Source: Amycolatopsis sp. NBC_01480 (GTDB lineage: Bacteria; Actinomycetota; Actinomycetes; Mycobacteriales; Pseudonocardiaceae). From it: 64,000 bases of DNA. Below are positions 1 to 64,000 of this stretch, piece after piece; the first letter of the stretch is position 1; every line of letters begins with the position of its first letter. The notes below the pieces were generated by a model, which made no database searches, had not been told where the DNA came from, and was given only the letters and a program-made list of their open reading frames with translations. The DNA is taken from positions 4,836,001-4,900,000 of the forward strand of contig NZ_CP109442.1 of assembly GCF_036227205.1 (NCBI RefSeq). Reading direction: 5' to 3'. Position numbers and translations under genes: made by a program.

Positions 1-112
1 AGGCGCCCGACAAGTGGCTGTACTCGATATCTTCAAGTACCCTTGCCCATTCTGGCTGTCCGGCAGCTTCTTCCTCGGACTGCTCTTCGGGGGAGTCTCC
101 TTGAGCGCTCAC
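1..112 (-). CDS. Partial hypothetical protein (N-terminus only)
   Basis: On the minus strand a GTG at 112 opens a frame that runs off the window edge. It encodes a strongly acidic N-terminus (V-S-A-Q-G-D-S-P-E-E-Q-S-E-E-E, then E-W-A-R-V-L-E-D-I-E-Y). Codon third positions are only moderately GC-rich and no clear ribosome binding site precedes the GTG. The product is not recognised. The opposite-strand frame through the same bases looks less protein-like. Only about 37 codons are visible, so the call is weak. Confidence 0.35.
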   Translation of the reverse strand, partial: MSAQGDSPEEQSEEEAAGQPEWARVLEDIEYSHLSGA

Positions 113-468
113 ATGCTTCAGACTAGCGAATCCCCGTTGGCGCCTGGCCCGAGTACGGCCGATGGCCGAGTTGCAGATCGAATCCATGTTCGACTACCCG
201 TCGGAACGGCGCTCGACCAGCACGCCGAACGCCTCGACGTCGCCGAGTCTGGTTCGTCGGTCGAGGTCCTCGTCGAGGTCATCAGCTCCGTAGGTAAACG
301 CTACGTGATGCGGCGGCCGCTGATCGTCAATCAGTACGGCGGTCGCCCGTCCGCCGCCAACCAGGCGAAGTCCACGATGCGCTCATCCTGTAGGTGCCGA
401 GAAATATGTCTGTGCAGGTCAGCGGGTATCGGCGTGTGACTGGTTGCCATCCGGCATGATCGCGGCTC
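113..468. other. Stretch without a recognisable gene
   Basis: No frame here has convincing codon use over more than a few dozen codons. It lies between the partial gene at the window edge and a transposase remnant, and is probably scrambled mobile-element debris. No repeat or hairpin of note was seen. Confidence 0.4.
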
Positions 469-582
469 GTGCTGGTCCGCTTCGCTTACCTCGCCGTTGC
501 CCACGCTTTTGCCGCGCGACGGCTACTACGCAAGAGCGACCTTCGGCGAAGATCGCGGTCTGTTTCAATCGCTGCTTACTGA
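469..582 (+). pseudogene. Remnant of an integrase-type transposase N-terminus
   Basis: The frame from GTG 469 begins V-L-V-R-F-A-Y-L-A-V-A-H-A-F-A-A-R-R-L-L. This resembles the conserved N-terminus of a common actinobacterial integrase/transposase family that usually opens (M)LVRFAYLAVSHAFAALRLLP. The match covers about 24 codons and the frame then degenerates to a stop at 582. No catalytic DDE core is present. It is most likely a stump left by deletion of an insertion sequence. The assignment rests on recall of the family N-terminus. Confidence 0.4.
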
Positions 583-722
583 AGTTCGTCGGCTGGTTTC
601 GGTAGGGTGGCGCGGCGCGAGTGCGACACGACCTCTGGGTCGCGATCGGTCGCGTCCGTCTGCCTGGTGCCGGGTGGCCGATCACATGGGGCTCGGGCGG
701 GCCCAAGACGGGGAGGCAGCGG

Positions 723-1007
723 ATGAGCGAGACAGCGGCGGAGGGGCTGGCGTCGGAGCGGTTGCGTGAGGCGGCGGCGACGGTGCGGGTGAATGGGCAG
801 CTGGCGATGCAGTCGCCGCTGGACACGGCGCTGCTGCGGGATGTGCCTGTGGGCTCTCTCGCCGACGTTCTGAGCGCTGCGGTGAACCACTTCGTGCTCT
901 ATGAGGGCCGCGGCTGGGACGAGGCGAAGATCAACAACCGGGTAGACGGCACCGCGCTGGCCGCGCTGCGGCTTGCCGACACCATCCTGGGCCGTGCGCG
1001 TGACTGA
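723..1007 (+). CDS. Hypothetical protein, 94 aa
   Basis: The start at ATG 723 is chosen because GGGGAGG lies about 10 bases upstream; an upstream extension to 621 has poor codon use. The product is acidic and alanine-rich, with a central R-V-N-G-Q-L-A-M-Q-S-P-L-D-T-A-L-L segment and a helical C-terminus, and has no signal peptide or membrane segment. It overlaps the next gene by a few bases, so the two are probably translated as a pair. No family is recognised and no function is proposed. Confidence 0.65.
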   Translation: MSETAAEGLASERLREAAATVRVNGQLAMQSPLDTALLRDVPVGSLADVLSAAVNHFVLYEGRGWDEAKINNRVDGTALAALRLADTILGRARD

Positions 1008-1347
1008 CTTCCCCTGGCTGCATGTCGTCGCCGTCGTGAAAGGCACCGCTGAGGGAGACTCGACCCGGTACTTCGGCTCCCTGCTCGGATTCAGCGAGTA
1101 CGTGGCCCGCGCGGCTTCGCTCGGGCTGGTGCGTCAGCGCCCGGCCGCCGAGCTCGGAGAAGACGATGACGAGCTCGTGCTCACCGAGCACGGTGAGGCC
1201 TACTACCGGGACTTCGCCCTCGGCGCGCTGCCGCGCGTCCGCGGCTACAACTGGCACACGCTCGCCCCGGAGCTCATCGGGCCTGCTGCGCAACAGCTCG
1301 CCGACCGCTGGGCAACAGTACGGGCGGCAACACCCGGGCCAGCCTGA
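994..1347 (+). CDS. Hypothetical winged-helix-like protein
   Basis: The start is placed at GTG 994; GTG 1000 is equally possible and TTG 973 would also be in frame. All overlap or abut the stop of the preceding gene at 1007, implying translational coupling. The product is about 117 aa. It contains a pattern resembling the third helix and wing of small DNA-binding domains (A-A-S-L-G-L-V-R-Q-R, then D-E-L-V-L-T-E-H-G-E-A-Y-Y-R), similar to MarR/PadR-type winged helices in which a 'LT..G' turn follows the wing. That similarity is inferred by eye only. The C-terminus carries helices without obvious motifs. Confidence 0.6.
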   Translation: MRVTDFPWLHVVAVVKGTAEGDSTRYFGSLLGFSEYVARAASLGLVRQRPAAELGEDDDELVLTEHGEAYYRDFALGALPRVRGYNWHTLAPELIGPAAQQLADRWATVRAATPGPA

Positions 1348-1469
1348 CGAGTTCACCGTTCGCTGCCAAGCAGAACGTGGCTGATCTGTCGGCGTGCCGG
1401 TGGGGGAGGGTATCTCGTCGGCGCACTGCGGGTGCTCTAGCCGTCCAGGCCCCGAGCAGGGTGGGCATA

Positions 1470-2003
1470 ATGGCCAGCGTGAACATCTCAGAGGCGAGCC
1501 CGCTGCTGCAGGCGCAGGCACGTCTGGCCACGCACGTGACGGAGGCGGCGGGCATTCACCCACCGCGGCCAGAGTGGCGGCACAACAGCGTGGAAGCCCT
1601 GCTCCTGAGCCACGGACGATGGTTCCGGCCGGCGCCGATGCCTTCGGACCGGCCCCTCGGCGTCGAGGGGCTGTGTTTCGCCAACGCGGCTCAGCACGCC
1701 GCCCGGTTCGGTTTGGCGTATGTGGAGGGCTACGCGCTCGCGAGTGGCGTCGTCGGGCTGCCGCACGCCTGGTGCGCCCACCCGGACGGCACCGTGGAAG
1801 ACCCGACCTGGAACACGGACGGCCATGCCTACCTCGGCATCCCCTTCACTGAACTGTACCTGCGGGAGCAGGAACAGCGCGGCAACATCAACCAGTTGTT
1901 GTTCGAGCAGCACCTCAACGGCTGGGACCTGCTCCGCGACGGCGTTGACGGAGCGATCGCAGCCAACGTCGGCCGGCCCTACACGACCGCGTCGAACGGT
2001 TGA
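1470..2003 (+). CDS. Hypothetical protein with Cys-His-Asp transglutaminase-like pattern
   Basis: The start at ATG 1470 follows a GGGTGGG run. The product is about 177 aa and soluble. Its central part shows the order expected of a papain/transglutaminase-like fold: a conserved cysteine in G-L-C-F-A-N-A, then Y-V-E-G-Y-A, a histidine in P-H-A-W-C, and an aspartate in E-D-P-T-W. Such Cys...His...Asp spacing with 'YVEGYA' and 'HAW' is known from small phage and actinobacterial proteins of unknown role. Catalysis is inferred from the pattern only. A large minus-strand frame through the same bases lacks these features and is treated as a shadow. Confidence 0.65.
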   Translation: MASVNISEASPLLQAQARLATHVTEAAGIHPPRPEWRHNSVEALLLSHGRWFRPAPMPSDRPLGVEGLCFANAAQHAARFGLAYVEGYALASGVVGLPHAWCAHPDGTVEDPTWNTDGHAYLGIPFTELYLREQEQRGNINQLLFEQHLNGWDLLRDGVDGAIAANVGRPYTTASNG

Positions 2004-2300
2004 CCCTGTCAGCTGAGGGGTTTCGCGCCTGTCGGCTCGGATATCGCCGCATCGCAGTGGCGGCGACCGTGCAGGGTGAAATACGCGTCCGGTGAGTGCA
2101 CGATGCGCGGCAGCGGCGTCAGATCGGGCAGATCCTGTCGGCACCACACCCTTGGCCTCGATCGGCGTGACTTACGGGAACCTCACAGTGGCCGCCATGT
2201 CGGAGCCCAATGCCGCTTCGCCGGGCCTGCGTGCCCGCTGGACTCGGTGTCGGTCCGTTGTCTGGTTGCCTGGAAGCCCGGTGGCCTGATGCTCAGCCTG
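2004..2300. other. Intergenic stretch, probably IS debris
   Basis: No frame has protein-like codon use over this interval. It lies directly beyond the 3' side of the ISL3-like remnant and may hold its unrecognisable C-terminal part. No clear terminator or repeat is visible. Confidence 0.35.
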
Positions 2301-2830
2301 GATTACGTTGGCGTGCAGGCTTTTGCGCCGAAAACGCTGAGGGTTGGCAGCGATCCTTGGATGGCGGAGTGGGCGAGGAGGATCGCGCCGGCGGTCCAGG
2401 TGGTGCGTTCTCGCGGCCACAGTGTCGTCCGGTCCACCTTGATACCCAGGTGTGCGGCCAGTCGTGCCCCGGCACTTCCGGCCAGAGCCAGGCCGACCTG
2501 CGCCAACGTGGCGAGCAACGGGACCGACCGGCGGCGGTGCCGTTCGGACAGACCCTCCACCTGCTCCACGAACGTTGCCGCCACACAGTCGGCGTTTGCG
2601 ACAGTAGAAGCGACGCACAACCAACATGATCGTCACCGGCTGCCCGCCGACCGGGGCGTCAGACACGCGTCGCACGTAGCGGCTGTGCACCCGCTCGGAC
2701 CACGCCGCGCACCCCCGGCACGGTCGCCCGTCGCATCGGACCGCGCGAAAACCGTTACACCGTCGCCCGCAGCCTCCACCCGCTCAACGACCAGCTCACC
2801 CAAATGCGGCAACAACGACTCAAGATCAAC
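2300..2830 (-). pseudogene. Degenerate ISL3-family transposase N-terminal half
   Basis: Three minus-strand frames join into the typical N-terminal half of an ISL3-family transposase: L-P-H-L-G-E-L-V-V-E-R-V (frame ending 2633), then H-S-R-Y-V-R-R-V-S-D-A-P-V-G-G (frame starting about 2690), then F-V-E-Q-V-E-G-L-S-E-R-H-R-R-R-S followed by A-L-A-G-S-A-G-A-R-L-A-A-H-L-G (frame ending 2303). The zinc-ribbon cysteines are partly lost and the DDE catalytic core is missing. At least two frameshifts and a 3' truncation make it non-functional. A terminal-repeat-like sequence lies upstream near 2897-2930 and recurs at 30.9-31.0 kb. Confidence 0.6.
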
Positions 2831-2904
2831 AGGACACTGGCGACATGATCACCGACCACGCTCACAGCCCGTCACCGGACCACGAAACCCGCGCCAGAGC
2901 CAAA

Positions 2905-2927
2905 TTCGGAGAGCGCCAACATCCCCA
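2905..2927. repeat. ISL3-end-like sequence shared with 31.0 kb
   Basis: The 16-base core AAATTCGGAGAGCGCC occurs here, just outside the 5' side of the ISL3-like remnant, and again at the outer edge of the palindrome at 30935-31025. Its position relative to the transposase remnant suggests that it is, or derives from, the element's terminal inverted repeat. No matching opposite end is seen at 2 kb. Confidence 0.4.
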
Positions 2928-2981
2928 ACCAAGTCCCTGTCCGACGAACTCGCCAGCCAGGCCAGCAGGATCGCCCACAGC

Positions 2982-3878
2982 TCAGCGAGATGAGATCTCT
3001 CCCCATGAGATCGTCGCGGGCAGTACGGTGCCGTGGTTGAGCTGCGCCTGTCGGAGCTGCCCTGGGCTCAGCCCTTTCGCGGCGCGGAGATCGACGTCCT
3101 CGAGCACGGTGCCACGAAGATCGGCTCCGATAAACTGAGCGTTCGTCACCGTCGTACCGGCAAGGTCCGCTCCTGCAAGGTCGGCGTCGCGAAGGTCCGC
3201 GCCCGTGAGATCCGCTCGTTGCATCCGGGCGTCCGACAGGCGGGCGTGGGCCAGATGGCTATCGGTCAGGTCGGCCCCGCGCAACGACGCTCCGGTGAGG
3301 TCGCCGTTGCCGATATATGCCTTGCGTAGGTCCGCGTGATCCAGCGTGGCCCTCGCCAGCAGGATGCCGGAAAGCCTGGCTGCCGCGAGATCACATCGCG
3401 ACAGGTCGCAATCAGAAAGGTCGATGGCTCCCGCCGGCGCGTGCGCGCCGAGTTCCTTGACCGCAGCCGCGAGGTCAGCGGTTGACCCGCGTCTCACTTC
3501 CGGATCCGCCGGGTTCCCGTCCGAGGTACGAGAACGGGCCCAGTGCAGAAGGAGGTCCCGGACCGGCCTTGCATGTTCTGGCGACTCCCGCCGCAGCATG
3601 CCTAGCGCGCCAATGCCACTCAATCGGGTGGCCATGTCGGGGCTGATGAGGTCTCCGGCGGCAGACCGAAATAGCTCGGCCCGCCGCAGGGCGTCGATCG
3701 CACTCTCCCCGCCCGCACTGCCACGGGCTACAGCGAGCCCGCCGGCCAAGACCACGATGAGCAGGAAGAGCACGGTCGCCCACAGCGCCGAGCTGCCGAT
3801 GGAGCTCAGCGTGAGCACCCAGGCCGCAGCTCCTATCACTGTCGCGGTACCGCCCAACGCACCCCACCATTTCTTCAT
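2982..3878 (-). CDS. Membrane-anchored pentapeptide-repeat protein
   Basis: The product is 298 aa. Residues about 8-27 and 31-51 form two hydrophobic helices (T-A-T-V-I-G-A-A-A-W-V-L, then L-W-A-T-V-L-F-L-L-I-V-V-L-A-G-G-L), so the N-terminus sits in the membrane. From about residue 150 to 275 runs a regular A(D/N)LxX pentapeptide repeat (for example A-D-L-T-G-A-D-L-R-D-A-D-L-A-G-A-D-L), which folds as a right-handed quadrilateral beta-helix in this family. The segment between (about 60-145) is helical and charged. Pentapeptide proteins can mimic DNA or act as scaffolds, but nothing here shows a target. The start ATG at 3878 is the first Met before the membrane helix. Confidence 0.85.
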   Translation of the reverse strand: MKKWWGALGGTATVIGAAAWVLTLSSIGSSALWATVLFLLIVVLAGGLAVARGSAGGESAIDALRRAELFRSAAGDLISPDMATRLSGIGALGMLRRESPEHARPVRDLLLHWARSRTSDGNPADPEVRRGSTADLAAAVKELGAHAPAGAIDLSDCDLSRCDLAAARLSGILLARATLDHADLRKAYIGNGDLTGASLRGADLTDSHLAHARLSDARMQRADLTGADLRDADLAGADLAGTTVTNAQFIGADLRGTVLEDVDLRAAKGLSPGQLRQAQLNHGTVLPATISWGEISSR

Positions 3879-4426
3879 CTATCCATCAGACCCGGTCAAC
3901 CCACTGAACGTCCAGCCCGGTGGGCACGGCCGCCGTTGCCTACGATGGCAGGCCCGGAGCCGGTTCCAGAAACGTTGGCGATCCACCCGCGCACGGTCTC
4001 GCAGCGCTGCGGCATTTCACCTGCGGCGGGCGACCGTGGGGTACGTCTTTCCCCTCGGCTCGTCGTTCGGGCTGGCCCTCCGCAGCGCGGACTGCGCCGG
4101 CTCGCATGCTTATTACGGTGCTCACATTGCAATCCCGCAGTTTCATGAGCGCTGACCCTGAGTAGTCCTTCCAGTGTGTTTGAGTAGTCCTACCTGGATC
4201 TCGTCGCCCATACGAGGTAACCATCTGCCGACCTGTTGTCAGGCGGAAGTTGATCAAGGTATCCATGACGGCAGGTGATCGCGCCGCCTCGTGGGGAGGG
4301 TGGCCGCGTGACTTCGGGTTCGCTGGCTGAGGACGCGGTCACCCGGTAAGGACAGTGTCATGAATAGTGTTCATTTTTCGGTTGTGGTCTTCTCCCAGCG
4401 ACGTCGAATCACGACATCGCGCCCGG
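3879..4426. other. Intergenic region up to the IS21 insertion
   Basis: No convincing gene was found. It contains a pair of 11-base direct repeats at 4159-4191 and, at its right edge, the GCCCGG target duplicated by the IS21 element. The sequence continues after the element at 6976. Confidence 0.45.
4159..4191. repeat. Two 11-base direct repeats, 22-base spacing
   Basis: TGAGTAGTCCT occurs at 4159-4169 and again at 4181-4191, so the two copies are exactly 22 bases apart (two helical turns). Direct repeats with 11 or 22 base spacing are the layout used by SARP-type activators, but no target promoter or SARP gene is evident here. Confidence 0.4.
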
Positions 4427-4557
4427 TGTCAGCGGCCAGTGAATACTCCCCATAGGCGGCCAGATAAGGCCCCGCTGATGGCCACCGGGTTCCCCGTGGA
4501 CGGCCAGATATCTCCCCGGTAGACAGTCCGGGATGTCGTGCGGCGAGGCTGCGCGAC

Positions 4558-6075
4558 GTGAAGAGCAGCAGGGAGATCATGGAGATCCTCGAGGCGTATG
4601 ACCTCACGGGGAGTTACCGCGCCGCGGCAGAACTGGCCGGGTGCGACCACCACACTGTCGCGCGGTATGTGGCCCTGCGGGCGGCCGGCGAGGCGCCGGT
4701 GGCGCGGGAGCACCGGCTTCGCCCGATCGACGAGTACCTGCCCAAGATCGAGGAGCTGGTGGTGCGGTCGAACGGCAAGGTCCGCGCGGACGTGGTGCAT
4801 CGGCGGATCACCGCGATGGGCTTCACCGGCGGTGAACGCACCACCCGCCGCGTTGTCGCGCAGGTCAAGCAGCGGCTGCGGGCCGGGCAGCGGCGGGTCT
4901 TCCGGCCATGGGTCGTGGAGCCGGGCCTGTGGTTGCAGTGGGATTGGGGCCACGGCCCGAAAATCGGTGGGCGGCAGACGCAACTGTGGTGCGCGTGGCT
5001 GGCCTGGTCACGGTTCCGGGTGGTGATCCCGGTGATGGACAAGACCCTCCCGACGATCGTGGCCTGCCTGGACACCACGCTGCGGCGGATTGGTGGTGTT
5101 CCGACGTATGCGTTGACAGACAACGAAAAGACGGTGTCGGTGGACCACGTCGCCTCGATCGCGGTCCGCAACCCCGACATCGTCGAGGTCGGCCGCCACT
5201 ACGGGATGACGATCCGCACCTGTGTTCCGGCGGACCCGCAGACCAAGGGCGGGTCGGAGGCGACGGTGCGGATCGCGAAGGCGGACCTGGTCCCCACCGA
5301 CACCAACCTGCTGGATGCCTATCACAGCTTCGGCGACCTGGAGGCCGCCTGCCGCGAGTTCTGCGAGCAGGTCAACGACCGGCCGCATCGCGAGACCCAC
5401 CGCCGCCCCGTCGAGGCACTCGCGGAGGAACGGACGCGGCTGCATCCGTTGACCCGCAAGCCGTTCACCGTCGCGTTCGGCACCACCCGCCGCGTCAACT
5501 GGGACGGCACCGTCTCGGTCGAAGGGGTGCGGTATTCGGTGCCGCACCCGCTGGTCGACTCCCGGGTCTGGGTCCGCTTCCACGGCGACGACCTGATCAT
5601 CACCGCGGTCGACGAGAACGGCCCGGCCGAGGTCGCCCGCCACGCCCGCTCGACACCGGGAAACCCGTCGATCCAGGACGAGCACTACCCGCCGCGCGCC
5701 GATCACCACGGCGATCGCATCCCGCGGGCCACCTCGCCCGAGGAAGCCGCGTTCCTCGCGCTGGGCAGCGGCGCGGCGGCCTGGCTGACCGAGGCCGCGG
5801 CCGCAGGCGTCCGCCGGATCCGCCCGAAAATGGCCGAAGCGGTCACCCTGGCCAAGCTGCACCCGGCTGCGGAGGTTGATCAGGCGCTCGGGATCGCGGC
5901 GATCGCCGGGCGGTTCGCCGAGAACGACCTGATCCGCATCCTGACCCACCACACCGGCCGCGACGCGGGCGAACCGGCGCGGGCCAGTGAGGACCACAGC
6001 CTGCAGCCGGGCACCTCCGCCTGGTCGAACTTCGGTCTTCCTGCCAGCGACAATGACTCTGAAAGTGATCTGTGA
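4558..6075 (+). CDS. istA: IS21-family transposase IstA
   Basis: The product is 505 aa. The N-terminal helix-turn-helix (about residues 1-45, with G-S-Y-R-A-A-A-E-L-A-G-C-D-H-H-T-V-A-R-Y-V) is followed by an integrase-type DDE core: D129 in Q-W-D-W-G, D188 in L-T-D-N-E-K and E234 in K-G-G-S-E-A-T-V. This is the usual IS21 arrangement. A beta-rich C-terminal domain (about 310-370) with G-V-R-Y-S-V-P follows. Start GTG 4558 opens directly before the HTH. IstA cuts and joins the element ends. The stop overlaps the istB start by four bases, so the two are translationally coupled. Confidence 0.93.
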   Translation: MKSSREIMEILEAYDLTGSYRAAAELAGCDHHTVARYVALRAAGEAPVAREHRLRPIDEYLPKIEELVVRSNGKVRADVVHRRITAMGFTGGERTTRRVVAQVKQRLRAGQRRVFRPWVVEPGLWLQWDWGHGPKIGGRQTQLWCAWLAWSRFRVVIPVMDKTLPTIVACLDTTLRRIGGVPTYALTDNEKTVSVDHVASIAVRNPDIVEVGRHYGMTIRTCVPADPQTKGGSEATVRIAKADLVPTDTNLLDAYHSFGDLEAACREFCEQVNDRPHRETHRRPVEALAEERTRLHPLTRKPFTVAFGTTRRVNWDGTVSVEGVRYSVPHPLVDSRVWVRFHGDDLIITAVDENGPAEVARHARSTPGNPSIQDEHYPPRADHHGDRIPRATSPEEAAFLALGSGAAAWLTEAAAAGVRRIRPKMAEAVTLAKLHPAAEVDQALGIAAIAGRFAENDLIRILTHHTGRDAGEPARASEDHSLQPGTSAWSNFGLPASDNDSESDL

Positions 6076-6863
6076 TGACCTCTGGACTGCGTGTCGCCGG
6101 CTCCGCCGGCGACCCACTTGCCGAAGCTGTCGCTTTGACGAAACGGCTGAAGCTGCCGCACCTGCGGCGCGCGTTGACCGACCTGATCCCGACCGCGAAG
6201 GCGCAACGCTGGGACCCCGCGGAGGTCGTGCGGGTGCTGCTCGCGGAGGAAGCCGCTGGGCGGGACGCGGCGAACCTGCGGACCCGCCGCAAACGCGCCG
6301 CGTTCCCCGCGGGCAAGACCTTCGGCGACTGGGACGAGCAAGCCTCCTCCATCGCTCGCCCCACACAGGACTCCCTGAAGACGCTGGAATGGGTGCGGAA
6401 CAAGGAAAATCTCTGCATCTGCGGGCCGTCCGGCACCGGCAAGTCACACTTTTGTGAGGCGCTCGGGCAGGCCGCGATCGAGGCCGGGCTGACCGTCGCG
6501 TGGTTCACCATCGAAGACCTCGGCGCGTTGGTCCGCCGGCACCGGGTCGATGACTCCATCACCCGCGCCCTGGCCCGGCTGATCCGCACCGACCTGATCA
6601 TCATCGACGACATCGGCCTGCTGCCGGTCAGCCCCGACGCCGCCGAAGGGTTCTACCGCCTGGTCGACGCTGCCTACGAGCGACGCGCGCTGGCCGTCAG
6701 CTCCAACCTGCACCCCTCCGGGTTCGACGAGATCATGCCGAAGACCCTGGCTACCGCCACGGTCGACCGGCTCCTGCACCACGCCCACGTCGTCGTCACC
6801 CAAGGTGACAGCTTCCGGCTCGCGCAAGCCACCTCCGGCCAGGGGGTGAGACCACTGCACTGA
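6072..6863 (+). CDS. istB: IS21-family helper ATPase IstB
   Basis: The product is 263 aa, a DnaC/DnaA-like AAA+ ATPase. Walker A is at about residues 118-125 (G-P-S-G-T-G-K-S) and Walker B at about 175-182 (L-I-I-I-D-D-I-G). The N-terminal helices (L-K-L-P-H-L-R-R-A-L) are typical of IstB. The protein assembles on target DNA and delivers it to IstA. It starts at the ATG overlapping the istA stop. The right inverted repeats of the element begin about 30 bp after the stop codon. Confidence 0.93.
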   Translation: MMTSGLRVAGSAGDPLAEAVALTKRLKLPHLRRALTDLIPTAKAQRWDPAEVVRVLLAEEAAGRDAANLRTRRKRAAFPAGKTFGDWDEQASSIARPTQDSLKTLEWVRNKENLCICGPSGTGKSHFCEALGQAAIEAGLTVAWFTIEDLGALVRRHRVDDSITRALARLIRTDLIIIDDIGLLPVSPDAAEGFYRLVDAAYERRALAVSSNLHPSGFDEIMPKTLATATVDRLLHHAHVVVTQGDSFRLAQATSGQGVRPLH

Positions 6864-7176
6864 CCACGAGCTCCACCAGGCGGGGAATTATCTGGCCGCC
6901 GTTGGGGAGATCCAGCTGGCCGCCACTGGGGAGAACATCCGGCCGCCTACGGGGAGAACAAACTGGCCATTGACAGCCCGGTTCATCGTTGACGCAAGCA
7001 CGATCGACACGGGCGCGCGGTGGCCTCAGTCGAGGCTGCCTCTGACTGTGCACCCACGTGTCGTTGCCACGTGCTCGCCACGCGGTATGGCTCGGCGCTC
7101 GATTCGATGCACGTCCACGTGATCAGCTTCAGGTAGGGATCTGGAGCGTGTCGCGTTGCCACGGGGAGAGCAACCG

Positions 7177-9447
7177 ATGAGAGAAATCACTAGCTTTTCT
7201 GCGGCGTTTCACCGTATTCGCCGAAATCGCCACCTCAATGTCAGCGAGGTTGCGGCGAGGACCGGCTACAGCGCCAGCTATGTGTCCAAGCTGCTGCATG
7301 GCCATCGGGCCTTGCTGCCGGACGTTGTCCGGCAGCTGGACGAGGCGCTCGGTGCCGCGGGGGAGCTCGTGCGCATCGCGGCCGAGGCACACGACGGACC
7401 GGATCACTGGGTCCGGCCGGCGCAGCTGCCGTCGACTGTGCCCGATTTCATCGGGCGAGGATCCTTTCTGCGTACGCTGGACGGGCTGGCCTCCCTGCGC
7501 CACGACCGGGATTCCCCGCGGACGGCCGTCATCGAAGGCGGCTTCTGGGTCGGGAAGACCGCGCTTGCCGTGCGCTGGGCCCATCAAGCGCAGGCGGACT
7601 TTCCCGGCGGGTGCCTGTTCGCCGACCTGCATGGATTCGCCGCCGGCCCCCCTGCCGACCCCGGGCAGATCGTGAACGGGTTCCTGCGTGCGCTCGGCGC
7701 CGGGGGAGAGGCGTTCGCGGGCACGGTGGATGAGCGTGCCGCGCACTACCGCTCGCATCTGGCCGAACGGCCCGCGATCGTCATCCTCGATAACGCTGCG
7801 GACTACGACCAGATCCGGCCCCTGCTTCCCGGGGGAAACTCGGTTGCCCTTGTCACCAGCCGCGAGCACCAGACGGACCTCCTGGCGCGCAGCGGTGGTC
7901 TGCATCTGGAACTGCCCCCGTTGACCAAGGACGAGGCACTCGGGCTCTTACGCAAGCGTCTGGGCGAGGCGCGGGTTGCGGCCGACCTGCCTGCGGCCGA
8001 AAGCATCGTCCGGCGGGCCGGCCGTCTTCCGATGGCGGTGCTCATCGCGGCCGAGCACGCCGCGCATCGGGGTGTCAGCCTCGAGCGGGTCGCGGCCCAG
8101 CTGCGCAGCGCTCACGAGCGCCTGGAGATGTTCACCTCGCCCGATCCCGCGGTGAACATCTACGGCGTCATCGACGCCTCCTATCTCGCGCTCCCGTCCC
8201 AGCCGGCGAGGGTCTTCCGCCTGCTCGGCGCCAGCCCGGCCAGCCCCATCAGCGCCGCATCGACCGCGGCACTCGCCGACATCCCACCCGTAGCGGCACA
8301 TGCGGCGCTTGACGTCCTGCGCCGGGCCCATCTCATCGAGCCCGCCGCTGGCACCCGCATGCGCATGAACCACCTGCTGCGCGCCTACGCCTACGAGCGC
8401 GCCGCCGCGGATGAGCACCCCCGCGAGCTGGAGCGGGTATGGCAGCGGCTCCGGCAGTGGTACGCGACCACCGCGGCATCGGCCAGCAACGCGCTCGCGC
8501 CGGGCTGGGCCGGCCCCGGACTGCTGCCCCCCGGCGCCGCTGACAGCACCGTCGCGGGCTTCGCCGACGGCGACTACGACGGCGCGATGGCGTGGTTCGA
8601 AGCCGAGGCATCCGCGGTCCTGCAGGTCGCGCGCAGCGGCCCGACCACCGAGCTGAGCTGGCAGCTCCCGGCGACCCTGCTGCCGTTTTTCTACCTGACC
8701 AAGAACTGGAGCACCTGGCTCTCGGCAGCCGCGCAAGCGCACAACGCAGCCCGCCACACCGGAAGCCGCCTGGGCACGGCATGCAGCGTGCTCAGCCTGG
8801 GATGGGTCCGGCACGAGATCGGCCACGCCGCCGACGCCGCCATCCTGCTGACCAGCGCGCTGCAGCTGCACGACCAGCTCGACAACGACTGCCTCGCCGG
8901 CTGGACCGCCGTCGCGCTGGCCGCCGCGCAGACCATCCTGGGACAGCACGAGGACGCCCGCACGCTCTACCTGCGTGCCGACGCGCTTTTCACCAGTGCC
9001 GGCCTGACCTTGGGCACGGCGGTCGTGCGGGCCATGCTCGCCGGCACCCAGCAGGAACTCGGCGACCCGCAGGCGCCGGCCACCGCGCACGATGCTCTTG
9101 CGCTCGCGCAGGAGGTCGCGTCGAATCCGGTCCTGAGCCTGGCCCATCACCAGCTCGGCCTGGTGCTGCACGCGCAGGGATCACACCGGCGCGCCCTGAC
9201 GCACCTGGACAGCGCACTGCGGCTGCGCCGGACCGGCCGCGAGCGCTGGGGCGAGGCGGACACGCTCGTCGCCCGCGCCGGCGCGCTGCACGCTCTCAAC
9301 GAGCCCGTCGCGGCAGTGGATGCCTATCGCGATGCCGCCTCGATCCTGGACACGCTGCACGACCCGCGCGCGTTCGACGTCCGGGAGCGCCTCACCGCCC
9401 TCCGCGCGAGCCTGGGATTGCTGGGCAACGCCGACGCCGCATCATGA
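7177..9447 (+). CDS. HTH / NB-ARC / TPR STAND-type regulator
   Basis: The start at ATG 7177 has GGGGAGAG upstream. The product is about 756 aa. Residues 6-62 form an XRE-like helix-turn-helix (A-F-H-R-I-R-R-N-R, then V-A-A-R-T-G-Y-S-A-S-Y-V-S-K-L-L). Residues about 85-340 form an NB-ARC-type NTPase with a variant P-loop G-G-F-W-V-G-K-T-A at 121-129, Walker B A-I-V-I-L-D-N, and the 'GRLPMAV' GxP motif. The C-terminal half is helical repeat (TPR-like) sequence rich in A-L-L-A pairs. This is the AfsR/STAND design without the N-terminal SARP OmpR domain: the helical repeats sense a signal, ATP binding switches the protein, and the HTH binds DNA. No target gene is evident nearby. Confidence 0.85.
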   Translation: MREITSFSAAFHRIRRNRHLNVSEVAARTGYSASYVSKLLHGHRALLPDVVRQLDEALGAAGELVRIAAEAHDGPDHWVRPAQLPSTVPDFIGRGSFLRTLDGLASLRHDRDSPRTAVIEGGFWVGKTALAVRWAHQAQADFPGGCLFADLHGFAAGPPADPGQIVNGFLRALGAGGEAFAGTVDERAAHYRSHLAERPAIVILDNAADYDQIRPLLPGGNSVALVTSREHQTDLLARSGGLHLELPPLTKDEALGLLRKRLGEARVAADLPAAESIVRRAGRLPMAVLIAAEHAAHRGVSLERVAAQLRSAHERLEMFTSPDPAVNIYGVIDASYLALPSQPARVFRLLGASPASPISAASTAALADIPPVAAHAALDVLRRAHLIEPAAGTRMRMNHLLRAYAYERAAADEHPRELERVWQRLRQWYATTAASASNALAPGWAGPGLLPPGAADSTVAGFADGDYDGAMAWFEAEASAVLQVARSGPTTELSWQLPATLLPFFYLTKNWSTWLSAAAQAHNAARHTGSRLGTACSVLSLGWVRHEIGHAADAAILLTSALQLHDQLDNDCLAGWTAVALAAAQTILGQHEDARTLYLRADALFTSAGLTLGTAVVRAMLAGTQQELGDPQAPATAHDALALAQEVASNPVLSLAHHQLGLVLHAQGSHRRALTHLDSALRLRRTGRERWGEADTLVARAGALHALNEPVAAVDAYRDAASILDTLHDPRAFDVRERLTALRASLGLLGNADAAS

Positions 9448-9516
9448 GGCAGCGCCCGGGCCAGAACGGAACCCCGCACTGGGCCCGGTCCGCAGCATGA
9501 CCGAGCGGGCGGCGCG

Positions 9517-10596
9517 CTAGCCGCTGTGCCGGTCTTCGGCGGGGGCCAAGCGGCAGAGGATGAACCTGCTGTGCGGATTCGCGCTGTCGCTGATACCGAC
9601 CGCGTGGACTTGGGCGTGCCACCAGCTCCCGTCCTGTCGTCTCACGGCGGCCGGCACCGGCGGGACCCGATGCGCCGCCCGTGTCGCGGCATCGTGAATC
9701 AGGCGGAGGACCGCGTCCAGGCTCTCGGCGCGGACGACCGCGGCGAGGGCGCGGTCCTCGGGCAGGTGAAGGTCCGCCGCGAGGTAGTCGTCGCTGGTCA
9801 TCACGATGGCGTCGTAGGTCGTGTCGACGACCATCAGGGGATCGGTGATGATCGCCGAGAGCCCGGTCAGCTGCCGTCGCAGCGGCGAGTGCAGCTCGTG
9901 CTCCAGGTCCTGGGCGCGCACCCGCATCGAGAACCCGCAGTACAGACGGTCGGCGGACTTCCAGCCCACGGCGCGGATGACCTGATACTCGCCGGTCGCG
10001 GCGTTGCGCTGTTCCATGATACGAATGATCGGCTGGTCGACGGCGGCGTTCCGGAATTCCTGCATGATCGCGGTCGTGGGAACGCGGCCCTCGTCGACGA
10101 GGATGTCGTTGATGAAGCGGAACGGGTCGCGGCCGCTGGGGCCGCCGGTCCAGCCCGGCTGTGGCGGGGCGACGCCGTAGAGCCCGGGAGCGTGCTCACT
10201 CCACCAGTGCCGAAAGGGCCCGCCGCTGCCGGGCGGCGGCTCCTGCCACTCCCACGCCGCCACCAGCGGCGGCGGCGTGAAGCCGGAGCCGGCCCGCGCG
10301 TAGCAGGCGAGGATCGCGATCGGTGTCCCGTCCCGGCCGCCGAGAACCGGCCGTAGCGCGATGTCGAACTCTTCGTTGGCGTAGTGATGGCGCTCGCGCA
10401 ACGGTCTCCGGGTCTGCCGCACGATGGTTGCCGCGGGTGGCAGGAGTTTGCGCGCGATGTTGTCGGCATTGTTCAACGACAGCCCCGTATACAGCCGCTC
10501 AGCGATGGCGTACAGCCTGGCGTCGGCGTCGAGCACCATCCACAACCCCATGTCCCGGTGGGGAGACGGGGTCTCGCCGGACCTGGAAGTGCCCAT
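9517..10596 (-). CDS. Rv3651-like / PAS-GAF-type sensory protein
   Basis: The product is about 359 aa with no membrane segment. ATG 10596 is preferred over GTG 10599 immediately before it. The N-terminus (G-L-W-M-V-L-D-A-D-A-R-L-Y-A-I-A-E-R-L-Y) resembles the N-terminal domain of mycobacterial Rv3651-like proteins. The middle (F-R-F-I-N-D-I-L-V-D-E-G-R-V-P) and C-terminal parts look like GAF/PAS sensory folds, including P-L-M-V-V-D-T-T-Y-D and W-W-H-A-Q-V-H-A-V-G. It faces the STAND regulator convergently, with only about 70 bp between stops. The ligand is unknown. The family call is from recall and moderately uncertain. Confidence 0.6.
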   Translation of the reverse strand: MGTSRSGETPSPHRDMGLWMVLDADARLYAIAERLYTGLSLNNADNIARKLLPPAATIVRQTRRPLRERHHYANEEFDIALRPVLGGRDGTPIAILACYARAGSGFTPPPLVAAWEWQEPPPGSGGPFRHWWSEHAPGLYGVAPPQPGWTGGPSGRDPFRFINDILVDEGRVPTTAIMQEFRNAAVDQPIIRIMEQRNAATGEYQVIRAVGWKSADRLYCGFSMRVRAQDLEHELHSPLRRQLTGLSAIITDPLMVVDTTYDAIVMTSDDYLAADLHLPEDRALAAVVRAESLDAVLRLIHDAATRAAHRVPPVPAAVRRQDGSWWHAQVHAVGISDSANPHSRFILCRLAPAEDRHSG

Positions 10597-10668
10597 CACC
10601 GCAGCGTAGGGGGTGGGCGCCGCTCGACTGCCGTGCCGCAGCGCACTGTCACCGATGGGATGACGCGA

Positions 10669-11418
10669 TCAGAACGTGGCCCCGCCGTCGAGCTGCAGGA
10701 CCGATCCGGTCACGAACGCGGAGTCGTCGCTAGCCAGATACAACGCCGCAGCACGGATTTCCCCGGGATCCCCGATGCGCCGCAGCGCAGCCGTCCGCTC
10801 GAGCAGCGCGACCGTCTTCTCATCCCACCCAGCGGCCATCTTCGTCCGGAACGGCCCGCACTGGATCGCATTCACCCGCACCCCGAGCGGGCCGAAACTC
10901 TGCGCGTGCGCCTGGGTGAGCGTGTTGACCGCCGACTTCGCCACGGCGTAGGGCACGAAGGGATCCTTGGGTCGCACCGCGCCGGTCGAGGTCACGTTGA
11001 TGATCGACCCGCCGCCGGCCTTCGCCATGTGCGCTGCGAATCCTTGGGACAGCGCGATCGTGCCCATCAGGTTGACGTCCAGCACCTTGCGCCACATCCG
11101 CTCGTCGAGATCGTCGACGCTGCGGTACGGGATCGCCATCCCGGCGTTGTTCACCAGCACATCCGCACGGCCGAAACGCGTGTGCACGCTGTCCACCAAA
11201 GCACCGCACTCATCCCAGGACCCGACGTTGCACGAGCGCGCCAGAGCCTCGACACCATGGTCCCGCCGGACCTGCACCGCCGCCTCCTCGCAGGCGACGC
11301 CGTTGCGACTGGCGATCACCACGGCCGCGCCCTCGGACGCGAACACCTCGACGATCTGACGGCCCAGCCCCGTCGCCCCGCCCGTGACCACCGCGACACG
11401 ACCTGCGAGCTTCCCCAT
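10669..11418 (-). CDS. SDR-family oxidoreductase
   Basis: The product is 249 aa, the usual length of a classical short-chain dehydrogenase. It shows the nucleotide-binding turn G-G-A-T-G-L-G near residue 13, the N-N-A-G motif near 87, a catalytic serine in I-N-V-T-S-T-G, and the catalytic Y-A-V-A-K (YxxxK). It ends L-Q-L-D-G-G-A-T-F like many 3-oxoacyl-ACP reductase-type SDRs. It reduces or oxidises a carbonyl/alcohol with NAD(P)(H); the substrate cannot be read from the sequence. It is a single gene, not in an obvious operon, with about 70 bp to the sensory gene downstream. Confidence 0.9.
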   Translation of the reverse strand: MGKLAGRVAVVTGGATGLGRQIVEVFASEGAAVVIASRNGVACEEAAVQVRRDHGVEALARSCNVGSWDECGALVDSVHTRFGRADVLVNNAGMAIPYRSVDDLDERMWRKVLDVNLMGTIALSQGFAAHMAKAGGGSIINVTSTGAVRPKDPFVPYAVAKSAVNTLTQAHAQSFGPLGVRVNAIQCGPFRTKMAAGWDEKTVALLERTAALRRIGDPGEIRAAALYLASDDSAFVTGSVLQLDGGATF

Positions 11419-11556
11419 CGAATCCCCTCGTACGCTGCGCTCCGACGACGGCTCCGGACGCTACCAGCGCACAACCTCATGATCCACTGACGCGCCCTCC
11501 GCGCAGGCGAACCAAAACATTCACCACAAGTCCCCCGGAGTGCCTGCAGAAGCAAG

Positions 11557-12102
11557 GTGGAAACAATTTCCATCTTGACAAGTCTGGCACACATTCAGCA
11601 CAAGATCAGCACACATTTGTGCTCGTCATATCCTTCCCTCCGGGCGGCACATTCGCGATGGTTGATCCATGTGAATCGACCACCTCCCCCTCCGGCGATG
11701 CCCGGCCCCGGCGCCACTGGGTCACCGCATCGCCAGGCCGATTCGCAGCGCTGCTGGGCGGCACCCTCGGTGTCGTCAGGCGCCGCCCAGCAGCGCGAGC
11801 CGCACCGCCCGTGGACCTTGTCCAGCCCGGCAGAGCCACCACTGCCCGGGCATGCCAGACGCGGTGGACCCCAACGCCCACGCGGGGTCCACCGCGTCGC
11901 ACCAACCTTGTCAACCTCGGAACCTCCATCCGGCCGCCCCTGGTGTCCAACCTGCGCCACCTAGAAGCCGGCACACGGATTCATCGCCGCGATGGACGAC
12001 GTGGAGTCCATCGCGGGAAAATAGCCGCCCTCTCACCTCTCGCTATTCGACGTTCTTCTGAACGGTTTCCGATTCCGCAGATAACCTGTCTAGGGCGAAA
12101 AC
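11557..12102 (+). ncRNA. Candidate structured leader (copy 1) upstream of a DUF6355-type gene
   Basis: This 545-base non-coding stretch is similar along most of its length to the minus-strand stretch 34260-33674; both end at paralogous secreted-protein genes. Shared items in the same order are: TTGACA at 11575; a palindromic AGCACACATTTGTGCT at 11608-11623; a perfect 15-bp hairpin with arms 11748-11762 and 11782-11796 whose loop contains TCGGTGTCGTCAG, identical in both copies; a second perfect 14-bp hairpin with arms 11859-11872 and 11884-11897 (only partly conserved in copy 2); and a CATCGCCGCGATGG-like segment before the gene. Frames across it are broken in both copies. It could be a 5' leader RNA, an independent small RNA, or a repeat unit. 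Confidence 0.5.
11608..11623. promoter_or_regulatory. Palindromic operator-like site
   Basis: AGCACACATTTGTGCT is a near-perfect palindrome 28 bases after TTGACA. The matching position in the second leader copy (34196-34209) is a perfect palindrome, GCACAAATTTGTGC. Conservation in both copies suggests a shared repressor. Confidence 0.5.
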
Positions 12103-12441
12103 ATGTTCACATCCGGTATTGTTCGCCGCTCACTGCTCATCGGGTTCGCCACCTTGGCCCTCGGAAGCGCGGCCGCCGGCGAGGCCTCTGCCGCCGTAGC
12201 CCCCGAAACCCGCGTCGGCCGCGGAAGCGTGCGGCTACCTCGGAGACGGCACGTTCCGGCACTGTGACGGTGGGACCGGCTCGATGGTGATGCTCGACGT
12301 CGAGGACCGCTGGGGGTCTATCTACCACTACTGCGTCGGCCCGGCACGACGGACATCCAGCCGGTCATTCCGTGGCGCATTGGGGACGCCTGGTGGAACA
12401 GCGGCGTCGGCTGCCAGCCCGGGTACGACGGCCCTGCCTGA
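12103..12441 (+). pseudogene. DUF6355-like secreted protein, frameshifted
   Basis: ATG 12103 starts a signal peptide (R-R-S-L-L-I-G-F-A-T-L-A-L-G-S-A-A-A-G-E-A-S-A) nearly identical to that of the gene at 33673. After about 40 codons the frame is lost. A second frame continues A-C-G-Y-L-G-D-G-T-F-R-H-C-D-G-G-T-G-S and I-Y-H-Y-C-V-G-P, and a third ends D-A-W-W-N-S-G-V-G-C-Q-P. Joined, this matches the small cysteine-containing secreted DUF6355 family often annotated near natural-product genes (pattern CGYY...YRHC...CVGPG...C). Two single-base indels separate the pieces. It is either a pseudogene or a gene with sequencing errors. Confidence 0.6.
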
Positions 12442-12507
12442 TCCCTCCGCGGCGTGGCGGGCGCCCCGTGCTGGGCCCGCCACACCGCCGACCGCGTGGA
12501 GGCTCCG

Positions 12508-13077
12508 ATGACCCGCATCAGGTGCACGGTCGCAGGCCTGATGATCACCGCCACGGCCGTCGCCGGCTGCTCGAACACCACGGTACAGTCGGCCGTTCCG
12601 CCGAGCCTGAGTGTCGTGTCGCCCTCGTGGATTCCGACGCCCGAACACGCCATGGCAGGGGCCGCGCTGCAGGTGTACCGGCAGTACTGGCAGCTGCGCG
12701 AGCACGCCGAAGCATCCCCGGGCGCCCAGGACTGGCGGGCATCGTTCGCGCATCTCCTGGCCGAGCCGGCGCTGACGACCATCGTCGATGAACTCGCGGA
12801 CCTCGCGTCCATCCCGGCGCACATGGCGGGGCAGTACCACCGCGCGCCGAAAGCCCGGTCCGTCTCCACCGTCGAGCCGGCCCGCGTGGTGATCGTCGAC
12901 TGCCTCGACGCATCCGCCGAGCGCCTGGTCAGCGACCGGCCAGGCGATGCCGGTAAGAACCTCGCCAACCCCGGGCAGCCCCGCCGCTACCGGCTCGAGG
13001 TCGAGGTTGTGCGCTGTCCCGCGCCGTACCGCTGGCTTGTGCGCACCATCCGGCCACAGCTGGACGAGGCATGCTGA
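12508..13077 (+). CDS. Putative lipoprotein, 189 aa
   Basis: The start at ATG 12508 has a GGAGG-like site upstream. The N-terminus has two Arg, a hydrophobic stretch and a lipobox V-A-G-C near residue 20, so the mature protein is expected to be lipid-anchored on the cell surface. The rest (A-L-Q-V-Y-R-Q-Y-W near the front, then S-V-S-T-V-E-P-A-R-V-V-I-V-D-C-L-D, ending Y-R-W-L-V-R-T-I) has the layout of the NTF2/DUF-type lipoproteins common in actinobacteria. No enzymatic motif is seen. It follows the broken DUF6355 gene by about 65 bp on the same strand. Confidence 0.75.
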   Translation: MTRIRCTVAGLMITATAVAGCSNTTVQSAVPPSLSVVSPSWIPTPEHAMAGAALQVYRQYWQLREHAEASPGAQDWRASFAHLLAEPALTTIVDELADLASIPAHMAGQYHRAPKARSVSTVEPARVVIVDCLDASAERLVSDRPGDAGKNLANPGQPRRYRLEVEVVRCPAPYRWLVRTIRPQLDEAC

Positions 13078-13209
13078 GTCATCAGCGTCAACCGCAGGGT
13101 CTGCGTGACGATCCCGGTCGGCGCCGCCCAGCGCGGGTTTCCTCTGCGGGGCGCCATGTGGCCTGCGGCGATACCGCAACCCGGCGTTGCGGCCCGCTAC
13201 TTAGAGAGC

Positions 13210-13239
13210 GATGATATCGAACATGCGTTCGACATCATC
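13210..13239. promoter_or_regulatory. 13-bp imperfect inverted repeat
   Basis: GATGATATCGAAC (13210-13222) and GTTCGACATCATC (13227-13239) match at 12 of 13 positions around ATGC. It lies where the next small gene begins and may be an operator. If so, the true start of that gene is the downstream GTG at 13286. Confidence 0.35.
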
Positions 13240-13555
13240 AGGTCCAGCGGGCTGGCGGCGAATCGATCCACCTCGGCATGTCTGGGTGAACGTGCCGAAG
13301 TTGTTCCCGGTCTCCCCGCGCCACCTGCACGAGTCGATACCGGGCGGCGTTCAGACCAGCTACGAAGCTGCGGGGATCCTCGTGGCCGAGGTCTCGTGGG
13401 CGAGCGGCGGGCGGCTGGGCCTGGTGAAGTACCAGCTGCTCTCGGCGGACCGGCAATGGCAGACGGTGGTGGAGCACTACGTGCCAGCCCACATGTACCG
13501 GCCGATGACCCGACTACGGCAAGACCGGGACTACGGACGAGGACACGGCCACTAG
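13211..13555 (+). CDS. Hypothetical protein, up to 114 aa
   Basis: Codon use is protein-like from about 13290 onward, with V-K-Y-Q-L-L-S-A-D-R-Q-W-Q-T-V-V-E-H-Y-V and a basic C-terminus. The given start ATG 13211 overlaps an inverted repeat, and GTG 13286 (V-N-V-P-K-L-F-P-V) is at least as likely. No signal peptide, motif or family is recognised. It is preceded by a lipoprotein gene with a gap of about 130 bp. Confidence 0.45.
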   Translation: MISNMRSTSSGPAGWRRIDPPRHVWVNVPKLFPVSPRHLHESIPGGVQTSYEAAGILVAEVSWASGGRLGLVKYQLLSADRQWQTVVEHYVPAHMYRPMTRLRQDRDYGRGHGH

Positions 13556-13868
13556 AACGCCGCCCGGCTTCAGGAGCAGCTCGTCGGCGATCTCCGTGGA
13601 GGCGGTCATGTCGTCAATGCGGCGCACCTTCTGAGTGCCGGCGGCCGAGCCCGACTTGCACGACTGCCGCCCGGGTCGCCGCAGTCGACACGGCTGGATA
13701 CAGTCTCGGACGGGCCGGCACGCAGGCCTCTCTCCGAGCGCCATGGTCGCCACGCCGACCTCGGGTGCGCCGAGGACAAGGTCCGTGATCGCGTGCCCCC
13801 GGATGCCAGCGACACGTGTTCGCGCGACCAGCGGGGAAGCGTGGTTCCTCGTGGTGAGGCAGCAGAAC

Positions 13869-14417
13869 ATGACCCACGATCAGGCTTTCAAGACCGCCGC
13901 CCGGGAGCGCGCGGCCAGCCGGGGCATCAACTACACCGCGGCCCGGCGGGAAATCCTCGACCAGCTCGCCGAAGTCGCCGAGTTCGGGCACCTGCCGGTG
14001 ATCTGGGAGAGCGCCCGGGTTCGTGTCCCGTTCGTCAGGCCGCCCCGTGAGCGGCACCAACTGGCGCTCGGTGCGATCGAGCTTGCGATCCGCGAGAGCG
14101 GCGCTCTCGAGGGAGCGATGCACCGCGACCGGTGGCGCACGCTCGACAGCCACATCGATCTCGACTGGGACGGCGGCCCGTACGCGCACGAGGTGCTGCG
14201 CGAGCTGATTGCCTTCGCCGAGGCCCCGGACACCGGCACTGTCGACCCGGGGCAACTGCGGCCCGGGGTGAGCTTGTTGGGCGACCTCAACGCCGTGTGG
14301 ATCAGCGGCGTGCGCGTGCGGTTCCGCCCGTACAAGCCGATCGGCGCCGAAACCGCACGTGCCCAGACGCTCGCCGGGATCCGCGCCCGGACAACCACCG
14401 GCGGAATCACGGCCTAG
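13869..14417 (+). CDS. Hypothetical protein, 182 aa
   Basis: The start ATG 13869 (M-T-H-D-Q-A-F-K-T-A-A-R-E-R-A) sits behind GTGAGG. The product has a helical N-terminus with the pattern A-A-R-R-E-I-L-D-Q-L, a central acidic D-S-H-I-D-L-D-W-D-G-G-P, and a C-terminus with V-S-L-L-G-D-L-N-A-V-W-I-S-G-V-R-V-R-F. There is no signal peptide or transmembrane helix. It resembles widespread actinobacterial hypothetical proteins from integrative elements, but no function is known. The large minus-strand frame over it is treated as a shadow because the plus frame has the better GC3 pattern. Confidence 0.6.
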   Translation: MTHDQAFKTAARERAASRGINYTAARREILDQLAEVAEFGHLPVIWESARVRVPFVRPPRERHQLALGAIELAIRESGALEGAMHRDRWRTLDSHIDLDWDGGPYAHEVLRELIAFAEAPDTGTVDPGQLRPGVSLLGDLNAVWISGVRVRFRPYKPIGAETARAQTLAGIRARTTTGGITA

Positions 14418-14787
14418 CGCCGTCGGGGTGCCGTCGCCTGCGGATGTGGTCCGGAGCGACGGCCCTTGAGCGCCGCGGTCGCGTTGGTGTTGGGCCCGTG
14501 GATGGCCGGCGGGCTCGGCGCGGCGACGGCTCGTCTAAGCGCCGGGGAGCGAGCCGGCGCCGGAGCTGTTCGAGCTGGCCCACGGGGACCCGGCTCCTCC
14601 CGGCTGCGCGTGCACCCCCGCGGCCGGGACGTTGCGCCCCACTCCACCCCGGAGCCCGCCGTAGTTCGTGGTGCGCCAGTCGTTCTGTCGTGAGCGGTCT
14701 GGAGAACGTGATGTCGATGTTGCTGCACGCGGGTGAAGTATCCCTCGGTTGTTGAGTCGAAAGATCACGGCCAGTACTGTTCCGCCC
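14418..14787. other. Intergenic stretch without a supported gene
   Basis: Only short, low-quality frames are present. It separates the hypothetical gene from the type VII toxin operon and probably holds that operon's promoter, although no clear -35/-10 pair was identified. Confidence 0.4.
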
Positions 14788-15195
14788 GTGAATCGTGACC
14801 GGGGGGAGGCTGAGTCACGTCTGGCGCTGATCGCGCGCGACATCCGGGCTGGCCTGCGTGGCCCCGGTGATTTCATGGATGCCTTCGCTGGCGCCAATGT
14901 GTTTGTCCGTCGGCCGGAGCAGCCTGGTCTGCTGGTGATGGATCTGGCGGAGCGTGGGCGATGGATGGTCGCGTTCTCGACGCTTGCGCGGCTTGCAGCA
15001 TATGAGGGTGAATGCGACTACTTCGCCACGACGGGCGCGGATCTACTCGAGCTGATTCCGCCGGGCGTGGGCCTGATGGTCGATCCGGATGACCAGCACC
15101 GGTTTCCGGTGCTGGCCCGGATGGCGCCACCGGATGCCCTGGCGCGGGCATGGGCGCAGGTGCTTACAGCAGGGCGTACTACGGCGCCAGCGTGA
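14788..15195 (+). CDS. SseB-like (type VII/III secretion-associated) protein
   Basis: The start is taken at GTG 14788; an earlier TTG at 14749 is less likely. The product is about 135 aa. It has the layout of the SseB N-terminal domain family: F-M-D-A-F-A-G-A-N-V-F-V near the front, G-L-L-V-M-D-L-A-E-R-G-R-W-M-V-A-F-S-T-L-A-R-L-A in the middle, and D-L-L-E-L-I-P-P-G-V-G-L-M-V-D-P at the end. In actinobacteria such genes accompany ESX/WXG substrates. It is the first gene of a five-gene operon with the EspC-like, toxin, ankyrin and SUFU genes, and may be a chaperone or regulator of export. Confidence 0.75.
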   Translation: MNRDRGEAESRLALIARDIRAGLRGPGDFMDAFAGANVFVRRPEQPGLLVMDLAERGRWMVAFSTLARLAAYEGECDYFATTGADLLELIPPGVGLMVDPDDQHRFPVLARMAPPDALARAWAQVLTAGRTTAPA

Positions 15196-15235
15196 CGGGC
15201 TGGTCGTCGCGGTACGAAGGGGAGGAATAGCAAAA

Positions 15236-15577
15236 GTGGATGGGCCCGGCTTTCATGTCGAGGTCGACGTGCTGGAGAGCGCGTCGACGAGCATGGGCGA
15301 GATCGTGCATGACCAGAGCAGCTTCCAGTTGCGTGGTCTGTGCGGAGAGCCGCCGCTGTACGGGCACGACGGTGTCCACGGGGCGCTGGCGGAGTTCTGT
15401 GGCCGGTGGAGCGTGGGCCTGGACGCACTCGCCGACCGCGCCGGCGACCTCGGTGACCTGCTCGGCAAGGCAGCCAAGGCCTACCGCGGCGTTGAACACA
15501 GCAACACCGCAGCCCTGAAGGACGATCCAGGCCGGGACGCGGTCACCCCGGACGAGCCGGGCCGCGGGGCGGTTTGA
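15236..15577 (+). CDS. EspC-like type VII secretion target (WXG-related)
   Basis: GTG 15236 has a strong GGGGAGG about 12 bases upstream. The product is about 113 aa, mainly helical. It has the ESX target pattern F-C-G-R-W-S-V-G-L-D-A-L-A-D-R-A-G-D-L-G-D-L-L followed by A-A-K-A-Y-R-G-V-E, where a helix ends in a Tyr-based export signal (YxxxE-like). Such small proteins usually pair with a larger toxin of the same operon and go out through the ESX channel. The stop codon overlaps or abuts the start of the toxin gene, consistent with co-export. Confidence 0.75.
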   Translation: MDGPGFHVEVDVLESASTSMGEIVHDQSSFQLRGLCGEPPLYGHDGVHGALAEFCGRWSVGLDALADRAGDLGDLLGKAAKAYRGVEHSNTAALKDDPGRDAVTPDEPGRGAV

Positions 15578-15579
15578 GC

Positions 15580-16890
15580 GTGGCGGAACTCGGCCAGACG
15601 ACCGACCCGAAAGCCCTGATCCCCGGCGACCCGGACGCGGTGTTCGAGAACGCCAGGGTCTTGCACGGACGCGCGCGGGAGGCGCTCGCCGCGGGTGATG
15701 CGCTCAACCGGATCGACACCGGGGCGTGGCGGGGACCGGCCTCGGACAAGTTCCACGAGGACCACCAGACCGAGGTCCCCCGCTGGGGCAACGCCGGTGA
15801 CTCCCTGGACAACGCCGCTCTCGCGCTGACGGATTTCGCCAACTGCCTGTCCTGGGCACAAGGCCAGGCCGCTGAGGCGATCGCGCAGTGGCAGCAGGGC
15901 GACAACGCCACCCGCCAGGCCAGGACCGACCACGACCGCGCGGTCGCCGACGCCGACACCAGGACACGGGCGAATGCGCAGCACGGCGACCCGACCGTGG
16001 TCGCGGCCCCGCCGTTCACCGATCCGGGCGAGGCCCAGCGCCAGGCAGCCCGGGACCTGCTCACCCGGGCCCGTCAGCAGCTCACCGGCGAGGGCGACCG
16101 GTGCGCCGAGGCGCTACGCGCTGAGGCGGCGCTGGCGCCGCAGGACTCCCGCAGGCAAGCCGACGCGAACTTCTTCGGCGGCATCTGGGACAGCGTCAAA
16201 GGGTTCGGCGAGGGCGTCTACGACCTGATGTCCGACCCGGCCGGGACGGTCGCGGCGATGGCGGTCAGCGTGGCGCACCCGGTGGACACGTTCAAGGAGA
16301 TCGTCGCCTGGGACGACTGGGCCGCGGGCCGCGGTGACCGCGCCCTCGGCAAGATCACCGGCGACGTGCTCGTCGGGTTTGCCACCTTCGGTGCCGGCAA
16401 GATATTCAGGGAACGCGTCGGCGGCCACAGCGAGGACGGCGAGCCGAAACCGGACGGACACGACGGTCCCGATCAGCCGGCCGCACCGGCACCCCGCCCG
16501 ATCTACGAACCGACCCGCAACCGGGTCAAGCTGCGCGAGTCCACCAAGCGGGCGATCTATCGCGATGCAGAGCGGGAACCGGACGGGACGGGTGACTTCG
16601 TGTGCCAGGCGACCCGTGAACGGATCCCGGCCGCCCACAACCCGGACGGCAGTCTCGTCAAGGTCAGCCCTGACACCGGCAAACCGGACCCGAACGGGAT
16701 GACCGTGCCCGAACCAGGCAAGGCCGAGTTCGGGCACCAGCCGGGCGACGAATGGTGGCGCTACAAGCAGGAAGCCGAAGCGGGTGGCTACGACCGGCAA
16801 CGGGTGATCGAGGACCAGAACGACCCCGATCGCTATCGGCTGGAGAGACCCGAGGCCAACCGCAGCCACCGCTACGAGCTACCACCGTGA
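15580..16890 (+). CDS. Type VII-secreted polymorphic toxin, GH-E nuclease tip
   Basis: The start is GTG 15580 or the in-frame TTG 15574, which overlaps the previous stop. The product is about 436 aa. Residues about 10-190 form a helical T7SS-signal-type domain (W-R-G-P-A-S-D-K-F near residue 50). A glycine-rich hydrophobic segment (about 205-275) follows, then a proline-rich linker, then the toxin tip. The tip has F-V-C-Q-A-T-R-E-R-I-P, A-E-F-G-H-Q-P-G-D-E-W-W and a final N-R-S-H-R-Y-E, the features of the HNH/Endo VII-like 'GH-E' nuclease family (conserved Gly-His and Glu). It probably cuts nucleic acid in competitor cells. Two candidate immunity genes follow directly. Confidence 0.82.
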   Translation: MAELGQTTDPKALIPGDPDAVFENARVLHGRAREALAAGDALNRIDTGAWRGPASDKFHEDHQTEVPRWGNAGDSLDNAALALTDFANCLSWAQGQAAEAIAQWQQGDNATRQARTDHDRAVADADTRTRANAQHGDPTVVAAPPFTDPGEAQRQAARDLLTRARQQLTGEGDRCAEALRAEAALAPQDSRRQADANFFGGIWDSVKGFGEGVYDLMSDPAGTVAAMAVSVAHPVDTFKEIVAWDDWAAGRGDRALGKITGDVLVGFATFGAGKIFRERVGGHSEDGEPKPDGHDGPDQPAAPAPRPIYEPTRNRVKLRESTKRAIYRDAEREPDGTGDFVCQATRERIPAAHNPDGSLVKVSPDTGKPDPNGMTVPEPGKAEFGHQPGDEWWRYKQEAEAGGYDRQRVIEDQNDPDRYRLERPEANRSHRYELPP

Positions 16891-16946
16891 TGACCGGTGA
16901 CGCTGAGGTACCGTGGAAACGCGAACAGGGAGCGGGGTGAGACGAG

Positions 16947-17354
16947 ATGACAGAGCTGGATCGGGAAGGCCGGGACCTGCTGCACTACGCCGCCAAGAAC
17001 GACGACGTCGCCGGTGTGCAGGACCGCTTGGCCGCCGGGGTCGACGTCAATCTGGCCGAGTCGCGCAGCCAGTACACGCCACTGCATTTCGCCGTGCAGG
17101 ACGGTGCCGTCAACGCCGCAAGGGCGCTGCTGGAGACGGGAGCCGACGTGCAAGCGGTCTACTCACCCGGCGCGACCCCGCTGCATCTCGCCGTGATCCG
17201 CTGGCGCAAGTCACCCGACGGCACGATGATCAAGCTGCTCCTGGAGCACGGGGCAGACACGTCGGCACCGGAAAAAAACGGCCGCACCCCCGCCGAGATC
17301 GCCAAAGGACAGTACGAGTTCCCTGACGAGCTGGCGGAGATGTTGCAGCGGTGA
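16947..17354 (+). CDS. Ankyrin-repeat protein, candidate immunity protein
   Basis: The product is 135 aa. Three to four ankyrin repeats are visible: D-L-L-H-Y-A-A-K-N-D-D, then T-P-L-H-F-A-V-Q-D-G-A-V-N-A-A-R-A-L-L, then T-P-L-H-L-A-V-I-R, each followed by L-L-E-x-G-A-D. Ankyrin proteins are known immunity proteins in polymorphic toxin loci. Its place immediately after the GH-E toxin and its GTGA overlap with the SUFU gene support that role. The interaction itself is inferred. The start ATG has GGGG upstream. Confidence 0.85.
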   Translation: MTELDREGRDLLHYAAKNDDVAGVQDRLAAGVDVNLAESRSQYTPLHFAVQDGAVNAARALLETGADVQAVYSPGATPLHLAVIRWRKSPDGTMIKLLLEHGADTSAPEKNGRTPAEIAKGQYEFPDELAEMLQR

Positions 17355-17869
17355 ACGATTCCCGCATCGACGAGCACCTCACCCGTCACCTCGGAGCCGG
17401 CGAGGTCGACACCCGCATCGGGAACGTGGAGATCTGGCGGCACGAACGGCCCGAGTTCGTCAGCTTCGCCACCCACGGCCTCGCCGGGCTACCCATCGCC
17501 GCGGTGTATCCACAGGAATTCGTCTGCTCCGTCAAGCCAGGACAGGACGGCGCCGCCCTCTACATCGTGCGCGCCACCCTCGAGCTTGTCCTGCAGGGAC
17601 GCAGAGGACTGGTCAACAACCAGATCATCCCGAACGGGCAGCCACTGCTGGCACGCACCGACATCAGCGGAATCCTGGTCGGACCGCACCCCTACCTGGA
17701 GGACACATTCAGCGTCGTCTTCGACGGCGATCGCCAGGTCCTGGCCGAGATCATGACCCTGATACCGCTGACCAGCACCGAAATCGCGCGAGCCAGCGAA
17801 GCAGGCGCAGACGCGCTCATCGACTTCCTCGAGGAAACCGATCCACCTCTGCTCGACGTGACACGGTAA
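17351..17869 (+). CDS. SUFU-family immunity protein
   Basis: GTG 17351 overlaps the ankyrin stop (GTGA). The product is 172 aa. It has the bacterial SUFU-domain layout: F-V-S-F-A-T-H-G-L-A-G near residue 38, then P-I-A-A-V-Y-P-Q-E-F, L-A-R-T-D-I-S-G-I-L-V-G-P-H-P-Y in the middle, and I-M-T-L-I-P-L-T-S-T-E-I near the end. SUFU-fold proteins are among the best-known immunity proteins of nuclease-type polymorphic toxins. It probably neutralises the GH-E tip or acts together with the ankyrin protein. It is the last gene of the operon. Confidence 0.85.
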   Translation: MNDSRIDEHLTRHLGAGEVDTRIGNVEIWRHERPEFVSFATHGLAGLPIAAVYPQEFVCSVKPGQDGAALYIVRATLELVLQGRRGLVNNQIIPNGQPLLARTDISGILVGPHPYLEDTFSVVFDGDRQVLAEIMTLIPLTSTEIARASEAGADALIDFLEETDPPLLDVTR

Positions 17870-17984
17870 CCGCGAAACAGACCGGATCGCGACCGCGCGG
17901 GGGAAGCACAAGCCGAGTCGGCTGCCACGGGCCCGGCCGCGGCAGCCAGGGCACGGCCTGTGTCACCCTGCCCCGGCCGGGTGG

Positions 17985-18533
17985 TCAGCCGATGCCGAGG
18001 ACGGATTCGGCGGTGGTCCAGTCGGTAAGGAGGGCGTGCTGGGCGGCGGAGAGGGTGGCCTTCTTCGCGCAGACGGCCTTCTTCACCGCGTTCTCGACGG
18101 AGTCCTTGCTGCGGGAGTTTTCGTTGCCGGAATGGGGTTCTGGCCAGAGGTTCTTCGGGTCCCGGGGCGCGCCACCGACTTCGAGCGGGAGGAAGTGGTC
18201 TTCCTCGTAGTCGCTCATGTTCGTGTCTTTGTAGCCGTAGTCGGCGATGCCCTGCTTCTTCAACGCATTGGTGTAGGACGTGGGCGGGCGGACCGTGGCG
18301 GTCCAGCCCGACACGCAGATCGTCGACCCGATCGTGGCCTGCGTGACGTCCGGGTTTGTGGCGCCCGGGGTGCAGGCCGGGTCCGGCAGCGGCAGGTAGG
18401 ACTGCGAACAACTCGCCGCCCTGGCCGCCGGCGTGTGCGCGACGGTGGTGGTGGCATGCGCAGCCGGCATGACCAGGCACAGCGAACCGGCCACCAGGAC
18501 AGCCGGCACCGCGAACCGTGAAAGTCGAGACAT
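17985..18533 (-). CDS. Secreted HNH-like protein, 182 aa
   Basis: ATG 18533 starts a signal peptide (R-F-A-V-P-A-V-L-V-A-G-S-L-C-L-V-M-P-A-A-H-A-T). The mature part has paired cysteines (C-S-Q-S-Y, A-C-T-P-G, S-T-I-C-V-S, A-V-C-A-K-K). It also has the block E-E-D-H-F-L-P-L-E-V-G-G-A-P-R-D-P-K-N-L-W-P-E-P, which is the E-D-H-(L/F)-x-P-L-E-x-G-G...N-L-W-P motif of secreted HNH-type nucleases. It is likely an extracellular nuclease, or a protein of that fold. It lies convergent to the toxin operon, and its own regulation is not visible. Confidence 0.75.
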   Translation of the reverse strand: MSRLSRFAVPAVLVAGSLCLVMPAAHATTTVAHTPAARAASCSQSYLPLPDPACTPGATNPDVTQATIGSTICVSGWTATVRPPTSYTNALKKQGIADYGYKDTNMSDYEEDHFLPLEVGGAPRDPKNLWPEPHSGNENSRSKDSVENAVKKAVCAKKATLSAAQHALLTDWTTAESVLGIG

Positions 18534-18689
18534 CGGAATGCTCCTCCCCAGAAATCAGTGCCCTCAGCGTCCGGCACAAGCAGAGCAAACGCCACCGACC
18601 TTCGCAGGAAGCCGTGAAGAATTTACCTACAGCTCAACCAATCTGACCGCAAAGCGTGCAATCAGGCAGGAATCGCCGCGACGACGCGG

Positions 18690-18990
18690 GGCGGTCCCAC
18701 GCAACCCGAGGTTGCCGGAGGCCGCGGGTTTCGTCCTGGGCCTCGACGACAGCTGGCAGGATTCAGCAGTGGCTTCGTGCCCATGCGCGGCGCCACCGAG
18801 GACGGCGAAGTCCATGTCTCGCCGACGTTGTCATCCTCAAGATCGACCCTGCCGATCACGGCGACCAAGTCGCCTTCGCGAACGCCTTGGGTTACTCCGC
18901 CCACCAACACTGGACCGGCTTCCGCGTCCGCCACGACGAACCGGCCACCCACCTCGACTTCTGGCTCGACAACACTGCCCGTCTTCCACC
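18690..18990 (+). pseudogene. Decayed remnant of a hypothetical gene
   Basis: Short pieces with high GC3 appear in successive frames: A-G-F-V-L-G-L-D-D-S-W near 18715, P-M-R-G-A-T-E-D-G-E-V-H-V near 18790, and D-V-V-I-L-K-I-D-P-A-D-H-G-D-Q-V from about 18818 to A-T-H-L-D-F-W-L-D-N near 18975. They look like one protein broken by at least two frameshifts. No family is recognised. The rest of the 18534-19303 interval holds no other gene. Confidence 0.4.
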
Positions 18991-19303
18991 ACGGCGCAGG
19001 TCCGTCCGGGGGCGCGAGCGTGTCGGCCGAAGAGACATTAGGCGACGCAGAACAGCCTGTCCGCGCGCCCGCCGTCGGTGTTCTTCCACGTGGCGTGGGT
19101 GCTCAGCTGTTGCAACTCGGGTCCGGGTCGGCGGGCTGGCATGGATGGGCGGCGGTGGTTCCTGCCTATGGCCTATCGCTGTGTACTTTTTGCCCTGTTG
19201 CGTGAACATTGTGCTGTTTTTAGGGAAACAAATGCTGTTGTCGCCTAACGATGACAGCGGGCTGGCGATCACGTTCTCTGAGTGAGCGACTGGGGGGACG
19301 TCG

Positions 19304-22300
19304 ATGGCCGGACGGTTGATGCGGTTTGTGCTGGTGTTGTCGTTGCTGGCTGGGTTGGTTGCTGCGTTGCCGGGGCCGGCAGCGGTTGCGGCGGGGCGGA
19401 TGGGTGCGGCTGCGCCAGTGAACAGCGTGCCGGAACAGCCACCGGTGGATCTGGGCAAGGTCTCGGTCGGTTCGCGAGCGGTGACGGAGTTGCCGCCGGT
19501 GGGTTCGCCGCAGCGCAAAGACCTCGATGAAGTGCGCGCCGCGGCGGATGCCGCCGCGGCGCGAGAGCGCACGAAGTTGACGCAGGTGCACGTCGCGGGT
19601 GCCGCGGCGCCGGTGACGTCGGCAGCTCCGGCGACCGCACGGGTGTCCTGCGGGGACGGGGGTGTGCCCTATGACTTGCGTTGGCAGGACCTCGGGCTGA
19701 CGGCACCGCCGTTTCTGCCGACCGGGGGCCGGCAGAAGCTGCGTTTGACCATGACCGGCGCAGGCTCGCTCGCGGCGGGCGCGGCATACGTGAGTTATCA
19801 CCTGGGTGGGCCGTCGGGTCTGCCGTGGGTGCAGTACGACGGCAATCCGCAGCAGGACATCACTGTCGCGTTTGGGCAGGGACAGACGGTCGACGTCGAA
19901 GCTTCGTTGGCGGGCTTGAGCCCGGGCAGCCATTACGTGGCGTGGGACGTGTTCGTGCGCGGTTATGGCTGGCTGAGTGAGCACGGGGTGTGCGCACTCG
20001 GTATCCAGTACAACGTGCCGAATCGCCCGCCGAACATCACGGTGCTGGGGCCCCCGAACGGTGGTACCTCGCTGTCCCGGACGCCGACGCTGGCCGCGGT
20101 GGCGGATGACCCGGACAAGTACCCGAACGGTGAGTCGCGTTACCGGTTCACCATGTGCGGCGACCAGGCGATGACGGCGTCTTGTCGCGACAGTGGGTGG
20201 CAGGACCACTGGGCTTACCAGGTGCCTGACGGCTACGCGCGGTGGAACGAGACCGTGTGGTGGAAGGTCGAGGCCACAGATGGCGCGTTGACCACGACGT
20301 CGCCGGTGCTGTCGGTGACGGTGGTGCCGCCAGCGCCGGATCGGTGGCGGACTGTCGGCAGCGGTCTCAACCTGGCGACGGTTCAGGGTGTCGTGCTGCC
20401 GTTCGGGATGTATACGCGGCAGTCGACCGATCTTGCGGTGGCTACCGAATCGGCGCCGAAGCTGGAAGTGACACGTGGCTACAGCAGCGCCGCGACGGTG
20501 GCGGGCTACGTCGGTGCGATGGGGCGTGGCTGGTTGGGTTTGTTCGATTCCCAGGTCAGCTGGGACGAGGGGCAGCAGGCGCTGACGGTGACTTATCCCG
20601 ATGGTCGTCAGCAGGTGTTCGGGAAGAACACGGACGGCAGTTATGCCTCCAGGTTGGATACCGGATCCAGCAACACGGTGCGGCTGGTGGGTGGTTTCTA
20701 CGAGGTCCAGACCGGCGGTGGCGAGGTGCTGCGGTTCGCCGGCGGCACCGGCCAGCTCACCGAGATCGTGGTGCGTCCCGCGATCTACAACAAGAGCCTG
20801 CGGCTCGATCGGGACGGTGAGGGCCGAGTCGTCGGGCTGACCCAGCTCAACTCCGGCCGCCGGATGCAGGTCGAGTGGAACCCGCCGGGTGTCGACCAGG
20901 GCTGCCGGAGCCGGGAGTTGCTGAAGGCGATCACCACGGAGGCGCCGCAGCCGGGGCAGGCGCCCACCCGGATCGAGTACCACTACACGGGGTGCGACCT
21001 GCTAGACGAGGTGTGCCAGATCGGGGTGGGATGCGAGCGCTACAGCTACGACAGCGCCGGTCGGCTGGTGGGCGGGACATCACGGGCCGGCCGGCCGCTG
21101 GACCGGGTTGTTTACCGCGCACCGGGAGCCGCGGAGGTCGCGCGGGTCGAGGTTGCGGCCGACACTGCGCAGGGCACGGATTTCCAGTATTTCGATCTGC
21201 CACCGAATGATCCGGAGCAGCAGGACTATCTCGATCATGTCAACCGGTGGGCCGGCCGCACAGTGCAGACCAGCGACGGCAAGGACCAGACCTACAAGTT
21301 CGACGAGCTGAACCGGCTGATCGAACTGGACCATGTGCCGGTGCGTACCGCGACCACGAACTACCGGTTGTGGAACTACAGCCCCTACACCGGGCGGCTG
21401 GAGACGTTCTTCAACGAAAACTTCGAGGTTACCCACATCATCCCGAACCCGAATGGTGATATCGGCACGCGCTGGAGTTACCGCAGCCCCGATCACATCG
21501 TCGGCGTCAACTACTCCTACGACTATTTCGCTGACGCGACCGATCCCCGCAATAGCAGGATGACCTCGGCAGCACCTTATGATGAATACACAAAGCCGTA
21601 TGTACCGGAGACCTTCGCCTACGCCGATTACCACGGTCTTCTGCAGTCTCGGACCCCGGCCCATGACACCGGAACGTCGGTGGGTGCGGAGCAATACAGC
21701 TACACCAACGGCATTGGCTCTCCGGAAGACCTGCTCTTCAGTGTGACGAACGGCGCGGGAACCACTACCTACGGCCGCAACGCGGCGGGCGATGTGACCG
21801 AACTACGCAATACCGCGACGGGCGCCCGGATAGCGGTGGAGCGGGACAATCTTGGCCGGATGCTGGCAAAGGTGGAGTACTCGGCGGCGTATCCGCAGGG
21901 CGCGCGCACCACCTACCGCTATGACACGGCTGGAAACTTGTCCGGTGTCACCGAGTCGTCCACCACCGATGCGGTGACCGGGGAAGCCCATCAGCTGGTA
22001 GTGGATCGCGTCTTCGACGGTGACGGCCGGTTGCGGTCCGAAACGGACTCCGACGTGCCCGCGTCGGCACGCTGGCTGGCGGCACATCCCGGGCAGGCCG
22101 ATGCAGATCCCTATATCCGGGTGTCGAGCTACCAGTACGCCGCGGACGGCACACTGGCCGAGCTGAGCAACCCCAACGGAGCGGTCTACCGCTACACCTA
22201 CGTGCGGGGCCAGGTCGCGACGGGTCACCGACCCGGCGGGCAACGTCGACACCTACCACTACGACAGCCAGGCCCGGCTGTTCCAGGTCGACCGGCGCAG

Positions 22301-25300
22301 CACGGACGGGGTCGTGCGACCGACATCGAAATACGGACACGACCCGGCGGGCAACCTGCTCTCCGAGATGGACGCCACCGGTCAGGTCACTCGCTACCGC
22401 TGGAGCAGCGACGGGCTGCCGACTCGCGCGGCCCGGGTTGTCCCCGCCAGCGGCACTACCGCGGAACGCGAAGTGGAGCTGTGGACCCGCGCTTATGATC
22501 AGCTGGGCAACGTCACGTCCGAGGTCGCGGCCGCCGGCACACGAACCACGACCAGCAGCTATTCCGTCGCGGGCCACCTGACCGACCAGGTCCTCGACCC
22601 CACCGGTGTGCGTCGCGCCGCCCACTACACCTACGACCAGTGGGGCCGCCCGATACAGGCCACGCTGTCGGACCAGTACCGCAGCGAAACGACCAAACTC
22701 GGGTACGACGACGGCGGGCGGCTCACCGAAACCCGCGTGGTCGCGTCGACCGGTGACCTGGTGACCACGAAGACCTACGACGAGTACGGCCGGGTGCTGA
22801 CTATCACCGATCCCCGGGGCGCAGCCGGGACCCCGGAGGCCTTCACGACCAGTCTCCGCTACGACGAGACGGGCCGCGTCGTGGAGGAGCGCGGCCCGCC
22901 CCACGAGGTCGAGGACTACAACGAGGCCGCCGCCACGATCAGCTCGATCACCACGTATGGCTACAACGCGTTCGGGGAGCAGGAGCACCTGCGAGACCCG
23001 CGCGGAGGCGTGACGACCGCCGAGTTCGACCGCCTCGGACAGACCCTCGCAGTGCACAGCCCGACCTACACTGCCCCCGGCGGCGCCCCGACCGACGGGG
23101 TGGTGCGGTACCACTACAACCTGCTCAACCAACTGGACGCGAAGACCGACGCGGTCAGCGGGCTGGTGACCTACACCTACGACGCCTATGGCGACCTGAC
23201 CAGCCAGACCGGCCCGAAGGACGGCGACAAGACGCCGGTCACCCGCTACGACTACGCACCGGGCGGCCTGCTGAGCCGGATGACCGGCCCGACCGGGGCA
23301 GTCGTCGACTTCGCCTACGACGCCTTCAGCCACGTCACCGCGAAGACCAGTGTGGTCCGCGTCGAGGGCTCCGAACCGGTCCGCTACAGCACGACGTTCG
23401 TCTACGACGACGCCGGACGCCTGATGTCCCAGACCGATCCCGACGACGTGGTCATCCTGTATGGCCACAACGGTGCGGGAGACACGACCAGCGTCGATCC
23501 CGGCCGCGGCAAGATGACCTACCGCTACGACTTCGCTGGCAACCTCGTCTCCCAGAGCGACCAGTTCAACCGGACGGCGGCCACCACTTACGACGACGCC
23601 GGTCGGCCTACTCAGACGAGCGTCTTCGGCGCCGGGCCGGGCCAGCAGCTTCCCGGTCCCACAACCACCTATGACGCGGCCGGGAACGCGATCACCATCG
23701 TCACCGGTGAAGGGCGCCGCAGCGAACGGACCTACGACTCGGCTAACCAGCTGCGCTCCATCACCGAGCACCCCGACCCGGACACGACCCTGACCACCTC
23801 CTTCGGCTACGACGCCGCCGGCAACCGCACCCGGGTCACCGACGCGGAGGGCAACACGACCTGGCAGACCTACACCCCGTGGCAGCTGCCCGAACGCGAG
23901 ATCGACCCGCCGACCGCCACGTTCCCCGCCGAGGCCGACCGCACCTGGACCACCGGCTACGACCCGTCCGGTCTGCCGAACACCGAGCAACGCCCGGGCG
24001 GAGTCACCGTCAGCCGCGTCTTCAACGCGGCGGGCAACCTCACCAGCGAAACCGGCGCCGGCCCGAACACCCCTGCCGCAACCAGAACGCTCGGCTACGA
24101 CCCGGCCGGTCGAGTGACCTCCGTCATCGACCCTGGCGGCACCCAGACGTTGACCTACGACGACCGCGGCCTGCTGCTGCACTCCGAGGGCCCCGCGGGC
24201 GCCTCCACGTTCGGCTACACCGCGGCAGGGCGAACCAGCGAACGCACCGACGCCAGCGGCACCTCCGACTTCTACTACGACCAGGTCGGCGACCCGTTTT
24301 TCGAGACCTACGCCAACGCCGGAGCAGTCACCACCCATTACAACGACGACGGCAGCATCGCCACACAGGACATCAACAACGCCACACGCACACCCAGCTA
24401 CGACGACTTCGGCCGCACTACCGGGCACACCCTGTCCGCCAACGGTGCCCCCGTCGACACGTTGACCTACACCTACGACCGTGACAGCAAGGTCACCAGC
24501 AAGACCAGCACTGCCGACCTCACCTACGGCGGGACCTACCGCTACGACGGTGCCGGCCGGCTGAAGACCTGGACACCCGCGGACGGTGCACCCTCGCAAA
24601 CCTACCGGCTCGACGGCGTCGGCAACCGGCTCACGACCACCAGCACCGCGACCGGTGCCAGCCCGGTCATCACCGAACACTCCACATTCGACACCCGCAA
24701 CCAGCTGCTGTCCCGTGAGTTGCCCGGCCAGTCCACCACGACCTACGACTACACGGCGCGCGGCACCACCGCCGGACGCACCACCACCGACGCCGCCGGC
24801 TCCGCCGTGTCCGCCTCGACCGTGTTCGACGGGCTCGACCGGATGGTCAACGACCACGGCATCGGCTACACCTACGACTCACTTGACCGGATCGCCAGCC
24901 GTAACAACGTCTCCTTCGGCTACGCCGGCGGCGAAGACAACCCCGTCCTAGCCCCCGCCGCCGACCCGGCACAGCAGGAAACCATCACCCGCGGCCCCGG
25001 CGGCGCAGCCACGGGCGTGAGCAACTCGGGCGGCTCGAACCTGACCCTGCCCGACAACCACGGCGACATCCGAGCACTGCTGGGGGTCGGCAACACCTTC
25101 GAGGGCACCCGGTCGTTCACCCCGACCGGCGAGTCCCGTGCCGCCAGCGGAACCACGACCGCGGCAGGGTTCCAGGGCGACTGGACCGACACCGGCACCG
25201 GCTCGGTCTGGATGGGCGCCCGCTGGCTCGACCCGCAGAGCGGCCGTTTCACCAGCCGTGACAGCAGCGCGCTGTCTGCAGAGAACGCGGCCGGCACGAA

Positions 25301-26648
25301 CCGGTACCTCTACGGGGCCGGCGACCCGATCGGCACCGTCGACCCCAGCGGGCACTCCGCCTTGCCGTGGGACTGGGGTGCCGGCAACTGGCTGGACGAC
25401 GTCACCCGAACTATCGGCGGCTGGGCCGGGGACCTCGGTGCCGCGGTCGGCGACAGCCTCGAATGGCTCTCGAAACTCCCGGTATGGGCGAAAATCCCGG
25501 CCAAGATCGGCGGCCGGTTCGTCCCGGTGGTCGGCTGGGGCCTGCTCGCTCTCGACGGGATCGAGTTGCTGCAAGGACTGCTCGCCACCGGCACTGACGC
25601 CGTGAGCATCCCCACCGTCGCCGCACCCGTGCTTGCTCAGCCTTACGTCACTCCCGCCGCGGTCAGACCCCCACCACCGCCTCCGCCGACCGTGGTGAAG
25701 ACCGTCACGCGGCGGGTCCCGGTGTCCTGGATGGAGCCGGAGAAAACCACCTACGCCCCCGGCTACCGCATTACGACCTACACCCAGCACATCGACACTT
25801 ACAAATACATCACCCTCTACTGGTCCAACGGCTTCACCCAGCCACTCCCGGGGTTCCTCGACGAATGGGCCACCTACACCTGGTCCGACGCGATCCCCAC
25901 CATCGACCCCAGTCAAGCCGAACGAGTCATCGTCGGCACCTCCGACGACATCTCCGGCCACACCGACGTCGGCTCACCGATGGACCATCTCGGCGGCTGC
26001 GGTCTGCAAGGCACCGAAATCGACTGCCTCGGCGAAGCACTCGGCCCCACCCTCGGCGGCTGCTTCACCCTCACCAGCACCATCCAAGGCTGCTACCCCA
26101 ACACCCCCAACCCTCAGGCCGGCGCTGGCAAGCAAGAACAACGCGGCACCCACGAAGACTCGGTTGTGGCAGGTGCCGAGGGCCGAGCCGGTGCGCCGGC
26201 CGATCCTCCGACAACAGTTCCACCCGCAGGACCCGGTGCGGGATCCTGTATGCCCGATCCAGAGGATGGCGACTGGGTAGATCCGAACCTGATCAACTTC
26301 TCGCAGCGGACCGTTTCGCCGAACGATTACGTTTCATCGATGCTGGATGGAAGCTGGGACTGGAACCGGCCGGGCACAGCGCTGAAGGTACTTGACCGTG
26401 CTGGCCAGTTGGTCAGTTACGACAACCGAAGGCTGGACGCTGCGCGTGAAGCTCGGCAACAGATACCAGGCTACAAGGCTAAGGTTCAACGTCTCGATCC
26501 GAATTCGCCAAACCCGGCTAAGACGTCGGGAATGAACTGGGACAAGAGCTTTGAAAAACGCATGACTAGCAAGCGTAACCAAGACGAGAACGGGTGTCGG
26601 GTACCCTGGCAGGGCCTCTACGAGCGACCTGACATTGAGGGGAAGTAG
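19304..26648 (+). CDS. RHS/YD-repeat secreted toxin 1, interrupted by one frameshift
   Basis: A signal peptide follows ATG 19304 (GGGGGGACG upstream). An N-terminal beta-sandwich region and YD repeats lead to Y-T-Y-V-R-G-Q, where the frame is lost at a GGG run (22222-22224). Removing one G restores V-T-D-P-A-G-N-V-D-T-Y-H-Y-D and continues through YD repeats to the RHS core end (R-Y-L-Y-G-A-G-D-P-I-G-T-V-D-P-S-G-H near 25320). Repaired length would be about 2447 aa. A hydrophobic segment follows, then a C-terminal tip (last about 135 aa) with I-N-F-S-Q-R-T-V-S and V-S-Y-D-N-R-R-L-D-A-A, reminiscent of ParB/sulfiredoxin-like toxin domains; this assignment is tentative. GC drops in the tip. A candidate immunity gene overlaps the stop. 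Confidence 0.8.
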
Positions 26649-27079
26649 TGAACAAACGCCTTCTTCGGCTGTGGGCCTCGGGCGCCACTCCTGCTCGCGA
26701 CGGGCTCTACAGGGTCGACGGCCCTGCCTGGGCGGTCGACGTTGACGGTCCTGCATTGTCGTGGTTCGAGATCGGCGCCCCGCTCGACCTGAATGACGTG
26801 CTGGCCGACCCTGAGGATGTCCTCGATATCGATGTCAGCGCCGAGGCGTCCCTGCCCCGAGGAGGCTCGGTGGTCTGCGGTGAGGGTGCCATGGGATCGG
26901 AGGGCTTCTTCGCGCGCCTGGATGCCATGGGAAGCCTGGTCTGGGTCGTGTCACTGCTTCACTCCAACCCGTTCTACGGGGTAGCAGTGGAAGAATCGGT
27001 GGCGACGTTCACCAACAACCACGGGAACTCGATCGATATCCGGCTTGATGCTCCCGAATTTGAATTGATTGAGTTATGA
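26648..27079 (+). CDS. Candidate immunity protein for RHS toxin 1
   Basis: The GTG start at 26648 overlaps the RHS stop (TAGTG), so the two are coupled. The product is 143 aa, acidic, with no membrane segment. Features are A-W-A-V-D-V-D-G-P-A-L-S-W-F-E-I-G-A-P, S-L-V-W-V-V-S-L-L-H-S-N-P-F-Y-G-V and F-T-N-N-H-G-N-S-I-D-I near the end. No family is recognised. The role is inferred from position alone: genes immediately after RHS toxin tips almost always encode the cognate inhibitor. Its somewhat lower GC matches that of the toxin tip. Confidence 0.65.
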   Translation: MNKRLLRLWASGATPARDGLYRVDGPAWAVDVDGPALSWFEIGAPLDLNDVLADPEDVLDIDVSAEASLPRGGSVVCGEGAMGSEGFFARLDAMGSLVWVVSLLHSNPFYGVAVEESVATFTNNHGNSIDIRLDAPEFELIEL

Positions 27080-27201
27080 GCCAGGAGGGTGAGGATGCCG
27101 AGCGGAACGGATGGGTTGCTGGCAACGTTTCGCCGTACGTCTGCGGACTCGTCTTCCGCGGGGATGCGCAGGATCGGCTCCGCCACCGGGGCATTTGACG
27201 G

Positions 27202-27483
27202 TCAGGTCCGCGCGGACCTGACCGTCACGCGACGGCGCCCAGCTGTTCGGGACGCGGCAGGCCCGCGCCTTGCGGTGGTCACTACAAGTGATGACTGCGC
27301 CCGGGCCAGCGCGTCACACACCGCACTGATCCTGGCCGCCAACTCCTGGACATCCGCGCCGTCAACACCAACCCACAGCGCGCCGTCCAGCCCCGCCGTA
27401 AGCGTCACCGCAACGCGGCCGGCTACCGGCGCAGCGCGCCCATCACGTCCCTCGCCAGGTCCGAGAATCGAATCGGTCGACAT
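27202..27483 (-). CDS. Small hypothetical protein, 93 aa
   Basis: ATG 27483 follows GACTGGGAAG. The product is alanine/glycine-rich with a segment A-V-T-L-T-A-G-L-D-G-A-L-W-V-G-V-D-G-A-D-V-Q-E-L-A-A-R-I and a basic tail. There is no signal peptide. It may be a small ESX-associated or regulatory protein, but no family is recognised. Codon use is fair. It sits alone between the RHS 1 module and a frameshifted gene on the other strand. Confidence 0.45.
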   Translation of the reverse strand: MSTDSILGPGEGRDGRAAPVAGRVAVTLTAGLDGALWVGVDGADVQELAARISAVCDALARAQSSLVVTTARRGPAASRTAGRRRVTVRSART

Positions 27484-27758
27484 TTCTTCCCAGTCACCTC
27501 GTCCATGCACCCCAGGCTTCTACACAACCTGAGGTTACCCAGCTGAGTGCCCGGGCCGGTCCCTGCGTACCCCGAAGGTGGGCCGATACCAAGGCATGAC
27601 GACAGCCCACCTGGGATCGTCTCGACACTGCCGTCGTGGCACGGTTGCGCGGTCTGTGAGCCCTGCCGTTCCCGGGCTCGGGCACAGTCGCGCTCCTACA
27701 GAGTCGACAATAGCGTCGGCCACGAGCGGTTCAGTTCCTTCGAGGAGAGAGCGTCACG

Positions 27759-28585
27759 ATGACCAGTCGCAAAATGCCCCTCAACGCGGCTCAGCGGGAA
27801 GTCCTCGTGTGGGTGCGCGACGGGAGTCTACGACGATTGGTCACACCGTTCGGTGGCTCGGGCGCTGCACAACCGAGGCTTGCTCGCCGTGAAGGGCCAC
27901 GGCCCATCATGGGTTGCCTCGATCACCAAGGAAGGCGTCTATTACCTCGAGAACAACGCATACCTGCCTATGGAAGACGGCCGCCACCGTTCGTCGCCTT
28001 CTGACGCCAAGAGACCTGAACAACCCCCCAAGGCTCCAGCGCCGGGCACGCGGAAGCGGCCCGAGCCAAGCACAGCCGGACCTACTGTCACGCCGGCTAC
28101 GAAGCTGGTTGCGCAGAAGCGAGGACCGGTCGACAAGCTCATGCAGAAACTCCAGGACGCAGTCGATCATCGCGTCCTGGTATCGACTGACCAGGCACCC
28201 AAACAACGCCAGCTCGCGGCTTTAGCACGGCGGTTCGGGCGGATCCCAGAAGGGATGCGGCTGTCGTTCGAATACTGTCGACAAGACACCGGATACCGGC
28301 TGGCGATCACGCTGGAATCGCCGCCCGAATGGGAAACCAGGCTGCTGAATCAAGCCATGTCTACGACACCGCCGGACCCCGTTACGGCCGAACGTGGAGT
28401 GGCGCACCGATCAGGACGACTACGTGCTCGTGGCCCGCGACCCGCAGGCCACCTCCGCGCGCGTGACCGGGGTGCTCACCGAAGACAGCAACGACCTGAC
28501 AACCCAGGGCGAGATGGCCGTCCCCACCGGTCCGCTCGTGGACGCCGCAGACCTGGTCAAGACGGCCTTCCTGAACGAGCACTGA
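27759..28585 (+). pseudogene. Hypothetical protein with two frameshifts
   Basis: ATG 27759 opens M-T-S-R-K-M-P-L-N-A-A-Q-R-E-V-L-V-W-V-R-D-G, then the frame is lost at a GGG run. One base less continues G-V-Y-D-D-W-S-H-R-S-V-A-R-A-L-H-N-R-G-L and G-P-S-W-V-A-S-I-T-K-E-G-V-Y-Y-L, a winged-helix-like start followed by a proline-rich linker. Near 28380 a second shift gives V-E-W-R-T-D-Q-D-D-Y-V-L-V-A-R-D-P and ends L-V-K-T-A-F-L-N-E-H at 28585. Joined it would be about 275 aa, a known type of actinobacterial hypothetical with an N-terminal helix-turn-helix-like segment. Function is unknown. Confidence 0.5.
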
Positions 28586-28926
28586 CTCTCGATCCGCGCG
28601 GACCTACATGCACCGGTCCGAACCTCGGGCGGACGCCGCCCTGACCGTTGGGCTACGCCTCGCCGAGTTCGTGCCTAGCGGGCTGCATCAGCGGCTGAGG
28701 CCGGTTCCGGCGGTTAGACTGCACGGCCGAGGGAGGCGTCTTGTTTGATCGCCGACAACTGGACGGTGCGCGACTTCAGCATCGCCGTGGTGGTGAGCAG
28801 TGGCAGGGGGGCATGTGAACGCGGAAGATGACGCGACGCCGTCGGCGTCGCAGAAGCACAACGACTGGCAGTATCGGCGGGCTCGCATCATCTGGCCGGG
28901 GACTGCGAGCCAGCACCGGGGCATCC

Positions 28927-29829
28927 GTGACGAGTGAAGTTGTTGATGGCACGACCGACGGCGAGGACACTCGGCCTCGCGCTGGTCGTACGGGTTTCGC
29001 AGCCGACCTTGGTGCGGTAGCGGTATTCGGCTCGGCCGCTGCGTACGCGCTCGGGTACGCAGCTCAGGACAGTTTCTTCAGCGCGTTCGGGCTGAACCCG
29101 GATGAGGTGGGCATCGACAAGCTCTCGGCGTTGCTGCGGATCGTGCCGCTCGCTTCGATTTTCGGGTTCTGCCTGGTTCTGCTGTTCACGATGGGCATCG
29201 GCGTAGGGAACCTCATCCACAAGAAGCTGCCCGAACGGCTCAGCGCACGCTGGCCAGTCGCGGTGACCGCGCCGGTTCTCGGCGTCGGCCTGGTTATCGT
29301 CATGGCAATAGATCAGTCGTTGCCTGACCTGCCCGTGATCAGTGCGGGGGTGAACGTGTTGTGCTGCTGGTTAGGGACTGCGGTCGTGTGGATGGTTTTT
29401 CGCGCGGTCTGGGGCCTCCGGGCTGCTTCCGCGGCTGCCGCAGCCGCAGTAGTGATCCTTGCGACGGTCATCCTCTACGAATGGATTCCAAGCGGCGCCC
29501 AGTTCCTTCGCGCATCCGGGCAGGCTTCCGTGCGGCTCGACTTGATCGGTATCCGCTCGGGCTGGGTCGACGTGCGCTGGCACGATCCGCGACGACGGCC
29601 GCCGGAGCTGGCGGCGAATCCCCCAGGTTATGCGATCATGCCGCCGCCGCAGGTGCAGTTGCCTCGCCTGTTGGTGGTGCTTAACCAGTCGGGCGGCGTG
29701 TCGACGCTGTGGGACTGCGCCGCGAGCCGCATCTACACCGTGCGCGACGCGGACGCCGACGTGGTGCACATCCTTCCTGGTCGTGCCAACGGGACGCTCA
29801 TTGCCGCCTGGACCGGATGCGCAGAGTAG
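28927..29829 (+). CDS. Membrane protein, 300 aa
   Basis: The start GTG 28927 (V-T-S-E-V-V-D-G) is preferred to upstream in-frame starts that would add an Arg-rich leader. Four or five transmembrane helices are visible at about residues 26-45, 70-92, 112-130, 142-160 and 170-188. The C-terminal third is soluble and contains a beta-rich segment (L-L-V-V-L-N-Q-S-G-G-V-S-T-L-W-D). It forms a pair with the next membrane protein gene on the same strand, about 60 bp downstream. Such pairs of unknown function are frequent in actinobacterial accessory regions. No enzymatic motif is seen. Confidence 0.65.
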   Translation: MTSEVVDGTTDGEDTRPRAGRTGFAADLGAVAVFGSAAAYALGYAAQDSFFSAFGLNPDEVGIDKLSALLRIVPLASIFGFCLVLLFTMGIGVGNLIHKKLPERLSARWPVAVTAPVLGVGLVIVMAIDQSLPDLPVISAGVNVLCCWLGTAVVWMVFRAVWGLRAASAAAAAAVVILATVILYEWIPSGAQFLRASGQASVRLDLIGIRSGWVDVRWHDPRRRPPELAANPPGYAIMPPPQVQLPRLLVVLNQSGGVSTLWDCAASRIYTVRDADADVVHILPGRANGTLIAAWTGCAE

Positions 29830-29890
29830 TGCTGGCCAGCGTCGTTTCAGCATTGAGCCGCCTGCCCTTGCCCATGAATGCCGAGGGGAT

Positions 29891-30913
29891 ATGACGTTTC
29901 CACGCTGGTTGAGGTTGTTGCTGCTGTCGCCGTCCGTGGTGGCGATTGCGGTGGCCACTAGACTATTGCTGATCGCGAACCTCGACCCGACGGTGGCGAT
30001 GAAGATCGCGACCACCGGCGGTCTGGTCGGCACGCTGGTGGGTACGGTCGTGCCGCTGCTGCCTCCGTTCTTGCCATTGTTCGTGGTGTGGCTGGTCATC
30101 GCCCGCCGATACTTCCTGGCAGTCATGGCCGCCGTGTCGACAATTCTCGTGTCTTCGGCCAAGGTCACCTGGCGGGAGGGTTGGCAGCACATCCTCGATC
30201 AGGGGCCGGCGTTTCTGCCCGTCCAGTACACCTACCCGGGGTTGTGGGTCGTCGCGCTGCTGAGCTTGATCGCGGCGTGGGCGGCGACACCGAAACCGTT
30301 GAGGTGGCCCTCGATTGACGCCCTGGAGAAGGACATCGAGGAGAAGGTCAGGAAGATCGACAACGAGGCCACTAAAATTGATCTCCTCCAAGAGGGGTTC
30401 AACCATGTGACTGGTCGCCGTGAATTCACATCTGTCGATCTGCCATACATGAAGGCCACCCCGCAGCAGCGAAGGGAGTGGATTGCGTTGGAACGTGACG
30501 TGCTGCGGTTGGACGAGAAGGACAAGCGGCGTCGGAATGTCAAATGGCGTGTGCTCTATGCGATGGCTGTCGCTGCGTTCAGCGTCCCGCTGGTAGGTGT
30601 CGTCGCCGAGTTCTACGTGATCCCGGCGACCGGAAGCGATCCTGCGTTCATCCTCCGGCGGCCATGGGTGCCGCCGGAAATCGTGACCACGAAAGCCGGG
30701 CGGCCAATTGTGGGTTATGTGCTGTCCACTGCCGACAAGTGGTTCACCGTTCTCGTCGAAAAGGACCGGACGGTCAGCTATATCGCTGCCGACAACGTCA
30801 TCGGACGTTCGGTGTGCACACTCGACCCGGGCGTCAGCGCGAGTGCCGGCCCTCTGGTCCGCCTGCGCGGCGTCACAGGCCCCAACAGCAAACCCTGCCC
30901 CCACGTTTCCTGA
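29891..30913 (+). CDS. Membrane protein, 340 aa
   Basis: ATG 29891 has GAGGGG upstream. Helices lie at about 8-28, 36-60 (V-G-T-L-V-G-T-V-V-P-L-L-P-P-F-L-P-L-F), 64-85 and 112-130. A charged, probably cytosolic coiled-coil segment follows (D-A-L-E-K-D-I-E-E-K-V-R-K-I-D-N-E-A), then another helix near 225-245 and a soluble C-terminal domain (Y-V-L-S-T-A-D-K-W-F-T-V-L-V). Its role is unknown. It is probably co-transcribed with the preceding gene. The stop lies just 21 bp before a long palindrome at 30935. Confidence 0.65.
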   Translation: MTFPRWLRLLLLSPSVVAIAVATRLLLIANLDPTVAMKIATTGGLVGTLVGTVVPLLPPFLPLFVVWLVIARRYFLAVMAAVSTILVSSAKVTWREGWQHILDQGPAFLPVQYTYPGLWVVALLSLIAAWAATPKPLRWPSIDALEKDIEEKVRKIDNEATKIDLLQEGFNHVTGRREFTSVDLPYMKATPQQRREWIALERDVLRLDEKDKRRRNVKWRVLYAMAVAAFSVPLVGVVAEFYVIPATGSDPAFILRRPWVPPEIVTTKAGRPIVGYVLSTADKWFTVLVEKDRTVSYIAADNVIGRSVCTLDPGVSASAGPLVRLRGVTGPNSKPCPHVS

Positions 30914-30934
30914 CTTCGATAAGCGTTGGCTATT

Positions 30935-31025
30935 GGCGCTCCCTGAAAGTGGTCCTGTCGCTGATTGCGAGACCAACCCCATGTTGATCACGCAATCAGC
31001 GACAGGAACAAATTCGGAGAGCGCC
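30935..31025. repeat. Long palindromic element (35-bp arms, 21-base loop)
   Basis: Arms at 30935-30969 and 30991-31025 match at about 28 of 35 positions. The inner 17 bp (30953-30969 with 30991-31007, core CCTGTCGCTGATTGCG) are perfect. The outer edge carries AAATTCGGAGAGCGCC, also found beside the ISL3-like remnant at 2.9 kb. It behaves as two facing IS ends and may be a miniature element. It also lies between convergent genes and supplies the last codons of the minus-strand gene. Confidence 0.7.
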
Positions 31026-31487
31026 GTCATCGATCCTCTCCAGACGTTGGCGCTTCTGCTCTGCGGCCTGCTCCGCCGCCAGTCGCTCCCGCTCCGCGAC
31101 CTGCCAATGTCGTTGTTCCTCTTCCCAGCGCTGCCGGTCGCGCTCTGCTTGAACCGCCCACCGTCGCTGCTGCTCGGCGCGCTGTTGCTCGCGCTGCTGC
31201 TCCAGCCGGATTCTCTCGGCTTCGCGTTCGATCTCACGCTGCCGTTCCTCGGCTTCCCGGCGCGCCTCGGCTTCCTGCTGCTGCCGCTGCTTCCACGCCT
31301 CCTGGCGCTGACTTATCACCTCGTGGCATTCTTCGGCGTCGATGCTGGCAAGACTGGCCCAGAGCATTCGCCGCCGCGAATAGCTGGCGGCACTGACCCG
31401 GATCCGCCGGTACCGGGGCAGCACCTCGTGAAACACGACCGTCTCGTCCTGAACTCGACCAAGGTCACGCGCCGGGTCATCCCCCAC
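30996..31487 (-). CDS. Coiled-coil protein truncated by palindromic element
   Basis: The product is about 163 aa from GTG 31487. The N-terminal 60 residues are ordinary soluble sequence. Residues about 60-150 are an extreme charged coiled coil (runs such as E-A-R-R-E-A-E-E-R-Q-R-E-I-E-R-E-A-E-R-I). The last residues (G-A-L-R-I-C-S-C-R) are encoded inside the palindrome at 30935-31025, so the original C-terminus has been replaced. Function is unknown; the coil suggests a scaffold or tether. It starts back-to-back with the broken NYN gene, about 60 bp away. Confidence 0.5.
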   Translation of the reverse strand: MGDDPARDLGRVQDETVVFHEVLPRYRRIRVSAASYSRRRMLWASLASIDAEECHEVISQRQEAWKQRQQQEAEARREAEERQREIEREAERIRLEQQREQQRAEQQRRWAVQAERDRQRWEEEQRHWQVAERERLAAEQAAEQKRQRLERIDDGALRICSCR

Positions 31488-31546
31488 GAGCCCTCCCTGA
31501 AGTTGAACTCCGCAACGCTGTCGACGACGACGAACGGGGCGCCGGC

Positions 31547-31815
31547 ATGACCGCCGCCACAGGCCCAGGCAACGCCGATCAGGTCGCCGTCTTCATCGAC
31601 TTCGAAAACCTGGCGATCGGTGCCGCCAACAGCTTGCCCGACCAGACCAATCCGGTGCCGTAGGCGGCGCTTGAGCTGGTCTGCCGGGGCCACAGCAATG
31701 CCTCCATCCGCCGGGCCTACGCCGACTTGGCTAAGCCACAGTTCGGCAAATATCAGCAGGACTTGGCCATCAACGGTGTTGACCTCATCCAGCTGCACCG
31801 CTTCGGGATCCACCG
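31547..31815 (+). pseudogene. NYN-domain (PIN-like RNase) gene, stop and truncation
   Basis: ATG 31547 begins M-T-A-A-T-G-P-G-N-A-D-Q, then the NYN core V-A-V-F-I-D-F-E-N-L-A-I-G with the first acidic catalytic residues. A TAG at 31661-31663 stands where homologues carry tyrosine (N-P-V-P-Y-A-A-L-E). Sequence remains good after it (A-S-I-R-R-A-Y-A-D-L-A-K-P-Q-F-G-K-Y-Q, then N-G-V-D-L-I-Q-L) up to about 31815, where homology ends. The later catalytic aspartates are missing. A single TAC-to-TAG change plus a 3' deletion inactivated it. Confidence 0.75.
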
Positions 31816-31871
31816 ACGGATAGTTTCACGTCCATCGGTCGATCCGGTTTCCGGTTTCGAGTCGAAGTGCG

Positions 31872-32261
31872 CTATTTCTTGCGGCGCGTTCGCGATCGAG
31901 GCTGGGTGGTGACGGTTTCTTGCTGGGCGGTGTCGTACGCGGTGAGTACTTCGGCGGGGATGCGGCCCCGGTCGGAGATGGGCCAGCCGTTCTCGCGGGC
32001 CCATGCGCGGACGGCGCGCGTGTGTTCTCGGTTGGTGGCGACCTTGGTGCCGTTGGTGCTCGGTGTCGTTGAGCGTGTCTTGCGGCCCCCGGTGCGGCGT
32101 CCCGCCGCGACGAAGGGGGCGAATTCGTCGCGCAAGCGTGCGGCATTGTCGTCGGACAGGTCGATCTCGTAGGTGACCCCGTCCAGTGTGAACGGAACGG
32201 TCTGTGCGGCATCACTTCCGTCGATGTCGTCGACCAGGTCGACTCGGACTTTCTGCGCCAT
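31872..32261 (-). CDS. lsr2: Lsr2 nucleoid-associated protein
   Basis: The start ATG 32261 (M-A-Q-K-V-R-V-D-L-V-D-D-I-D-G) is the standard Lsr2 start, with GGAGG upstream; the longer frame is discarded. The product is 129 aa. The N-terminal half forms the beta-hairpin oligomerisation domain (T-V-P-F-T-L-D-G-V-T-Y-E-I-D-L-S-D-D-N-A). The C-terminal DNA-binding domain ends W-A-R-E-N-G-W-P-I-S-D-R-G-R-I-P-A-E-V, with the R-G-R minor-groove hook. Lsr2 is the H-NS-like silencer of AT-rich and foreign DNA in actinobacteria. The extra copy in an accessory region suggests control of horizontally acquired genes. Confidence 0.95.
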   Translation of the reverse strand: MAQKVRVDLVDDIDGSDAAQTVPFTLDGVTYEIDLSDDNAARLRDEFAPFVAAGRRTGGRKTRSTTPSTNGTKVATNREHTRAVRAWARENGWPISDRGRIPAEVLTAYDTAQQETVTTQPRSRTRRKK

Positions 32262-32358
32262 GGGCATCCTCCAGTCTTCTTTTATTCTCCGAACATAATT
32301 CCCCTGCGGGTAACAATTCACATTAGCTCCGGTCAATCAGTACTCTCGATGCGGGTCG

Positions 32359-32667
32359 CTATATCCTGTTGTGGTCCGGTCGGGAGCCGTGCGGCCGGTC
32401 GAGGGTCCGCTGCTCGCAGTGGCTGGTGGAAGGTCCGCGCAGGGTTTCCAGCGGCTGGTCAGCGGCAGCTGGACCGGTTGCCAATGCCAGCGTTGCGCGA
32501 GCATCCTCGGCTATCGTGCCTGCCGACTTGACTTGTTCCCCAGCCGCCTCCGCCTGACTCGAAGCCGAGCGAACGCCCTGCGCCAGCTCCCCGACGTACC
32601 GTCGCGTACCTCCTCGCCGACCTCGGAGATCACGACGGTACGTCGGCGTACCGACGAGACCGGCCAA
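32359..32667 (-). CDS. Small hypothetical protein (weak)
   Basis: This 102-codon frame has an alanine-rich helical middle (A-S-S-Q-A-E-A-A-G-E-Q-V-K-S-A-G-T-I-A-E) and moderate codon bias. No ribosome binding site or family is recognised. It may be a small structural protein or a chance frame. Confidence 0.3.
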   Translation of the reverse strand: MAGLVGTPTYRRDLRGRRGGTRRYVGELAQGVRSASSQAEAAGEQVKSAGTIAEDARATLALATGPAAADQPLETLRGPSTSHCEQRTLDRPHGSRPDHNRI

Positions 32668-32697
32668 GACGCAAGGAGCTGTATGTACTGCTACCAG

Positions 32698-32734
32698 GAA
32701 GAAGCGTTGCGGTCTGAGATCGCAACGCTTCTTC
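32698..32734. terminator. Intrinsic-terminator-like hairpin
   Basis: GAAGAAGCGTTGCG (32698-32711) and CGCAACGCTTCTTC (32721-32734) form a perfect 14-bp stem with a 9-base loop. The stem-closing pyrimidine/purine tracts could act in either direction. It stands alone between the minus-strand secreted protein gene at 33008 and the weak gene at 32359. It is the likely terminator of the 33673-33008 transcript; the rest of 32668-33007 holds no gene. Confidence 0.7.
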
Positions 32735-33007
32735 TGGTCTTCGCCGATGCGGGCCCGCTCGGTCCGGCCGTTTCGGGCTGGGTCAGCAGCCTGCAGTTTG
32801 GGCGGAATGCCGCGGCGCCGGCGGGTCTTGGGTCATGGCAACGGCTTTCAGACGGAAGGGCAAAGGGTGAGGGAGGCGGCCGGCTGGAGGGGGAATGTGC
32901 CTGGCCGCCTCCCTCGGGATGGTGTCCGTGGCACCACTCGATCCAGGTGCCGCGGCCACGAGCTCATCGGCCCGGCATGTGCCGGGCGACGGTCGCGACG
33001 GGGCACG

Positions 33008-33673
33008 TCAGCACCAGTTGACGTCTCCCGGGGAGTACGCGCGGTAGAGATCCGAACGCATCCATCCGTAGCTCCACGAGCCGTCGGAGTGCTGCACCCC
33101 GGTCCAGCCCCAGGTGTAGCCGCCGTTCGGGATCTGGCAGCTGACGTAGGCCGCCATCCCCGGGTAGGCCACGCCGGTCACCGAGCCGCTGGGCACCGAC
33201 GAGCGCAGCCGCGCGCCACTGACCAGGATCTGGACGTAGGAGCTGTTCGCGCTCGCCGCGGGGAGCGCGAAGCGGCTGGCGTGTCCGGTTCGTTGGTGCT
33301 GGGTCAGCGGACCGGTGGTCGACGAGACCGACCAGATCCGCTTGCTGTCCGGCGCGGCGACGAACCGGGGCTGTGCCTCGCTGGCGACTCCGACGTCGAG
33401 GCCCCGGACATTCCCGGCGGCCTCCGGCGCCTGGTGCGCGCCGCCGGAGGTGGCAGCGCCCGCGGCGCTGACACCCGCTAGCAGGCTCGAGCCGGTTCCG
33501 CCGTCACAGTGCCGGTAATCGCCTCCGCCGAGGTAGCCGCACGCCTCCGTGACGGAGGCGTGCCGGACCGGGTGTGCGACGGCAGCGGAGGCCTCTCCGG
33601 CGCCAGCGCATCCGAGGGCGAGGGTTGCAAACCCGATGAGAAGCGAGTTGCAAACCATGCTGGATGCGGACAT
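33008..33673 (-). CDS. Secreted DUF6355-like / SH3-like protein
   Basis: ATG 33673 has AGGGAGA upstream. The product is 221 aa. The signal peptide (N-S-L-L-I-G-F-A-T-L-A-L-G-C-A-G-A-G-E-A-S-A) and the following C-G-Y-L-G-G-G-D-Y-R-H-C-D-G-G-T-G-S block match the broken gene at 12103. The rest diverges: a Gly/Ala linker, then a C-terminal SH3-like beta domain (about 140-221) with S-S-Y-V-Q-I-L-V-S-G-A, A-Y-V-S-C-Q-I-P-N-G-G-Y-T-W-G-W-T-G and a final C. It looks like a domain swap on a shared secreted N-terminus. A 550-base leader precedes it, as for the paralogue. It is probably secreted; partner or target is unknown. Confidence 0.75.
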   Translation of the reverse strand: MSASSMVCNSLLIGFATLALGCAGAGEASAAVAHPVRHASVTEACGYLGGGDYRHCDGGTGSSLLAGVSAAGAATSGGAHQAPEAAGNVRGLDVGVASEAQPRFVAAPDSKRIWSVSSTTGPLTQHQRTGHASRFALPAASANSSYVQILVSGARLRSSVPSGSVTGVAYPGMAAYVSCQIPNGGYTWGWTGVQHSDGSWSYGWMRSDLYRAYSPGDVNWC

Positions 33674-34260
33674 AGTTTCTCCCTGGGAAGTTTGTCGGAT
33701 CGACTGAGAAACGTTCAGGTGAACGTCTACAAGTAATTTTTGGATTCTTTTTTCGCGGCAGATTAAAAATCGTCTATCGCAGCGGTGATTCACGTATCGG
33801 TTTCCCGTGGCGCAAGGTGGCCTCCGGGGCGACCAGATGGGAGCCGCGCCGAGGGCTGGGGGTGTCTGGCCGTCCTCACGTGCTTCTCGGTTCGGGCCAG
33901 AAGCCGGATTTGTCAGGCGAAGACTGCATGGCCGGCACGGAGCGGCGGGCCCCGCGCCGGGGCGAGGTCCACTGGGCCTGACTGCGTCCCGACCGGCCTG
34001 GACGAGACCCAAGGGAGACCTGGTTCGCGCTGCCGGGCGGCGTCTGACGACACCGATGGCGTCGCCCAGCAGTGCTGCGCGTCGACCGGGCGATGGGTTG
34101 ACTCGGCAGTCCGGGGGCGAGCATCGCCGGGGAGATGGTTGATCCGCATGGATCGACGATCGCCGATACATCGCTCCTGGAAAAGAAAATGGCGAGCACA
34201 AATTTGTGCCGATCCGGTGTGAAAGTTGTGACACTCTTGTCAAGGTGGCAATGATTTCCG
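33674..34260 (-). ncRNA. Candidate structured leader (copy 2)
   Basis: This is the minus-strand counterpart of 11557-12102. It keeps, in order, TTGACA, the perfect palindrome GCACAAATTTGTGC (34196-34209), the hairpin at 34030-34072 whose loop contains TCGGTGTCGTCAG, and purine-rich segments before the gene. In the hairpin one stem pair has changed from A-T to a G-T wobble, so pairing is kept in RNA. The long plus and minus frames over it are broken differently in the two copies, which argues against coding. Confidence 0.5.
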
Positions 34261-34392
34261 ATAACTTGGAACGACGACCGAAAAGCCTAAGCTGAAAGTG
34301 TTTCGCATGTTCGGAAGTAACAACGATGGATCGTGAGATTTTTCGCTGGCAGCGTCGAGGATTGCCGTCGGAGTGTGAGCTAGGAGAAGCGC

Positions 34393-34765
34393 ATGAACAA
34401 GCCGGTGAGGACAGCGACCGCGGACTTGTGCCTGAGTTATGGCCAATTCGTCATCAGGGACTACAGCCCGGACTATCCCGCCCCAGGCCTTGCCTATCCC
34501 CACGGCCTGGTCGGGGCGGATTTCAGGGGCGTCCGTCCTCGCCGGCATCGACACAGGCTGGGGCACCGTGCCCCTGCGGGGTGCTGGACTCCGAGCCTGA
34601 CTCGGTGGAGCTCGACCAGTTCTGCAGGATGCCTTGTTTCAGGACAAGCACTACGAAGGGCTGCTCCATCGCCCGATCGCGTTGCCAGGCATGGGCGCCG
34701 AGGGCTGGTTCGGCGAGTTCGGCAACGTCCCGACCCGCGACCCGCAGCGCGGATTCCGCCGCTGA
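34393..34765 (+). pseudogene. Hypothetical gene with three frameshifts
   Basis: ATG 34393 starts N-K-P-V-R-T-A-T-A-D-L-C-L-S-Y-G-Q-F, and the frame is lost near 34530. Successive frames carry S-V-L-A-G-I-D-T-G-W-G-T-V-P-L-R-G, then V-L-D-S-E-P-D-S-V-E-L-D, then F-Q-D-K-H-Y-E-G-L-L-H-R-P-I-A-L-P-G-M-G ending F-G-N-V-P-T-R-D-P-Q-R-G-F-R-R at 34765. All pieces look like one conserved actinobacterial protein of unknown function of about 124 aa. No intact copy is present in the window. Confidence 0.5.
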
Positions 34766-34915
34766 CCATCCGCGCAACCTCCCGCAGCCGTAGACCAGGT
34801 GGAGAGGCCTGAACTGCAGTTATTCCGCGGCCCGGTCGTCTGCGCGGGTCGCGGCACGGCAGCGTGAGTGCGATCATGGATGGTCTATCTGTCGCGAGTG
34901 AATGGGGAGTTCACG

Positions 34916-35269
34916 ATGGTGACGACGACGCGCGAGGATGTTCGGACCGGATTCTGCGCCGCGATCCTGCTCGGGATCGGCGACGACGACAGCGTCGATT
35001 GCGTCGCGGAGCGGGACTTCGGCACCGAGGACCAGGCCCGCCGCTGGATCGAGCAGACCCTGCCTGCCGCCGCGATGCCGGACTGGGTGCACCAGCGCCG
35101 GCACGGCACGGCCGGTGTGTTCCTGTTCGGCGCCTATCAGGAAGGGGTCCGCATCCATGAGGACGGCGTCTCCTACTGGGTGCCGTTCCCCGACGACGCC
35201 GAAGAACGGACCGCCGATCTGGTCGGCGGGACGGTCCGCTGGTGGCCTGCTGGTCGGAAACGATGGTGA
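34916..35269 (+). CDS. Hypothetical protein, 117 aa
   Basis: ATG 34916 is chosen because GGGGAG lies about 9 bases upstream. The product is acidic and soluble, with D-F-G-T-E-D-Q-A-R-R-W-I-E-Q-T-L-P in the middle and a beta-rich end (V-F-L-F-G-A-Y-Q-E-G-V-R-I-H, Y-W-V-P-F-P-D-D-A-E-E). No family is recognised. It stands just outside the RiPP-like locus, convergent to its decayed kinase gene, with no obvious link. Confidence 0.6.
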   Translation: MVTTTREDVRTGFCAAILLGIGDDDSVDCVAERDFGTEDQARRWIEQTLPAAAMPDWVHQRRHGTAGVFLFGAYQEGVRIHEDGVSYWVPFPDDAEERTADLVGGTVRWWPAGRKRW

Positions 35270-35363
35270 ACCGCCCAGCACGCCAGGCTCATCTTCGGTA
35301 CCTCGGCCCCATACGGCCGTTCGCCGCGACGTTGACGTCGGCCGTCGGTGTGCGGCGGGAGGG

Positions 35364-36257
35364 TTAGGACGCAGGCGACCAGGACCAGGGGCGGGGCCCG
35401 TTCCGGCCGCGTAGGCAGGTAACACGGAGTCCGGCTTCGGGCTGAGCGCGGGGGTTTTCTGCGGCGTGTTGGGCGAGGTAGCAGGTCATGCGGAGTTCGC
35501 GGATGTCTCGCAGAAGCGCGAAGCCGTCCCAGGTGGTGACGTCGTGGCCGTAGCGGTGGCAGAAGTCGCGGTAGTCGGCGGCGGTGATCCAGGCGAAGCT
35601 GGTGTGTTTGATGGCGGTGGAGACGAGGTCCCATTCGGGTGGGCCGATCGAGGCGCGTTCGAGGTCCAGCAGCACGACCTGGTTGTCGTTGGTGGCGACG
35701 ACGTTGCCGACCCAGGCGTCGCCGTGCAGCACGGTGTGCGGCAGGCCGGCGGGCAGCTGGTCGTAGCGGTCGCGCAATGTGGCGAGGTGGTGGTGCAGCC
35801 AGGGCGGTCGTCGTCGGTGAGGCTGGTGGCGGCGGTGATGCGTTCTTCGAGCCGGACGAACGGCTCCAGCGCGGAGAACGGGTGCTAGCCACTGACGACG
35901 GGCAGGTCGTGCAGCCGGCGCAGAGCCGTTGCGACTTGAGCGGGGGTGCCGTTGTGGTGCTCGGGCAGCTCGTGCCAGAAGGTCACCGTGCCCGTGCGCC
36001 TCAATGGGTTGGCCGAGGTCGTCGAGGGCACGGACGGCGGGGATGTCGTGGTCGGCGAGCCATCGGGCGATGCGGACTTCCCGGGCAGCAGCGGCGTGCT
36101 GGCCGGAGCGGGCGATGCGGGCGACGATGCCACCGGGGAGCCGGAGGATCGCGTTCTCCCCGAGCCGGATGGGCTCAGCGCCCCGCGCGTCGATCCCCGC
36201 CTGGTCACAGGCATCGCGCAGCACCTTTCCGGCCTTCTCAGTTCCGGTCGTGGTCAC
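35364..36257 (-). pseudogene. APH/choline-kinase-like phosphotransferase, broken
   Basis: The N-terminal part is normal (I-R-L-G-E-N-A-I-L-R-L-P-G-G-I-V-A-R-I-A-R-S). After G-Q-P-I-E-A the frame is wrong until about 35800. The correct middle lies in another frame (T-V-T-F-W-H-E-L-P-E-H-H-N-G, then A-L-R-R-L-H-D-L-P-V-V-S-G) and contains an in-frame TAG at 35886-35888 before H-P-F-S-A-L-E-P-F-V-R. The C-terminal half again reads well, with the catalytic H-G-D-A-W-V-G-N-V and L-L-D-L-E-R-A. Two frameshifts and one stop inactivate it. Aminoglycoside-phosphotransferase-fold kinases occur in RiPP clusters, so it may once have belonged to the adjacent locus. Confidence 0.75.
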
Positions 36258-36618
36258 GACGCGGCGACCACCGTGTGGATGCGCTGGCGCAACGCGGCGA
36301 CCTCGGGCGTGCGGCAGTGGCGGTGGGCGTAGCAGGACAGCTCGCGCAGATCGTCGGTGGCCCGGCGGGAGCGGACGGTGCCCGCGGTGTCGAGTGCGGC
36401 CTGGCTGATGACGGCGGCTTCGGCGGGGTCACCGGTGGCCATGGTCAGCGTGGCCAGCTTGGTCTGGGAGATCGCGCGGGAGCGGGCGTAGGCGTCGGTG
36501 TGCCCGGTGAAGGCATCCGAGAGCCGGGCCGCGGCCTCGCCCGGCCGGTATCCGTGAACGGCGAGGTCGAACAGGGCGTGGCCGGTGTCGCCGTCGAGCT
36601 GGCCGCGGACTGCTACTG
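36254..36618 (-). pseudogene. C-terminal fragment of a HTH/TPR regulator
   Basis: A frame without its own start runs from the methyltransferase stop: H-A-L-F-D-L-A-V-H-G-Y-R-P-G-E-A-A, then D-A-Y-A-R-S-R-A-I-S-Q-T-K-L-A-T-L-T, then P-A-E-A-A-V-I-S-Q-A-A-L-D and a final V-A-A-L-R-Q-R-I-H-T-V-V. This is the usual C-terminal tail (helical repeats) of large actinobacterial XRE-type regulators. The DNA-binding front half is absent, so it is a deletion remnant. It overlaps the phosphotransferase start by four bases. Confidence 0.55.
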
Positions 36619-37374
36619 CGGCTTCCGCCGTGCTGAGGTCCCCGCAGGGTCGTACGTGGCGACGAAGTGTGCGGTGGAACCGGTGAGTTGGCCGATGTGG
36701 TTCTGCGGATCGGTGAACAGCGCCGTGGCGCGGAATCCGGCGTGGGTGGCGTAAAGCTCGAGTTCGCGGGGGAACAGGATTCGGCGCCGGATGTGGTCGG
36801 TGTCGGTGGTGCCGTTGTCGTGGTGCCAGGTGCGGTGCAGGGTGGCGATCTGGGTGCGGGCGTCCCAGCCGTGCTGGGTGGTCACGTCGGCGTGGATGCC
36901 GGCGGCTTCGATGCGGCCGCGGGTGGGTGTGGTGGTGTGGGTGGGGGCGATTTGGGTGACGATGATCAGCAGGGTGCCGGGGTGGGCGTGGGCGGTGAAG
37001 GTAGTGAAGGCGGCTTGGATGTCGTTGTTGTGGTGCAGGTAGGCCAGGGAGTTGCCGAGGCAGAGGATCGTGTCGAAGGTGCGCTCGAGCCGGATGGTGC
37101 GCAGGTCGCCGACGTGCAGGTCCAGTTCGGGGTGCTGGTGGCGGGCGTGGTTGATGAGTGCGGGCTGGAGATCGACGCCGACGCGGTCGTGGCTGTGGGC
37201 GAGTGCGGCGAGGTCGCGGGCGGTGCCGCAGCCGAGGTCGAGCACGCTCCCCGCAGGACCGGGCCCGTGGTCGTTGATGAGGCGCTGGCAGGTGGTGGCG
37301 GTGGTGCTGTCGTGGGTGAGGGCGTCGTAGAGGTCGGGGCGCCGGTAGGCGATGTTGTGCTCGGCCAGGTTCAT
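36613..37374 (-). CDS. Class I SAM-dependent methyltransferase (RiPP locus)
   Basis: The start ATG 37374 overlaps the stop of the cyclase gene (ATGA), so the longer upstream frame is discarded. The product is 253 aa. Motif I is L-D-L-G-C-G-T-A-R-D at about residues 45-54, followed by V-G-V-D-L-Q-P (motif II acidic residue) and L-C-L-G-N-S-L-A-Y-L. The C-terminal half is beta-rich, with R-R-R-I-L-F-P-R-E-L-E-L-Y-A. The family transfers methyl groups from SAM to small molecules or peptides. Its coupling to the cyclase gene makes the peptide product the likely substrate, which is inference. Confidence 0.8.
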   Translation of the reverse strand: MNLAEHNIAYRRPDLYDALTHDSTTATTCQRLINDHGPGPAGSVLDLGCGTARDLAALAHSHDRVGVDLQPALINHARHQHPELDLHVGDLRTIRLERTFDTILCLGNSLAYLHHNNDIQAAFTTFTAHAHPGTLLIIVTQIAPTHTTTPTRGRIEAAGIHADVTTQHGWDARTQIATLHRTWHHDNGTTDTDHIRRRILFPRELELYATHAGFRATALFTDPQNHIGQLTGSTAHFVATYDPAGTSARRKPQ

Positions 37375-38933
37375 GCGACCGGCGCGGGGTCGGGGGTGAG
37401 CAGGGAGCGGAGGCCGACTTCGAGGGCGAGGGTGTCGCACAGCACGGACGGCACGGTATCGCTCTGGTGCGCGTCGCGCACGGTGCGCTGGAGCGCGTCG
37501 GGGTCGATGAAGCCGTGGTCGGTCAGCAGCATGCCGTCGCCGAGCAGGCGGTTGGCGAGGGGGAGTCCGTGGTGGCGCAGGCCGTGTTGCATGAGGTCCC
37601 GGAAGTTCTCCGTGCGTTCGGGGTGGGTGACCGAGCGGGGGAGACCGGCACGGGTCAGGAAGTCCCGGTAGAGCTTCTTGCCGCGGCGCATTTCGAGCGG
37701 AAGTTGTTCGGCGAACCGCACCAGGCGGGGGTGGGTGAATGGTGTGACCGGCCAGATTCCCGCGCGCAGGTAGGCGGGGTGGTGGATCGCGAACCCCATC
37801 AGGGTCGGTGTCGGCAGCACGGCCGACGGCGCCAGGTTGTCATCGATCGTAGCCAGGGCGTCGCGGGCGCGGGGCCCGAGCCAGGACACCTCGGCCAGGC
37901 TCTGGGGCGGTGGCGGGGGTAGTTCGTCGGGGCGGGGTGCCATGATCTCGTCGCCGCCGTTGCCGGTCAGCATGATCGTGACCCCGTGGCGGGCGGCGCG
38001 GTCGGCAAGGGCCTCGAACGCCTCGCGGTAGAACTCGCCGCCGGGATCGTGCGCAGCGCCGCGGGCGCGGATGCCGCCGGCGCAGAATGGGGCATGCTCG
38101 TGCGCTCGCAGGACATCGTCGGTCGCGCGGACATGCTCGGCGATCGTGAGCCGGCGGCGGTGCTGCTCCGTGCCGAGGGCTCCCTCGATGAGGAGCCCGA
38201 AAGTCCGCAGCGCGGGCCCGGCGGGCTCGTGTGCGGCGATCGCGACGGTGGCGGAGTCCAGGCCGCCGGACAGTTCCAGCCCCATCAAGGCCCCGCCGGC
38301 GCGCCACGGATGGATTGCCTCGGTGAGCAGGTGGGCGAGCGCGTCGAAGGGGTCGGCGCCGGAGCGCAGTTCGCGGGCGCGGGTGACGTGTTCGGCTGGG
38401 GGCGGGTAGGTGAGCTGGAGGCCCGCGGTGGTGAACGTCGCGGTCGCGCGTTCGGTCAGCATGGTCACGTCGGTGAACAGGGTGTCGCTGCTGTAGCGGT
38501 GCCGCCGCGTCAGGGCACGGGCCACGGCACGATCCCGCAGAGACGAGGACCGGAGGAGACGACGTAGCGCGGGTAGGTCCCACGTGCCGTACAGGAACTC
38601 GCCCTCAGCGGCCAGGTACAACGGCACTGTGCCGCCGATGCCGGCGCTGATCGTGATCCGTCCCGGCTGCAGATGCAGGACCACCGCGTCGCCGCGGGCA
38701 GCGCCGTGTGTGCCCTTGCGGCCGGGTTCGGGAGGCGTCGGTCCCGCCAGGGTCACCGGGCTGGCGAGGTCACGCACCAGGATGGTGGTGGTGTGCTGGG
38801 CGTGGTGGATCTCGTTGCGCAGAGCGGGATGGGAGATCGGCTGGACCCAGCTGCCGCCGCACCGCCACCGGTCGTGGTCCCCATGCCAGGCTGCTCGGGC
38901 GAGGTCGCTCAGCGCCAGGCGGAACGAGAGCAT
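37371..38933 (-). CDS. Asparagine-synthetase-like macrolactam cyclase
   Basis: The product is 520 aa. It lacks the N-terminal Cys nucleophile of glutamine-dependent asparagine synthetases (it begins M-L-S-F-R-L), but keeps a degenerate N-terminal glutaminase-like fold. The ATP-pyrophosphatase signature L-S-G-G-L-D-S-A-T-V is at about residues 221-230, with L-T-G-N-G-G-D-E-I-M later. This is the build of lasso-peptide cyclases (AlbC/albusnodin-ikarugamycin-type macrolactam cyclases), which adenylate a side-chain carboxylate of a peptide and close an amide ring. A 41-residue gene lies directly upstream, with a strong hairpin between. The leader peptidase and RRE partners of lasso systems are not present nearby. 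Confidence 0.82.
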   Translation of the reverse strand: MLSFRLALSDLARAAWHGDHDRWRCGGSWVQPISHPALRNEIHHAQHTTTILVRDLASPVTLAGPTPPEPGRKGTHGAARGDAVVLHLQPGRITISAGIGGTVPLYLAAEGEFLYGTWDLPALRRLLRSSSLRDRAVARALTRRHRYSSDTLFTDVTMLTERATATFTTAGLQLTYPPPAEHVTRARELRSGADPFDALAHLLTEAIHPWRAGGALMGLELSGGLDSATVAIAAHEPAGPALRTFGLLIEGALGTEQHRRRLTIAEHVRATDDVLRAHEHAPFCAGGIRARGAAHDPGGEFYREAFEALADRAARHGVTIMLTGNGGDEIMAPRPDELPPPPPQSLAEVSWLGPRARDALATIDDNLAPSAVLPTPTLMGFAIHHPAYLRAGIWPVTPFTHPRLVRFAEQLPLEMRRGKKLYRDFLTRAGLPRSVTHPERTENFRDLMQHGLRHHGLPLANRLLGDGMLLTDHGFIDPDALQRTVRDAHQSDTVPSVLCDTLALEVGLRSLLTPDPAPVA

Positions 38934-38953
38934 GTCGGGTCCCTAAGGTTGGT

Positions 38954-38985
38954 GCGGCTCGGGCAGCGGAAGCTGCCCGAGCCGC
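38954..38985 (-). terminator. Perfect 14-bp hairpin between precursor and cyclase genes
   Basis: Arms 38954-38967 (GCGGCTCGGGCAGC) and 38972-38985 are perfect complements with a 4-base loop. It falls in the 70-base gap after the small precursor gene and before the cyclase. Such hairpins allow much more precursor than enzyme transcript by partial termination or by protecting the short mRNA. No U-tract follows, which fits attenuation rather than full termination. Confidence 0.75.
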
Positions 38986-39003
38986 AGTGGGTGTGGCGTC
39001 CGG

Positions 39004-39129
39004 TCAGCTGGCGCAGTGGTCGCCCTTGTTGTTGCCGTCGGCGTCGCCGGGCATCTTCGGCGTGTAGAGGCTCTCCGTCGAGGGCACATCGAGCACCAGG
39101 TCTCCGGTGAACATCGCGTCCAGGTCCAT
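39004..39129 (-). CDS. Putative RiPP precursor peptide, 41 aa
   Basis: ATG 39129 is preceded by AAGGAG at ideal distance. The peptide starts M-D-L-D-A-M-F-T-G-D-L-V-L-D-V, an acidic leader-like segment with hydrophobic Leu/Val, continues P-S-T-E-S-L-Y-T-P-K-M-P, and ends G-D-A-D-G-N-N-K-G-D-H-C-A-S. A Gly/Asp/Asn-rich tail with one Cys, next to an asparagine-synthetase-like cyclase, suggests a core for macrolactam formation between an amine and an Asp side chain. It does not show the usual lasso T-x-G/C core start with Glu/Asp at position 7-9, so the exact chemistry is open. It is too short for routine gene callers. Confidence 0.72.
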   Translation of the reverse strand: MDLDAMFTGDLVLDVPSTESLYTPKMPGDADGNNKGDHCAS

Positions 39130-39339
39130 CTCGACTCCTTCGTGTACTGAACCCGCGGCGAGCGGGGTGGGCCCGCCGTGGTGAACGCGCCGGTCGACGC
39201 GCTCACCTCATTCCACCAGCGGTTTTGCCGCTGTTCGAGCCCGCATGGTGGGCGGGCGGTACCCGAATCGTGGACGGTGTGGGGACGGGTGGCGGACTTC
39301 GGCACCTGCGGGGCATCCGGGCTCGCTTACTGTGTGCGT

Positions 39340-40818
39340 ATGGCTGGTTCCTCCGATGCGTTCCGCTCGCCGAACGAGGTTCTGATCGCCCTGCGGGCTG
39401 CGCAGGCCCTGTCTCAGCAGGAGCTGGCCGGGGAACTCAACCGGCTGGCGACCACCCAGCACCACCGGCACTTGACGCTGACGAAGAAGTCGGTGTACCG
39501 GTGGGAGTCCGGGGAGACCGAATCCCCGAAGCGGTTCTATCAGCGGCTGCTCGCCGAGTACTTCGGGGTCTCCATCACCGAGCTCGGGTTCCACCGTCCC
39601 CAGCACCAGCCCGGCCGGTCCCTCGACATCGACGGGGCTGCCGTCGCGCCGGTAACGCCGGGCCAGGACCCGGATGTCGTCGAGGACCGGCGGCGGTGGG
39701 TCGCGGTCCGTACCGCGCTCGGCAGTACCCGGCGGGCCCTCGCGCTCGTCGCCGAGGGCCTCTACCCGGACTATCGTGTCGCCGGGCTGGAACACACCGG
39801 CGTCATCGCCCGGTCGGACTGGATCCCGGCGCTGCCCGTGCCGCTGGCTGACGTGGCGCTGAGGCTGGACGTCGACGCAGCCCGTCCCGTGCTCACCGGC
39901 GGCGAGCCCGAGACCGCGCCGGCGCGCCCGCTAGCCAACCCTGCGCACCGTTTTCGCCGCTACCACGACGCGATCCGTGAACTCGCCGCACCGCGATTGT
40001 TCGAGAACAGGTTGTGCTTCCGGCTGACCGGCCTCGACTGGTCGGCACCCACGATCCGGATGACCTTCGGGCACATGGGCTTTTTCGACTCGATGGACAC
40101 CAACGAGGCCCTTGCCCACGAAACCGCCCTGCACCACCTGGCCAGAGATCAGCACGAGCAGGTGATCACCACCAAACCGTCGTGGCGCAACCTGGCGTTC
40201 CGCAAGCTGATCGCGGACCCGTTCGACCTGTCCCGCCGCCCGCTGATGGGTGCCGTCGGTACGCTCACGATCCGCGGCGGCGAATCCCCCAGCATCGTGC
40301 TGCACCAGCGAGACGGCGGCAGAGTCGCCGGCGGCGGGGGCATGACCCACCTCATGCCAGCCGGGATCTTCCAGCCCTCCAGCGTCCTGCCCGCCGCCGT
40401 CGCCGAAGACTTCTCCCTGTGGCGCAACATTGAACGAGAATTCGCTGAGGAACTGCTCGGGCACGACGAGTACGACGGCAGCGGGCACCCCATCGCCTAC
40501 AGCGACCTCGAACCCTTCGCCACCCTCGATGACGCCTACCGTCGTGGCGACATCCAGGTGTGGTGCCTCGGTGTCACGCTCGACGCGCTGACCCTCTGCG
40601 GGGACATCCTGACCGTCGCCGTCATCCAGCCAGGCCTCTACGACACCCTGTTCGCCGGCGCCGTCAGCTCGAACTCCGAAGGCACGGTCTCGACCCACGC
40701 CCTCCCCTTCGAGGAAAACACCCTGCGCGAATTGTACGAACACGGGAACCTCTCACCCGGTGCGGCCGCAGCGCTGCATCTGGCGTGGACTCACCGCGCG
40801 ACCCTCTTTCCCCGATAA
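39340..40818 (+). CDS. HTH regulator fused to Nudix-like domain
   Basis: ATG 39340 opens M-A-G-S-S-D-A-F-R-S-P-N-E-V-L-I-A-L. The product is 492 aa. Residues about 9-72 form an XRE-type helix-turn-helix (A-A-Q-A-L-S-Q-Q-E-L-A-G, then K-K-S-V-Y-R-W-E-S-G-E). The C-terminal 300 residues are unusual: G-H-M-G-F-F-D-S-M-D, then V-G-T-L-T-I-R, then G-G-G-G-M-T-H-L-M-P-A-G-I-F-Q-P-S-S and I-E-R-E-F-A-E-E-L-L-G near residue 365. The last element resembles a Nudix box R-E-x-x-E-E-x-G. It is divergent from the precursor gene (210 bp between starts) and probably controls it, sensing a nucleotide-like or small ligand. Nudix activity is inference. Confidence 0.7.
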   Translation: MAGSSDAFRSPNEVLIALRAAQALSQQELAGELNRLATTQHHRHLTLTKKSVYRWESGETESPKRFYQRLLAEYFGVSITELGFHRPQHQPGRSLDIDGAAVAPVTPGQDPDVVEDRRRWVAVRTALGSTRRALALVAEGLYPDYRVAGLEHTGVIARSDWIPALPVPLADVALRLDVDAARPVLTGGEPETAPARPLANPAHRFRRYHDAIRELAAPRLFENRLCFRLTGLDWSAPTIRMTFGHMGFFDSMDTNEALAHETALHHLARDQHEQVITTKPSWRNLAFRKLIADPFDLSRRPLMGAVGTLTIRGGESPSIVLHQRDGGRVAGGGGMTHLMPAGIFQPSSVLPAAVAEDFSLWRNIEREFAEELLGHDEYDGSGHPIAYSDLEPFATLDDAYRRGDIQVWCLGVTLDALTLCGDILTVAVIQPGLYDTLFAGAVSSNSEGTVSTHALPFEENTLRELYEHGNLSPGAAAALHLAWTHRATLFPR

Positions 40819-41151
40819 GGCCAACCGGCACGAGATGCACCGAACGGCGCGGGCACGTTAGTTCAGAGCCCGGCACCGGTTGCTGTCGAATTGCCCTGGC
40901 TCGATGTTCTCGCTCACCGACCCGTGACGGCATGGTGACGCCCGTGCCGAAACCTGGCGGCATGGCCGAGTTCGCCGCGCCCTGCCCAAGGCCGCGCCGC
41001 CGGAGGTGCACGACGTGCTGCGGTCGCCGGGCGAACCGCGCCAGTTTGTTCTGCGGGATGCTTGGGCGACCAGGTCGAGTAGGCGGCTGACACAGGGGAC
41101 GCCGGGGGTCGCCGTCGACGGCCCGGTGGGTGCTGGGCGTAAGAGCTCATC
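40819..41151. other. Intergenic stretch without a supported gene
   Basis: Only short mixed-frame pieces occur, for example K-A-A-P-P-E-V-H-D-V-L-R-S-P-G-E-P near 40990, which may be a relic. It separates the HTH/Nudix-like gene from the convergent mycosin gene. No clear terminator was found. Confidence 0.35.
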
Positions 41152-42237
41152 TCATGGGGCTCGTCTTCTCCGCCTACGGCGGCTGAACATGAGAACTCCG
41201 GCCAGGACGAGGACTGCGGCGAGGGCTGCTCCGCCAATCACGAGGAGCCAGTTCGGTCCAGGAGCGGCCGGCTCGAGGACGGGTATTCCGGAAGTGGTTG
41301 TGACTGGTGTGGTGAGTGCTCGTAACGGGTTGACAGTTCCGAATCCGAATTGATCGTCACGCTGGTTGCCGTCGTGGCGGTCGGCGGTGTTGATCATCTG
41401 GCGGGTGACTTGTCCTGCCGTCATGCTCGGGTGTTGTGACCACAGTAGTGCGGCGGTGGCCGCTACGTAGGGGGCTGCGTAGCTGGTGCCGTCACCGTGC
41501 AGGTAGCCGCCGTGGTCGTTCGCGGAGCGGATGTCCACGCCCGGGGCGGCCAGTGTGGTGTGCGGTCCGGAGGCGCTGCTGGGCCAGAACTGGTTGCCGG
41601 AGTCGATACCGCTCACTGCGACGACTCCGGGAAAGGAGGCCGGATAGTTGGCGGAGTTTCCCGTATTTCCGTTGTTGCCGACAGCGGCGACGACCAGGGC
41701 ACCGCGCTGGAAGGCATGCTCGACCGCGGCGCGGACGTTCGGGTCGGGTGTGGTGGTTCCTAGGGAGACGCTGATGACCTGGGCACCGTGGTCGGCTGCG
41801 TAGATGATTCCTCGGGCCAATGCCACGGGCTCGGCCTGGGTGCCGGTCGAGACTCGGATGGGCAGAATCTTGGCCTGCGGTGCAAGTCCGAACATCCCAT
41901 TGCCCGCGGGGTTCTTTCCGGTTCCGGCGATGATTGCCGCGATCGAGGTTCCATGGGAATCGGAGGAGATGTCGGTTCGCCCGTCGTCGCCGGTCACGCC
42001 GACGAAACCCGTGCCGGGAAGGATTTGTCCCGCCAGGTCCGGGTGGTCGCTTTGGCAGCCAGTGTCGACGACGGCGACGGTGACGCCGTTTCCTTGTGAA
42101 TGCTCCCACACTTGATCCGCCCGCAAGTGCTGCTCGTCGAGTGGCCATTCGCCTACGTGTGAACCGGCTGCCGTCGCCGGTGTACCTGCTGCCAGCACTA
42201 TCCCAGCCGATAGCGCGAAGGCGATTATTCTGTGCAT
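41152..42237 (-). CDS. Mycosin-type subtilisin protease (type VII secretion)
   Basis: The product is 361 aa. It has a signal peptide (A-F-A-L-S-A-G-I-V-L-A-A-G-T-P-A-T-A-A-G), then a subtilase domain with D58 in A-V-V-D-T-G, H95 in D-S-H-G-T-S-I-A and S252 in G-D-G-T-S-Y-A-A-P. A C-terminal transmembrane helix (about 325-347) ends in a run of Arg. This signal peptide-protease-anchor layout is that of MycP proteases, which clip ESX substrates and stabilise the ESX channel. No eccB/C/D/E gene is in the window. It lies 20 bp after the SGNH gene on the same strand, so they may be one operon. Confidence 0.88.
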   Translation of the reverse strand: MHRIIAFALSAGIVLAAGTPATAAGSHVGEWPLDEQHLRADQVWEHSQGNGVTVAVVDTGCQSDHPDLAGQILPGTGFVGVTGDDGRTDISSDSHGTSIAAIIAGTGKNPAGNGMFGLAPQAKILPIRVSTGTQAEPVALARGIIYAADHGAQVISVSLGTTTPDPNVRAAVEHAFQRGALVVAAVGNNGNTGNSANYPASFPGVVAVSGIDSGNQFWPSSASGPHTTLAAPGVDIRSANDHGGYLHGDGTSYAAPYVAATAALLWSQHPSMTAGQVTRQMINTADRHDGNQRDDQFGFGTVNPLRALTTPVTTTSGIPVLEPAAPGPNWLLVIGGAALAAVLVLAGVLMFSRRRRRRRAP

Positions 42238-42257
42238 GGCTGCCTACTCGTTTCGGG

Positions 42258-43022
42258 TCAGCAGACGGATGCGATGGCCGATGCCCAGCCCCAGTAGCCG
42301 CCGTATTCGATGAGGTTTCCGGCGTCGTTGAGGTGGATGTTGTCGGCGGTCCAGGGGCTGGGATTGGGGAGATTGGGGTTTCCGGCCGGGGGGACGTATT
42401 GGCGGAGGTCGATGAGGGCTTCCTGGGTGTTGACGGCGGTGTTGTAGATCTGCTGGGCGTAGGAGTCCCAGGTGTAGTTTTCGGTGCCGGCGTAGGGGTT
42501 GGGGGTCCACTTGAGCTGTGGGTAGATGGACAGGAGGATGGTGGCGCCGGGGGTGGCGGCTTTCACGTCGTTGACGACGGTGGTGAGGTTGGCGCCGAAG
42601 GTGCTGGGGGTTACTTGGGACCAGAATTCGTTGCCGCCGAGGTCGATGATGATGAGGTTGGGTTTGGTGGTGGTGATGTCGGCGAGTGCGGCGGTGGTGT
42701 CCGGCCAGCGGCCTCCGGTGAGGTAGTCCATGGCCATTGCTCCGTTGTGGGAGTGGTTGGTGGTGACGGTTCCCCATTGAGAGGCGAGGCTCAGGTTGAT
42801 TTTGGTGGTCCAGCCGTAGGTGGTGGGGCGGTAGGTGTCCGCGTCGGCGGGGTAGCCGGTGGTGCCGTAGCCGGTGTCGGCGGAGGTGCCGAGGATCGCG
42901 ACTTTGTCGTGGGTGGTGCACCAGCTTGCGTCGGTGGTGGCCGCGTCGGTGGGCGACGTGCCGGCAAGTACGGCCACGAGCGCTGAGGTCAGGGCGGTGG
43001 CGAGTACGGCGATGCGTCTCAT
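42258..43022 (-). CDS. Secreted SGNH/GDSL hydrolase
   Basis: The product is 254 aa. A signal peptide (A-V-L-A-T-A-L-T-S-A-L-V-A-V-L-A-G-T-S-P-T-D-A) is followed by the SGNH core. Block I reads I-L-G-T-S-A-D-T-G-Y-G, with Thr in place of the usual Asp of GDS. Block III is L-I-I-I-D-L-G-G-N-E-F-W (GxN). The catalytic Asp-His is at D-N-I-H-L-N-D near the end. The family hydrolyses esters of lipids or sugars at the cell surface. It sits between a BMP-like gene and mycosin on one strand. The substrate cannot be read from the sequence. Confidence 0.82.
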   Translation of the reverse strand: MRRIAVLATALTSALVAVLAGTSPTDAATTDASWCTTHDKVAILGTSADTGYGTTGYPADADTYRPTTYGWTTKINLSLASQWGTVTTNHSHNGAMAMDYLTGGRWPDTTAALADITTTKPNLIIIDLGGNEFWSQVTPSTFGANLTTVVNDVKAATPGATILLSIYPQLKWTPNPYAGTENYTWDSYAQQIYNTAVNTQEALIDLRQYVPPAGNPNLPNPSPWTADNIHLNDAGNLIEYGGYWGWASAIASVC

Positions 43023-43051
43023 GCGTCGTGTCCTTGTCTGGCCGGAATGAG

Positions 43052-43543
43052 TCAGTTGCTTGTGCGGGCTGCGGTGACGATGGCGGTGGTCAGGTCGGCC
43101 GGCCGGGCCGGGATGGTGCTGACGTTGGCCGCCGTGGGTTGCGCGGAGGTGAGGAAGTGCTGGTCCGGGTGGGCTTGTGCCGCGGTCGCGGCAGGCGCGG
43201 CGAGATCGGGGCCGGGGGCGACGATCAGTCGGCAGTGCTGGGCGATGAGGCTGTTCAGGTAGGGGGTGAGCTGGTCGGAGGTCCCTGTCGGGGCGGTGAC
43301 GCGCTCGGCGTTGATCGGCGTGCGTGTGGTCGCGGCTTGGACGGCGGGCCAGAGCCGGTCGGCCTGGACGGCGTCCGTGGTGGTGGACAGCATGCAGACG
43401 CGGTAGTTGCGGGAGACGTTCGCATAGGCGACGGCCTCGGGTTCCGGGCTGGGTGTGAGTACGACGACGGCGGCGACAATGGCAGTGATGAGCACAACTC
43501 CGGCTGGTAAGGTTATTTTCCAGTTTCGCCGTGACCTGGACAC
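43052..43543 (-). CDS. BMP-like membrane-anchored protein
   Basis: GTG 43543 is chosen because the upstream TTG would place a perfect palindrome inside the coding sequence. The product is about 163 aa. A basic N-terminus precedes one transmembrane helix (L-P-A-G-V-V-L-I-T-A-I-V-A-A-V-V-V-L-T). The outer part (Y-R-V-C-M-L-S-T-T-T-D-A-V, then I-A-Q-H-C-R-L-I-V-A-P-G-P-D-L and F-L-T-S-A) resembles one lobe of basic-membrane-protein/nucleoside-binding proteins. It is the first gene of a three-gene set with the SGNH hydrolase and mycosin. A ligand-binding role is inferred. Confidence 0.55.
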   Translation of the reverse strand: MSRSRRNWKITLPAGVVLITAIVAAVVVLTPSPEPEAVAYANVSRNYRVCMLSTTTDAVQADRLWPAVQAATTRTPINAERVTAPTGTSDQLTPYLNSLIAQHCRLIVAPGPDLAAPAATAAQAHPDQHFLTSAQPTAANVSTIPARPADLTTAIVTAARTSN

Positions 43544-43559
43544 TAAGTTACGTAACTTA
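43544..43559. promoter_or_regulatory. Perfect 16-bp palindrome, TetR-type operator
   Basis: TAAGTTACGTAACTTA is a perfect palindrome directly upstream of the chosen GTG of the BMP-like gene. TTACGTAA cores of this kind are typical TetR-family operators. No TetR gene is in the window, so the repressor would act from elsewhere. Confidence 0.6.
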
Positions 43560-43814
43560 TTTACCAATGGAGGAGGCCTTCCGTGAGTGGTGACACGGGA
43601 GGCTTGTCGCGCGGTCGTGCCGGATCTGAACGGTAATGGCCGTGGCGGGCTGCGAGAAGCCATGTCGCTTGGTACATCCGGTTGAATCCCATTGATTCGA
43701 CAGAATCCGGATTACGGCGGATGGTCCGGATTGCACTACGTCGAATGGCCCTAACCCGGCTAATTACTGCAGCAACGAAGCGTTTCTAATCGCCGATAAA
43801 TCACCGACCATTAC

Positions 43815-43830
43815 CGTGATCTCGATCACA
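43815..43830. promoter_or_regulatory. Crp-like binding site upstream of RHS 2
   Basis: CGTGATCTCGATCACA matches the Crp consensus TGTGANNTNNNTCACA at all fixed positions except the first base. It lies 85 bases before the RHS 2 start. cAMP-Crp (GlxR-like) control of this toxin is therefore plausible. Confidence 0.55.
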
Positions 43831-43914
43831 GTTGCTCCTGGTGGTGTGGCCGTGTGAGATCCGTTCCGGGTGCAACTCCATGAGGGAGCGGCCCGTGGGT
43901 GGAGGGGCGGGCCG

Positions 43915-46900
43915 ATGGCTATTCCGGGGCGCTGGGCGAGACCTGATCGAGGCGTCGGCAGGCCGTTCGGGTGGCGTGTGCTGTCGCTGGTGGTCGCCGT
44001 CGTCATGGTCGTCTCGGTGGGGGGCCAGTCGGCGTGGGCTTCGCCGGCGCCATCGTCGCCGCTGACGCCGCAGCAGCGGTCGGGCTCGGCGGCGGGGGCG
44101 TCAGATGCCGCGGGTTCGGCGCTGGGTTCGACGAAGAAGGGCGCTTCGCCGGCGACGCCTGCAGGTGCGGCGGCGGCGGCGGACACGCACACGGCGTCGC
44201 CGGATTCTCGTCTGTCCAATGTGAGCACGCCGGCGAACGCCCAGCCGGCAGCGTCGGGGCCGCGCAGTGCGCCTGCTGCGGTGGGGGACGAGATCGTTGC
44301 CGACCGGACGGCGACGAGGTCGGTGTTCAAGAATTCGGATGGGACGCAGACCGCGAAGGTCTATCCGCGGCCGGTCCACTACCGCACCACGACCGGCAAC
44401 TGGGCGGACATCAACACCGCTCTGGCCCAAGGCGACAATGGACGGTGGGGGGAGAAGGCCGATTCGGCCTCGACGACGTTCGCCGCGACGGCCGACGATC
44501 CGGCCTTGGCATCGGTGCCGGTGGGCCCGGGGCAGAGTATTGCGTTCGGGTTGCAGGGCGCGGCACACACCACGGGGCTCGCGTCGGGTTCCACGATCAC
44601 GTACCCGGGGGTGGCGGCGCACGCCGACCTCAGCTACGTGGCCACCGCGAGTGGCGGGGCCAAGGAGACCTTGACGCTCGCCAGCCCGGATGCGTCGGAT
44701 ACGTGGGTGTTCCCGCTGACGCTGTCCGGGGTGACGCCGTCGCTGGGCAGCGACGGCAGCGTCGTGTTCACCAATGCGGCCGGTGCGGTGGTGGGCACGA
44801 TCGCGCACGGGTTCATGCGGGACTCGAACATCGACCCCCGCTCCGACGAGGGCGTGTTCTCCACCGGAGTCACGTACTCCCTGACGACCGTCGGTGGCCG
44901 GCCGGCGCTGCAGGTGAGTCTCGATTCGGCGTGGCTGCACGACGCATCCCGAGTTTTTCCCGTGCAGGTGGATCCGTCAGTCGGGAACCAGCAAGCCGGC
45001 GGGTCGACCTATGTGATGTCGCCATTCAACAACGACTACAGCGGTAGCGCCGAACTCGATGCCGGCACCTACGACGGCGGGGCGCACGTTGCGAACTCGT
45101 ACCTGGGATTCGATGTCAGCGGCTTGAACAACAACTACATCAAGGCTGCGACGCTGAATTTGGACGAGATCTGGTCGTATTCGTGCCAGGCGCGTCCGGT
45201 GTATGTCTCGCCGATTACCTCGGGCTGGTCGGTCGGTGGGCAGAAAACCTACCCGTGGGTGTCGATCGGCGGCGCGATCGGCAACAGGGACCTGGCGGTC
45301 GGCCACGACAGCGGTTGCCCCGGGCCTGCGTGGGTGTCGATCGACCTGGGTGACAATCCTACCGCCGAGGGCACGAAACTGATCGAGTCGTGGACACACG
45401 GCGGGGCCAACCATGGCCTGGCCGTCACCGCGGACAGCCACGACACTTACGGGTGGAAAAAGTTCGACAGCGTGAACTCCCCGAATCCGCCGTATTTGTC
45501 GATCACCTACAGCCCGTACGGCGCCTCCTACAGCGCACCGGTGAACTACGTGCAGCCGACCGGGACCGCGAGCGGGTCGCAGCAGGTCACCGTCACGAAC
45601 CTCGGCACCAGCACATGGACAACCGCCAATAATCACTTGTGGTACCAGCTGTACGACCTGAACTGGAACAACCTGCACATCACCAATCCGCCCGATCCGT
45701 GGACGAATCTGCCGGGATCGGTGGCGCCGAACCAGCGGATCACGATGACCGGCACCATCGGCCCGGTCACGCCAGGCCAGTACTACCTGTGCTGGGACAT
45801 GTTCAACGGCACCACGTCCTTCAACATCAGCTATGGCGTGGACTCGCCCTGTGAGCTGATCAACTCGGCGAACACCCCACCGCAGATCGACACGGCCAGC
45901 CCACCGTCCAACGCGGTGCTCTCGACGCTGCAACCGCAGCTGTTCGTCACCGGGCACGACCCGGACAACTACCCGGGCAAGGGCATCACCTTCGACTTCC
46001 GCGTCTACTCGGTGCCCGCCGGCGGGGGAACCCCGGCGCTGGTGGTGGATTCGGGGGCTCAGACAAGCGGCAATTACCGTGTACCGACCGGGAAACTCGC
46101 CTGGAACCAGTCCTACTACTGGACGGTGTCGGACAACGACACCGTGGGATCCTCGGCATGGTCGACGCCGGCGTACTTCTCCACAGCGGTCCCACAGCCG
46201 CTGATCACGGCCCACATAGGCGCGAACACGGGCAAGCAGAACTTCGACCCCGGCGTCGGGGACTACACCAACAGTGCCACCGACGCCAGCGTCGCCACTG
46301 CCGGTCCCGCGCTGGCGATCATCCGGTCCTATAACTCGCTCGATCCGCGCACCGGCCTCTTCGGCACCGGCTGGTCCACTGTGTACGACATGGTCGCGAG
46401 CCCGGACGCGGACGGCTCCGGCAATGTCGTGGCCACCTACCCTGACGGCCATACCGTCCGGTTCGGACTCAACCCGGATGGCACCACCTACACCCCGCCG
46501 CAGGGCACGTACGCCACCTTCGGCGCGCTCTCGGGCGGCGGCTACACCCTGACCGCGCGGGGTGGCTCCACCTACGCCTTCGCGCACCAGGTCGGCGCGA
46601 CCTGGCGGCTGACCTCCATCACCGATGCGGCCAGCCGCACCCAGACGCTGGCCTACGACGCGAGCGGCAACCTCGCGACCGTGACCGACGTCGGCGGCAA
46701 CCGGGCGCTGCACTTCACGTGGTCGGGTGGGCATGTCGCGACGGTCAGCACCGACCCCGCCACCGCCGGCGGGTCGCCGCTGACTTGGACCTACACCTAC
46801 GGCGGCAGCACCCTGACCACGGTCTGCCCGCCCACCTCGAGCACCGCGTGCACCGGCTACTCCTACACCACCGGCCCGGCTCCCGGGTCGCATTACCGCT

Positions 46901-49900
46901 CCACGGTGCTCGATGCCCAGCCGTATGCCTATTGGCGCCTGAACCAGGCCTCGAGCGGCACGACCGCGGTCGACGAGGTCAGCGCGAACCTCGGCGCCGA
47001 CAACGGGGCGTTCACCACGGTGTCGCCGAGTGATTCGACCCCGCACCCGGGCTCGCCGAGCGCCTCGAGTTGGTTCAACGGCGCCGGATCGCTGCAGCTG
47101 CCCAACAATCTCGTCGCGTCGGCGACCTATGCGAGCACCCAGCTGTGGTTCCAGACCACGCCGAACGGCCCGGCCGGGGTGCTGCTGTCCACCGGGCACA
47201 GCGCGATCGGTGCCGCGAACCCGAACCAGGGCGCGATGCCCATGCTCTACGTCGGCACCGACGGCAAGCTCTACGGCCAGTTCTGGACCGGCAGCGTCGC
47301 TCCGATCGTGTCGGCGAACAAGGTGAACGATTCGGCGTGGCACCAGGTGACCCTGGTCGGCCAGGGGGACACCCAGGCGATGTATCTCGACGGCGTGCTC
47401 GTCGGCACCCGCGCCGGGAACCTGTCCAACACCGACCCGATGAACTTCGTCGGCGCGGGCTACGTCAACAGCAACCCGTGGGTGAACGGGCCCGCCGCCG
47501 GGTGGAGCCACTTCACCGGCAACATCGCCGATGTCGCCTTCTACACCCACCCCCTCGGCGCCCCCGCGGTCATGCAGCAGTACGCGGCCGGAGCTCAATC
47601 CACCGCGGAGCTCACGTCCATCACCACCCCGGCCGGCAACACCCACGCCCGGGTCGTCTACGACAACGTCCTCGACCGCGCCACCCAGGTCACCGACCAG
47701 TACGGCGGCGCGTGGACGCTCGCGCCGCCGAGCTCCAGCGGATCGTCGGCGCAATACCGCGGCGCGGTCTATGCCAGCAACCCCACCGATTTCTGGCCCT
47801 TGACCGACACCACCGGAACCCAGGCGGTCAACCAGAACCCGACGAGCGCGATCAGCGCGACCGCCGACGGCGACGGCGTCTACGCAGGGGTCACTCTCGG
47901 GCTGCCGGGTCCGATGCCGACCACCGGTGACACCGCGGTCTCGTTCAACGGCACCACTTCCAGCCTGACGATTCCGGTGCAGAGCACCGCCTGGACGGTG
48001 GGCGGCAAATCGCTCGGCCTGTGGTTCAAATCCTCCACCGCAGGCGGAGTGATCACCGGCTGGGGCGGCAATGCGCTGCTCTACATCGGCACCGACGGCA
48101 AGCTGTACACCTGGTACGGCAGCGGCTACCTCAACAGCCCGGGCGCCGTCACCGACGGCAAATGGCACTACGTCGTGGTCTCCCAGACTGCGGACTTCGC
48201 CCAGAACAGCATCTCCCAAACCGAATTCCTGGACGGCGCCGCCACGGCCACGGCGACCGCTCCGATCATCAACGCGCCCGGCCTGCAGACCGCCACCATC
48301 GGCTCCGGCCCCTGGGGCAGCGGCGCTCCGGCGAACAACGCCGGGGCAAACCCGGCCGGCCACTTCACCGGCTCGGTCGCCGACGTCGCCTTCTACAACA
48401 CGCCCCTGACCGCCGGCCCCGTCAGCGGGCTCTACGCCGCGGCGCAGACCGCGAACTCCAGCCCCACCCCGGCCACCACCGCCACCGTCACCGACCCCGG
48501 CAGCCACCAGCTGTCCTACCGGTACGACCCGCACAACGGCTCGAGGCTGATCGCCGCGACCGACGGGCTGGGCAACACCACGCACTACACCTTTGACACC
48601 AACGGGTTCGCCAACACCACGACCTATCCCGACAGCAACTACGTCACCGTCACCCACGACCCGCGCGGCAACGTCCTGTCCCGCACCACCGGCGATTCCA
48701 GCGGCGCCACCGCGACCAGCTACGCCACCTACCCCGCCGCCGACACCTACGCGGTCACCGACCCGCGCAACGACGAACCGCTGACCACACTCACCGCCGA
48801 CTCCGCCGGCCCGAGCGACGCCACCTACCGCACCAGCTACACCTACAACCCCGCCGGTGCGCTGCTGACCACGACCGATCCCGCCGGGTCGGCCACCATC
48901 AACGCCTACACCGCCGGCACCGAACCCGCCGTCGGCGGCGGTACCGAACCCGCCGGACTCCTGGCCACCCAAAAGGATCCGCTCGGACACATCACCACCT
49001 ACAGCTACACCGACGCGGGCGACTCCGCCGGCGTGCTCGCGCCGTCCGGGCTGTCCACCACCAGCACGTTCGACGCTCTCGGCCGCAAGCTGACCAGCAC
49101 GCAGACCTCGGACACGTTCCCGAATGGCGTCACCACCGGCTACGCGTGGGACAACCAGAACCGGCTGAGCACGCAAACCGGGCCCGCCGCCACCGACGCG
49201 GTCACCGGCACCACCCACACCCGGCAGACGAGCTACACCTACGACGCCGACAGCAACCTCCTCACCCAGGCCACCGCCGACACCACCGGCGGCGACCCCA
49301 CCCGCACCACCACCAACACCTACAACCCCCACGACCAGCTCGCCACGACCACCGACCCGGCCACGCGGCAGACCAGCTACGGCTACGACAGCTACGGCCA
49401 CCGCACCAGCACCACCGACCCGGCCGGCAACACCTACACCGACAGCTACGACGCCGACGGCCACCACACCGGCACGACCCTGACGAACTGGACCGGCGAC
49501 CCGAACAACCCGATCGCCGCCACGAACCTCGTGCTGGATTCCCGCGCCTACGACCCGGACGGGCTGCCCGCGTCCGACACCGACGCGATGGGCCGGACCA
49601 CCCGCTACACCTACGACAACACCGGCCGGCCGCTGTCCGCTGTCCTGACGAACTACCACGACGGCCACGGCACACAGGTCCCGGTCAGCGTGGCCACCGC
49701 GTTGTACGACCCGGCCGGGCACCCCACCTCGCAGTTCGACCTGTCGTCGGCAGCCGGGGCGGCCACGAAGACCTACGACCCGGCCGGCCGGGTCACCACC
49801 AGCACCGACGCCGACGGCCACGTCACGACATTCACGTATGACGCGAACGCTCAGGTATCGACGACGACGGTCGCCAACGGCAGCGTGAACGAGGAAACCG

Positions 49901-52900
49901 ACTACGGCTACGACAGCCTCGGCGACCGCACCTCCACGACCGTGCACAACGGCGCCACAACCCTCACCACCACCGCCACCTACGACGAGCGCGGCGCCCT
50001 GACCGCCACCACCGACCCGCGCGGCACCGTCACCGGAGCCGACCCCGCCGCCTTCACCACCCGTTACACCCACGACCCCGCCGGCCGGGTCATGACGCTC
50101 ACCGGCCCGACCGTGAACACCGAAACCAACGGCGGCACGGCGACCGCGGTTCACCCGATCACCGAGTACGGCTACAACACCTTCGGCGATCAGACCACCG
50201 CCTCCGACCCCGATGGCAACATCACCACCAACACCTACGACGCGGACTCCGAACTGCTCGGCGTCTCCCAACCCGCCTACACACCACCCGGCTCCACGAC
50301 GTCGATCACCCCGCTGACGACCTACACCTACACCCCTCTCGGGCAGCCCGCCTCCACCACCGACCCGCTCGGCCACACCACCACCTACACCAGCGACCAG
50401 CTCAACCACCGCGTCACCACCACCCAGCCTGCGGTCGACGGCACCGCCCCGATCTCGCACGCCACCTACGACACCGACGGCGAACAGCTCTCGGCCACCG
50501 ACCCGACCGGTGCGCAAACCCAAGCCACCTACGACGAACTCGGCCAGACCCTCACCACCACCGCGCTGGTCCGCCAACCCACCCCCGCCGCCGACACCAC
50601 CACCTACACCTACGAGCCCACCCAAACCACCAGCCCCGACCCACTCGGCCAGCCCTTGTCGGTCACCACTCCCGGCGGGCAGAAAACCCAGCTGGGCTAC
50701 GACAAGCTCGGCCAGCTGACCTCCACCACCGACCCCCTCGACCACACCACCCGCACCACCTACGACGCCGACGGCAACATCACCCAGACCACACTCCCGG
50801 ACGGGTCCGCCACCACCGCGACCTTCGACCCCGCCGGCCGCCACCTCGGCACCGCACAGCTCGACCCCGACGGAAAAACGCTGGCCGCGACCAGCGGCAC
50901 CTACGACCCGGCCGGCAACCTCGCCACCAGCACCGACCCCAACCAGGCCACCACCACCTACACCCACGACGCCCTCAACATCCTCACCTCCCGCATCGAC
51001 CCCGTCACGACCAGCACGTCCATCACCACCAGCTACGGCCATGACGCCGCCGGCCACACCACCCGCTCCACCGACGGCGCCGGCAACGCCACCACCTTCA
51101 CCTACAACACCCTGGGGCTACGGGAATCGACGACCGCCCCGCACGTCGAGGGCTACACCACTCCTGCCGACAGCACCACCACCCTCGCCTACAACGCCGC
51201 CAGCCTGCCCGTGACTGAAACCCAGCCCGGCGGCGTCACCACCACCATCGGCTACGACCCGCTCGATCGCCCCAGCACCGAAACCGGCACCGGTACCCCC
51301 GCTTCCACCGCCGACCGCCACTTCGGTTACGACGGCGCCGGCCGGCTCACCTCGACCAGCGCGCCGGGCGGGGACGAGAACTTCACCTACGACGACCGCG
51401 GCAGCGTGCTGACCGCGACCGGTCCCGGCGGCGCAAGCGAGTCCGGGTACAACAGCAACGGCCAGCTGGCGACCCGCACCGACAAAGCCGGCACCGCGTC
51501 GTTCACCTACGACGATGCCGGCCGGCTGAAAACCGACACTGACCCACTGACCTCTGCCACCGCGACGTACTCGTATGACTCGCTCGACGAGCTCACCGGC
51601 ATCTCCTACGGCACCGGAACCGCCAGCCAAACCAACATCTACAACACCCAGCACCAGCTCACCAGCCAGACGCTCGCCGCGCCCGGCGGTGCGACCGAAG
51701 CCTCCATCACCTACGGCCACGACCCGGCCGGGCACACCACGAGCCAGACCACCACCGGACTCGCCGGCGCGGCCAGCAGCACCTACGGCTACGACCAATC
51801 CGGCCGCCTCACCTCCGCCACCACCAGCGGCGCCACCACGATCTACGGCTACGACGACGCGGGGAACCGCAACCAGAACGGCAGCACCACCGCCACCTAC
51901 AACGCCCGCAACCAGCTCGTCAGCCAAGGCGGCACAACCTACAGCTACACCGCCCGCGGCACCCTCTCCAGCACCACCACCGGCAACGCCACCACCAGCT
52001 ACAGCTACGACGCCTACAACCAGCTCGCCTCCGACGGCACCAACAACTACACCCACGACGCCCTCGGTCGCATGCTCACCAGCGGCCCCAACACTTTCAC
52101 CTACGACGGCACCAGCCCCACCCTCACCGGCGACGGCACCCACAGTTACAGCCGGGGCCCCGACGGATCACTCTTCGCCGTGGCCGGCGGAAACCAAACT
52201 GCGCTCGCCTTCACCGACGCACACGGAGACCTCAGCGCCACCTTCACCGCCGCTGGCACCACCCTCGACGGATCCACCAGCTATGACCCGTACGGTCAGC
52301 CCACCGCCCAAACCGGTACCAGTTACGGCCTGGGCTATCAGGGCGGCTGGACGAGCCCGACCACCGGCGACGTCGCCACCGCCTCCCGCTGGTACGACCC
52401 CAGCACCGCCACCTTCACCAGCAAAGACACCCAACTCGCCCTCGACGGCCCCGCCGTCACCGCCAACCAGTACGCCTACGGCGACGACGACCCCCTCGAC
52501 AACCTCGACCCCACCGGTAACAACTCCTGCACCCCACACCCGCGCGCACATCCGGCACCGCGGCACCGAACCTCTCCCGGCAGGTCGCACGGGCACGCCC
52601 CCACGCCCGGCGACAACCCCTCCTTTACCTACTACCCCCCGAACCGAAACTGGGAATACAACCACGCCAACGACCCGACGGTCAATTACCCGGCTTACCA
52701 GCCGCCGCCGAGTAGTTCGCCGTTTCCGAAACTTCCTGACATTCATTACGAAAATCCAGATCTTCCGATCGAATTTTACGATCCTATGGAGTTCTTCTTC
52801 CCTTTTTCTGCGGGAAGCTGCGACGAACCGGCCAATAGATCTGCGGCACCCAGGAAACCCAACGGCGAAGACAACATCTACAAGACCCCTATCAATGCAC

Positions 52901-53451
52901 GCCCTTCGGGGCAGAGTGCGCCAGCGAACCAGCCTGGCACTAAAACTCCGGGTACCGGCGCCGCTGATGAGCCGATCACCACTGACCTCGTCGCTACCCC
53001 AAATCCCGACGAAACGTCCAAAATTTATGATCCACAAGTCCAGCCAGACGGCCCGGGTAGTTGGGCTGCCGGCGTCCCGGGTCCTGACGACAGTTACGTC
53101 AGCGCGAGTTCACCTCATCGGACGCTGTTCCACTATACGAACGAGGCCGGCCAGCGGGGCATCCTGGACAGCGGTAAGCTGATGCCTTCGTTGAAGGCTC
53201 TCAATCCAGCCGACGCACGCTACGGCGATGGCCAGTACTTGTCCAACATCGTACCGGGCACGCGGACGAACGCTCAGCTGTCGCGATCGTTCATCGGACA
53301 GCCTTTCCAGGGATCAAGGTTCTCGCACTATATTGAGATCGACGTTTCAGGGTTGGAGGTCGTGCAGGGTCGGGACAACGTGTTTGTGGTCCCTAACGAC
53401 GGACCACTTGATCTGACTGGTCGGATCGTGAGCTGGGGAGGCAACGGATGA
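43915..53451 (+). CDS. RHS/YD-repeat secreted toxin 2 with HYD1 ADP-ribosyltransferase tip
   Basis: ATG 43915 has GGAGGGG upstream; an earlier GTG 43870 is less likely. The product is 3178 aa. Its parts are a signal/TM segment (V-L-S-L-V-V-A-V-V-M-V-V-S-V-G-G) and a large beta region with N-terminal DNRLRE-like segment (to about residue 750). Two LamG/concanavalin-like domains follow at about 996-1225 and 1280-1512 (P-Y-A-Y-W-R-L-N and T-D-F-W-P-L-T-D). YD repeats run to about 2850, then D-D-P-L-D-N-L-D-P-T-G. The tip (last 115 aa) has L-F-H-Y-T-N-E-A-G-Q-R-G-I-L-D-S, P-A-D-A-R-Y-G-D-G-Q-Y-L-S and Y-I-E-I-D-V-S-G, the HYD1 ADP-ribosyltransferase signature. It probably modifies a target in competitor cells. 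A DUF6881 gene overlaps the stop. Confidence 0.9.
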   Translation: MAIPGRWARPDRGVGRPFGWRVLSLVVAVVMVVSVGGQSAWASPAPSSPLTPQQRSGSAAGASDAAGSALGSTKKGASPATPAGAAAAADTHTASPDSRLSNVSTPANAQPAASGPRSAPAAVGDEIVADRTATRSVFKNSDGTQTAKVYPRPVHYRTTTGNWADINTALAQGDNGRWGEKADSASTTFAATADDPALASVPVGPGQSIAFGLQGAAHTTGLASGSTITYPGVAAHADLSYVATASGGAKETLTLASPDASDTWVFPLTLSGVTPSLGSDGSVVFTNAAGAVVGTIAHGFMRDSNIDPRSDEGVFSTGVTYSLTTVGGRPALQVSLDSAWLHDASRVFPVQVDPSVGNQQAGGSTYVMSPFNNDYSGSAELDAGTYDGGAHVANSYLGFDVSGLNNNYIKAATLNLDEIWSYSCQARPVYVSPITSGWSVGGQKTYPWVSIGGAIGNRDLAVGHDSGCPGPAWVSIDLGDNPTAEGTKLIESWTHGGANHGLAVTADSHDTYGWKKFDSVNSPNPPYLSITYSPYGASYSAPVNYVQPTGTASGSQQVTVTNLGTSTWTTANNHLWYQLYDLNWNNLHITNPPDPWTNLPGSVAPNQRITMTGTIGPVTPGQYYLCWDMFNGTTSFNISYGVDSPCELINSANTPPQIDTASPPSNAVLSTLQPQLFVTGHDPDNYPGKGITFDFRVYSVPAGGGTPALVVDSGAQTSGNYRVPTGKLAWNQSYYWTVSDNDTVGSSAWSTPAYFSTAVPQPLITAHIGANTGKQNFDPGVGDYTNSATDASVATAGPALAIIRSYNSLDPRTGLFGTGWSTVYDMVASPDADGSGNVVATYPDGHTVRFGLNPDGTTYTPPQGTYATFGALSGGGYTLTARGGSTYAFAHQVGATWRLTSITDAASRTQTLAYDASGNLATVTDVGGNRALHFTWSGGHVATVSTDPATAGGSPLTWTYTYGGSTLTTVCPPTSSTACTGYSYTTGPAPGSHYRSTVLDAQPYAYWRLNQASSGTTAVDEVSANLGADNGAFTTVSPSDSTPHPGSPSASSWFNGAGSLQLPNNLVASATYASTQLWFQTTPNGPAGVLLSTGHSAIGAANPNQGAMPMLYVGTDGKLYGQFWTGSVAPIVSANKVNDSAWHQVTLVGQGDTQAMYLDGVLVGTRAGNLSNTDPMNFVGAGYVNSNPWVNGPAAGWSHFTGNIADVAFYTHPLGAPAVMQQYAAGAQSTAELTSITTPAGNTHARVVYDNVLDRATQVTDQYGGAWTLAPPSSSGSSAQYRGAVYASNPTDFWPLTDTTGTQAVNQNPTSAISATADGDGVYAGVTLGLPGPMPTTGDTAVSFNGTTSSLTIPVQSTAWTVGGKSLGLWFKSSTAGGVITGWGGNALLYIGTDGKLYTWYGSGYLNSPGAVTDGKWHYVVVSQTADFAQNSISQTEFLDGAATATATAPIINAPGLQTATIGSGPWGSGAPANNAGANPAGHFTGSVADVAFYNTPLTAGPVSGLYAAAQTANSSPTPATTATVTDPGSHQLSYRYDPHNGSRLIAATDGLGNTTHYTFDTNGFANTTTYPDSNYVTVTHDPRGNVLSRTTGDSSGATATSYATYPAADTYAVTDPRNDEPLTTLTADSAGPSDATYRTSYTYNPAGALLTTTDPAGSATINAYTAGTEPAVGGGTEPAGLLATQKDPLGHITTYSYTDAGDSAGVLAPSGLSTTSTFDALGRKLTSTQTSDTFPNGVTTGYAWDNQNRLSTQTGPAATDAVTGTTHTRQTSYTYDADSNLLTQATADTTGGDPTRTTTNTYNPHDQLATTTDPATRQTSYGYDSYGHRTSTTDPAGNTYTDSYDADGHHTGTTLTNWTGDPNNPIAATNLVLDSRAYDPDGLPASDTDAMGRTTRYTYDNTGRPLSAVLTNYHDGHGTQVPVSVATALYDPAGHPTSQFDLSSAAGAATKTYDPAGRVTTSTDADGHVTTFTYDANAQVSTTTVANGSVNEETDYGYDSLGDRTSTTVHNGATTLTTTATYDERGALTATTDPRGTVTGADPAAFTTRYTHDPAGRVMTLTGPTVNTETNGGTATAVHPITEYGYNTFGDQTTASDPDGNITTNTYDADSELLGVSQPAYTPPGSTTSITPLTTYTYTPLGQPASTTDPLGHTTTYTSDQLNHRVTTTQPAVDGTAPISHATYDTDGEQLSATDPTGAQTQATYDELGQTLTTTALVRQPTPAADTTTYTYEPTQTTSPDPLGQPLSVTTPGGQKTQLGYDKLGQLTSTTDPLDHTTRTTYDADGNITQTTLPDGSATTATFDPAGRHLGTAQLDPDGKTLAATSGTYDPAGNLATSTDPNQATTTYTHDALNILTSRIDPVTTSTSITTSYGHDAAGHTTRSTDGAGNATTFTYNTLGLRESTTAPHVEGYTTPADSTTTLAYNAASLPVTETQPGGVTTTIGYDPLDRPSTETGTGTPASTADRHFGYDGAGRLTSTSAPGGDENFTYDDRGSVLTATGPGGASESGYNSNGQLATRTDKAGTASFTYDDAGRLKTDTDPLTSATATYSYDSLDELTGISYGTGTASQTNIYNTQHQLTSQTLAAPGGATEASITYGHDPAGHTTSQTTTGLAGAASSTYGYDQSGRLTSATTSGATTIYGYDDAGNRNQNGSTTATYNARNQLVSQGGTTYSYTARGTLSSTTTGNATTSYSYDAYNQLASDGTNNYTHDALGRMLTSGPNTFTYDGTSPTLTGDGTHSYSRGPDGSLFAVAGGNQTALAFTDAHGDLSATFTAAGTTLDGSTSYDPYGQPTAQTGTSYGLGYQGGWTSPTTGDVATASRWYDPSTATFTSKDTQLALDGPAVTANQYAYGDDDPLDNLDPTGNNSCTPHPRAHPAPRHRTSPGRSHGHAPTPGDNPSFTYYPPNRNWEYNHANDPTVNYPAYQPPPSSSPFPKLPDIHYENPDLPIEFYDPMEFFFPFSAGSCDEPANRSAAPRKPNGEDNIYKTPINARPSGQSAPANQPGTKTPGTGAADEPITTDLVATPNPDETSKIYDPQVQPDGPGSWAAGVPGPDDSYVSASSPHRTLFHYTNEAGQRGILDSGKLMPSLKALNPADARYGDGQYLSNIVPGTRTNAQLSRSFIGQPFQGSRFSHYIEIDVSGLEVVQGRDNVFVVPNDGPLDLTGRIVSWGGNG

Positions 53452-53738
53452 CGCACTACCTACGGGTCGCCTGGCATCACAACCTGGTCGAAGAACCCGT
53501 CGACTTACTCAGTGAGATCGACGATGATGGCTGGGAGATTCGCAAGGTCGAGGTCTACCGTGACGGTCGTGCGGATTGGGCTGATCGATCGGCGGCGACA
53601 GGGAGGACGATGCTGTCGGAGGCACGGATGCCTGAACTCGCCGAGATCGCCGCGCAGGTCGAGTTCACTCCCGTCGTTATCAAGGCGGAGGAGTTCGAGG
53701 CAGCCTGGGCCGACGCAAGGCGGAGTAGGTCATGGTAG
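53448..53738 (+). CDS. DUF6881 immunity protein for RHS toxin 2
   Basis: ATG 53448 overlaps the RHS 2 stop (ATGA). The product is 96 aa. It shows the DUF6881 pattern: W-H-H-N-L-V-E-E-P-V-D-L-L-S-E-I-D-D-D, then W-E-I-R-K-V-E-V-Y-R-D-G-R, and E-E-F-E-A-A-W at the end. DUF6881 proteins are common after polymorphic toxin tips, especially ADP-ribosyltransferases, so it is probably the cognate inhibitor. No membrane segment is present, as expected for a cytosolic antidote. Confidence 0.82.
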   Translation: MTHYLRVAWHHNLVEEPVDLLSEIDDDGWEIRKVEVYRDGRADWADRSAATGRTMLSEARMPELAEIAAQVEFTPVVIKAEEFEAAWADARRSRSW

Positions 53739-54005
53739 GGATGTGATGGTTATGGTGGGAGCCATGAGCCGTGTCCTGCCGTGGACCGCCCTGCTCTTGG
53801 GGTGGAGAACTTTCCACCATGGAATTTTACGTGCCGGAAGGGCGGTTTTAGTTCAGTTTCGAAGCGTGTCGACTGCCGAGGAGGGTTATTCACGCGGGGA
53901 GTTTGTCGTGATTTCGGCGTCTTGAAATGATGCGACGGCCCATTTGTTGAGAGAATTGAGTTACCACACACAAGACTCACGCAAATGGACCGCCTGACAT
54001 GTTCG
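53739..54005. other. Intergenic stretch after RHS 2 module
   Basis: Lower GC than average. There is no supported gene, apart from a possible N-terminal extension of the EspG-like gene from 53985. It probably holds that gene's promoter. Confidence 0.35.
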
Positions 54006-54698
54006 ATGGTCGATCTTCCTGACCCGCACGTGGTGATCGGCACTGGACGCGACATCTGGTCCGACGACGATGGCACCCACGAGCTGCACCGCTCCACCAT
54101 GGACCTGCTTCGGGACCACGGGCTGGCACGTGCCCGGCTCAATCCATTGTGGATCAACACCCTGACGTTGATCGCAGGTGCGGCGCATGAGCTGTATGTG
54201 TTCGGCCAGTATCGCGACCGCTCGCACGGGGCGGTGCTGCTCGCCGCTAGCGGCGACGACGCGGTACGGGTCGTCGCTGATCGTGCTGTGGTGATCGTCG
54301 AGCCGATCTCCGCACGGTGGCTGGCAACCACCCTGGTGGACTCGTTGCCTTCGGTGCCCGGCGCGAGGGTGCGGCCAGTGACCATCACCGGGGATCAGTG
54401 GGGCAACCCGGACACCTTGCCGAGTGATCCGCTGGCCGAGCCCGCCGGCATCAGCGATTGCGACGATCTCGCCGAGGTGCTGGCTGCCCCGAGGGACGCG
54501 GTTCACCAGATCTATGCCGCCCGCCGCATCGACGGGCAGCGGATGCGGTCCAGCCCGATCACCGCGATCGACCTCGTCCGGCGCGGCCGGGTGCTCAACT
54601 ACACCACCGCAGGTGACGACATCGTGATGACCTCGGGCACCCCCCGGGAGATGGTGGTGACGATCAATAACACCACCGCCGGGCTCACCAGCGACTAA
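54006..54698 (+). CDS. EspG-family type VII secretion protein
   Basis: ATG 54006 is used; the in-frame TTG at 53985 would add 7 residues. The product is about 230 aa. The pattern fits EspG chaperones: L-H-R-S-T-M-D-L-L-R-D-H-G-L-A-R-A-R-L-N-P-L-W-I-N-T-L near the front, then Y-V-F-G-Q-Y-R-D, A-V-L-L-A-A-S-G-D-D-A-V-R-V-V and V-R-P-V-T-I, with the conserved C-terminal R-R-G-R-V-L-N-Y-T-T. EspG binds PE/PPE or similar substrates in the cytosol and delivers them to the ESX channel. The N-terminus is shorter than in many homologues. With SseB, EspC and mycosin it adds to the type VII theme. Confidence 0.72.
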   Translation: MVDLPDPHVVIGTGRDIWSDDDGTHELHRSTMDLLRDHGLARARLNPLWINTLTLIAGAAHELYVFGQYRDRSHGAVLLAASGDDAVRVVADRAVVIVEPISARWLATTLVDSLPSVPGARVRPVTITGDQWGNPDTLPSDPLAEPAGISDCDDLAEVLAAPRDAVHQIYAARRIDGQRMRSSPITAIDLVRRGRVLNYTTAGDDIVMTSGTPREMVVTINNTTAGLTSD

Positions 54699-55014
54699 CC
54701 TCCGGAACATCGGGTCTCGAGCGGGAAGGTCCACCCTGGCCGCCGTCGCAGCGACATGTGCTCGCGTGCCGACATGCGGCCGGTTCGTGAGCGTCGGCTT
54801 CGGTGGTGACGCGCCTGACGGGCCGCCGTCGAGGCCCTGGTTCGGAGCTGGGCATGCTTTGGCGGTGGTGGCCGGCGACGAGTTCGGTATCAGCCGCGGC
54901 GCAGTGAGGGCCTCGCGCGGACCAGCAGCCGCTCCGTACGATCGTTGCCCTTTCTCGGCTCGATGGTGTGACTCACGCGGATGCGGCGACAGTTGTGTCG
55001 GTTGTGGCGGTTGC
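54699..55014. other. Intergenic stretch between convergent genes
   Basis: No frame with sustained coding bias. It separates EspG (plus) from the phosphotransferase (minus). No strong terminator hairpin was recognised. Confidence 0.35.
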
Positions 55015-55947
55015 TCAGGTGAAGTCGCTGGTGCAGAGGTCTCGGACGCGCATCGCCTGGTACTCCGTATCGGCGGAGAGGGTGTCGCGGTTTGTCCAGA
55101 GCACCGCGAGCCGGTGCAGCGCGATGGTGCGTTGCGCGGCGAGGAAACGGCGGCGGGCCAGTGGAGTGTCGATGCCGAGGGCGGGCAGGTATTGGGCCCA
55201 GGTGTGGTCGTCGATGGCGCGGGCGCTGGGATGTTCGACGAGGCCGGCGGTGTCGTAGGCGGTGTCGCTGTGGCCGGTGAGCTCCCAGTCGAGGAGGTAG
55301 ACGCCGGTGTCGTGGTAGTGCCACTTGTCGAGGTTGGAGTCCCCGCGGGACAGGACCGGCGGTGCTGGCTCGGCGAGGATGCTGCCGTCGGCTCGTGTGC
55401 GCCAGGTTGCCAGCAGGCGTTGCAGGTCCTTGCTGCGCGGGTCCCGGGAATCGTGTTCCAACTGTGTGGACCAGGCGGCGATTCGGTTCAGGATGGAGGT
55501 GGCGGAGCCGCCGCGAGCCTCACGGGCAAACGGCCCGAGCGGCGACGCGCGAAGGAGCTGCTGGACCTCGACGATTGACGGCAGGAGCTGAGCAGGCTGC
55601 GCGAGCGTGGGGATTGGCCTTCCGGGTATGAGGGTCATGGCGACCGCGGGCAGGGAGTCGTCGGGTGCGTGCCACAAAGGACGTGGCGCGAACGTGTGCC
55701 CGTGGGAGGCGAGGTGGCGCAGCGCCGCATACTCGGCCCTCGCGCGGTCACCCCGGTCAGCGCGGTAGAGCTTCAGGCAGACGGGGTCACCGGGGCTGTC
55801 ATCCCATCCGAATACCCAGTTGTTGCGACCGCCGGACAACCGCCGCAGCCCAAGGCCTGGCAGATCGTGGTCGAGTTCGCGGGGGTCGCGGCGGTGACGG
55901 GCGCGCAGCTCGGCGAGTAGGACGTTGGCAATCGGTTGCTGCGGCAA
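55015..55947 (-). CDS. APH-family phosphotransferase, 310 aa
   Basis: The start TTG 55947 (L-P-Q-Q-P-I-A-N-V-L-L) has GGAG 7-8 bases upstream; the longer frame to 56409 has poor codon use and is dropped. The kinase-like fold shows N-N-W-V-F-G-W-D near residue 35, V-C-L-K-L-Y-R (ATP lysine), L-S-R-G-D-S-N-L-D-K-W (catalytic Asp) and L-L-D-W-E-L-T-G (metal-binding Asp). This is the aminoglycoside/choline/homoserine kinase superfamily; the substrate is unknown. The gene stands alone. Unlike the kinase at 35.4 kb it is intact. Confidence 0.82.
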   Translation of the reverse strand: MPQQPIANVLLAELRARHRRDPRELDHDLPGLGLRRLSGGRNNWVFGWDDSPGDPVCLKLYRADRGDRARAEYAALRHLASHGHTFAPRPLWHAPDDSLPAVAMTLIPGRPIPTLAQPAQLLPSIVEVQQLLRASPLGPFAREARGGSATSILNRIAAWSTQLEHDSRDPRSKDLQRLLATWRTRADGSILAEPAPPVLSRGDSNLDKWHYHDTGVYLLDWELTGHSDTAYDTAGLVEHPSARAIDDHTWAQYLPALGIDTPLARRRFLAAQRTIALHRLAVLWTNRDTLSADTEYQAMRVRDLCTSDFT

Positions 55948-56275
55948 GGATTCTCCTCGAGAGACGGAAGGTTCTGCTACCTCCGAGCAGAACGCGCTCG
56001 GTGCCGGCGAGAGCGGCCCAGGCCCGGTTGGTCGCGTGTGCGCCGGACCGTTCGGTGTCGGCATGTCCCCGGTCCAGCTCGCGAACCGGCCGGTGGGTGC
56101 GGTGTTGGTCCTCGATCCAGAGGACGCCTCGCGTCGGCCGTCGTGGAGTGGTGGCCGGTGGGCTGCTGGTGGAGGTGGGCGCACTGGCGTTGGTGTTCCG
56201 GACGGTGCTGTCGTGTTCTGGTGAGCTCGGGGTGCCGCGTCATGCACTAGGTGGCGCGGCACCCCGAGTTGTGGG

Positions 56276-57180
56276 TCAGGTCGCGCTGCCGGTACGGGCG
56301 ACGTGGTAGATCCAGTCCCGGAAGTCCGGGGAACTGGTGTAGACGGCCGGCGCGGTGCCGCAGAACTCGTTGGCGGTGCGGCTGGCGCTGCCGACGAGCT
56401 GGGGCACACCGTCGATCGTGGCGAGGGCCGGTCCGCCGGAGTCCCCGTAACAGCTGCCGTCGGTGCTGGAGGGATTGTCGGTGCAGATCTCGCCGGCGGA
56501 TAGACCGATGTCGGCGCAGCGCGAGGGCGCGGTGACGCGGGTGTCGAGCTGCTGCAGCCGCAAGGGCAGCCCGGTGGAGGTGCTGTCGGGCTCGGTCACG
56601 CCCCAGCCGTAGAGGCTGATCGTGCTGCTGCGCCGGGCGGTGTTGCGGGCGAGCTGCACGGTCGGTTGCTGGAGCAGGTGGTCGAGCTGGAGCATGGCGA
56701 TGTCGAAGACCTGCTTCTTCGGCGCGCCCCGGGCCCAGTTCCAGCCCGGGTGGACCACGATCTTGGTCACGGTCGCGGTGTCCCCGCCGGAGAGCCGGTC
56801 GAGGCTGCCGACCCGGACGTGGAAATGTTGTCCGCGGTCGGGATCGGTGCCGCGTCGGCGGTGAACCGCTGGATCGCGGACGACCTGGCCGCCGCGCCCG
56901 CGGGCGGGTCGGTGACACAGTGCGCGGCGGTGACCACCCAGCCCCGGAACACCAGGGCCGCGCCGCAGGTGTGGTAGTCGATGTACTTCTCGCCGTACGC
57001 GGGTGCGTCGTACTGCAGCGAGGTGATGCCCGGCGGCGCGGTCGCGGCCGGGTGACCGCCGATGATCCTCGGTGCGACCGGCGGCGGTGTGTCGGCGACG
57101 GCCGTCCCGGCGGGAGCGGTCAGCGCGGCGGCGATGCTCGCCGTCACGGCTGCTGCGGACGACAGAATCTTTCTGTTCAC
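56276..57180 (-). pseudogene. Secreted trypsin-like protease, one frameshift
   Basis: GTG 57180 starts a signal peptide (A-A-V-T-A-S-I-A-A-A-L-T-A-P-A-G-T-A-V-A-D), then the mature N-terminus R-I-I-G-G-H and the catalytic His in V-V-T-A-A-H-C. After about A-D-A-A-P-I-P the frame shifts by one base near 56830-56860. The other frame continues F-H-V-R-V-G-S-L-D-R, the catalytic Asp in F-D-I-A-M-L-Q-L and Ser in C-Y-G-D-S-G-G-P-A-L. All three catalytic residues are present. One indel separates His from Asp and Ser. It is either recently inactivated or a sequencing error. Confidence 0.8.
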
Positions 57181-57518
57181 GGACTAGTCTTCCCGTCTGA
57201 AAACAACATGGTCGGTTGTCTACAATGGATTTATGCAGCCTGGTCGCGGGAGGCCTGCGTCCAGGGTGAGCGAAGGGCATTGTCAGACGGCTGCGCTACT
57301 TGCCGGCGTCACCGCGTTCGGCGACATGGTGCAGCGATGTGGACGTCTCCTGCTCCAGCGGTGAAATCCGACATGGCGCCACGCAGTCCTTTCGGGACAA
57401 CGGCGCTCGACTGCGGGGATCCGGTGATCCGTCCGCGGATGCAGCCCCGCGGAACGCGCCGGCGAGTGTCCTGAACAGCGCGATTCGCTTCCGGCGTGAC
57501 CTGGGGTAGTCGCCGTGG
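57181..57518. other. Region between protease and small-gene run
   Basis: Contains the protease promoter region. A possible continuation of the minus-strand run reads R-R-K-R-I-A-L-F-R-T-L-A-G-A-F-R-G without its own start, overlapping an ATGA-linked alternative frame at 57522. Neither is convincing enough to call a gene. Confidence 0.3.
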
Positions 57519-57770
57519 TCATCCGGCTTGCTCCTGCGTGCTGCGGGCTTCGTCATGGGAACACTTGGAGAACAGCTCGAGGTAGACGTCCGCGTCGTCG
57601 GACTCGCAAGCGGCACGGCGGGGCTGGTCGAGGTCAACGCCCCACACCTGAATGTCGGCCTGCTCCGGGTCGGCCAGCCACTCGGCCGCGTCGGCGAACA
57701 CCTGTGCGCAGTCGCGACCCCTGAAAGTGGTGCAGTCCACGGCACTGTGGGGTTTTTGTCCGCGTAGCAT
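57519..57770 (-). CDS. Small hypothetical protein, 83 aa
   Basis: ATG 57770 has AAGGAAGG at good distance. The product is acidic with C-T-T-F-R-G-R-D-C-A-Q-V-F-A-D-A-A-E-W-L near the front and D-L-D-Q-P-R-R-A-A-C-E-S-D-D-A-D-V-Y-L-E-L-F at the back; three or four cysteines are present. Codon use is protein-like. No family is recognised. It is the last confident member of a long minus-strand series of small genes. Confidence 0.6.
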   Translation of the reverse strand: MLRGQKPHSAVDCTTFRGRDCAQVFADAAEWLADPEQADIQVWGVDLDQPRRAACESDDADVYLELFSKCSHDEARSTQEQAG

Positions 57771-57950
57771 AAGAACCTTCCTTTACGGCATGACTTTACG
57801 ATCGGCGAGTGCCATTGTGTCGTCGACCGGTACCTCCCCGGCTGCCTGTTCGGCCGTGACGCTGGTCAATGAAGTTTGGTGCGCCGCCGAAACCATCGAA
57901 TGGTGGGCAGGTCGTAATTTCTCGGCGGAATCGGCGATGCTCACAGGTGC

Positions 57951-58111
57951 TCACCCAACGTCATGACCAGTTGCTGTCAGCGCAGCCTTCGCGGCGGGCG
58001 GCGCAACGCCTAGGGCTACGGCGGCGCGAACGATCCATTTTTCCCGCGCATCCAGGCCCAGAGTATGCGCAAATTCTGCTTCATTTCTTGCATGCGAGAC
58101 CTACTTTTCAT
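57951..58111 (-). pseudogene. Small conserved protein, one frameshift
   Basis: ATG 58111 has a near-ideal GAGGAGG upstream. It reads M-K-S-R-S-R-M-Q-E-M-K-Q, then must shift one base to continue E-F-A-H-T-L-G-L-D-A-R-E-K-W-I-V-R-A-A-V-A-L-G-V and end A-A-L-T-A-T-G-H-D-V-G at 57951. The second frame has strong coding bias but no start of its own. Joined it would be about 53 aa, helical. A strong ribosome binding site on a broken frame suggests a recent indel or an assembly error. Confidence 0.5.
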
Positions 58112-58124
58112 GGTACCTCCTCAC

Positions 58125-58682
58125 TTATTTCGACGTACTATCGAAGCAGGTGCGGACTGTGTACATCACTTTTCCGGCGTCGGGGATCACGGGAAACCGT
58201 GAAGGTGGCTGTTTCCAGGCGGCTGAGACGCGCGACGTGATCCGGGCTGGCGGCAGGGGTATCCAGCTCGCCCCGGTGATCCAGCGGCATCCCGGTGGAA
58301 GGGGTGTTGCGTGCTGCTCACGATCCACAGGCGAGGTCAGGACAATCCTGCGACCTGATGCCGCCACCACTGGACCGAGCAGCCGGGCGGTCTGGGCGGC
58401 GAACACCGTCTCCGGTATCTCCATCGCGTCGATTCCGTATCCGCACACCAGAAGCACCCCGTACGGTGCTTGCTGCCACCATGCGTCGACTTCGGCCACG
58501 GTCCAGACGGGTTCCCGCCACCAGGCCGGCGACAACGGCGTCAGTCCGACGGCATGGGGGTGGCCCATCCACCTGCCTCCGGTATCCAGCTCGGGGTGCG
58601 TGGCGGGGGTGATCGGCCAGCCTCGGAGAGCAGCGTTGTGCGCCGCCTGCCAGACGCTGTGGTCGTCGCGCTCGTTCAGCAT
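58125..58682 (-). CDS. Short Prim-Pol-like (bifunctional primase/polymerase N-terminal) protein
   Basis: The product is 185 aa. It matches the N-terminal Prim-Pol fold seen in small actinobacterial proteins: A-A-L-R-G-W-P-I-T-P-A-T-H-P-E near the front, P-L-S-P-A-W-W-R-E-P, Y-G-V-L-L-V-C-G-Y-G-I-D-A-M-E-I (metal-site region with D), and W-I-P-L-P-P-A-R near the end. Such short copies occur in integrative elements and may help replication, or may be inactive regulators. Its start overlaps the end of an upstream small frame. The full-length helicase partner is absent. Confidence 0.7.
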   Translation of the reverse strand: MLNERDDHSVWQAAHNAALRGWPITPATHPELDTGGRWMGHPHAVGLTPLSPAWWREPVWTVAEVDAWWQQAPYGVLLVCGYGIDAMEIPETVFAAQTARLLGPVVAASGRRIVLTSPVDREQHATPLPPGCRWITGASWIPLPPARITSRVSAAWKQPPSRFPVIPDAGKVMYTVRTCFDSTSK

Positions 58683-59035
58683 GGACGCCGCCGACGCCGG
58701 CAGGTGCGTAGGCGAAGGAGCAGCCCCGGGGCCACCACATCACCAGGCCGTACGCCGGGACGGCGATCAGGGCCACCATCAGCGGAGGGGATCCGATGCG
58801 GAGAACGCGGCGCCGGCGAGGCCGCAACGACACCGTGCTTGGCGTAGCGGACGGCCGCCACGCAGCCGAACATGGTTCGCTCGGGCGGGCACCGCACTAG
58901 CAGGCGTGCAGCGCAGGTGAACTTCCCGCACATCAGGTGGGGAAGGTCGTCGGAATCGCCGACGTTCGACGCGTGAGCGGGCGACCAGGGGTCATCGGCG
59001 GGGACACGCCACGCGATCGCCATGCTGGTCCTCAC
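58676..59035 (-). CDS. Small cysteine-containing hypothetical, 119 aa
   Basis: GTG 59035 overlaps the HAD stop (GTGA) and its stop overlaps the Prim-Pol start, so the gene fits the overlapped run. The N-terminal half has good codon use (A-W-R-V-P-A-D-D-P-W-S-P, then M-C-G-K-F-T-C-A-A-R). Beyond about 58840 the better coding bias moves to another frame starting at 58833, with one transmembrane helix (L-M-V-A-L-I-A-V-P-A-Y-G-L-V-M). There may thus be two small genes, or one with a frameshift. No family is recognised. Confidence 0.45.
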   Translation of the reverse strand: MRTSMAIAWRVPADDPWSPAHASNVGDSDDLPHLMCGKFTCAARLLVRCPPERTMFGCVAAVRYAKHGVVAASPAPRSPHRIPSADGGPDRRPGVRPGDVVAPGLLLRLRTCRRRRRPC

Positions 59036-59751
59036 CTGCGCCGGGCCCAGGCCACCACGACAGGGACCGCGTCAAGCAGGCTCGGCACCGTCGCCACCCG
59101 CTGGTCGTTGCCCTTCGGGTAGTGCGCTGGTTCGTCGCCGGGTCGGTGGATGTGGATGACGCGTGCCCCGGCGGAGAGGGCGCCGCTGACGTCGGCGTCG
59201 AGCCGGTCGCCGATGTGGATCACGGCCCCGATGTCGGCGCGGTGGTTCGCCGCGACGATCTGCCACAGCCACGGCTCTGGCTTCGCGCCACCGAGCTGGA
59301 AGCTCGTGTACACCTTGGCCAGCACACCCGGATGGGCCGCGTTCACCGCCGCGACCCGTTGCGGCCCGCCGGTGACGGCCATGTTCGACAGCGCTACCAC
59401 CGCGGCTATCTCGTTCAGCATCCACAACGCCTGGGCGGTGTCGTGGTAGGGCGTGTATCCGCGGTGCCACGTTGATTCGGCAGGGAAGTCCGCCGGTGAG
59501 ATCAGCAGCCGCTGGCACACCCGTTCGATCAGCTCGTCGGTGAGCACCGGGGCGCGGTGCAGCAGGGACCGCACCGTCTCGGCGATCCGGTCCGGTCCGA
59601 TGACGTGCGACGGCGCCAACTCCGCCAACCTGTCCTTAGTGGACACTCCGGTGAATGCCCCGAGGGTTCTGCCGATATCGACCGTGATCAGTTGGACCTT
59701 GTTCCCCACACATGCTCCTGTTCGTCGAAAATCGTTGGTGTTCATGGTCAT
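59032..59751 (-). CDS. HAD-superfamily phosphatase-like protein
   Basis: The product is about 239 aa; an internal GTG near 59709 could be the true start. HAD motifs are present: motif I L-I-T-V-D-I-G-R-T-L-G (DxxxT with the first Asp), motif II A-L-S-N-M-A, the Lys in G-G-A-K-P-E-P, and motif IV I-G-D-R-L-D-A-D-V-S-G-A. The second Asp of the classic D-x-D is Gly here, so activity may be altered. These enzymes dephosphorylate small metabolites. It is coupled to the next gene by a GTGA overlap, inside the minus-strand run. Confidence 0.82.
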   Translation of the reverse strand: MTMNTNDFRRTGACVGNKVQLITVDIGRTLGAFTGVSTKDRLAELAPSHVIGPDRIAETVRSLLHRAPVLTDELIERVCQRLLISPADFPAESTWHRGYTPYHDTAQALWMLNEIAAVVALSNMAVTGGPQRVAAVNAAHPGVLAKVYTSFQLGGAKPEPWLWQIVAANHRADIGAVIHIGDRLDADVSGALSAGARVIHIHRPGDEPAHYPKGNDQRVATVPSLLDAVPVVVAWARRR

Positions 59752-60031
59752 TCAGGTCGTCGTGGGTGGGCCACGCGGCCACGGGGTCGGGCATCTGTGC
59801 CGCCGTCCATTCATGCAGCGGCCGGTGGCGTGGCCGGTAGAACAGCGCACCGAGCACGATCGGCTGCTCGGCCGGGGATTTCGGCGGGGCGGCACGGAAC
59901 TGGGTAGGCGTGCCCAGCCAGGGATTTCGGTCGGCGGCATAGCGGGGAACAGTGGCGTTTGCGCGGAAACGCGGAACCAGTCGTTCATCGCCCGAGGCCC
60001 CTTCCTCGTGACGGCCGGGCCGGCTGGACAT
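59636..60031 (-). CDS. Hypothetical protein overlapping HAD start (weak)
   Basis: A frame from ATG 60031 (E-R-L-V-P-R-F-R-A-N-A-T-V-P-R-Y-A-A-D-R-N) has high GC3 down to about 59750, with P-I-V-L-G-A-L-F-Y-R-P-R-H-R-P-L-H-E-W. Its last part overlaps the HAD coding start and is probably not translated as shown, so an indel near 59750 is possible. No family is recognised. Confidence 0.4.
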   Translation of the reverse strand: MSSRPGRHEEGASGDERLVPRFRANATVPRYAADRNPWLGTPTQFRAAPPKSPAEQPIVLGALFYRPRHRPLHEWTAAQMPDPVAAWPTHDDLNDHEHQRFSTNRSMCGEQGPTDHGRYRQNPRGIHRSVH

Positions 60032-60290
60032 GTGCCCGCTGCTGTACTCCCGGGCCGCCGGGGGAGAAGCAGCGTGGACACCACGTGAACTCGTATCGCT
60101 GAGGCAGCGCCCGCCGCGGGAAGCACATGACGGCGCAGCTGCTCAGCCCGATCCACATGCGGTTCCAGCGCAGTAGCCGCATTTGTCCTACAGGGACTTT
60201 GTGCATGATGACGACGCGGCGGAGCAGGAACGAGGCCAGCGCGGGGCATTGCTCGAACGTCGGCGAGTGCCGGCCCGGCTGGCCGGGCAT
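59985..60290 (-). CDS. Small hypothetical protein, 101 aa
   Basis: ATG 60290 overlaps the XRE stop (TGATG), a typical coupled start. The product reads P-A-L-A-S-F-L-L-R-R-V-V-I-M-H-K-V-P-V-G-Q, then W-N-R-M-W-I-G-L-S-S-C-A-V-M-C, and contains a C-P-R-C pair after Y-E-F-T-W. It could bind a metal. No family is recognised. Confidence 0.45.
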   Translation of the reverse strand: MPGQPGRHSPTFEQCPALASFLLRRVVIMHKVPVGQMRLLRWNRMWIGLSSCAVMCFPRRALPQRYEFTWCPRCFSPGGPGVQQRAHVQPARPSRGRGLGR

Positions 60291-61024
60291 CACGCAGCGC
60301 TCAGGATGTCGAGCAGCTGCGGCAGCTCGACCCCGCACACCACGGCCAGCGCGTCCTGCGCGGATCGGGGAAGCGTCGCCAGCCCCGTGTCCGATGCTTC
60401 CGGTTCGGCCAACCGCAGCGTCGCCCACCGGGCAAGCTGCGGCTGCTCGCACCCGGCCAGCACGGCCAGGTCCACGATCACCGTGTCATCCGGCTGCCCG
60501 AAGACGTCCTGGTACACGCGATCGAAGATCTCGCCGGGTTGGACGCCGAGTACTGCGCAGTACTCGGCGAACTGGCACACCGACATCGCCCGAGTGCCTC
60601 GCTCGTGGCTCGCCAGCTTCTGCACCGAGCGGTCCAGGCGCAGCCTGCCGTTCATGATCTGGCGTGTCCAGCCATGCTTCTGCCGTTCCTGGCGCAGGGC
60701 ATCGCCGATGCCTGCGGCGAACTGCTCCAGCGTTTCCTCCGAGACGGGCGTGGCACCCCGCTTCCCGCGGCCGCGTTTCCTCTGCCTGGCAGCGGATGCC
60801 CGGTCCGGCACACCGTCGGCGTCGGCCCGGCGCAGGACCCGGCGGATGCCCCCGATCGGGAATCCGAACCGGGCCGAGATGGCGCTGCGCGTCATCGCGG
60901 CCTCCACACACCGCAGCAGGAGCTGCTCCAGCAGCGGGCCCAAGATCGGGTCATGCTCAATGTGACGGAACTCCATGTTCGCCACCGCCCAGCCGAGATC
61001 GGGAACCACCGTCGCCTCAGCCAC
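60290..61024 (-). CDS. XRE-family helix-turn-helix regulator
   Basis: GTG 61024 overlaps the stop of the preceding gene. The product is 244 aa. Two DNA-binding-like segments are visible: near residue 45 T-R-S-A-I-S-A-R-F-G-F-P-I-G-G-I-R-R-V-L, and a central XRE domain (about 105-165) with L-R-Q-E-R-Q-K-H-G-W-T-R and A-S-H-E-R-G-T-R-A-M-S-V-C-Q-F-A-E-Y-C. The C-terminal part has D-T-V-I-V-D-L-A-V-L and W-A-T-L-R-L. It probably regulates this run of genes. Most similar actinobacterial genes lie on integrative elements. Confidence 0.75.
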   Translation of the reverse strand: MAEATVVPDLGWAVANMEFRHIEHDPILGPLLEQLLLRCVEAAMTRSAISARFGFPIGGIRRVLRRADADGVPDRASAARQRKRGRGKRGATPVSEETLEQFAAGIGDALRQERQKHGWTRQIMNGRLRLDRSVQKLASHERGTRAMSVCQFAEYCAVLGVQPGEIFDRVYQDVFGQPDDTVIVDLAVLAGCEQPQLARWATLRLAEPEASDTGLATLPRSAQDALAVVCGVELPQLLDILSAA

Positions 61025-61898
61025 GAGACCACCCCAGAACCTCGGCGATCACGTCCACAATGGACCCAGGTTTCGCCGTCTCCTCGGCAGGCGGCACGTG
61101 TTCGCCCGAAGCCTCGGCGAACGTCGTGGGCGCGGCCTCAAGGGGGTAGCGCGCGGCCATCGAGTAGGCGCCCTCGTTGAGCGCGAGATACACGAAGTCC
61201 GCGCGCTCACCCGCAGTGCGCACGTAGGTCAGCCGCTCCGGCGCGTCAACGGGGCCATCGGCGTGCACGAGCTGGAAGCCCGCCGCCGCCAGTTCGTTCA
61301 TCGCCGTCGTCTCGGCCGCGTAGTCCGCTTCCGGGTCCGCCGCTGCGCCGAGGGTGGCGTCGGGCTCGCCGAATTCGCCCCACCAGAACCGCTCGGTGCC
61401 CCACATGCCGCACTCGCCCCAGACCAGGCATCCGGCCACCGCGTCCCGATCGATCTCCCGGGCCGTCCGCTCGGCCGCGTCGAGCAGATCCGGCAGCTTC
61501 GGGGCGTCCACCGGACACCAGTCTTCCCGGACGGCATGCTGCGCGCAGCCGGTGTGGACACCGCAGTGGCCGATGCGGACTGACCGGTCGGGCTGGATGC
61601 CGACCCGCAGCGTCACCAGGCCCTTGTCCAGCAGATCGTGCACCAGCAGATGCCGGCCACCGAAGGACAGGTCGTAGGTCCAGACGTCCCCGCCGTGCTC
61701 GCCGACGTATCCGGCTCGCCAGCCCGGTCGCGTCCTCATCACCTGCCACAGCGCGAGATCCGCGGCCAGCCGTTCCGGCTGATCGAAGGTCTTCGCGTGA
61801 TAGGCGCGGTATTCCTGGTCGGACACCATCCGCTCCGGCAACAGCGGCTTCGGCACGTCCGCGGCGGTCTCCGCCGGCCTCGGCTCGTCGGTGCTCAT
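61017..61898 (-). CDS. Hypothetical protein, 293 aa
   Basis: ATG 61898 has GGGAGGGCG upstream; the longer frame is dropped. The product has an N-terminal M-V-S-D-Q-E-Y-R-A-Y-H-A-K-T-F-D segment, then V-M-R-T-R-P-G-W-R-A-G-Y-V-G-E-H-G, a cluster of Cys/His (I-G-H-C-G-V-H-T-G-C-A-Q-H, D-W-C-P-V-D, G-C-L-V-W-G-E-C-G), and A-G-F-Q-L-V-H-A-D-G-P-V-D-A near the end. The Cys/His cluster suggests metal binding. No family with known function is recognised. It is coupled both to the upstream Cys-rich gene and to the XRE gene. Confidence 0.65.
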   Translation of the reverse strand: MSTDEPRPAETAADVPKPLLPERMVSDQEYRAYHAKTFDQPERLAADLALWQVMRTRPGWRAGYVGEHGGDVWTYDLSFGGRHLLVHDLLDKGLVTLRVGIQPDRSVRIGHCGVHTGCAQHAVREDWCPVDAPKLPDLLDAAERTAREIDRDAVAGCLVWGECGMWGTERFWWGEFGEPDATLGAAADPEADYAAETTAMNELAAAGFQLVHADGPVDAPERLTYVRTAGERADFVYLALNEGAYSMAARYPLEAAPTTFAEASGEHVPPAEETAKPGSIVDVIAEVLGWSRG

Positions 61899-62245
61899 CG
61901 TGACGCCCTCCCGGCGTGTCGTGGATCGCGGCGAAGGCGGAGGCGGCAATGCCGCTGCGTTTGCCGATGCTGCGGGGCCCGCACCCGCCGGACAGGCACC
62001 AGGACAAGCTGTTGAACCTCGCGTTGCGCGGCTGGGGACTGACGCGCGATCAGCCGGCAGGCCCGGCAGGCGGGTCCGGGTGCCGTGGTGGTGAGAGACA
62101 TCTCGACCTGGTGCCCGCACACCGCGATCACCGGGACGCCTTGCTCCCGGGCCGCCTGAAATGCCTCATCGGTGACCTCGTGTTCATGCGCGTCACCCGC
62201 GCAGGTGCAGCGTGAGGTCCATAAGCGATCGGCTTTGCTGGTCAT
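61895..62245 (-). CDS. Small Cys-rich (zinc-ribbon-like) protein
   Basis: ATG 62245 is chosen (M-T-S-K-A-D-R-L-W-T-S-R-C-T-C-A-G). The product is about 116 aa. C-T-C near residue 13, C-G-H-Q near 47 and C-R-A-C near 65 form a zinc-ribbon-like spacing common in small actinobacterial proteins with 'VPVIAVCGHQ'. The C-terminal 45 residues are very basic (R-R-V-R-A-P-Q-H-R-Q-T-Q-R-H). It opens the overlapping minus-strand run and ends with an ATGA overlap with the next gene. Confidence 0.6.
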   Translation of the reverse strand: MTSKADRLWTSRCTCAGDAHEHEVTDEAFQAAREQGVPVIAVCGHQVEMSLTTTAPGPACRACRLIARQSPAAQREVQQLVLVPVRRVRAPQHRQTQRHCRLRLRRDPRHAGRASR

Positions 62246-62633
62246 GTCGGAACACCTCATCGAGGGAATGGAAGGCGGCGGAGGTGGCAGGTCGGGGCGC
62301 TGCCACCTCCGCCGCCGCTGATGGGCGGCAGGCGAACGAGGGTGCCTGGGCGCGCAACTCCGCAGATCCGGGGTGCGTCAGCCGTCGGGCTCAACCTCGT
62401 CCGCCCGCCACCAGGGATCCCCGGTGGCGCCTGCGTGCCAGCACGCGCGCCGGGGTGGCTGATCACGGCGTCCGCAACACCGGTATCGACCCTCATCGCC
62501 TCGCCCGTACCGGCGGGCGGATAACCGGCGCGGCCACGGGAGTTCAGCGTTCGGCGCCCGCAGCGCGCTTCTGGGTGACCGGCACGCTGGCGACCCGCCG
62601 GACCGTGACCGTGGGGTCCCACGACGGACATGC
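62246..62633. other. Intergenic stretch upstream of the minus-strand run
   Basis: No frame on either strand has convincing coding bias. It probably contains the promoter of the Cys-rich gene run. No clear palindrome was seen. Confidence 0.35.
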
Positions 62634-63155
62634 TCACGCCACCGACTTCGCGCTCGACACAGGCCTGGGCCGTGGGCGCAGGCCCCGGTAGGGCCGGTTA
62701 CGCGACGGGCGCCGCTGCTCCGGAATACCCCACACAGAGATCGGCTCAGGTTCTGGCGCCGTGTCGGCGATGACCGCGAATCCGGTGGTCACCGCGTTCG
62801 CGTTCTCGTCCTCCACGGTGGGCCAATCCTCCGCAGACACCGAAGCCACCAGCCGCGCGTCCTCCTCGGCGGCGCGCCGCCTGGCGGACTCCTCCGCCCT
62901 CGCACAGAACTCCTGCCGGAAGGCGGCTTCCCGCTGCAGTTGCCATTCGAGGTGGTCACGAGCCTGCCGGGCCTGCAGCTGTGCCACCGTCAGGTAGAGC
63001 GAGCCCGCCGCCGTAGCCACCAGAGCAGACCGGCGCGCCTTGAACTGCCTACGCAGGAGCCAGCCGGCGCCGATGACAACCAGCGCAGCCACCGCCAAAC
63101 CGGCGACGATGCCCGGCTCCCACGCAGCGAGGGAATCCCCGAACGAACGTTGCAT
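62634..63155 (-). CDS. Membrane-anchored coiled-coil protein, 173 aa
   Basis: ATG 63155 opens M-Q-R-S-F-G-D-S-L-A-A-W. One transmembrane helix (about 15-35, I-V-A-G-L-A-V-A-A-L-V-V-I-G-A-G-W-L-L) is followed by a long charged helix (Q-L-Q-A-R-Q-A-R-D-H-L-E-W-Q-L-Q-R-E-A-A, then A-R-A-E-E-S-A-R-R-R-A-A-E) and an acidic, proline-rich tail. Such type of protein is frequent in actinobacterial conjugative or integrative elements, but the function is unknown. It is divergent from the Scr1-type regulator. Confidence 0.65.
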   Translation of the reverse strand: MQRSFGDSLAAWEPGIVAGLAVAALVVIGAGWLLRRQFKARRSALVATAAGSLYLTVAQLQARQARDHLEWQLQREAAFRQEFCARAEESARRRAAEEDARLVASVSAEDWPTVEDENANAVTTGFAVIADTAPEPEPISVWGIPEQRRPSRNRPYRGLRPRPRPVSSAKSVA

Positions 63156-63358
63156 GCGATCAACCCCTCAAAGCGGCGGCGCCGAACTCAGCTGCGTCTC
63201 CGCGAATCCGTTGTCGTGGCCAGGCAGGCGGGGACGCCATCGAGGGATGAGGCGGCACCCGCCTGCCTTCGGCTGGCTCGGGACCGGCGAGTGGCGGTTG
63301 CCATGGACGCCACCCGCCTACCGCCTGTCATCAAGCCAACACAACGCACGATAGACCC

Positions 63359-63414
63359 GCGCACGTGCGCTACGCAATATAAAAGTGCGCACGTGCGCGA
63401 ATTAGCGCAAGCGC
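63359..63414. promoter_or_regulatory. Tandem palindromic operators before the Scr1-type regulator
   Basis: GCGCACGTGCGC occurs twice, at 63359-63370 and 63387-63398, with centres 28 bases apart. A third inverted repeat, TAGCGC-AA-GCGCTA, follows near 63403-63416 and overlaps a TATGCT -10-like box. The layout suggests tight repression, possibly by the adjacent gene's own product. Confidence 0.6.
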
Positions 63415-63427
63415 TATGCTCCGGGCC

Positions 63428-64000
63428 ATGCCGACCGCAACCCGAGCAACGCGCCGCCTGGGTGCGTTTCTGAGGAAGAAGCGCGAAGCCGTCCCGCTCA
63501 TCGCAGAGCAGGTCGGCAGGCATCTTGATCAATCGCCGTCGACTGTGAGTCGCTACGAGCTGGGTACGCTGCGCTTGACCTGGCCGGTGATCAAGATGCT
63601 CCTCGCCTTGTACGGCCACACCGAAGAAGGCGACTCGGTCGTTTTGGAAGCCTGGGCGCTCTACCAGGCGACGAAGGACGAACCGAAGCCGGTCCGGCTG
63701 CCCAAGGGTGCATCTCCGGCGTTCCGCCGCCTTGTTCAGGAGACGTTCGTCGCCAAAGGGTTTCGCGAGATCGCCACGAACCTCTTGCCGGGAATGCTTC
63801 AGACCGAGGGCTACATGAGGGCCCTGGCTCAGACGCTCCACGATCCGTCGCGACGTGACGACAAGACCTTCGAGGTTCGGAAATCCCGGCAGCGACGTCT
63901 CGACCCGGCTGACCCGAATCCGATCTTCTATCACGCCGTTCTCGACGAGATTTGCCTGACCAGGCTCGTCGGTGGCCCGGCTGTGATGCTGCCGCAACTC
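63428..64000 (+). CDS. Scr1/DUF5753-type HTH regulator, partial at window end
   Basis: ATG 63428; the gene runs past the window end, so only about 191 residues are visible. The N-terminal XRE domain (R-R-L-G-A-F-L-R-K-K-R-E, then S-P-S-T-V-S-R-Y-E-L-G) is followed by the DUF5753 start (R-L-V-Q-E-T-F-V, E-I-A-T-N-L-L-P-G-M-L-Q-T-E-G-Y-M-R-A-L). This is the antitoxin-like regulator of actinobacterial Scr1/DUF397 pairs. A DUF397 gene is expected just outside the window. Tandem palindromes in its promoter suggest autoregulation. Confidence 0.88.
   Translation, partial: MPTATRATRRLGAFLRKKREAVPLIAEQVGRHLDQSPSTVSRYELGTLRLTWPVIKMLLALYGHTEEGDSVVLEAWALYQATKDEPKPVRLPKGASPAFRRLVQETFVAKGFREIATNLLPGMLQTEGYMRALAQTLHDPSRRDDKTFEVRKSRQRRLDPADPNPIFYHAVLDEICLTRLVGGPAVMLPQL

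What the first reader, a model, noticed from the sequence alone, without database searches (positions are those of the whole stretch)
36613..40818. Minimal RiPP-like locus: 41-residue precursor, lone asparagine-synthetase-like cyclase, methyltransferase
A 41-codon gene (39004-39129) with an ideal ribosome binding site lies directly before a cyclase of the lasso/macrolactam type, which overlaps a methyltransferase gene by ATGA. Known lasso systems also need an RRE protein and a leader peptidase; neither is seen here. The peptide tail (G-D-A-D-G-N-N-K-G-D-H-C-A-S) does not fit the standard lasso core. This may be a new type of macrolactam RiPP, or one using partner enzymes encoded elsewhere.
Basis: partly seen in the sequence, partly recalled or inferred. 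Interest (0 to 1): 0.8.

Follow-up and report, generated by a model that had tools for sequence, protein, structure and literature searches.

The report
Lone cyclase with Lys–Asp peptide partner
A soil-type actinobacterium carries a tiny gene cluster that probably staples a lysine to an aspartate inside a small ribosomally made peptide, using a relative of asparagine synthetase without the usual helper proteins; the same gene pair recurs in scattered actinobacteria and, rarely, other bacteria, and looks like an undescribed class of modified peptide.

Summary
Of 83 non-redundant relatives of the enzyme, 71 have a ribosome-site-led short ORF with Lys-x5-Asp just upstream, against 4 of 923 other long open frames. 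Of 60 database peptides found by profile, 59 keep Lys-x5-Asp, in 40 distinct cores. The motif also occurs in Acidobacteria, Sphingomonas, Rubrivivax, Pseudolabrys and Roseivirga, repeated in three of them. The enzyme forms its own clade, apart from peptidase-linked lasso cyclases, lacks Cys2, and folds like beta-lactam/carbapenam synthetases and AsnB. The lasso peptidase family has no match in the whole genome. Downstream sits an N-methyltransferase-like enzyme (GDxC cores), an acetyltransferase (GSSD/YDx cores) or an ABC transporter (some DQG cores). Best reading: a RiPP family whose enzyme activates the Asp side chain and joins it to the Lys side chain (i, i+6 lactam) without prior leader removal. 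The chemistry is inferred, not shown. Main rival: a lasso-like ring on that Lys's alpha-amine. Ten searches of an open-licence library found no description.

The parts
39004..39129 (-). Precursor peptide gene, 41 aa; conserved Lys25 and Asp31 (K-x5-D), leader with near-invariant Phe7 (LFxGxLxxxVP in many relatives), GDHC near the end
39135..39141 (-). Shine-Dalgarno-like GAAGGAG before the precursor ATG
   Evidence: sequence read directly
38953..38986 (-). Perfect 15-bp hairpin with 4-nt loop between precursor and cyclase; perfect stems of 8 bp or more in 41 of 69 such gaps, 2 of 69 after one mononucleotide shuffle of each
37371..38933 (-). Asparagine-synthetase-family enzyme (PF00733), 520 aa, SGGLDS and GGDE kept, no Cys2, signature G-x-W-P-x-x-P; proposed Lys-Asp ligase (macrolactam cyclase)
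36613..37374 (-). SAM methyltransferase, 253 aa, ATGA overlap with the cyclase; nearest solved structures by sequence are sugar-amine N,N-dimethyltransferases, weaker match to cypemycin N-terminal methyltransferase
39343..40818 (+). Divergent HTH-type regulator (weak HTH_31/HTH_3 matches, below Pfam cut-off); a similar ORF in only 4 other loci (place there not checked), so not part of the core

Best explanation
A minimal RiPP locus. The ribosomally made 41-mer is bound through its N-terminal half by the asparagine-synthetase-family enzyme (inferred). The enzyme uses ATP to adenylate the side-chain carboxylate of Asp31 and lets the side-chain amine of Lys25 attack it, giving a Lys(i)-Asp(i+6) lactam while the leader is still attached, so no leader peptidase or RRE is needed (inferred from the invariant pair, the repeated cores, the missing peptidase and the fold). 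A general protease then trims the leader and the co-encoded methyltransferase caps the new N-terminal amine; in sister loci an acetyltransferase takes that place (inferred, weakest step). Shown by sequence: the gene pair, its conservation, the conserved K-x5-D, the separate enzyme clade, the lack of a PF13471 peptidase, the partner swap tied to core type.
For: 71 of 83 unique loci carry the SD-led short ORF with K-x5-D versus 4 of 923 control frames; six more of the 12 misses carry it but fail the start, SD or length rule. A leader-only profile hits 73 of 83 loci and only frameshifted L051 is not followed by K-x5-D. 59 of 60 database peptides keep it, 40 distinct cores. Alignment of 19 diverse precursors: only K25 and D31 invariant. 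K-x5-D persists in loci where the models used see neither methyltransferase nor acetyltransferase next door (L080, L091, L094, L097, L106; also L098, L101). Repeated cores: four in L098, three in L101, two in L091. PF13471 has no match in the own genome nor in 13 of 34 other carriers that I chose. Family is one clade, 100/100, apart from 20 presumed lasso cyclases and 5 other PF00733 proteins of the own genome. No Cys2 in 77 listed homologues. Fold near TsnB9, carbapenam and beta-lactam synthetase; that the last two close intramolecular amides is recalled, with beta-lactamisation also named in PMC13060819.
Confidence: 0.58

Rival explanations
1. Lasso-like: an unlinked protease cuts just before Lys25, and the enzyme joins the alpha-amine of Lys (position 1) to Asp (position 7), a 7-residue ring; the methyltransferase or acetyltransferase then caps the Lys side-chain amine.
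For: Same conserved Lys and Asp. Known lasso cyclases are of the same protein family and use an acid at 7-9 (PMC9266682, passages). Acetylation of a Lys side chain is known in albusnodin and stated for triculamin and lariocidin (PMC13352647, passages). 21 of 34 carrier genomes hold a PF13471 protein somewhere.
Against: No PF13471 match in the own genome and in 13 of 34 other carriers; in 124 redundant loci only L100 has one, beside its own canonical cyclase. An alpha-amine ring would not need Lys at position 1, yet Lys is kept even where no capping gene is seen next door. Repeated cores (L098, L101) would each need cutting first.
Confidence: 0.18
2. The enzyme is a peptide amidating enzyme or ligase: it activates Asp31, Asp37 or the C-terminus and joins it to ammonia or a small amine, with Lys25 only a recognition residue.
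For: AS-like enzymes TsrC, ScdTA and PesC amidate or nitrilate C-termini of RiPPs (PMC13060819, section 9 and passages).
Against: No Cys2 glutaminase residue in 77 listed homologues, whereas PesC takes nitrogen from glutamine, though ammonia also works. C-termini differ widely (AS, SK, EI, TAV, ED, RRN). Does not explain the fixed Lys-Asp spacing.
Confidence: 0.1
3. The lactam is made, but between Lys25 (or the N-terminus) and the second acidic residue (Asp37), Asp31 being structural.
For: A second acid is usual near the C-terminus (GDHC, YDE, RFED).
Against: Its distance from Lys varies (for example +10 and +12 in GDxC cores) while Asp +6 is fixed.
Confidence: 0.08
4. Not a RiPP: the short ORF is a leader-peptide attenuator or an unrelated small protein and the enzyme acts on a small molecule.
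For: An intergenic hairpin follows the ORF; beta-lactam synthetases of the same fold act on small molecules (recalled).
Against: Selection at protein level (pN/pS 0.14-0.31), motif kept with the enzyme across phyla, repeated cores, core type matched to the downstream enzyme.
Confidence: 0.05

Closest known systems
Lasso peptide cyclases (C proteins; NCBIfam NF033535, NF033561 albusnodin/ikarugamycin family)
   Same: Asparagine-synthetase-family enzyme, short precursor next door, isopeptide chemistry on Asp; acetyltransferase genes occur in the albusnodin and lariocidin clusters
   Different: Separate clade; 29.9 and 47.2 bits against cut-offs 525 and 300; no B2 peptidase or RRE in the locus; Lys-x5-Asp precursor, repeated cores in some loci
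Graspetides (ATP-grasp omega-ester/amide peptides)
   Same: Macrolactone/macrolactam links between side chains (start of abstract of PMC13097080 in search listings); Lys and acid partners and several cores per chain are recalled
   Different: Enzyme here is PF00733, not ATP-grasp
AS-like RiPP enzymes TsrC, ScdTA, PesC (nitrilobacillins)
   Same: Asparagine-synthetase-family enzymes acting on ribosomal peptides; PesC probably acts before leader removal (PMC13060819, section 9)
   Different: They act on the C-terminus, PesC with glutamine nitrogen; here no Cys2 and no conserved C-terminus
Beta-lactam synthetase, carbapenam synthetase, TsnB9
   Different: About 16% identity (14% to AsnB); beta-lactam and carbapenam synthetases use small-molecule substrates (recalled)

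Membership tests
Lasso peptide biosynthesis | Asparagine-synthetase-family cyclase beside a short precursor gene | tested here: met
Lasso peptide biosynthesis | B2 leader peptidase (PF13471) in the cluster | tested here: not met
   No match at E <= 0.001 in own genome; 1 hit among 13,114 ORFs of 124 redundant loci, in L100 beside its own lasso cyclase; positive control 20 of 20
Lasso peptide biosynthesis | B1/RRE (PqqD-like) protein in the cluster | tested here: not met
   PF05402 in own genome only at 6.70 and 7.56 Mb; no PqqD hit among 21 window sequences scanned. RREs too divergent for this Pfam model are not excluded, and RREs of the relatives' loci were not tested
Lasso peptide biosynthesis | Cyclase groups with peptidase-linked lasso cyclases | tested here: not met
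   Family of 38 rows split at 100/100 from 20 PF00733 ORFs taken as lasso cyclases; those 20 themselves need 2 changes, one (L133) falling with AsnB
Lasso peptide biosynthesis | Ring from free N-terminal alpha-amine to Asp/Glu at 7-9, threaded tail | not testable with these tools
   If cut before Lys25, Asp would be position 7; no product known
Asparagine synthetase B | N-terminal Cys2 glutaminase nucleophile | tested here: not met
   No Cys at position 2 in 77 listed homologues, some of them partial or with other starts
Graspetides | ATP-grasp ligase | tested here: not met
   Cyclase: only PF00733 above cut-off; no ATP-grasp among window sequences scanned
AS-like C-terminal amidation/nitrilation (TsrC, ScdTA, PesC) | Conserved C-terminal residues as target | tested here: not met
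   C-termini vary between core types
RiPP (general) | Ribosomal precursor conserved with a modifying enzyme, leader plus core | tested here: met
   modification itself not shown

The most novel reading that the evidence does not exclude
A new class of RiPP, present in at least four phyla, in which an asparagine-synthetase-family enzyme without glutaminase activity staples Lys(i) to Asp(i+6) by a side-chain lactam on the uncleaved precursor, once or several times per chain, needing no RRE and no leader peptidase, with exchangeable N-capping enzymes (methyl or acetyl).
Probability: 0.52. Interest if true: 0.82.

Novelty: new variant of a known kind. Interest (0 to 1): 0.74.

Why it matters
Asparagine-synthetase-family enzymes in RiPPs are known for lasso rings, C-terminal amides and C-terminal nitriles; a May 2026 preprint leaves about 300 RiPP-linked members uncharacterised and names lactam formation as one possibility (PMC13060819, section 9). 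This family has a defined substrate motif, a two-gene core and many named host strains, so the question can be tested with one co-expression. A leader-tolerant enzyme that links Lys to Asp at a fixed spacing with variable residues between would also be a practical peptide-stapling tool, and doing without peptidase and RRE would show a simpler route than lasso biosynthesis.

Tried and rejected
Canonical lasso reading: rejected as membership (B2, RRE, clade tests), kept as a mechanism rival. Plain asparagine synthetase: rejected (no Cys2, separate clade; the own genome has five other PF00733 proteins). Defence system: PADLOC gave nothing for the cyclase, regulator or peptide; the methyltransferase hit mad2 at 40.4 bits over its methyltransferase part only. 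A crude acetyltransferase model also marked 17 GDxC loci and L051; a cleaner model from ten checked seeds found the acetyltransferase beside none of them, and one stray hit in L027 6 kb away. Searching 247 Acidobacteria-phylum genomes and 296 of the Sphingomonas order gave 1 and 2 carriers, so the Gram-negative branch is rare. A model of enzyme with peptide was not tried, because the tool folds single chains.

The K-x5-D count is by construction, since precursors were picked with that motif; the less biased checks are the leader-only profile (itself trained on those leaders) and the database profile search (its profile holds the Lys and Asp columns). Of 124 loci, 22 were dropped before the count (cyclase start missing or under 300 bases upstream) and 19 as repeats. 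The antisense control used another geometry (one pseudo-start per window), and the 923 control frames are six-frame open frames, not all genes.

Of the 21 carrier genomes with PF13471, I compared places by contig number, contig length or coordinates: on another contig or at least 290 kb away, except L100 (about 5 kb, with its own lasso cyclase) and one weak match in the genome of L089 (39 bits, G307:C63) that may lie on the same contig about 30 kb off and was not resolved.

Literature: search listings; passages of PMC7794033, PMC13352647, PMC11451635, PMC13192320, PMC9266682 and PMC13060819, of the last also the abstract (85) and section 9 (88). PMC12070363 (triculamin-like peptides) is not held. 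Only open-licence papers were searched.

Full report
What is there. The minus strand of the window carries a 41-codon gene (39004-39129) with a GAAGGAG ribosome site, then after 70 nt a 520-aa asparagine-synthetase-family protein (37371-38933), then a methyltransferase whose ATG overlaps the stop as ATGA (36613-37374). A divergent HTH-type regulator (39343-40818) lies upstream.

The gene pair is conserved. The enzyme was found in 22 of 297 genomes of the family, the own one included and several only as fragments, in 13 of 394 of the class, and 79 named loci came from a wider scan that kept the best 80 of 97 relatives: mostly Streptomyces, with Amycolatopsis, Pseudonocardia and other actinobacteria, plus Rubrivivax, Pseudolabrys, Sphingomonas, Yoonia, Roseivirga and Acidobacteria/Gemmatimonadetes MAGs. 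Of 124 loci held then, 102 had a usable upstream region and 83 were distinct. A short ORF led by an SD site, ending within -130 to +60 of the cyclase start and carrying K-x5-D, is present in 71 of 83; the same rule finds 4 in 923 other open frames of 300+ codons of those loci and 0 in 83 antisense windows. Of the 12 misses, L080, L097, L098, L101, L115 and L119 do have the motif in an ORF that fails a start, SD or length rule; L051 has leader and core in different frames; L112 is masked; L070, L075, L102 and L107 show none.

What is conserved in the peptide. In a 19-sequence alignment only Lys25 and Asp31 are invariant (window numbering); Phe7 and Gly28 are nearly so. A profile built from leaders alone hits 73 of 83 loci, and the only hit not followed by K-x5-D is frame-broken L051. 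A profile search of 5.8 billion proteins returned 60 at E up to 10, the window's own among them; 59 have K-x5-D, in 40 distinct cores; the exception, P0137, has E 4.8 and a tail that reads like a frame change. The names shown are hypothetical or uncharacterized protein. The Gly at +3 is lost in the KAADTSD/KPQESSD group, so Lys and Asp, not the turn, are the fixed pair. The precursor is under protein-level selection: pN/pS 0.22 (5 sequences), 0.31 (23) and 0.14 (9) (uncorrected and from related sequences).

Repeated cores. The Acidobacteria locus L098 encodes a chain with four KGTAGxDxQxRR units, Sphingomonas L101 one with three K-x5-D (KGTAGQD twice, KRISGTD once) and Rubrivivax L091 one with two. 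Roseivirga L097 and Pseudolabrys L094 have one each. By the models used, these loci have no methyltransferase or acetyltransferase of the actinobacterial kinds next to the enzyme.

Three partner types. Loci whose core ends GDxC have the methyltransferase downstream: 50 of 51 by model, and the fifty-first, L086, has it too but a broken cyclase frame. Loci with GSSD/YDx cores have a GNAT acetyltransferase: 12 of 14 directly downstream, and the other two (L073, L081) about 50 nt downstream on the opposite strand (acetyltransferase Pfam match shown for L082 and L083). Among DQG cores L089 has an ABC transporter and L118 and L119 a homologue of it at about 51% identity; L015 and L024 show none in the short flank held. 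The window's methyltransferase is nearest, among solved structures by sequence, to sugar-amine N,N-dimethyltransferases (65 bits) and more weakly to the cypemycin N-terminal methyltransferase (27 bits). Methyl or acetyl transfer in the same slot suggests that both cap an amine; that is inference.

No lasso helpers. PF13471 has no match in the own genome nor in 13 of 34 other carrier genomes that I chose; in the 21 with a match it lies on another contig or at least 290 kb away by the places compared, except L100 (about 5 kb, beside its own canonical cyclase) and one weak, unresolved case in the genome of L089. A peptidase profile with a 20 of 20 positive control finds one hit in the 124 redundant loci, that of L100. 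PqqD-type RREs of the own genome lie over 1.7 Mb away.

Mechanism. The simplest reading that covers the fixed Lys-Asp pair, the variable residues between, the repeated cores, the missing peptidase and the missing glutaminase is ATP-dependent activation of the Asp side chain and attack by the Lys side chain on the uncleaved peptide. The chief rival is a 7-residue lasso-like ring from the alpha-amine of Lys after an unlinked cut. Both predict loss of water; only the first works on the full-length chain. A 15-bp perfect hairpin between precursor and cyclase (41 of 69 gaps have a perfect stem of 8 bp or more, 2 of 69 after shuffling) fits a device that lets more precursor than enzyme be made; that is inference.

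Known or not. A May 2026 preprint names lasso cyclases, TsrC, ScdTA and its own PesC as asparagine-synthetase-like RiPP enzymes with known chemistry and counts about 300 others as uncharacterised; whether this family is among them I could not see. Ten full-text searches of the open library, one with peptide strings, found no description of this family; most subscription papers were not searchable. I file it as a new variant of RiPP biosynthesis, near lasso cyclases in enzyme family but failing lasso membership tests.

Noticed in passing
window 41152-42237 (-): Type VII secretion-associated mycosin protease (TIGR03921, 283.2 bits, over cut-off), next to a GDSL-type hydrolase at 42258-43022.
   Followed up: no
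window 35364-36257 (-) and 55015-56409 (-): Two APH-type phosphotransferase-family ORFs (PF01636), the first downstream of the methyltransferase but not tested by itself for linkage to it.
   Followed up: no
window 43870-53451 (+) and 44977-51057 (-): Very long overlapping open frames (3193 and 2026 aa); the minus-strand one has no Pfam match, the plus-strand one was not scanned as a whole.
   Followed up: no
window 19304-22498 (+): ORF of 1064 aa with DUF6531 and an RHS repeat match, possibly an RHS-type polymorphic protein.
   Followed up: no
L051 and L028, about 200 bases before position 8001: Precursor genes whose leader and core lie in different frames (frameshift or sequencing error).
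   Followed up: partly
L107 about 1180-1480: Second, distant family member in Sphingomonas (best match P0075) preceded by an ORF ending YDAIFTGRGSGG without K-x5-D; possibly a sister system with another core.
   Followed up: partly
L102 9596-11347; L099 1399-3075: Group-1 glycosyltransferase directly downstream of the enzyme in two Gram-negative loci; L102 has Cys-containing ORFs upstream (no Pfam match to 6898-8007) and no recognisable K-x5-D precursor.
   Followed up: partly
Streptomyces loci such as L030, about 1.9 kb upstream of the cyclase on the other strand: A 418-aa ORF that reads like an XRE-type regulator, in 13 loci (named by eye, no domain scan).
   Followed up: no
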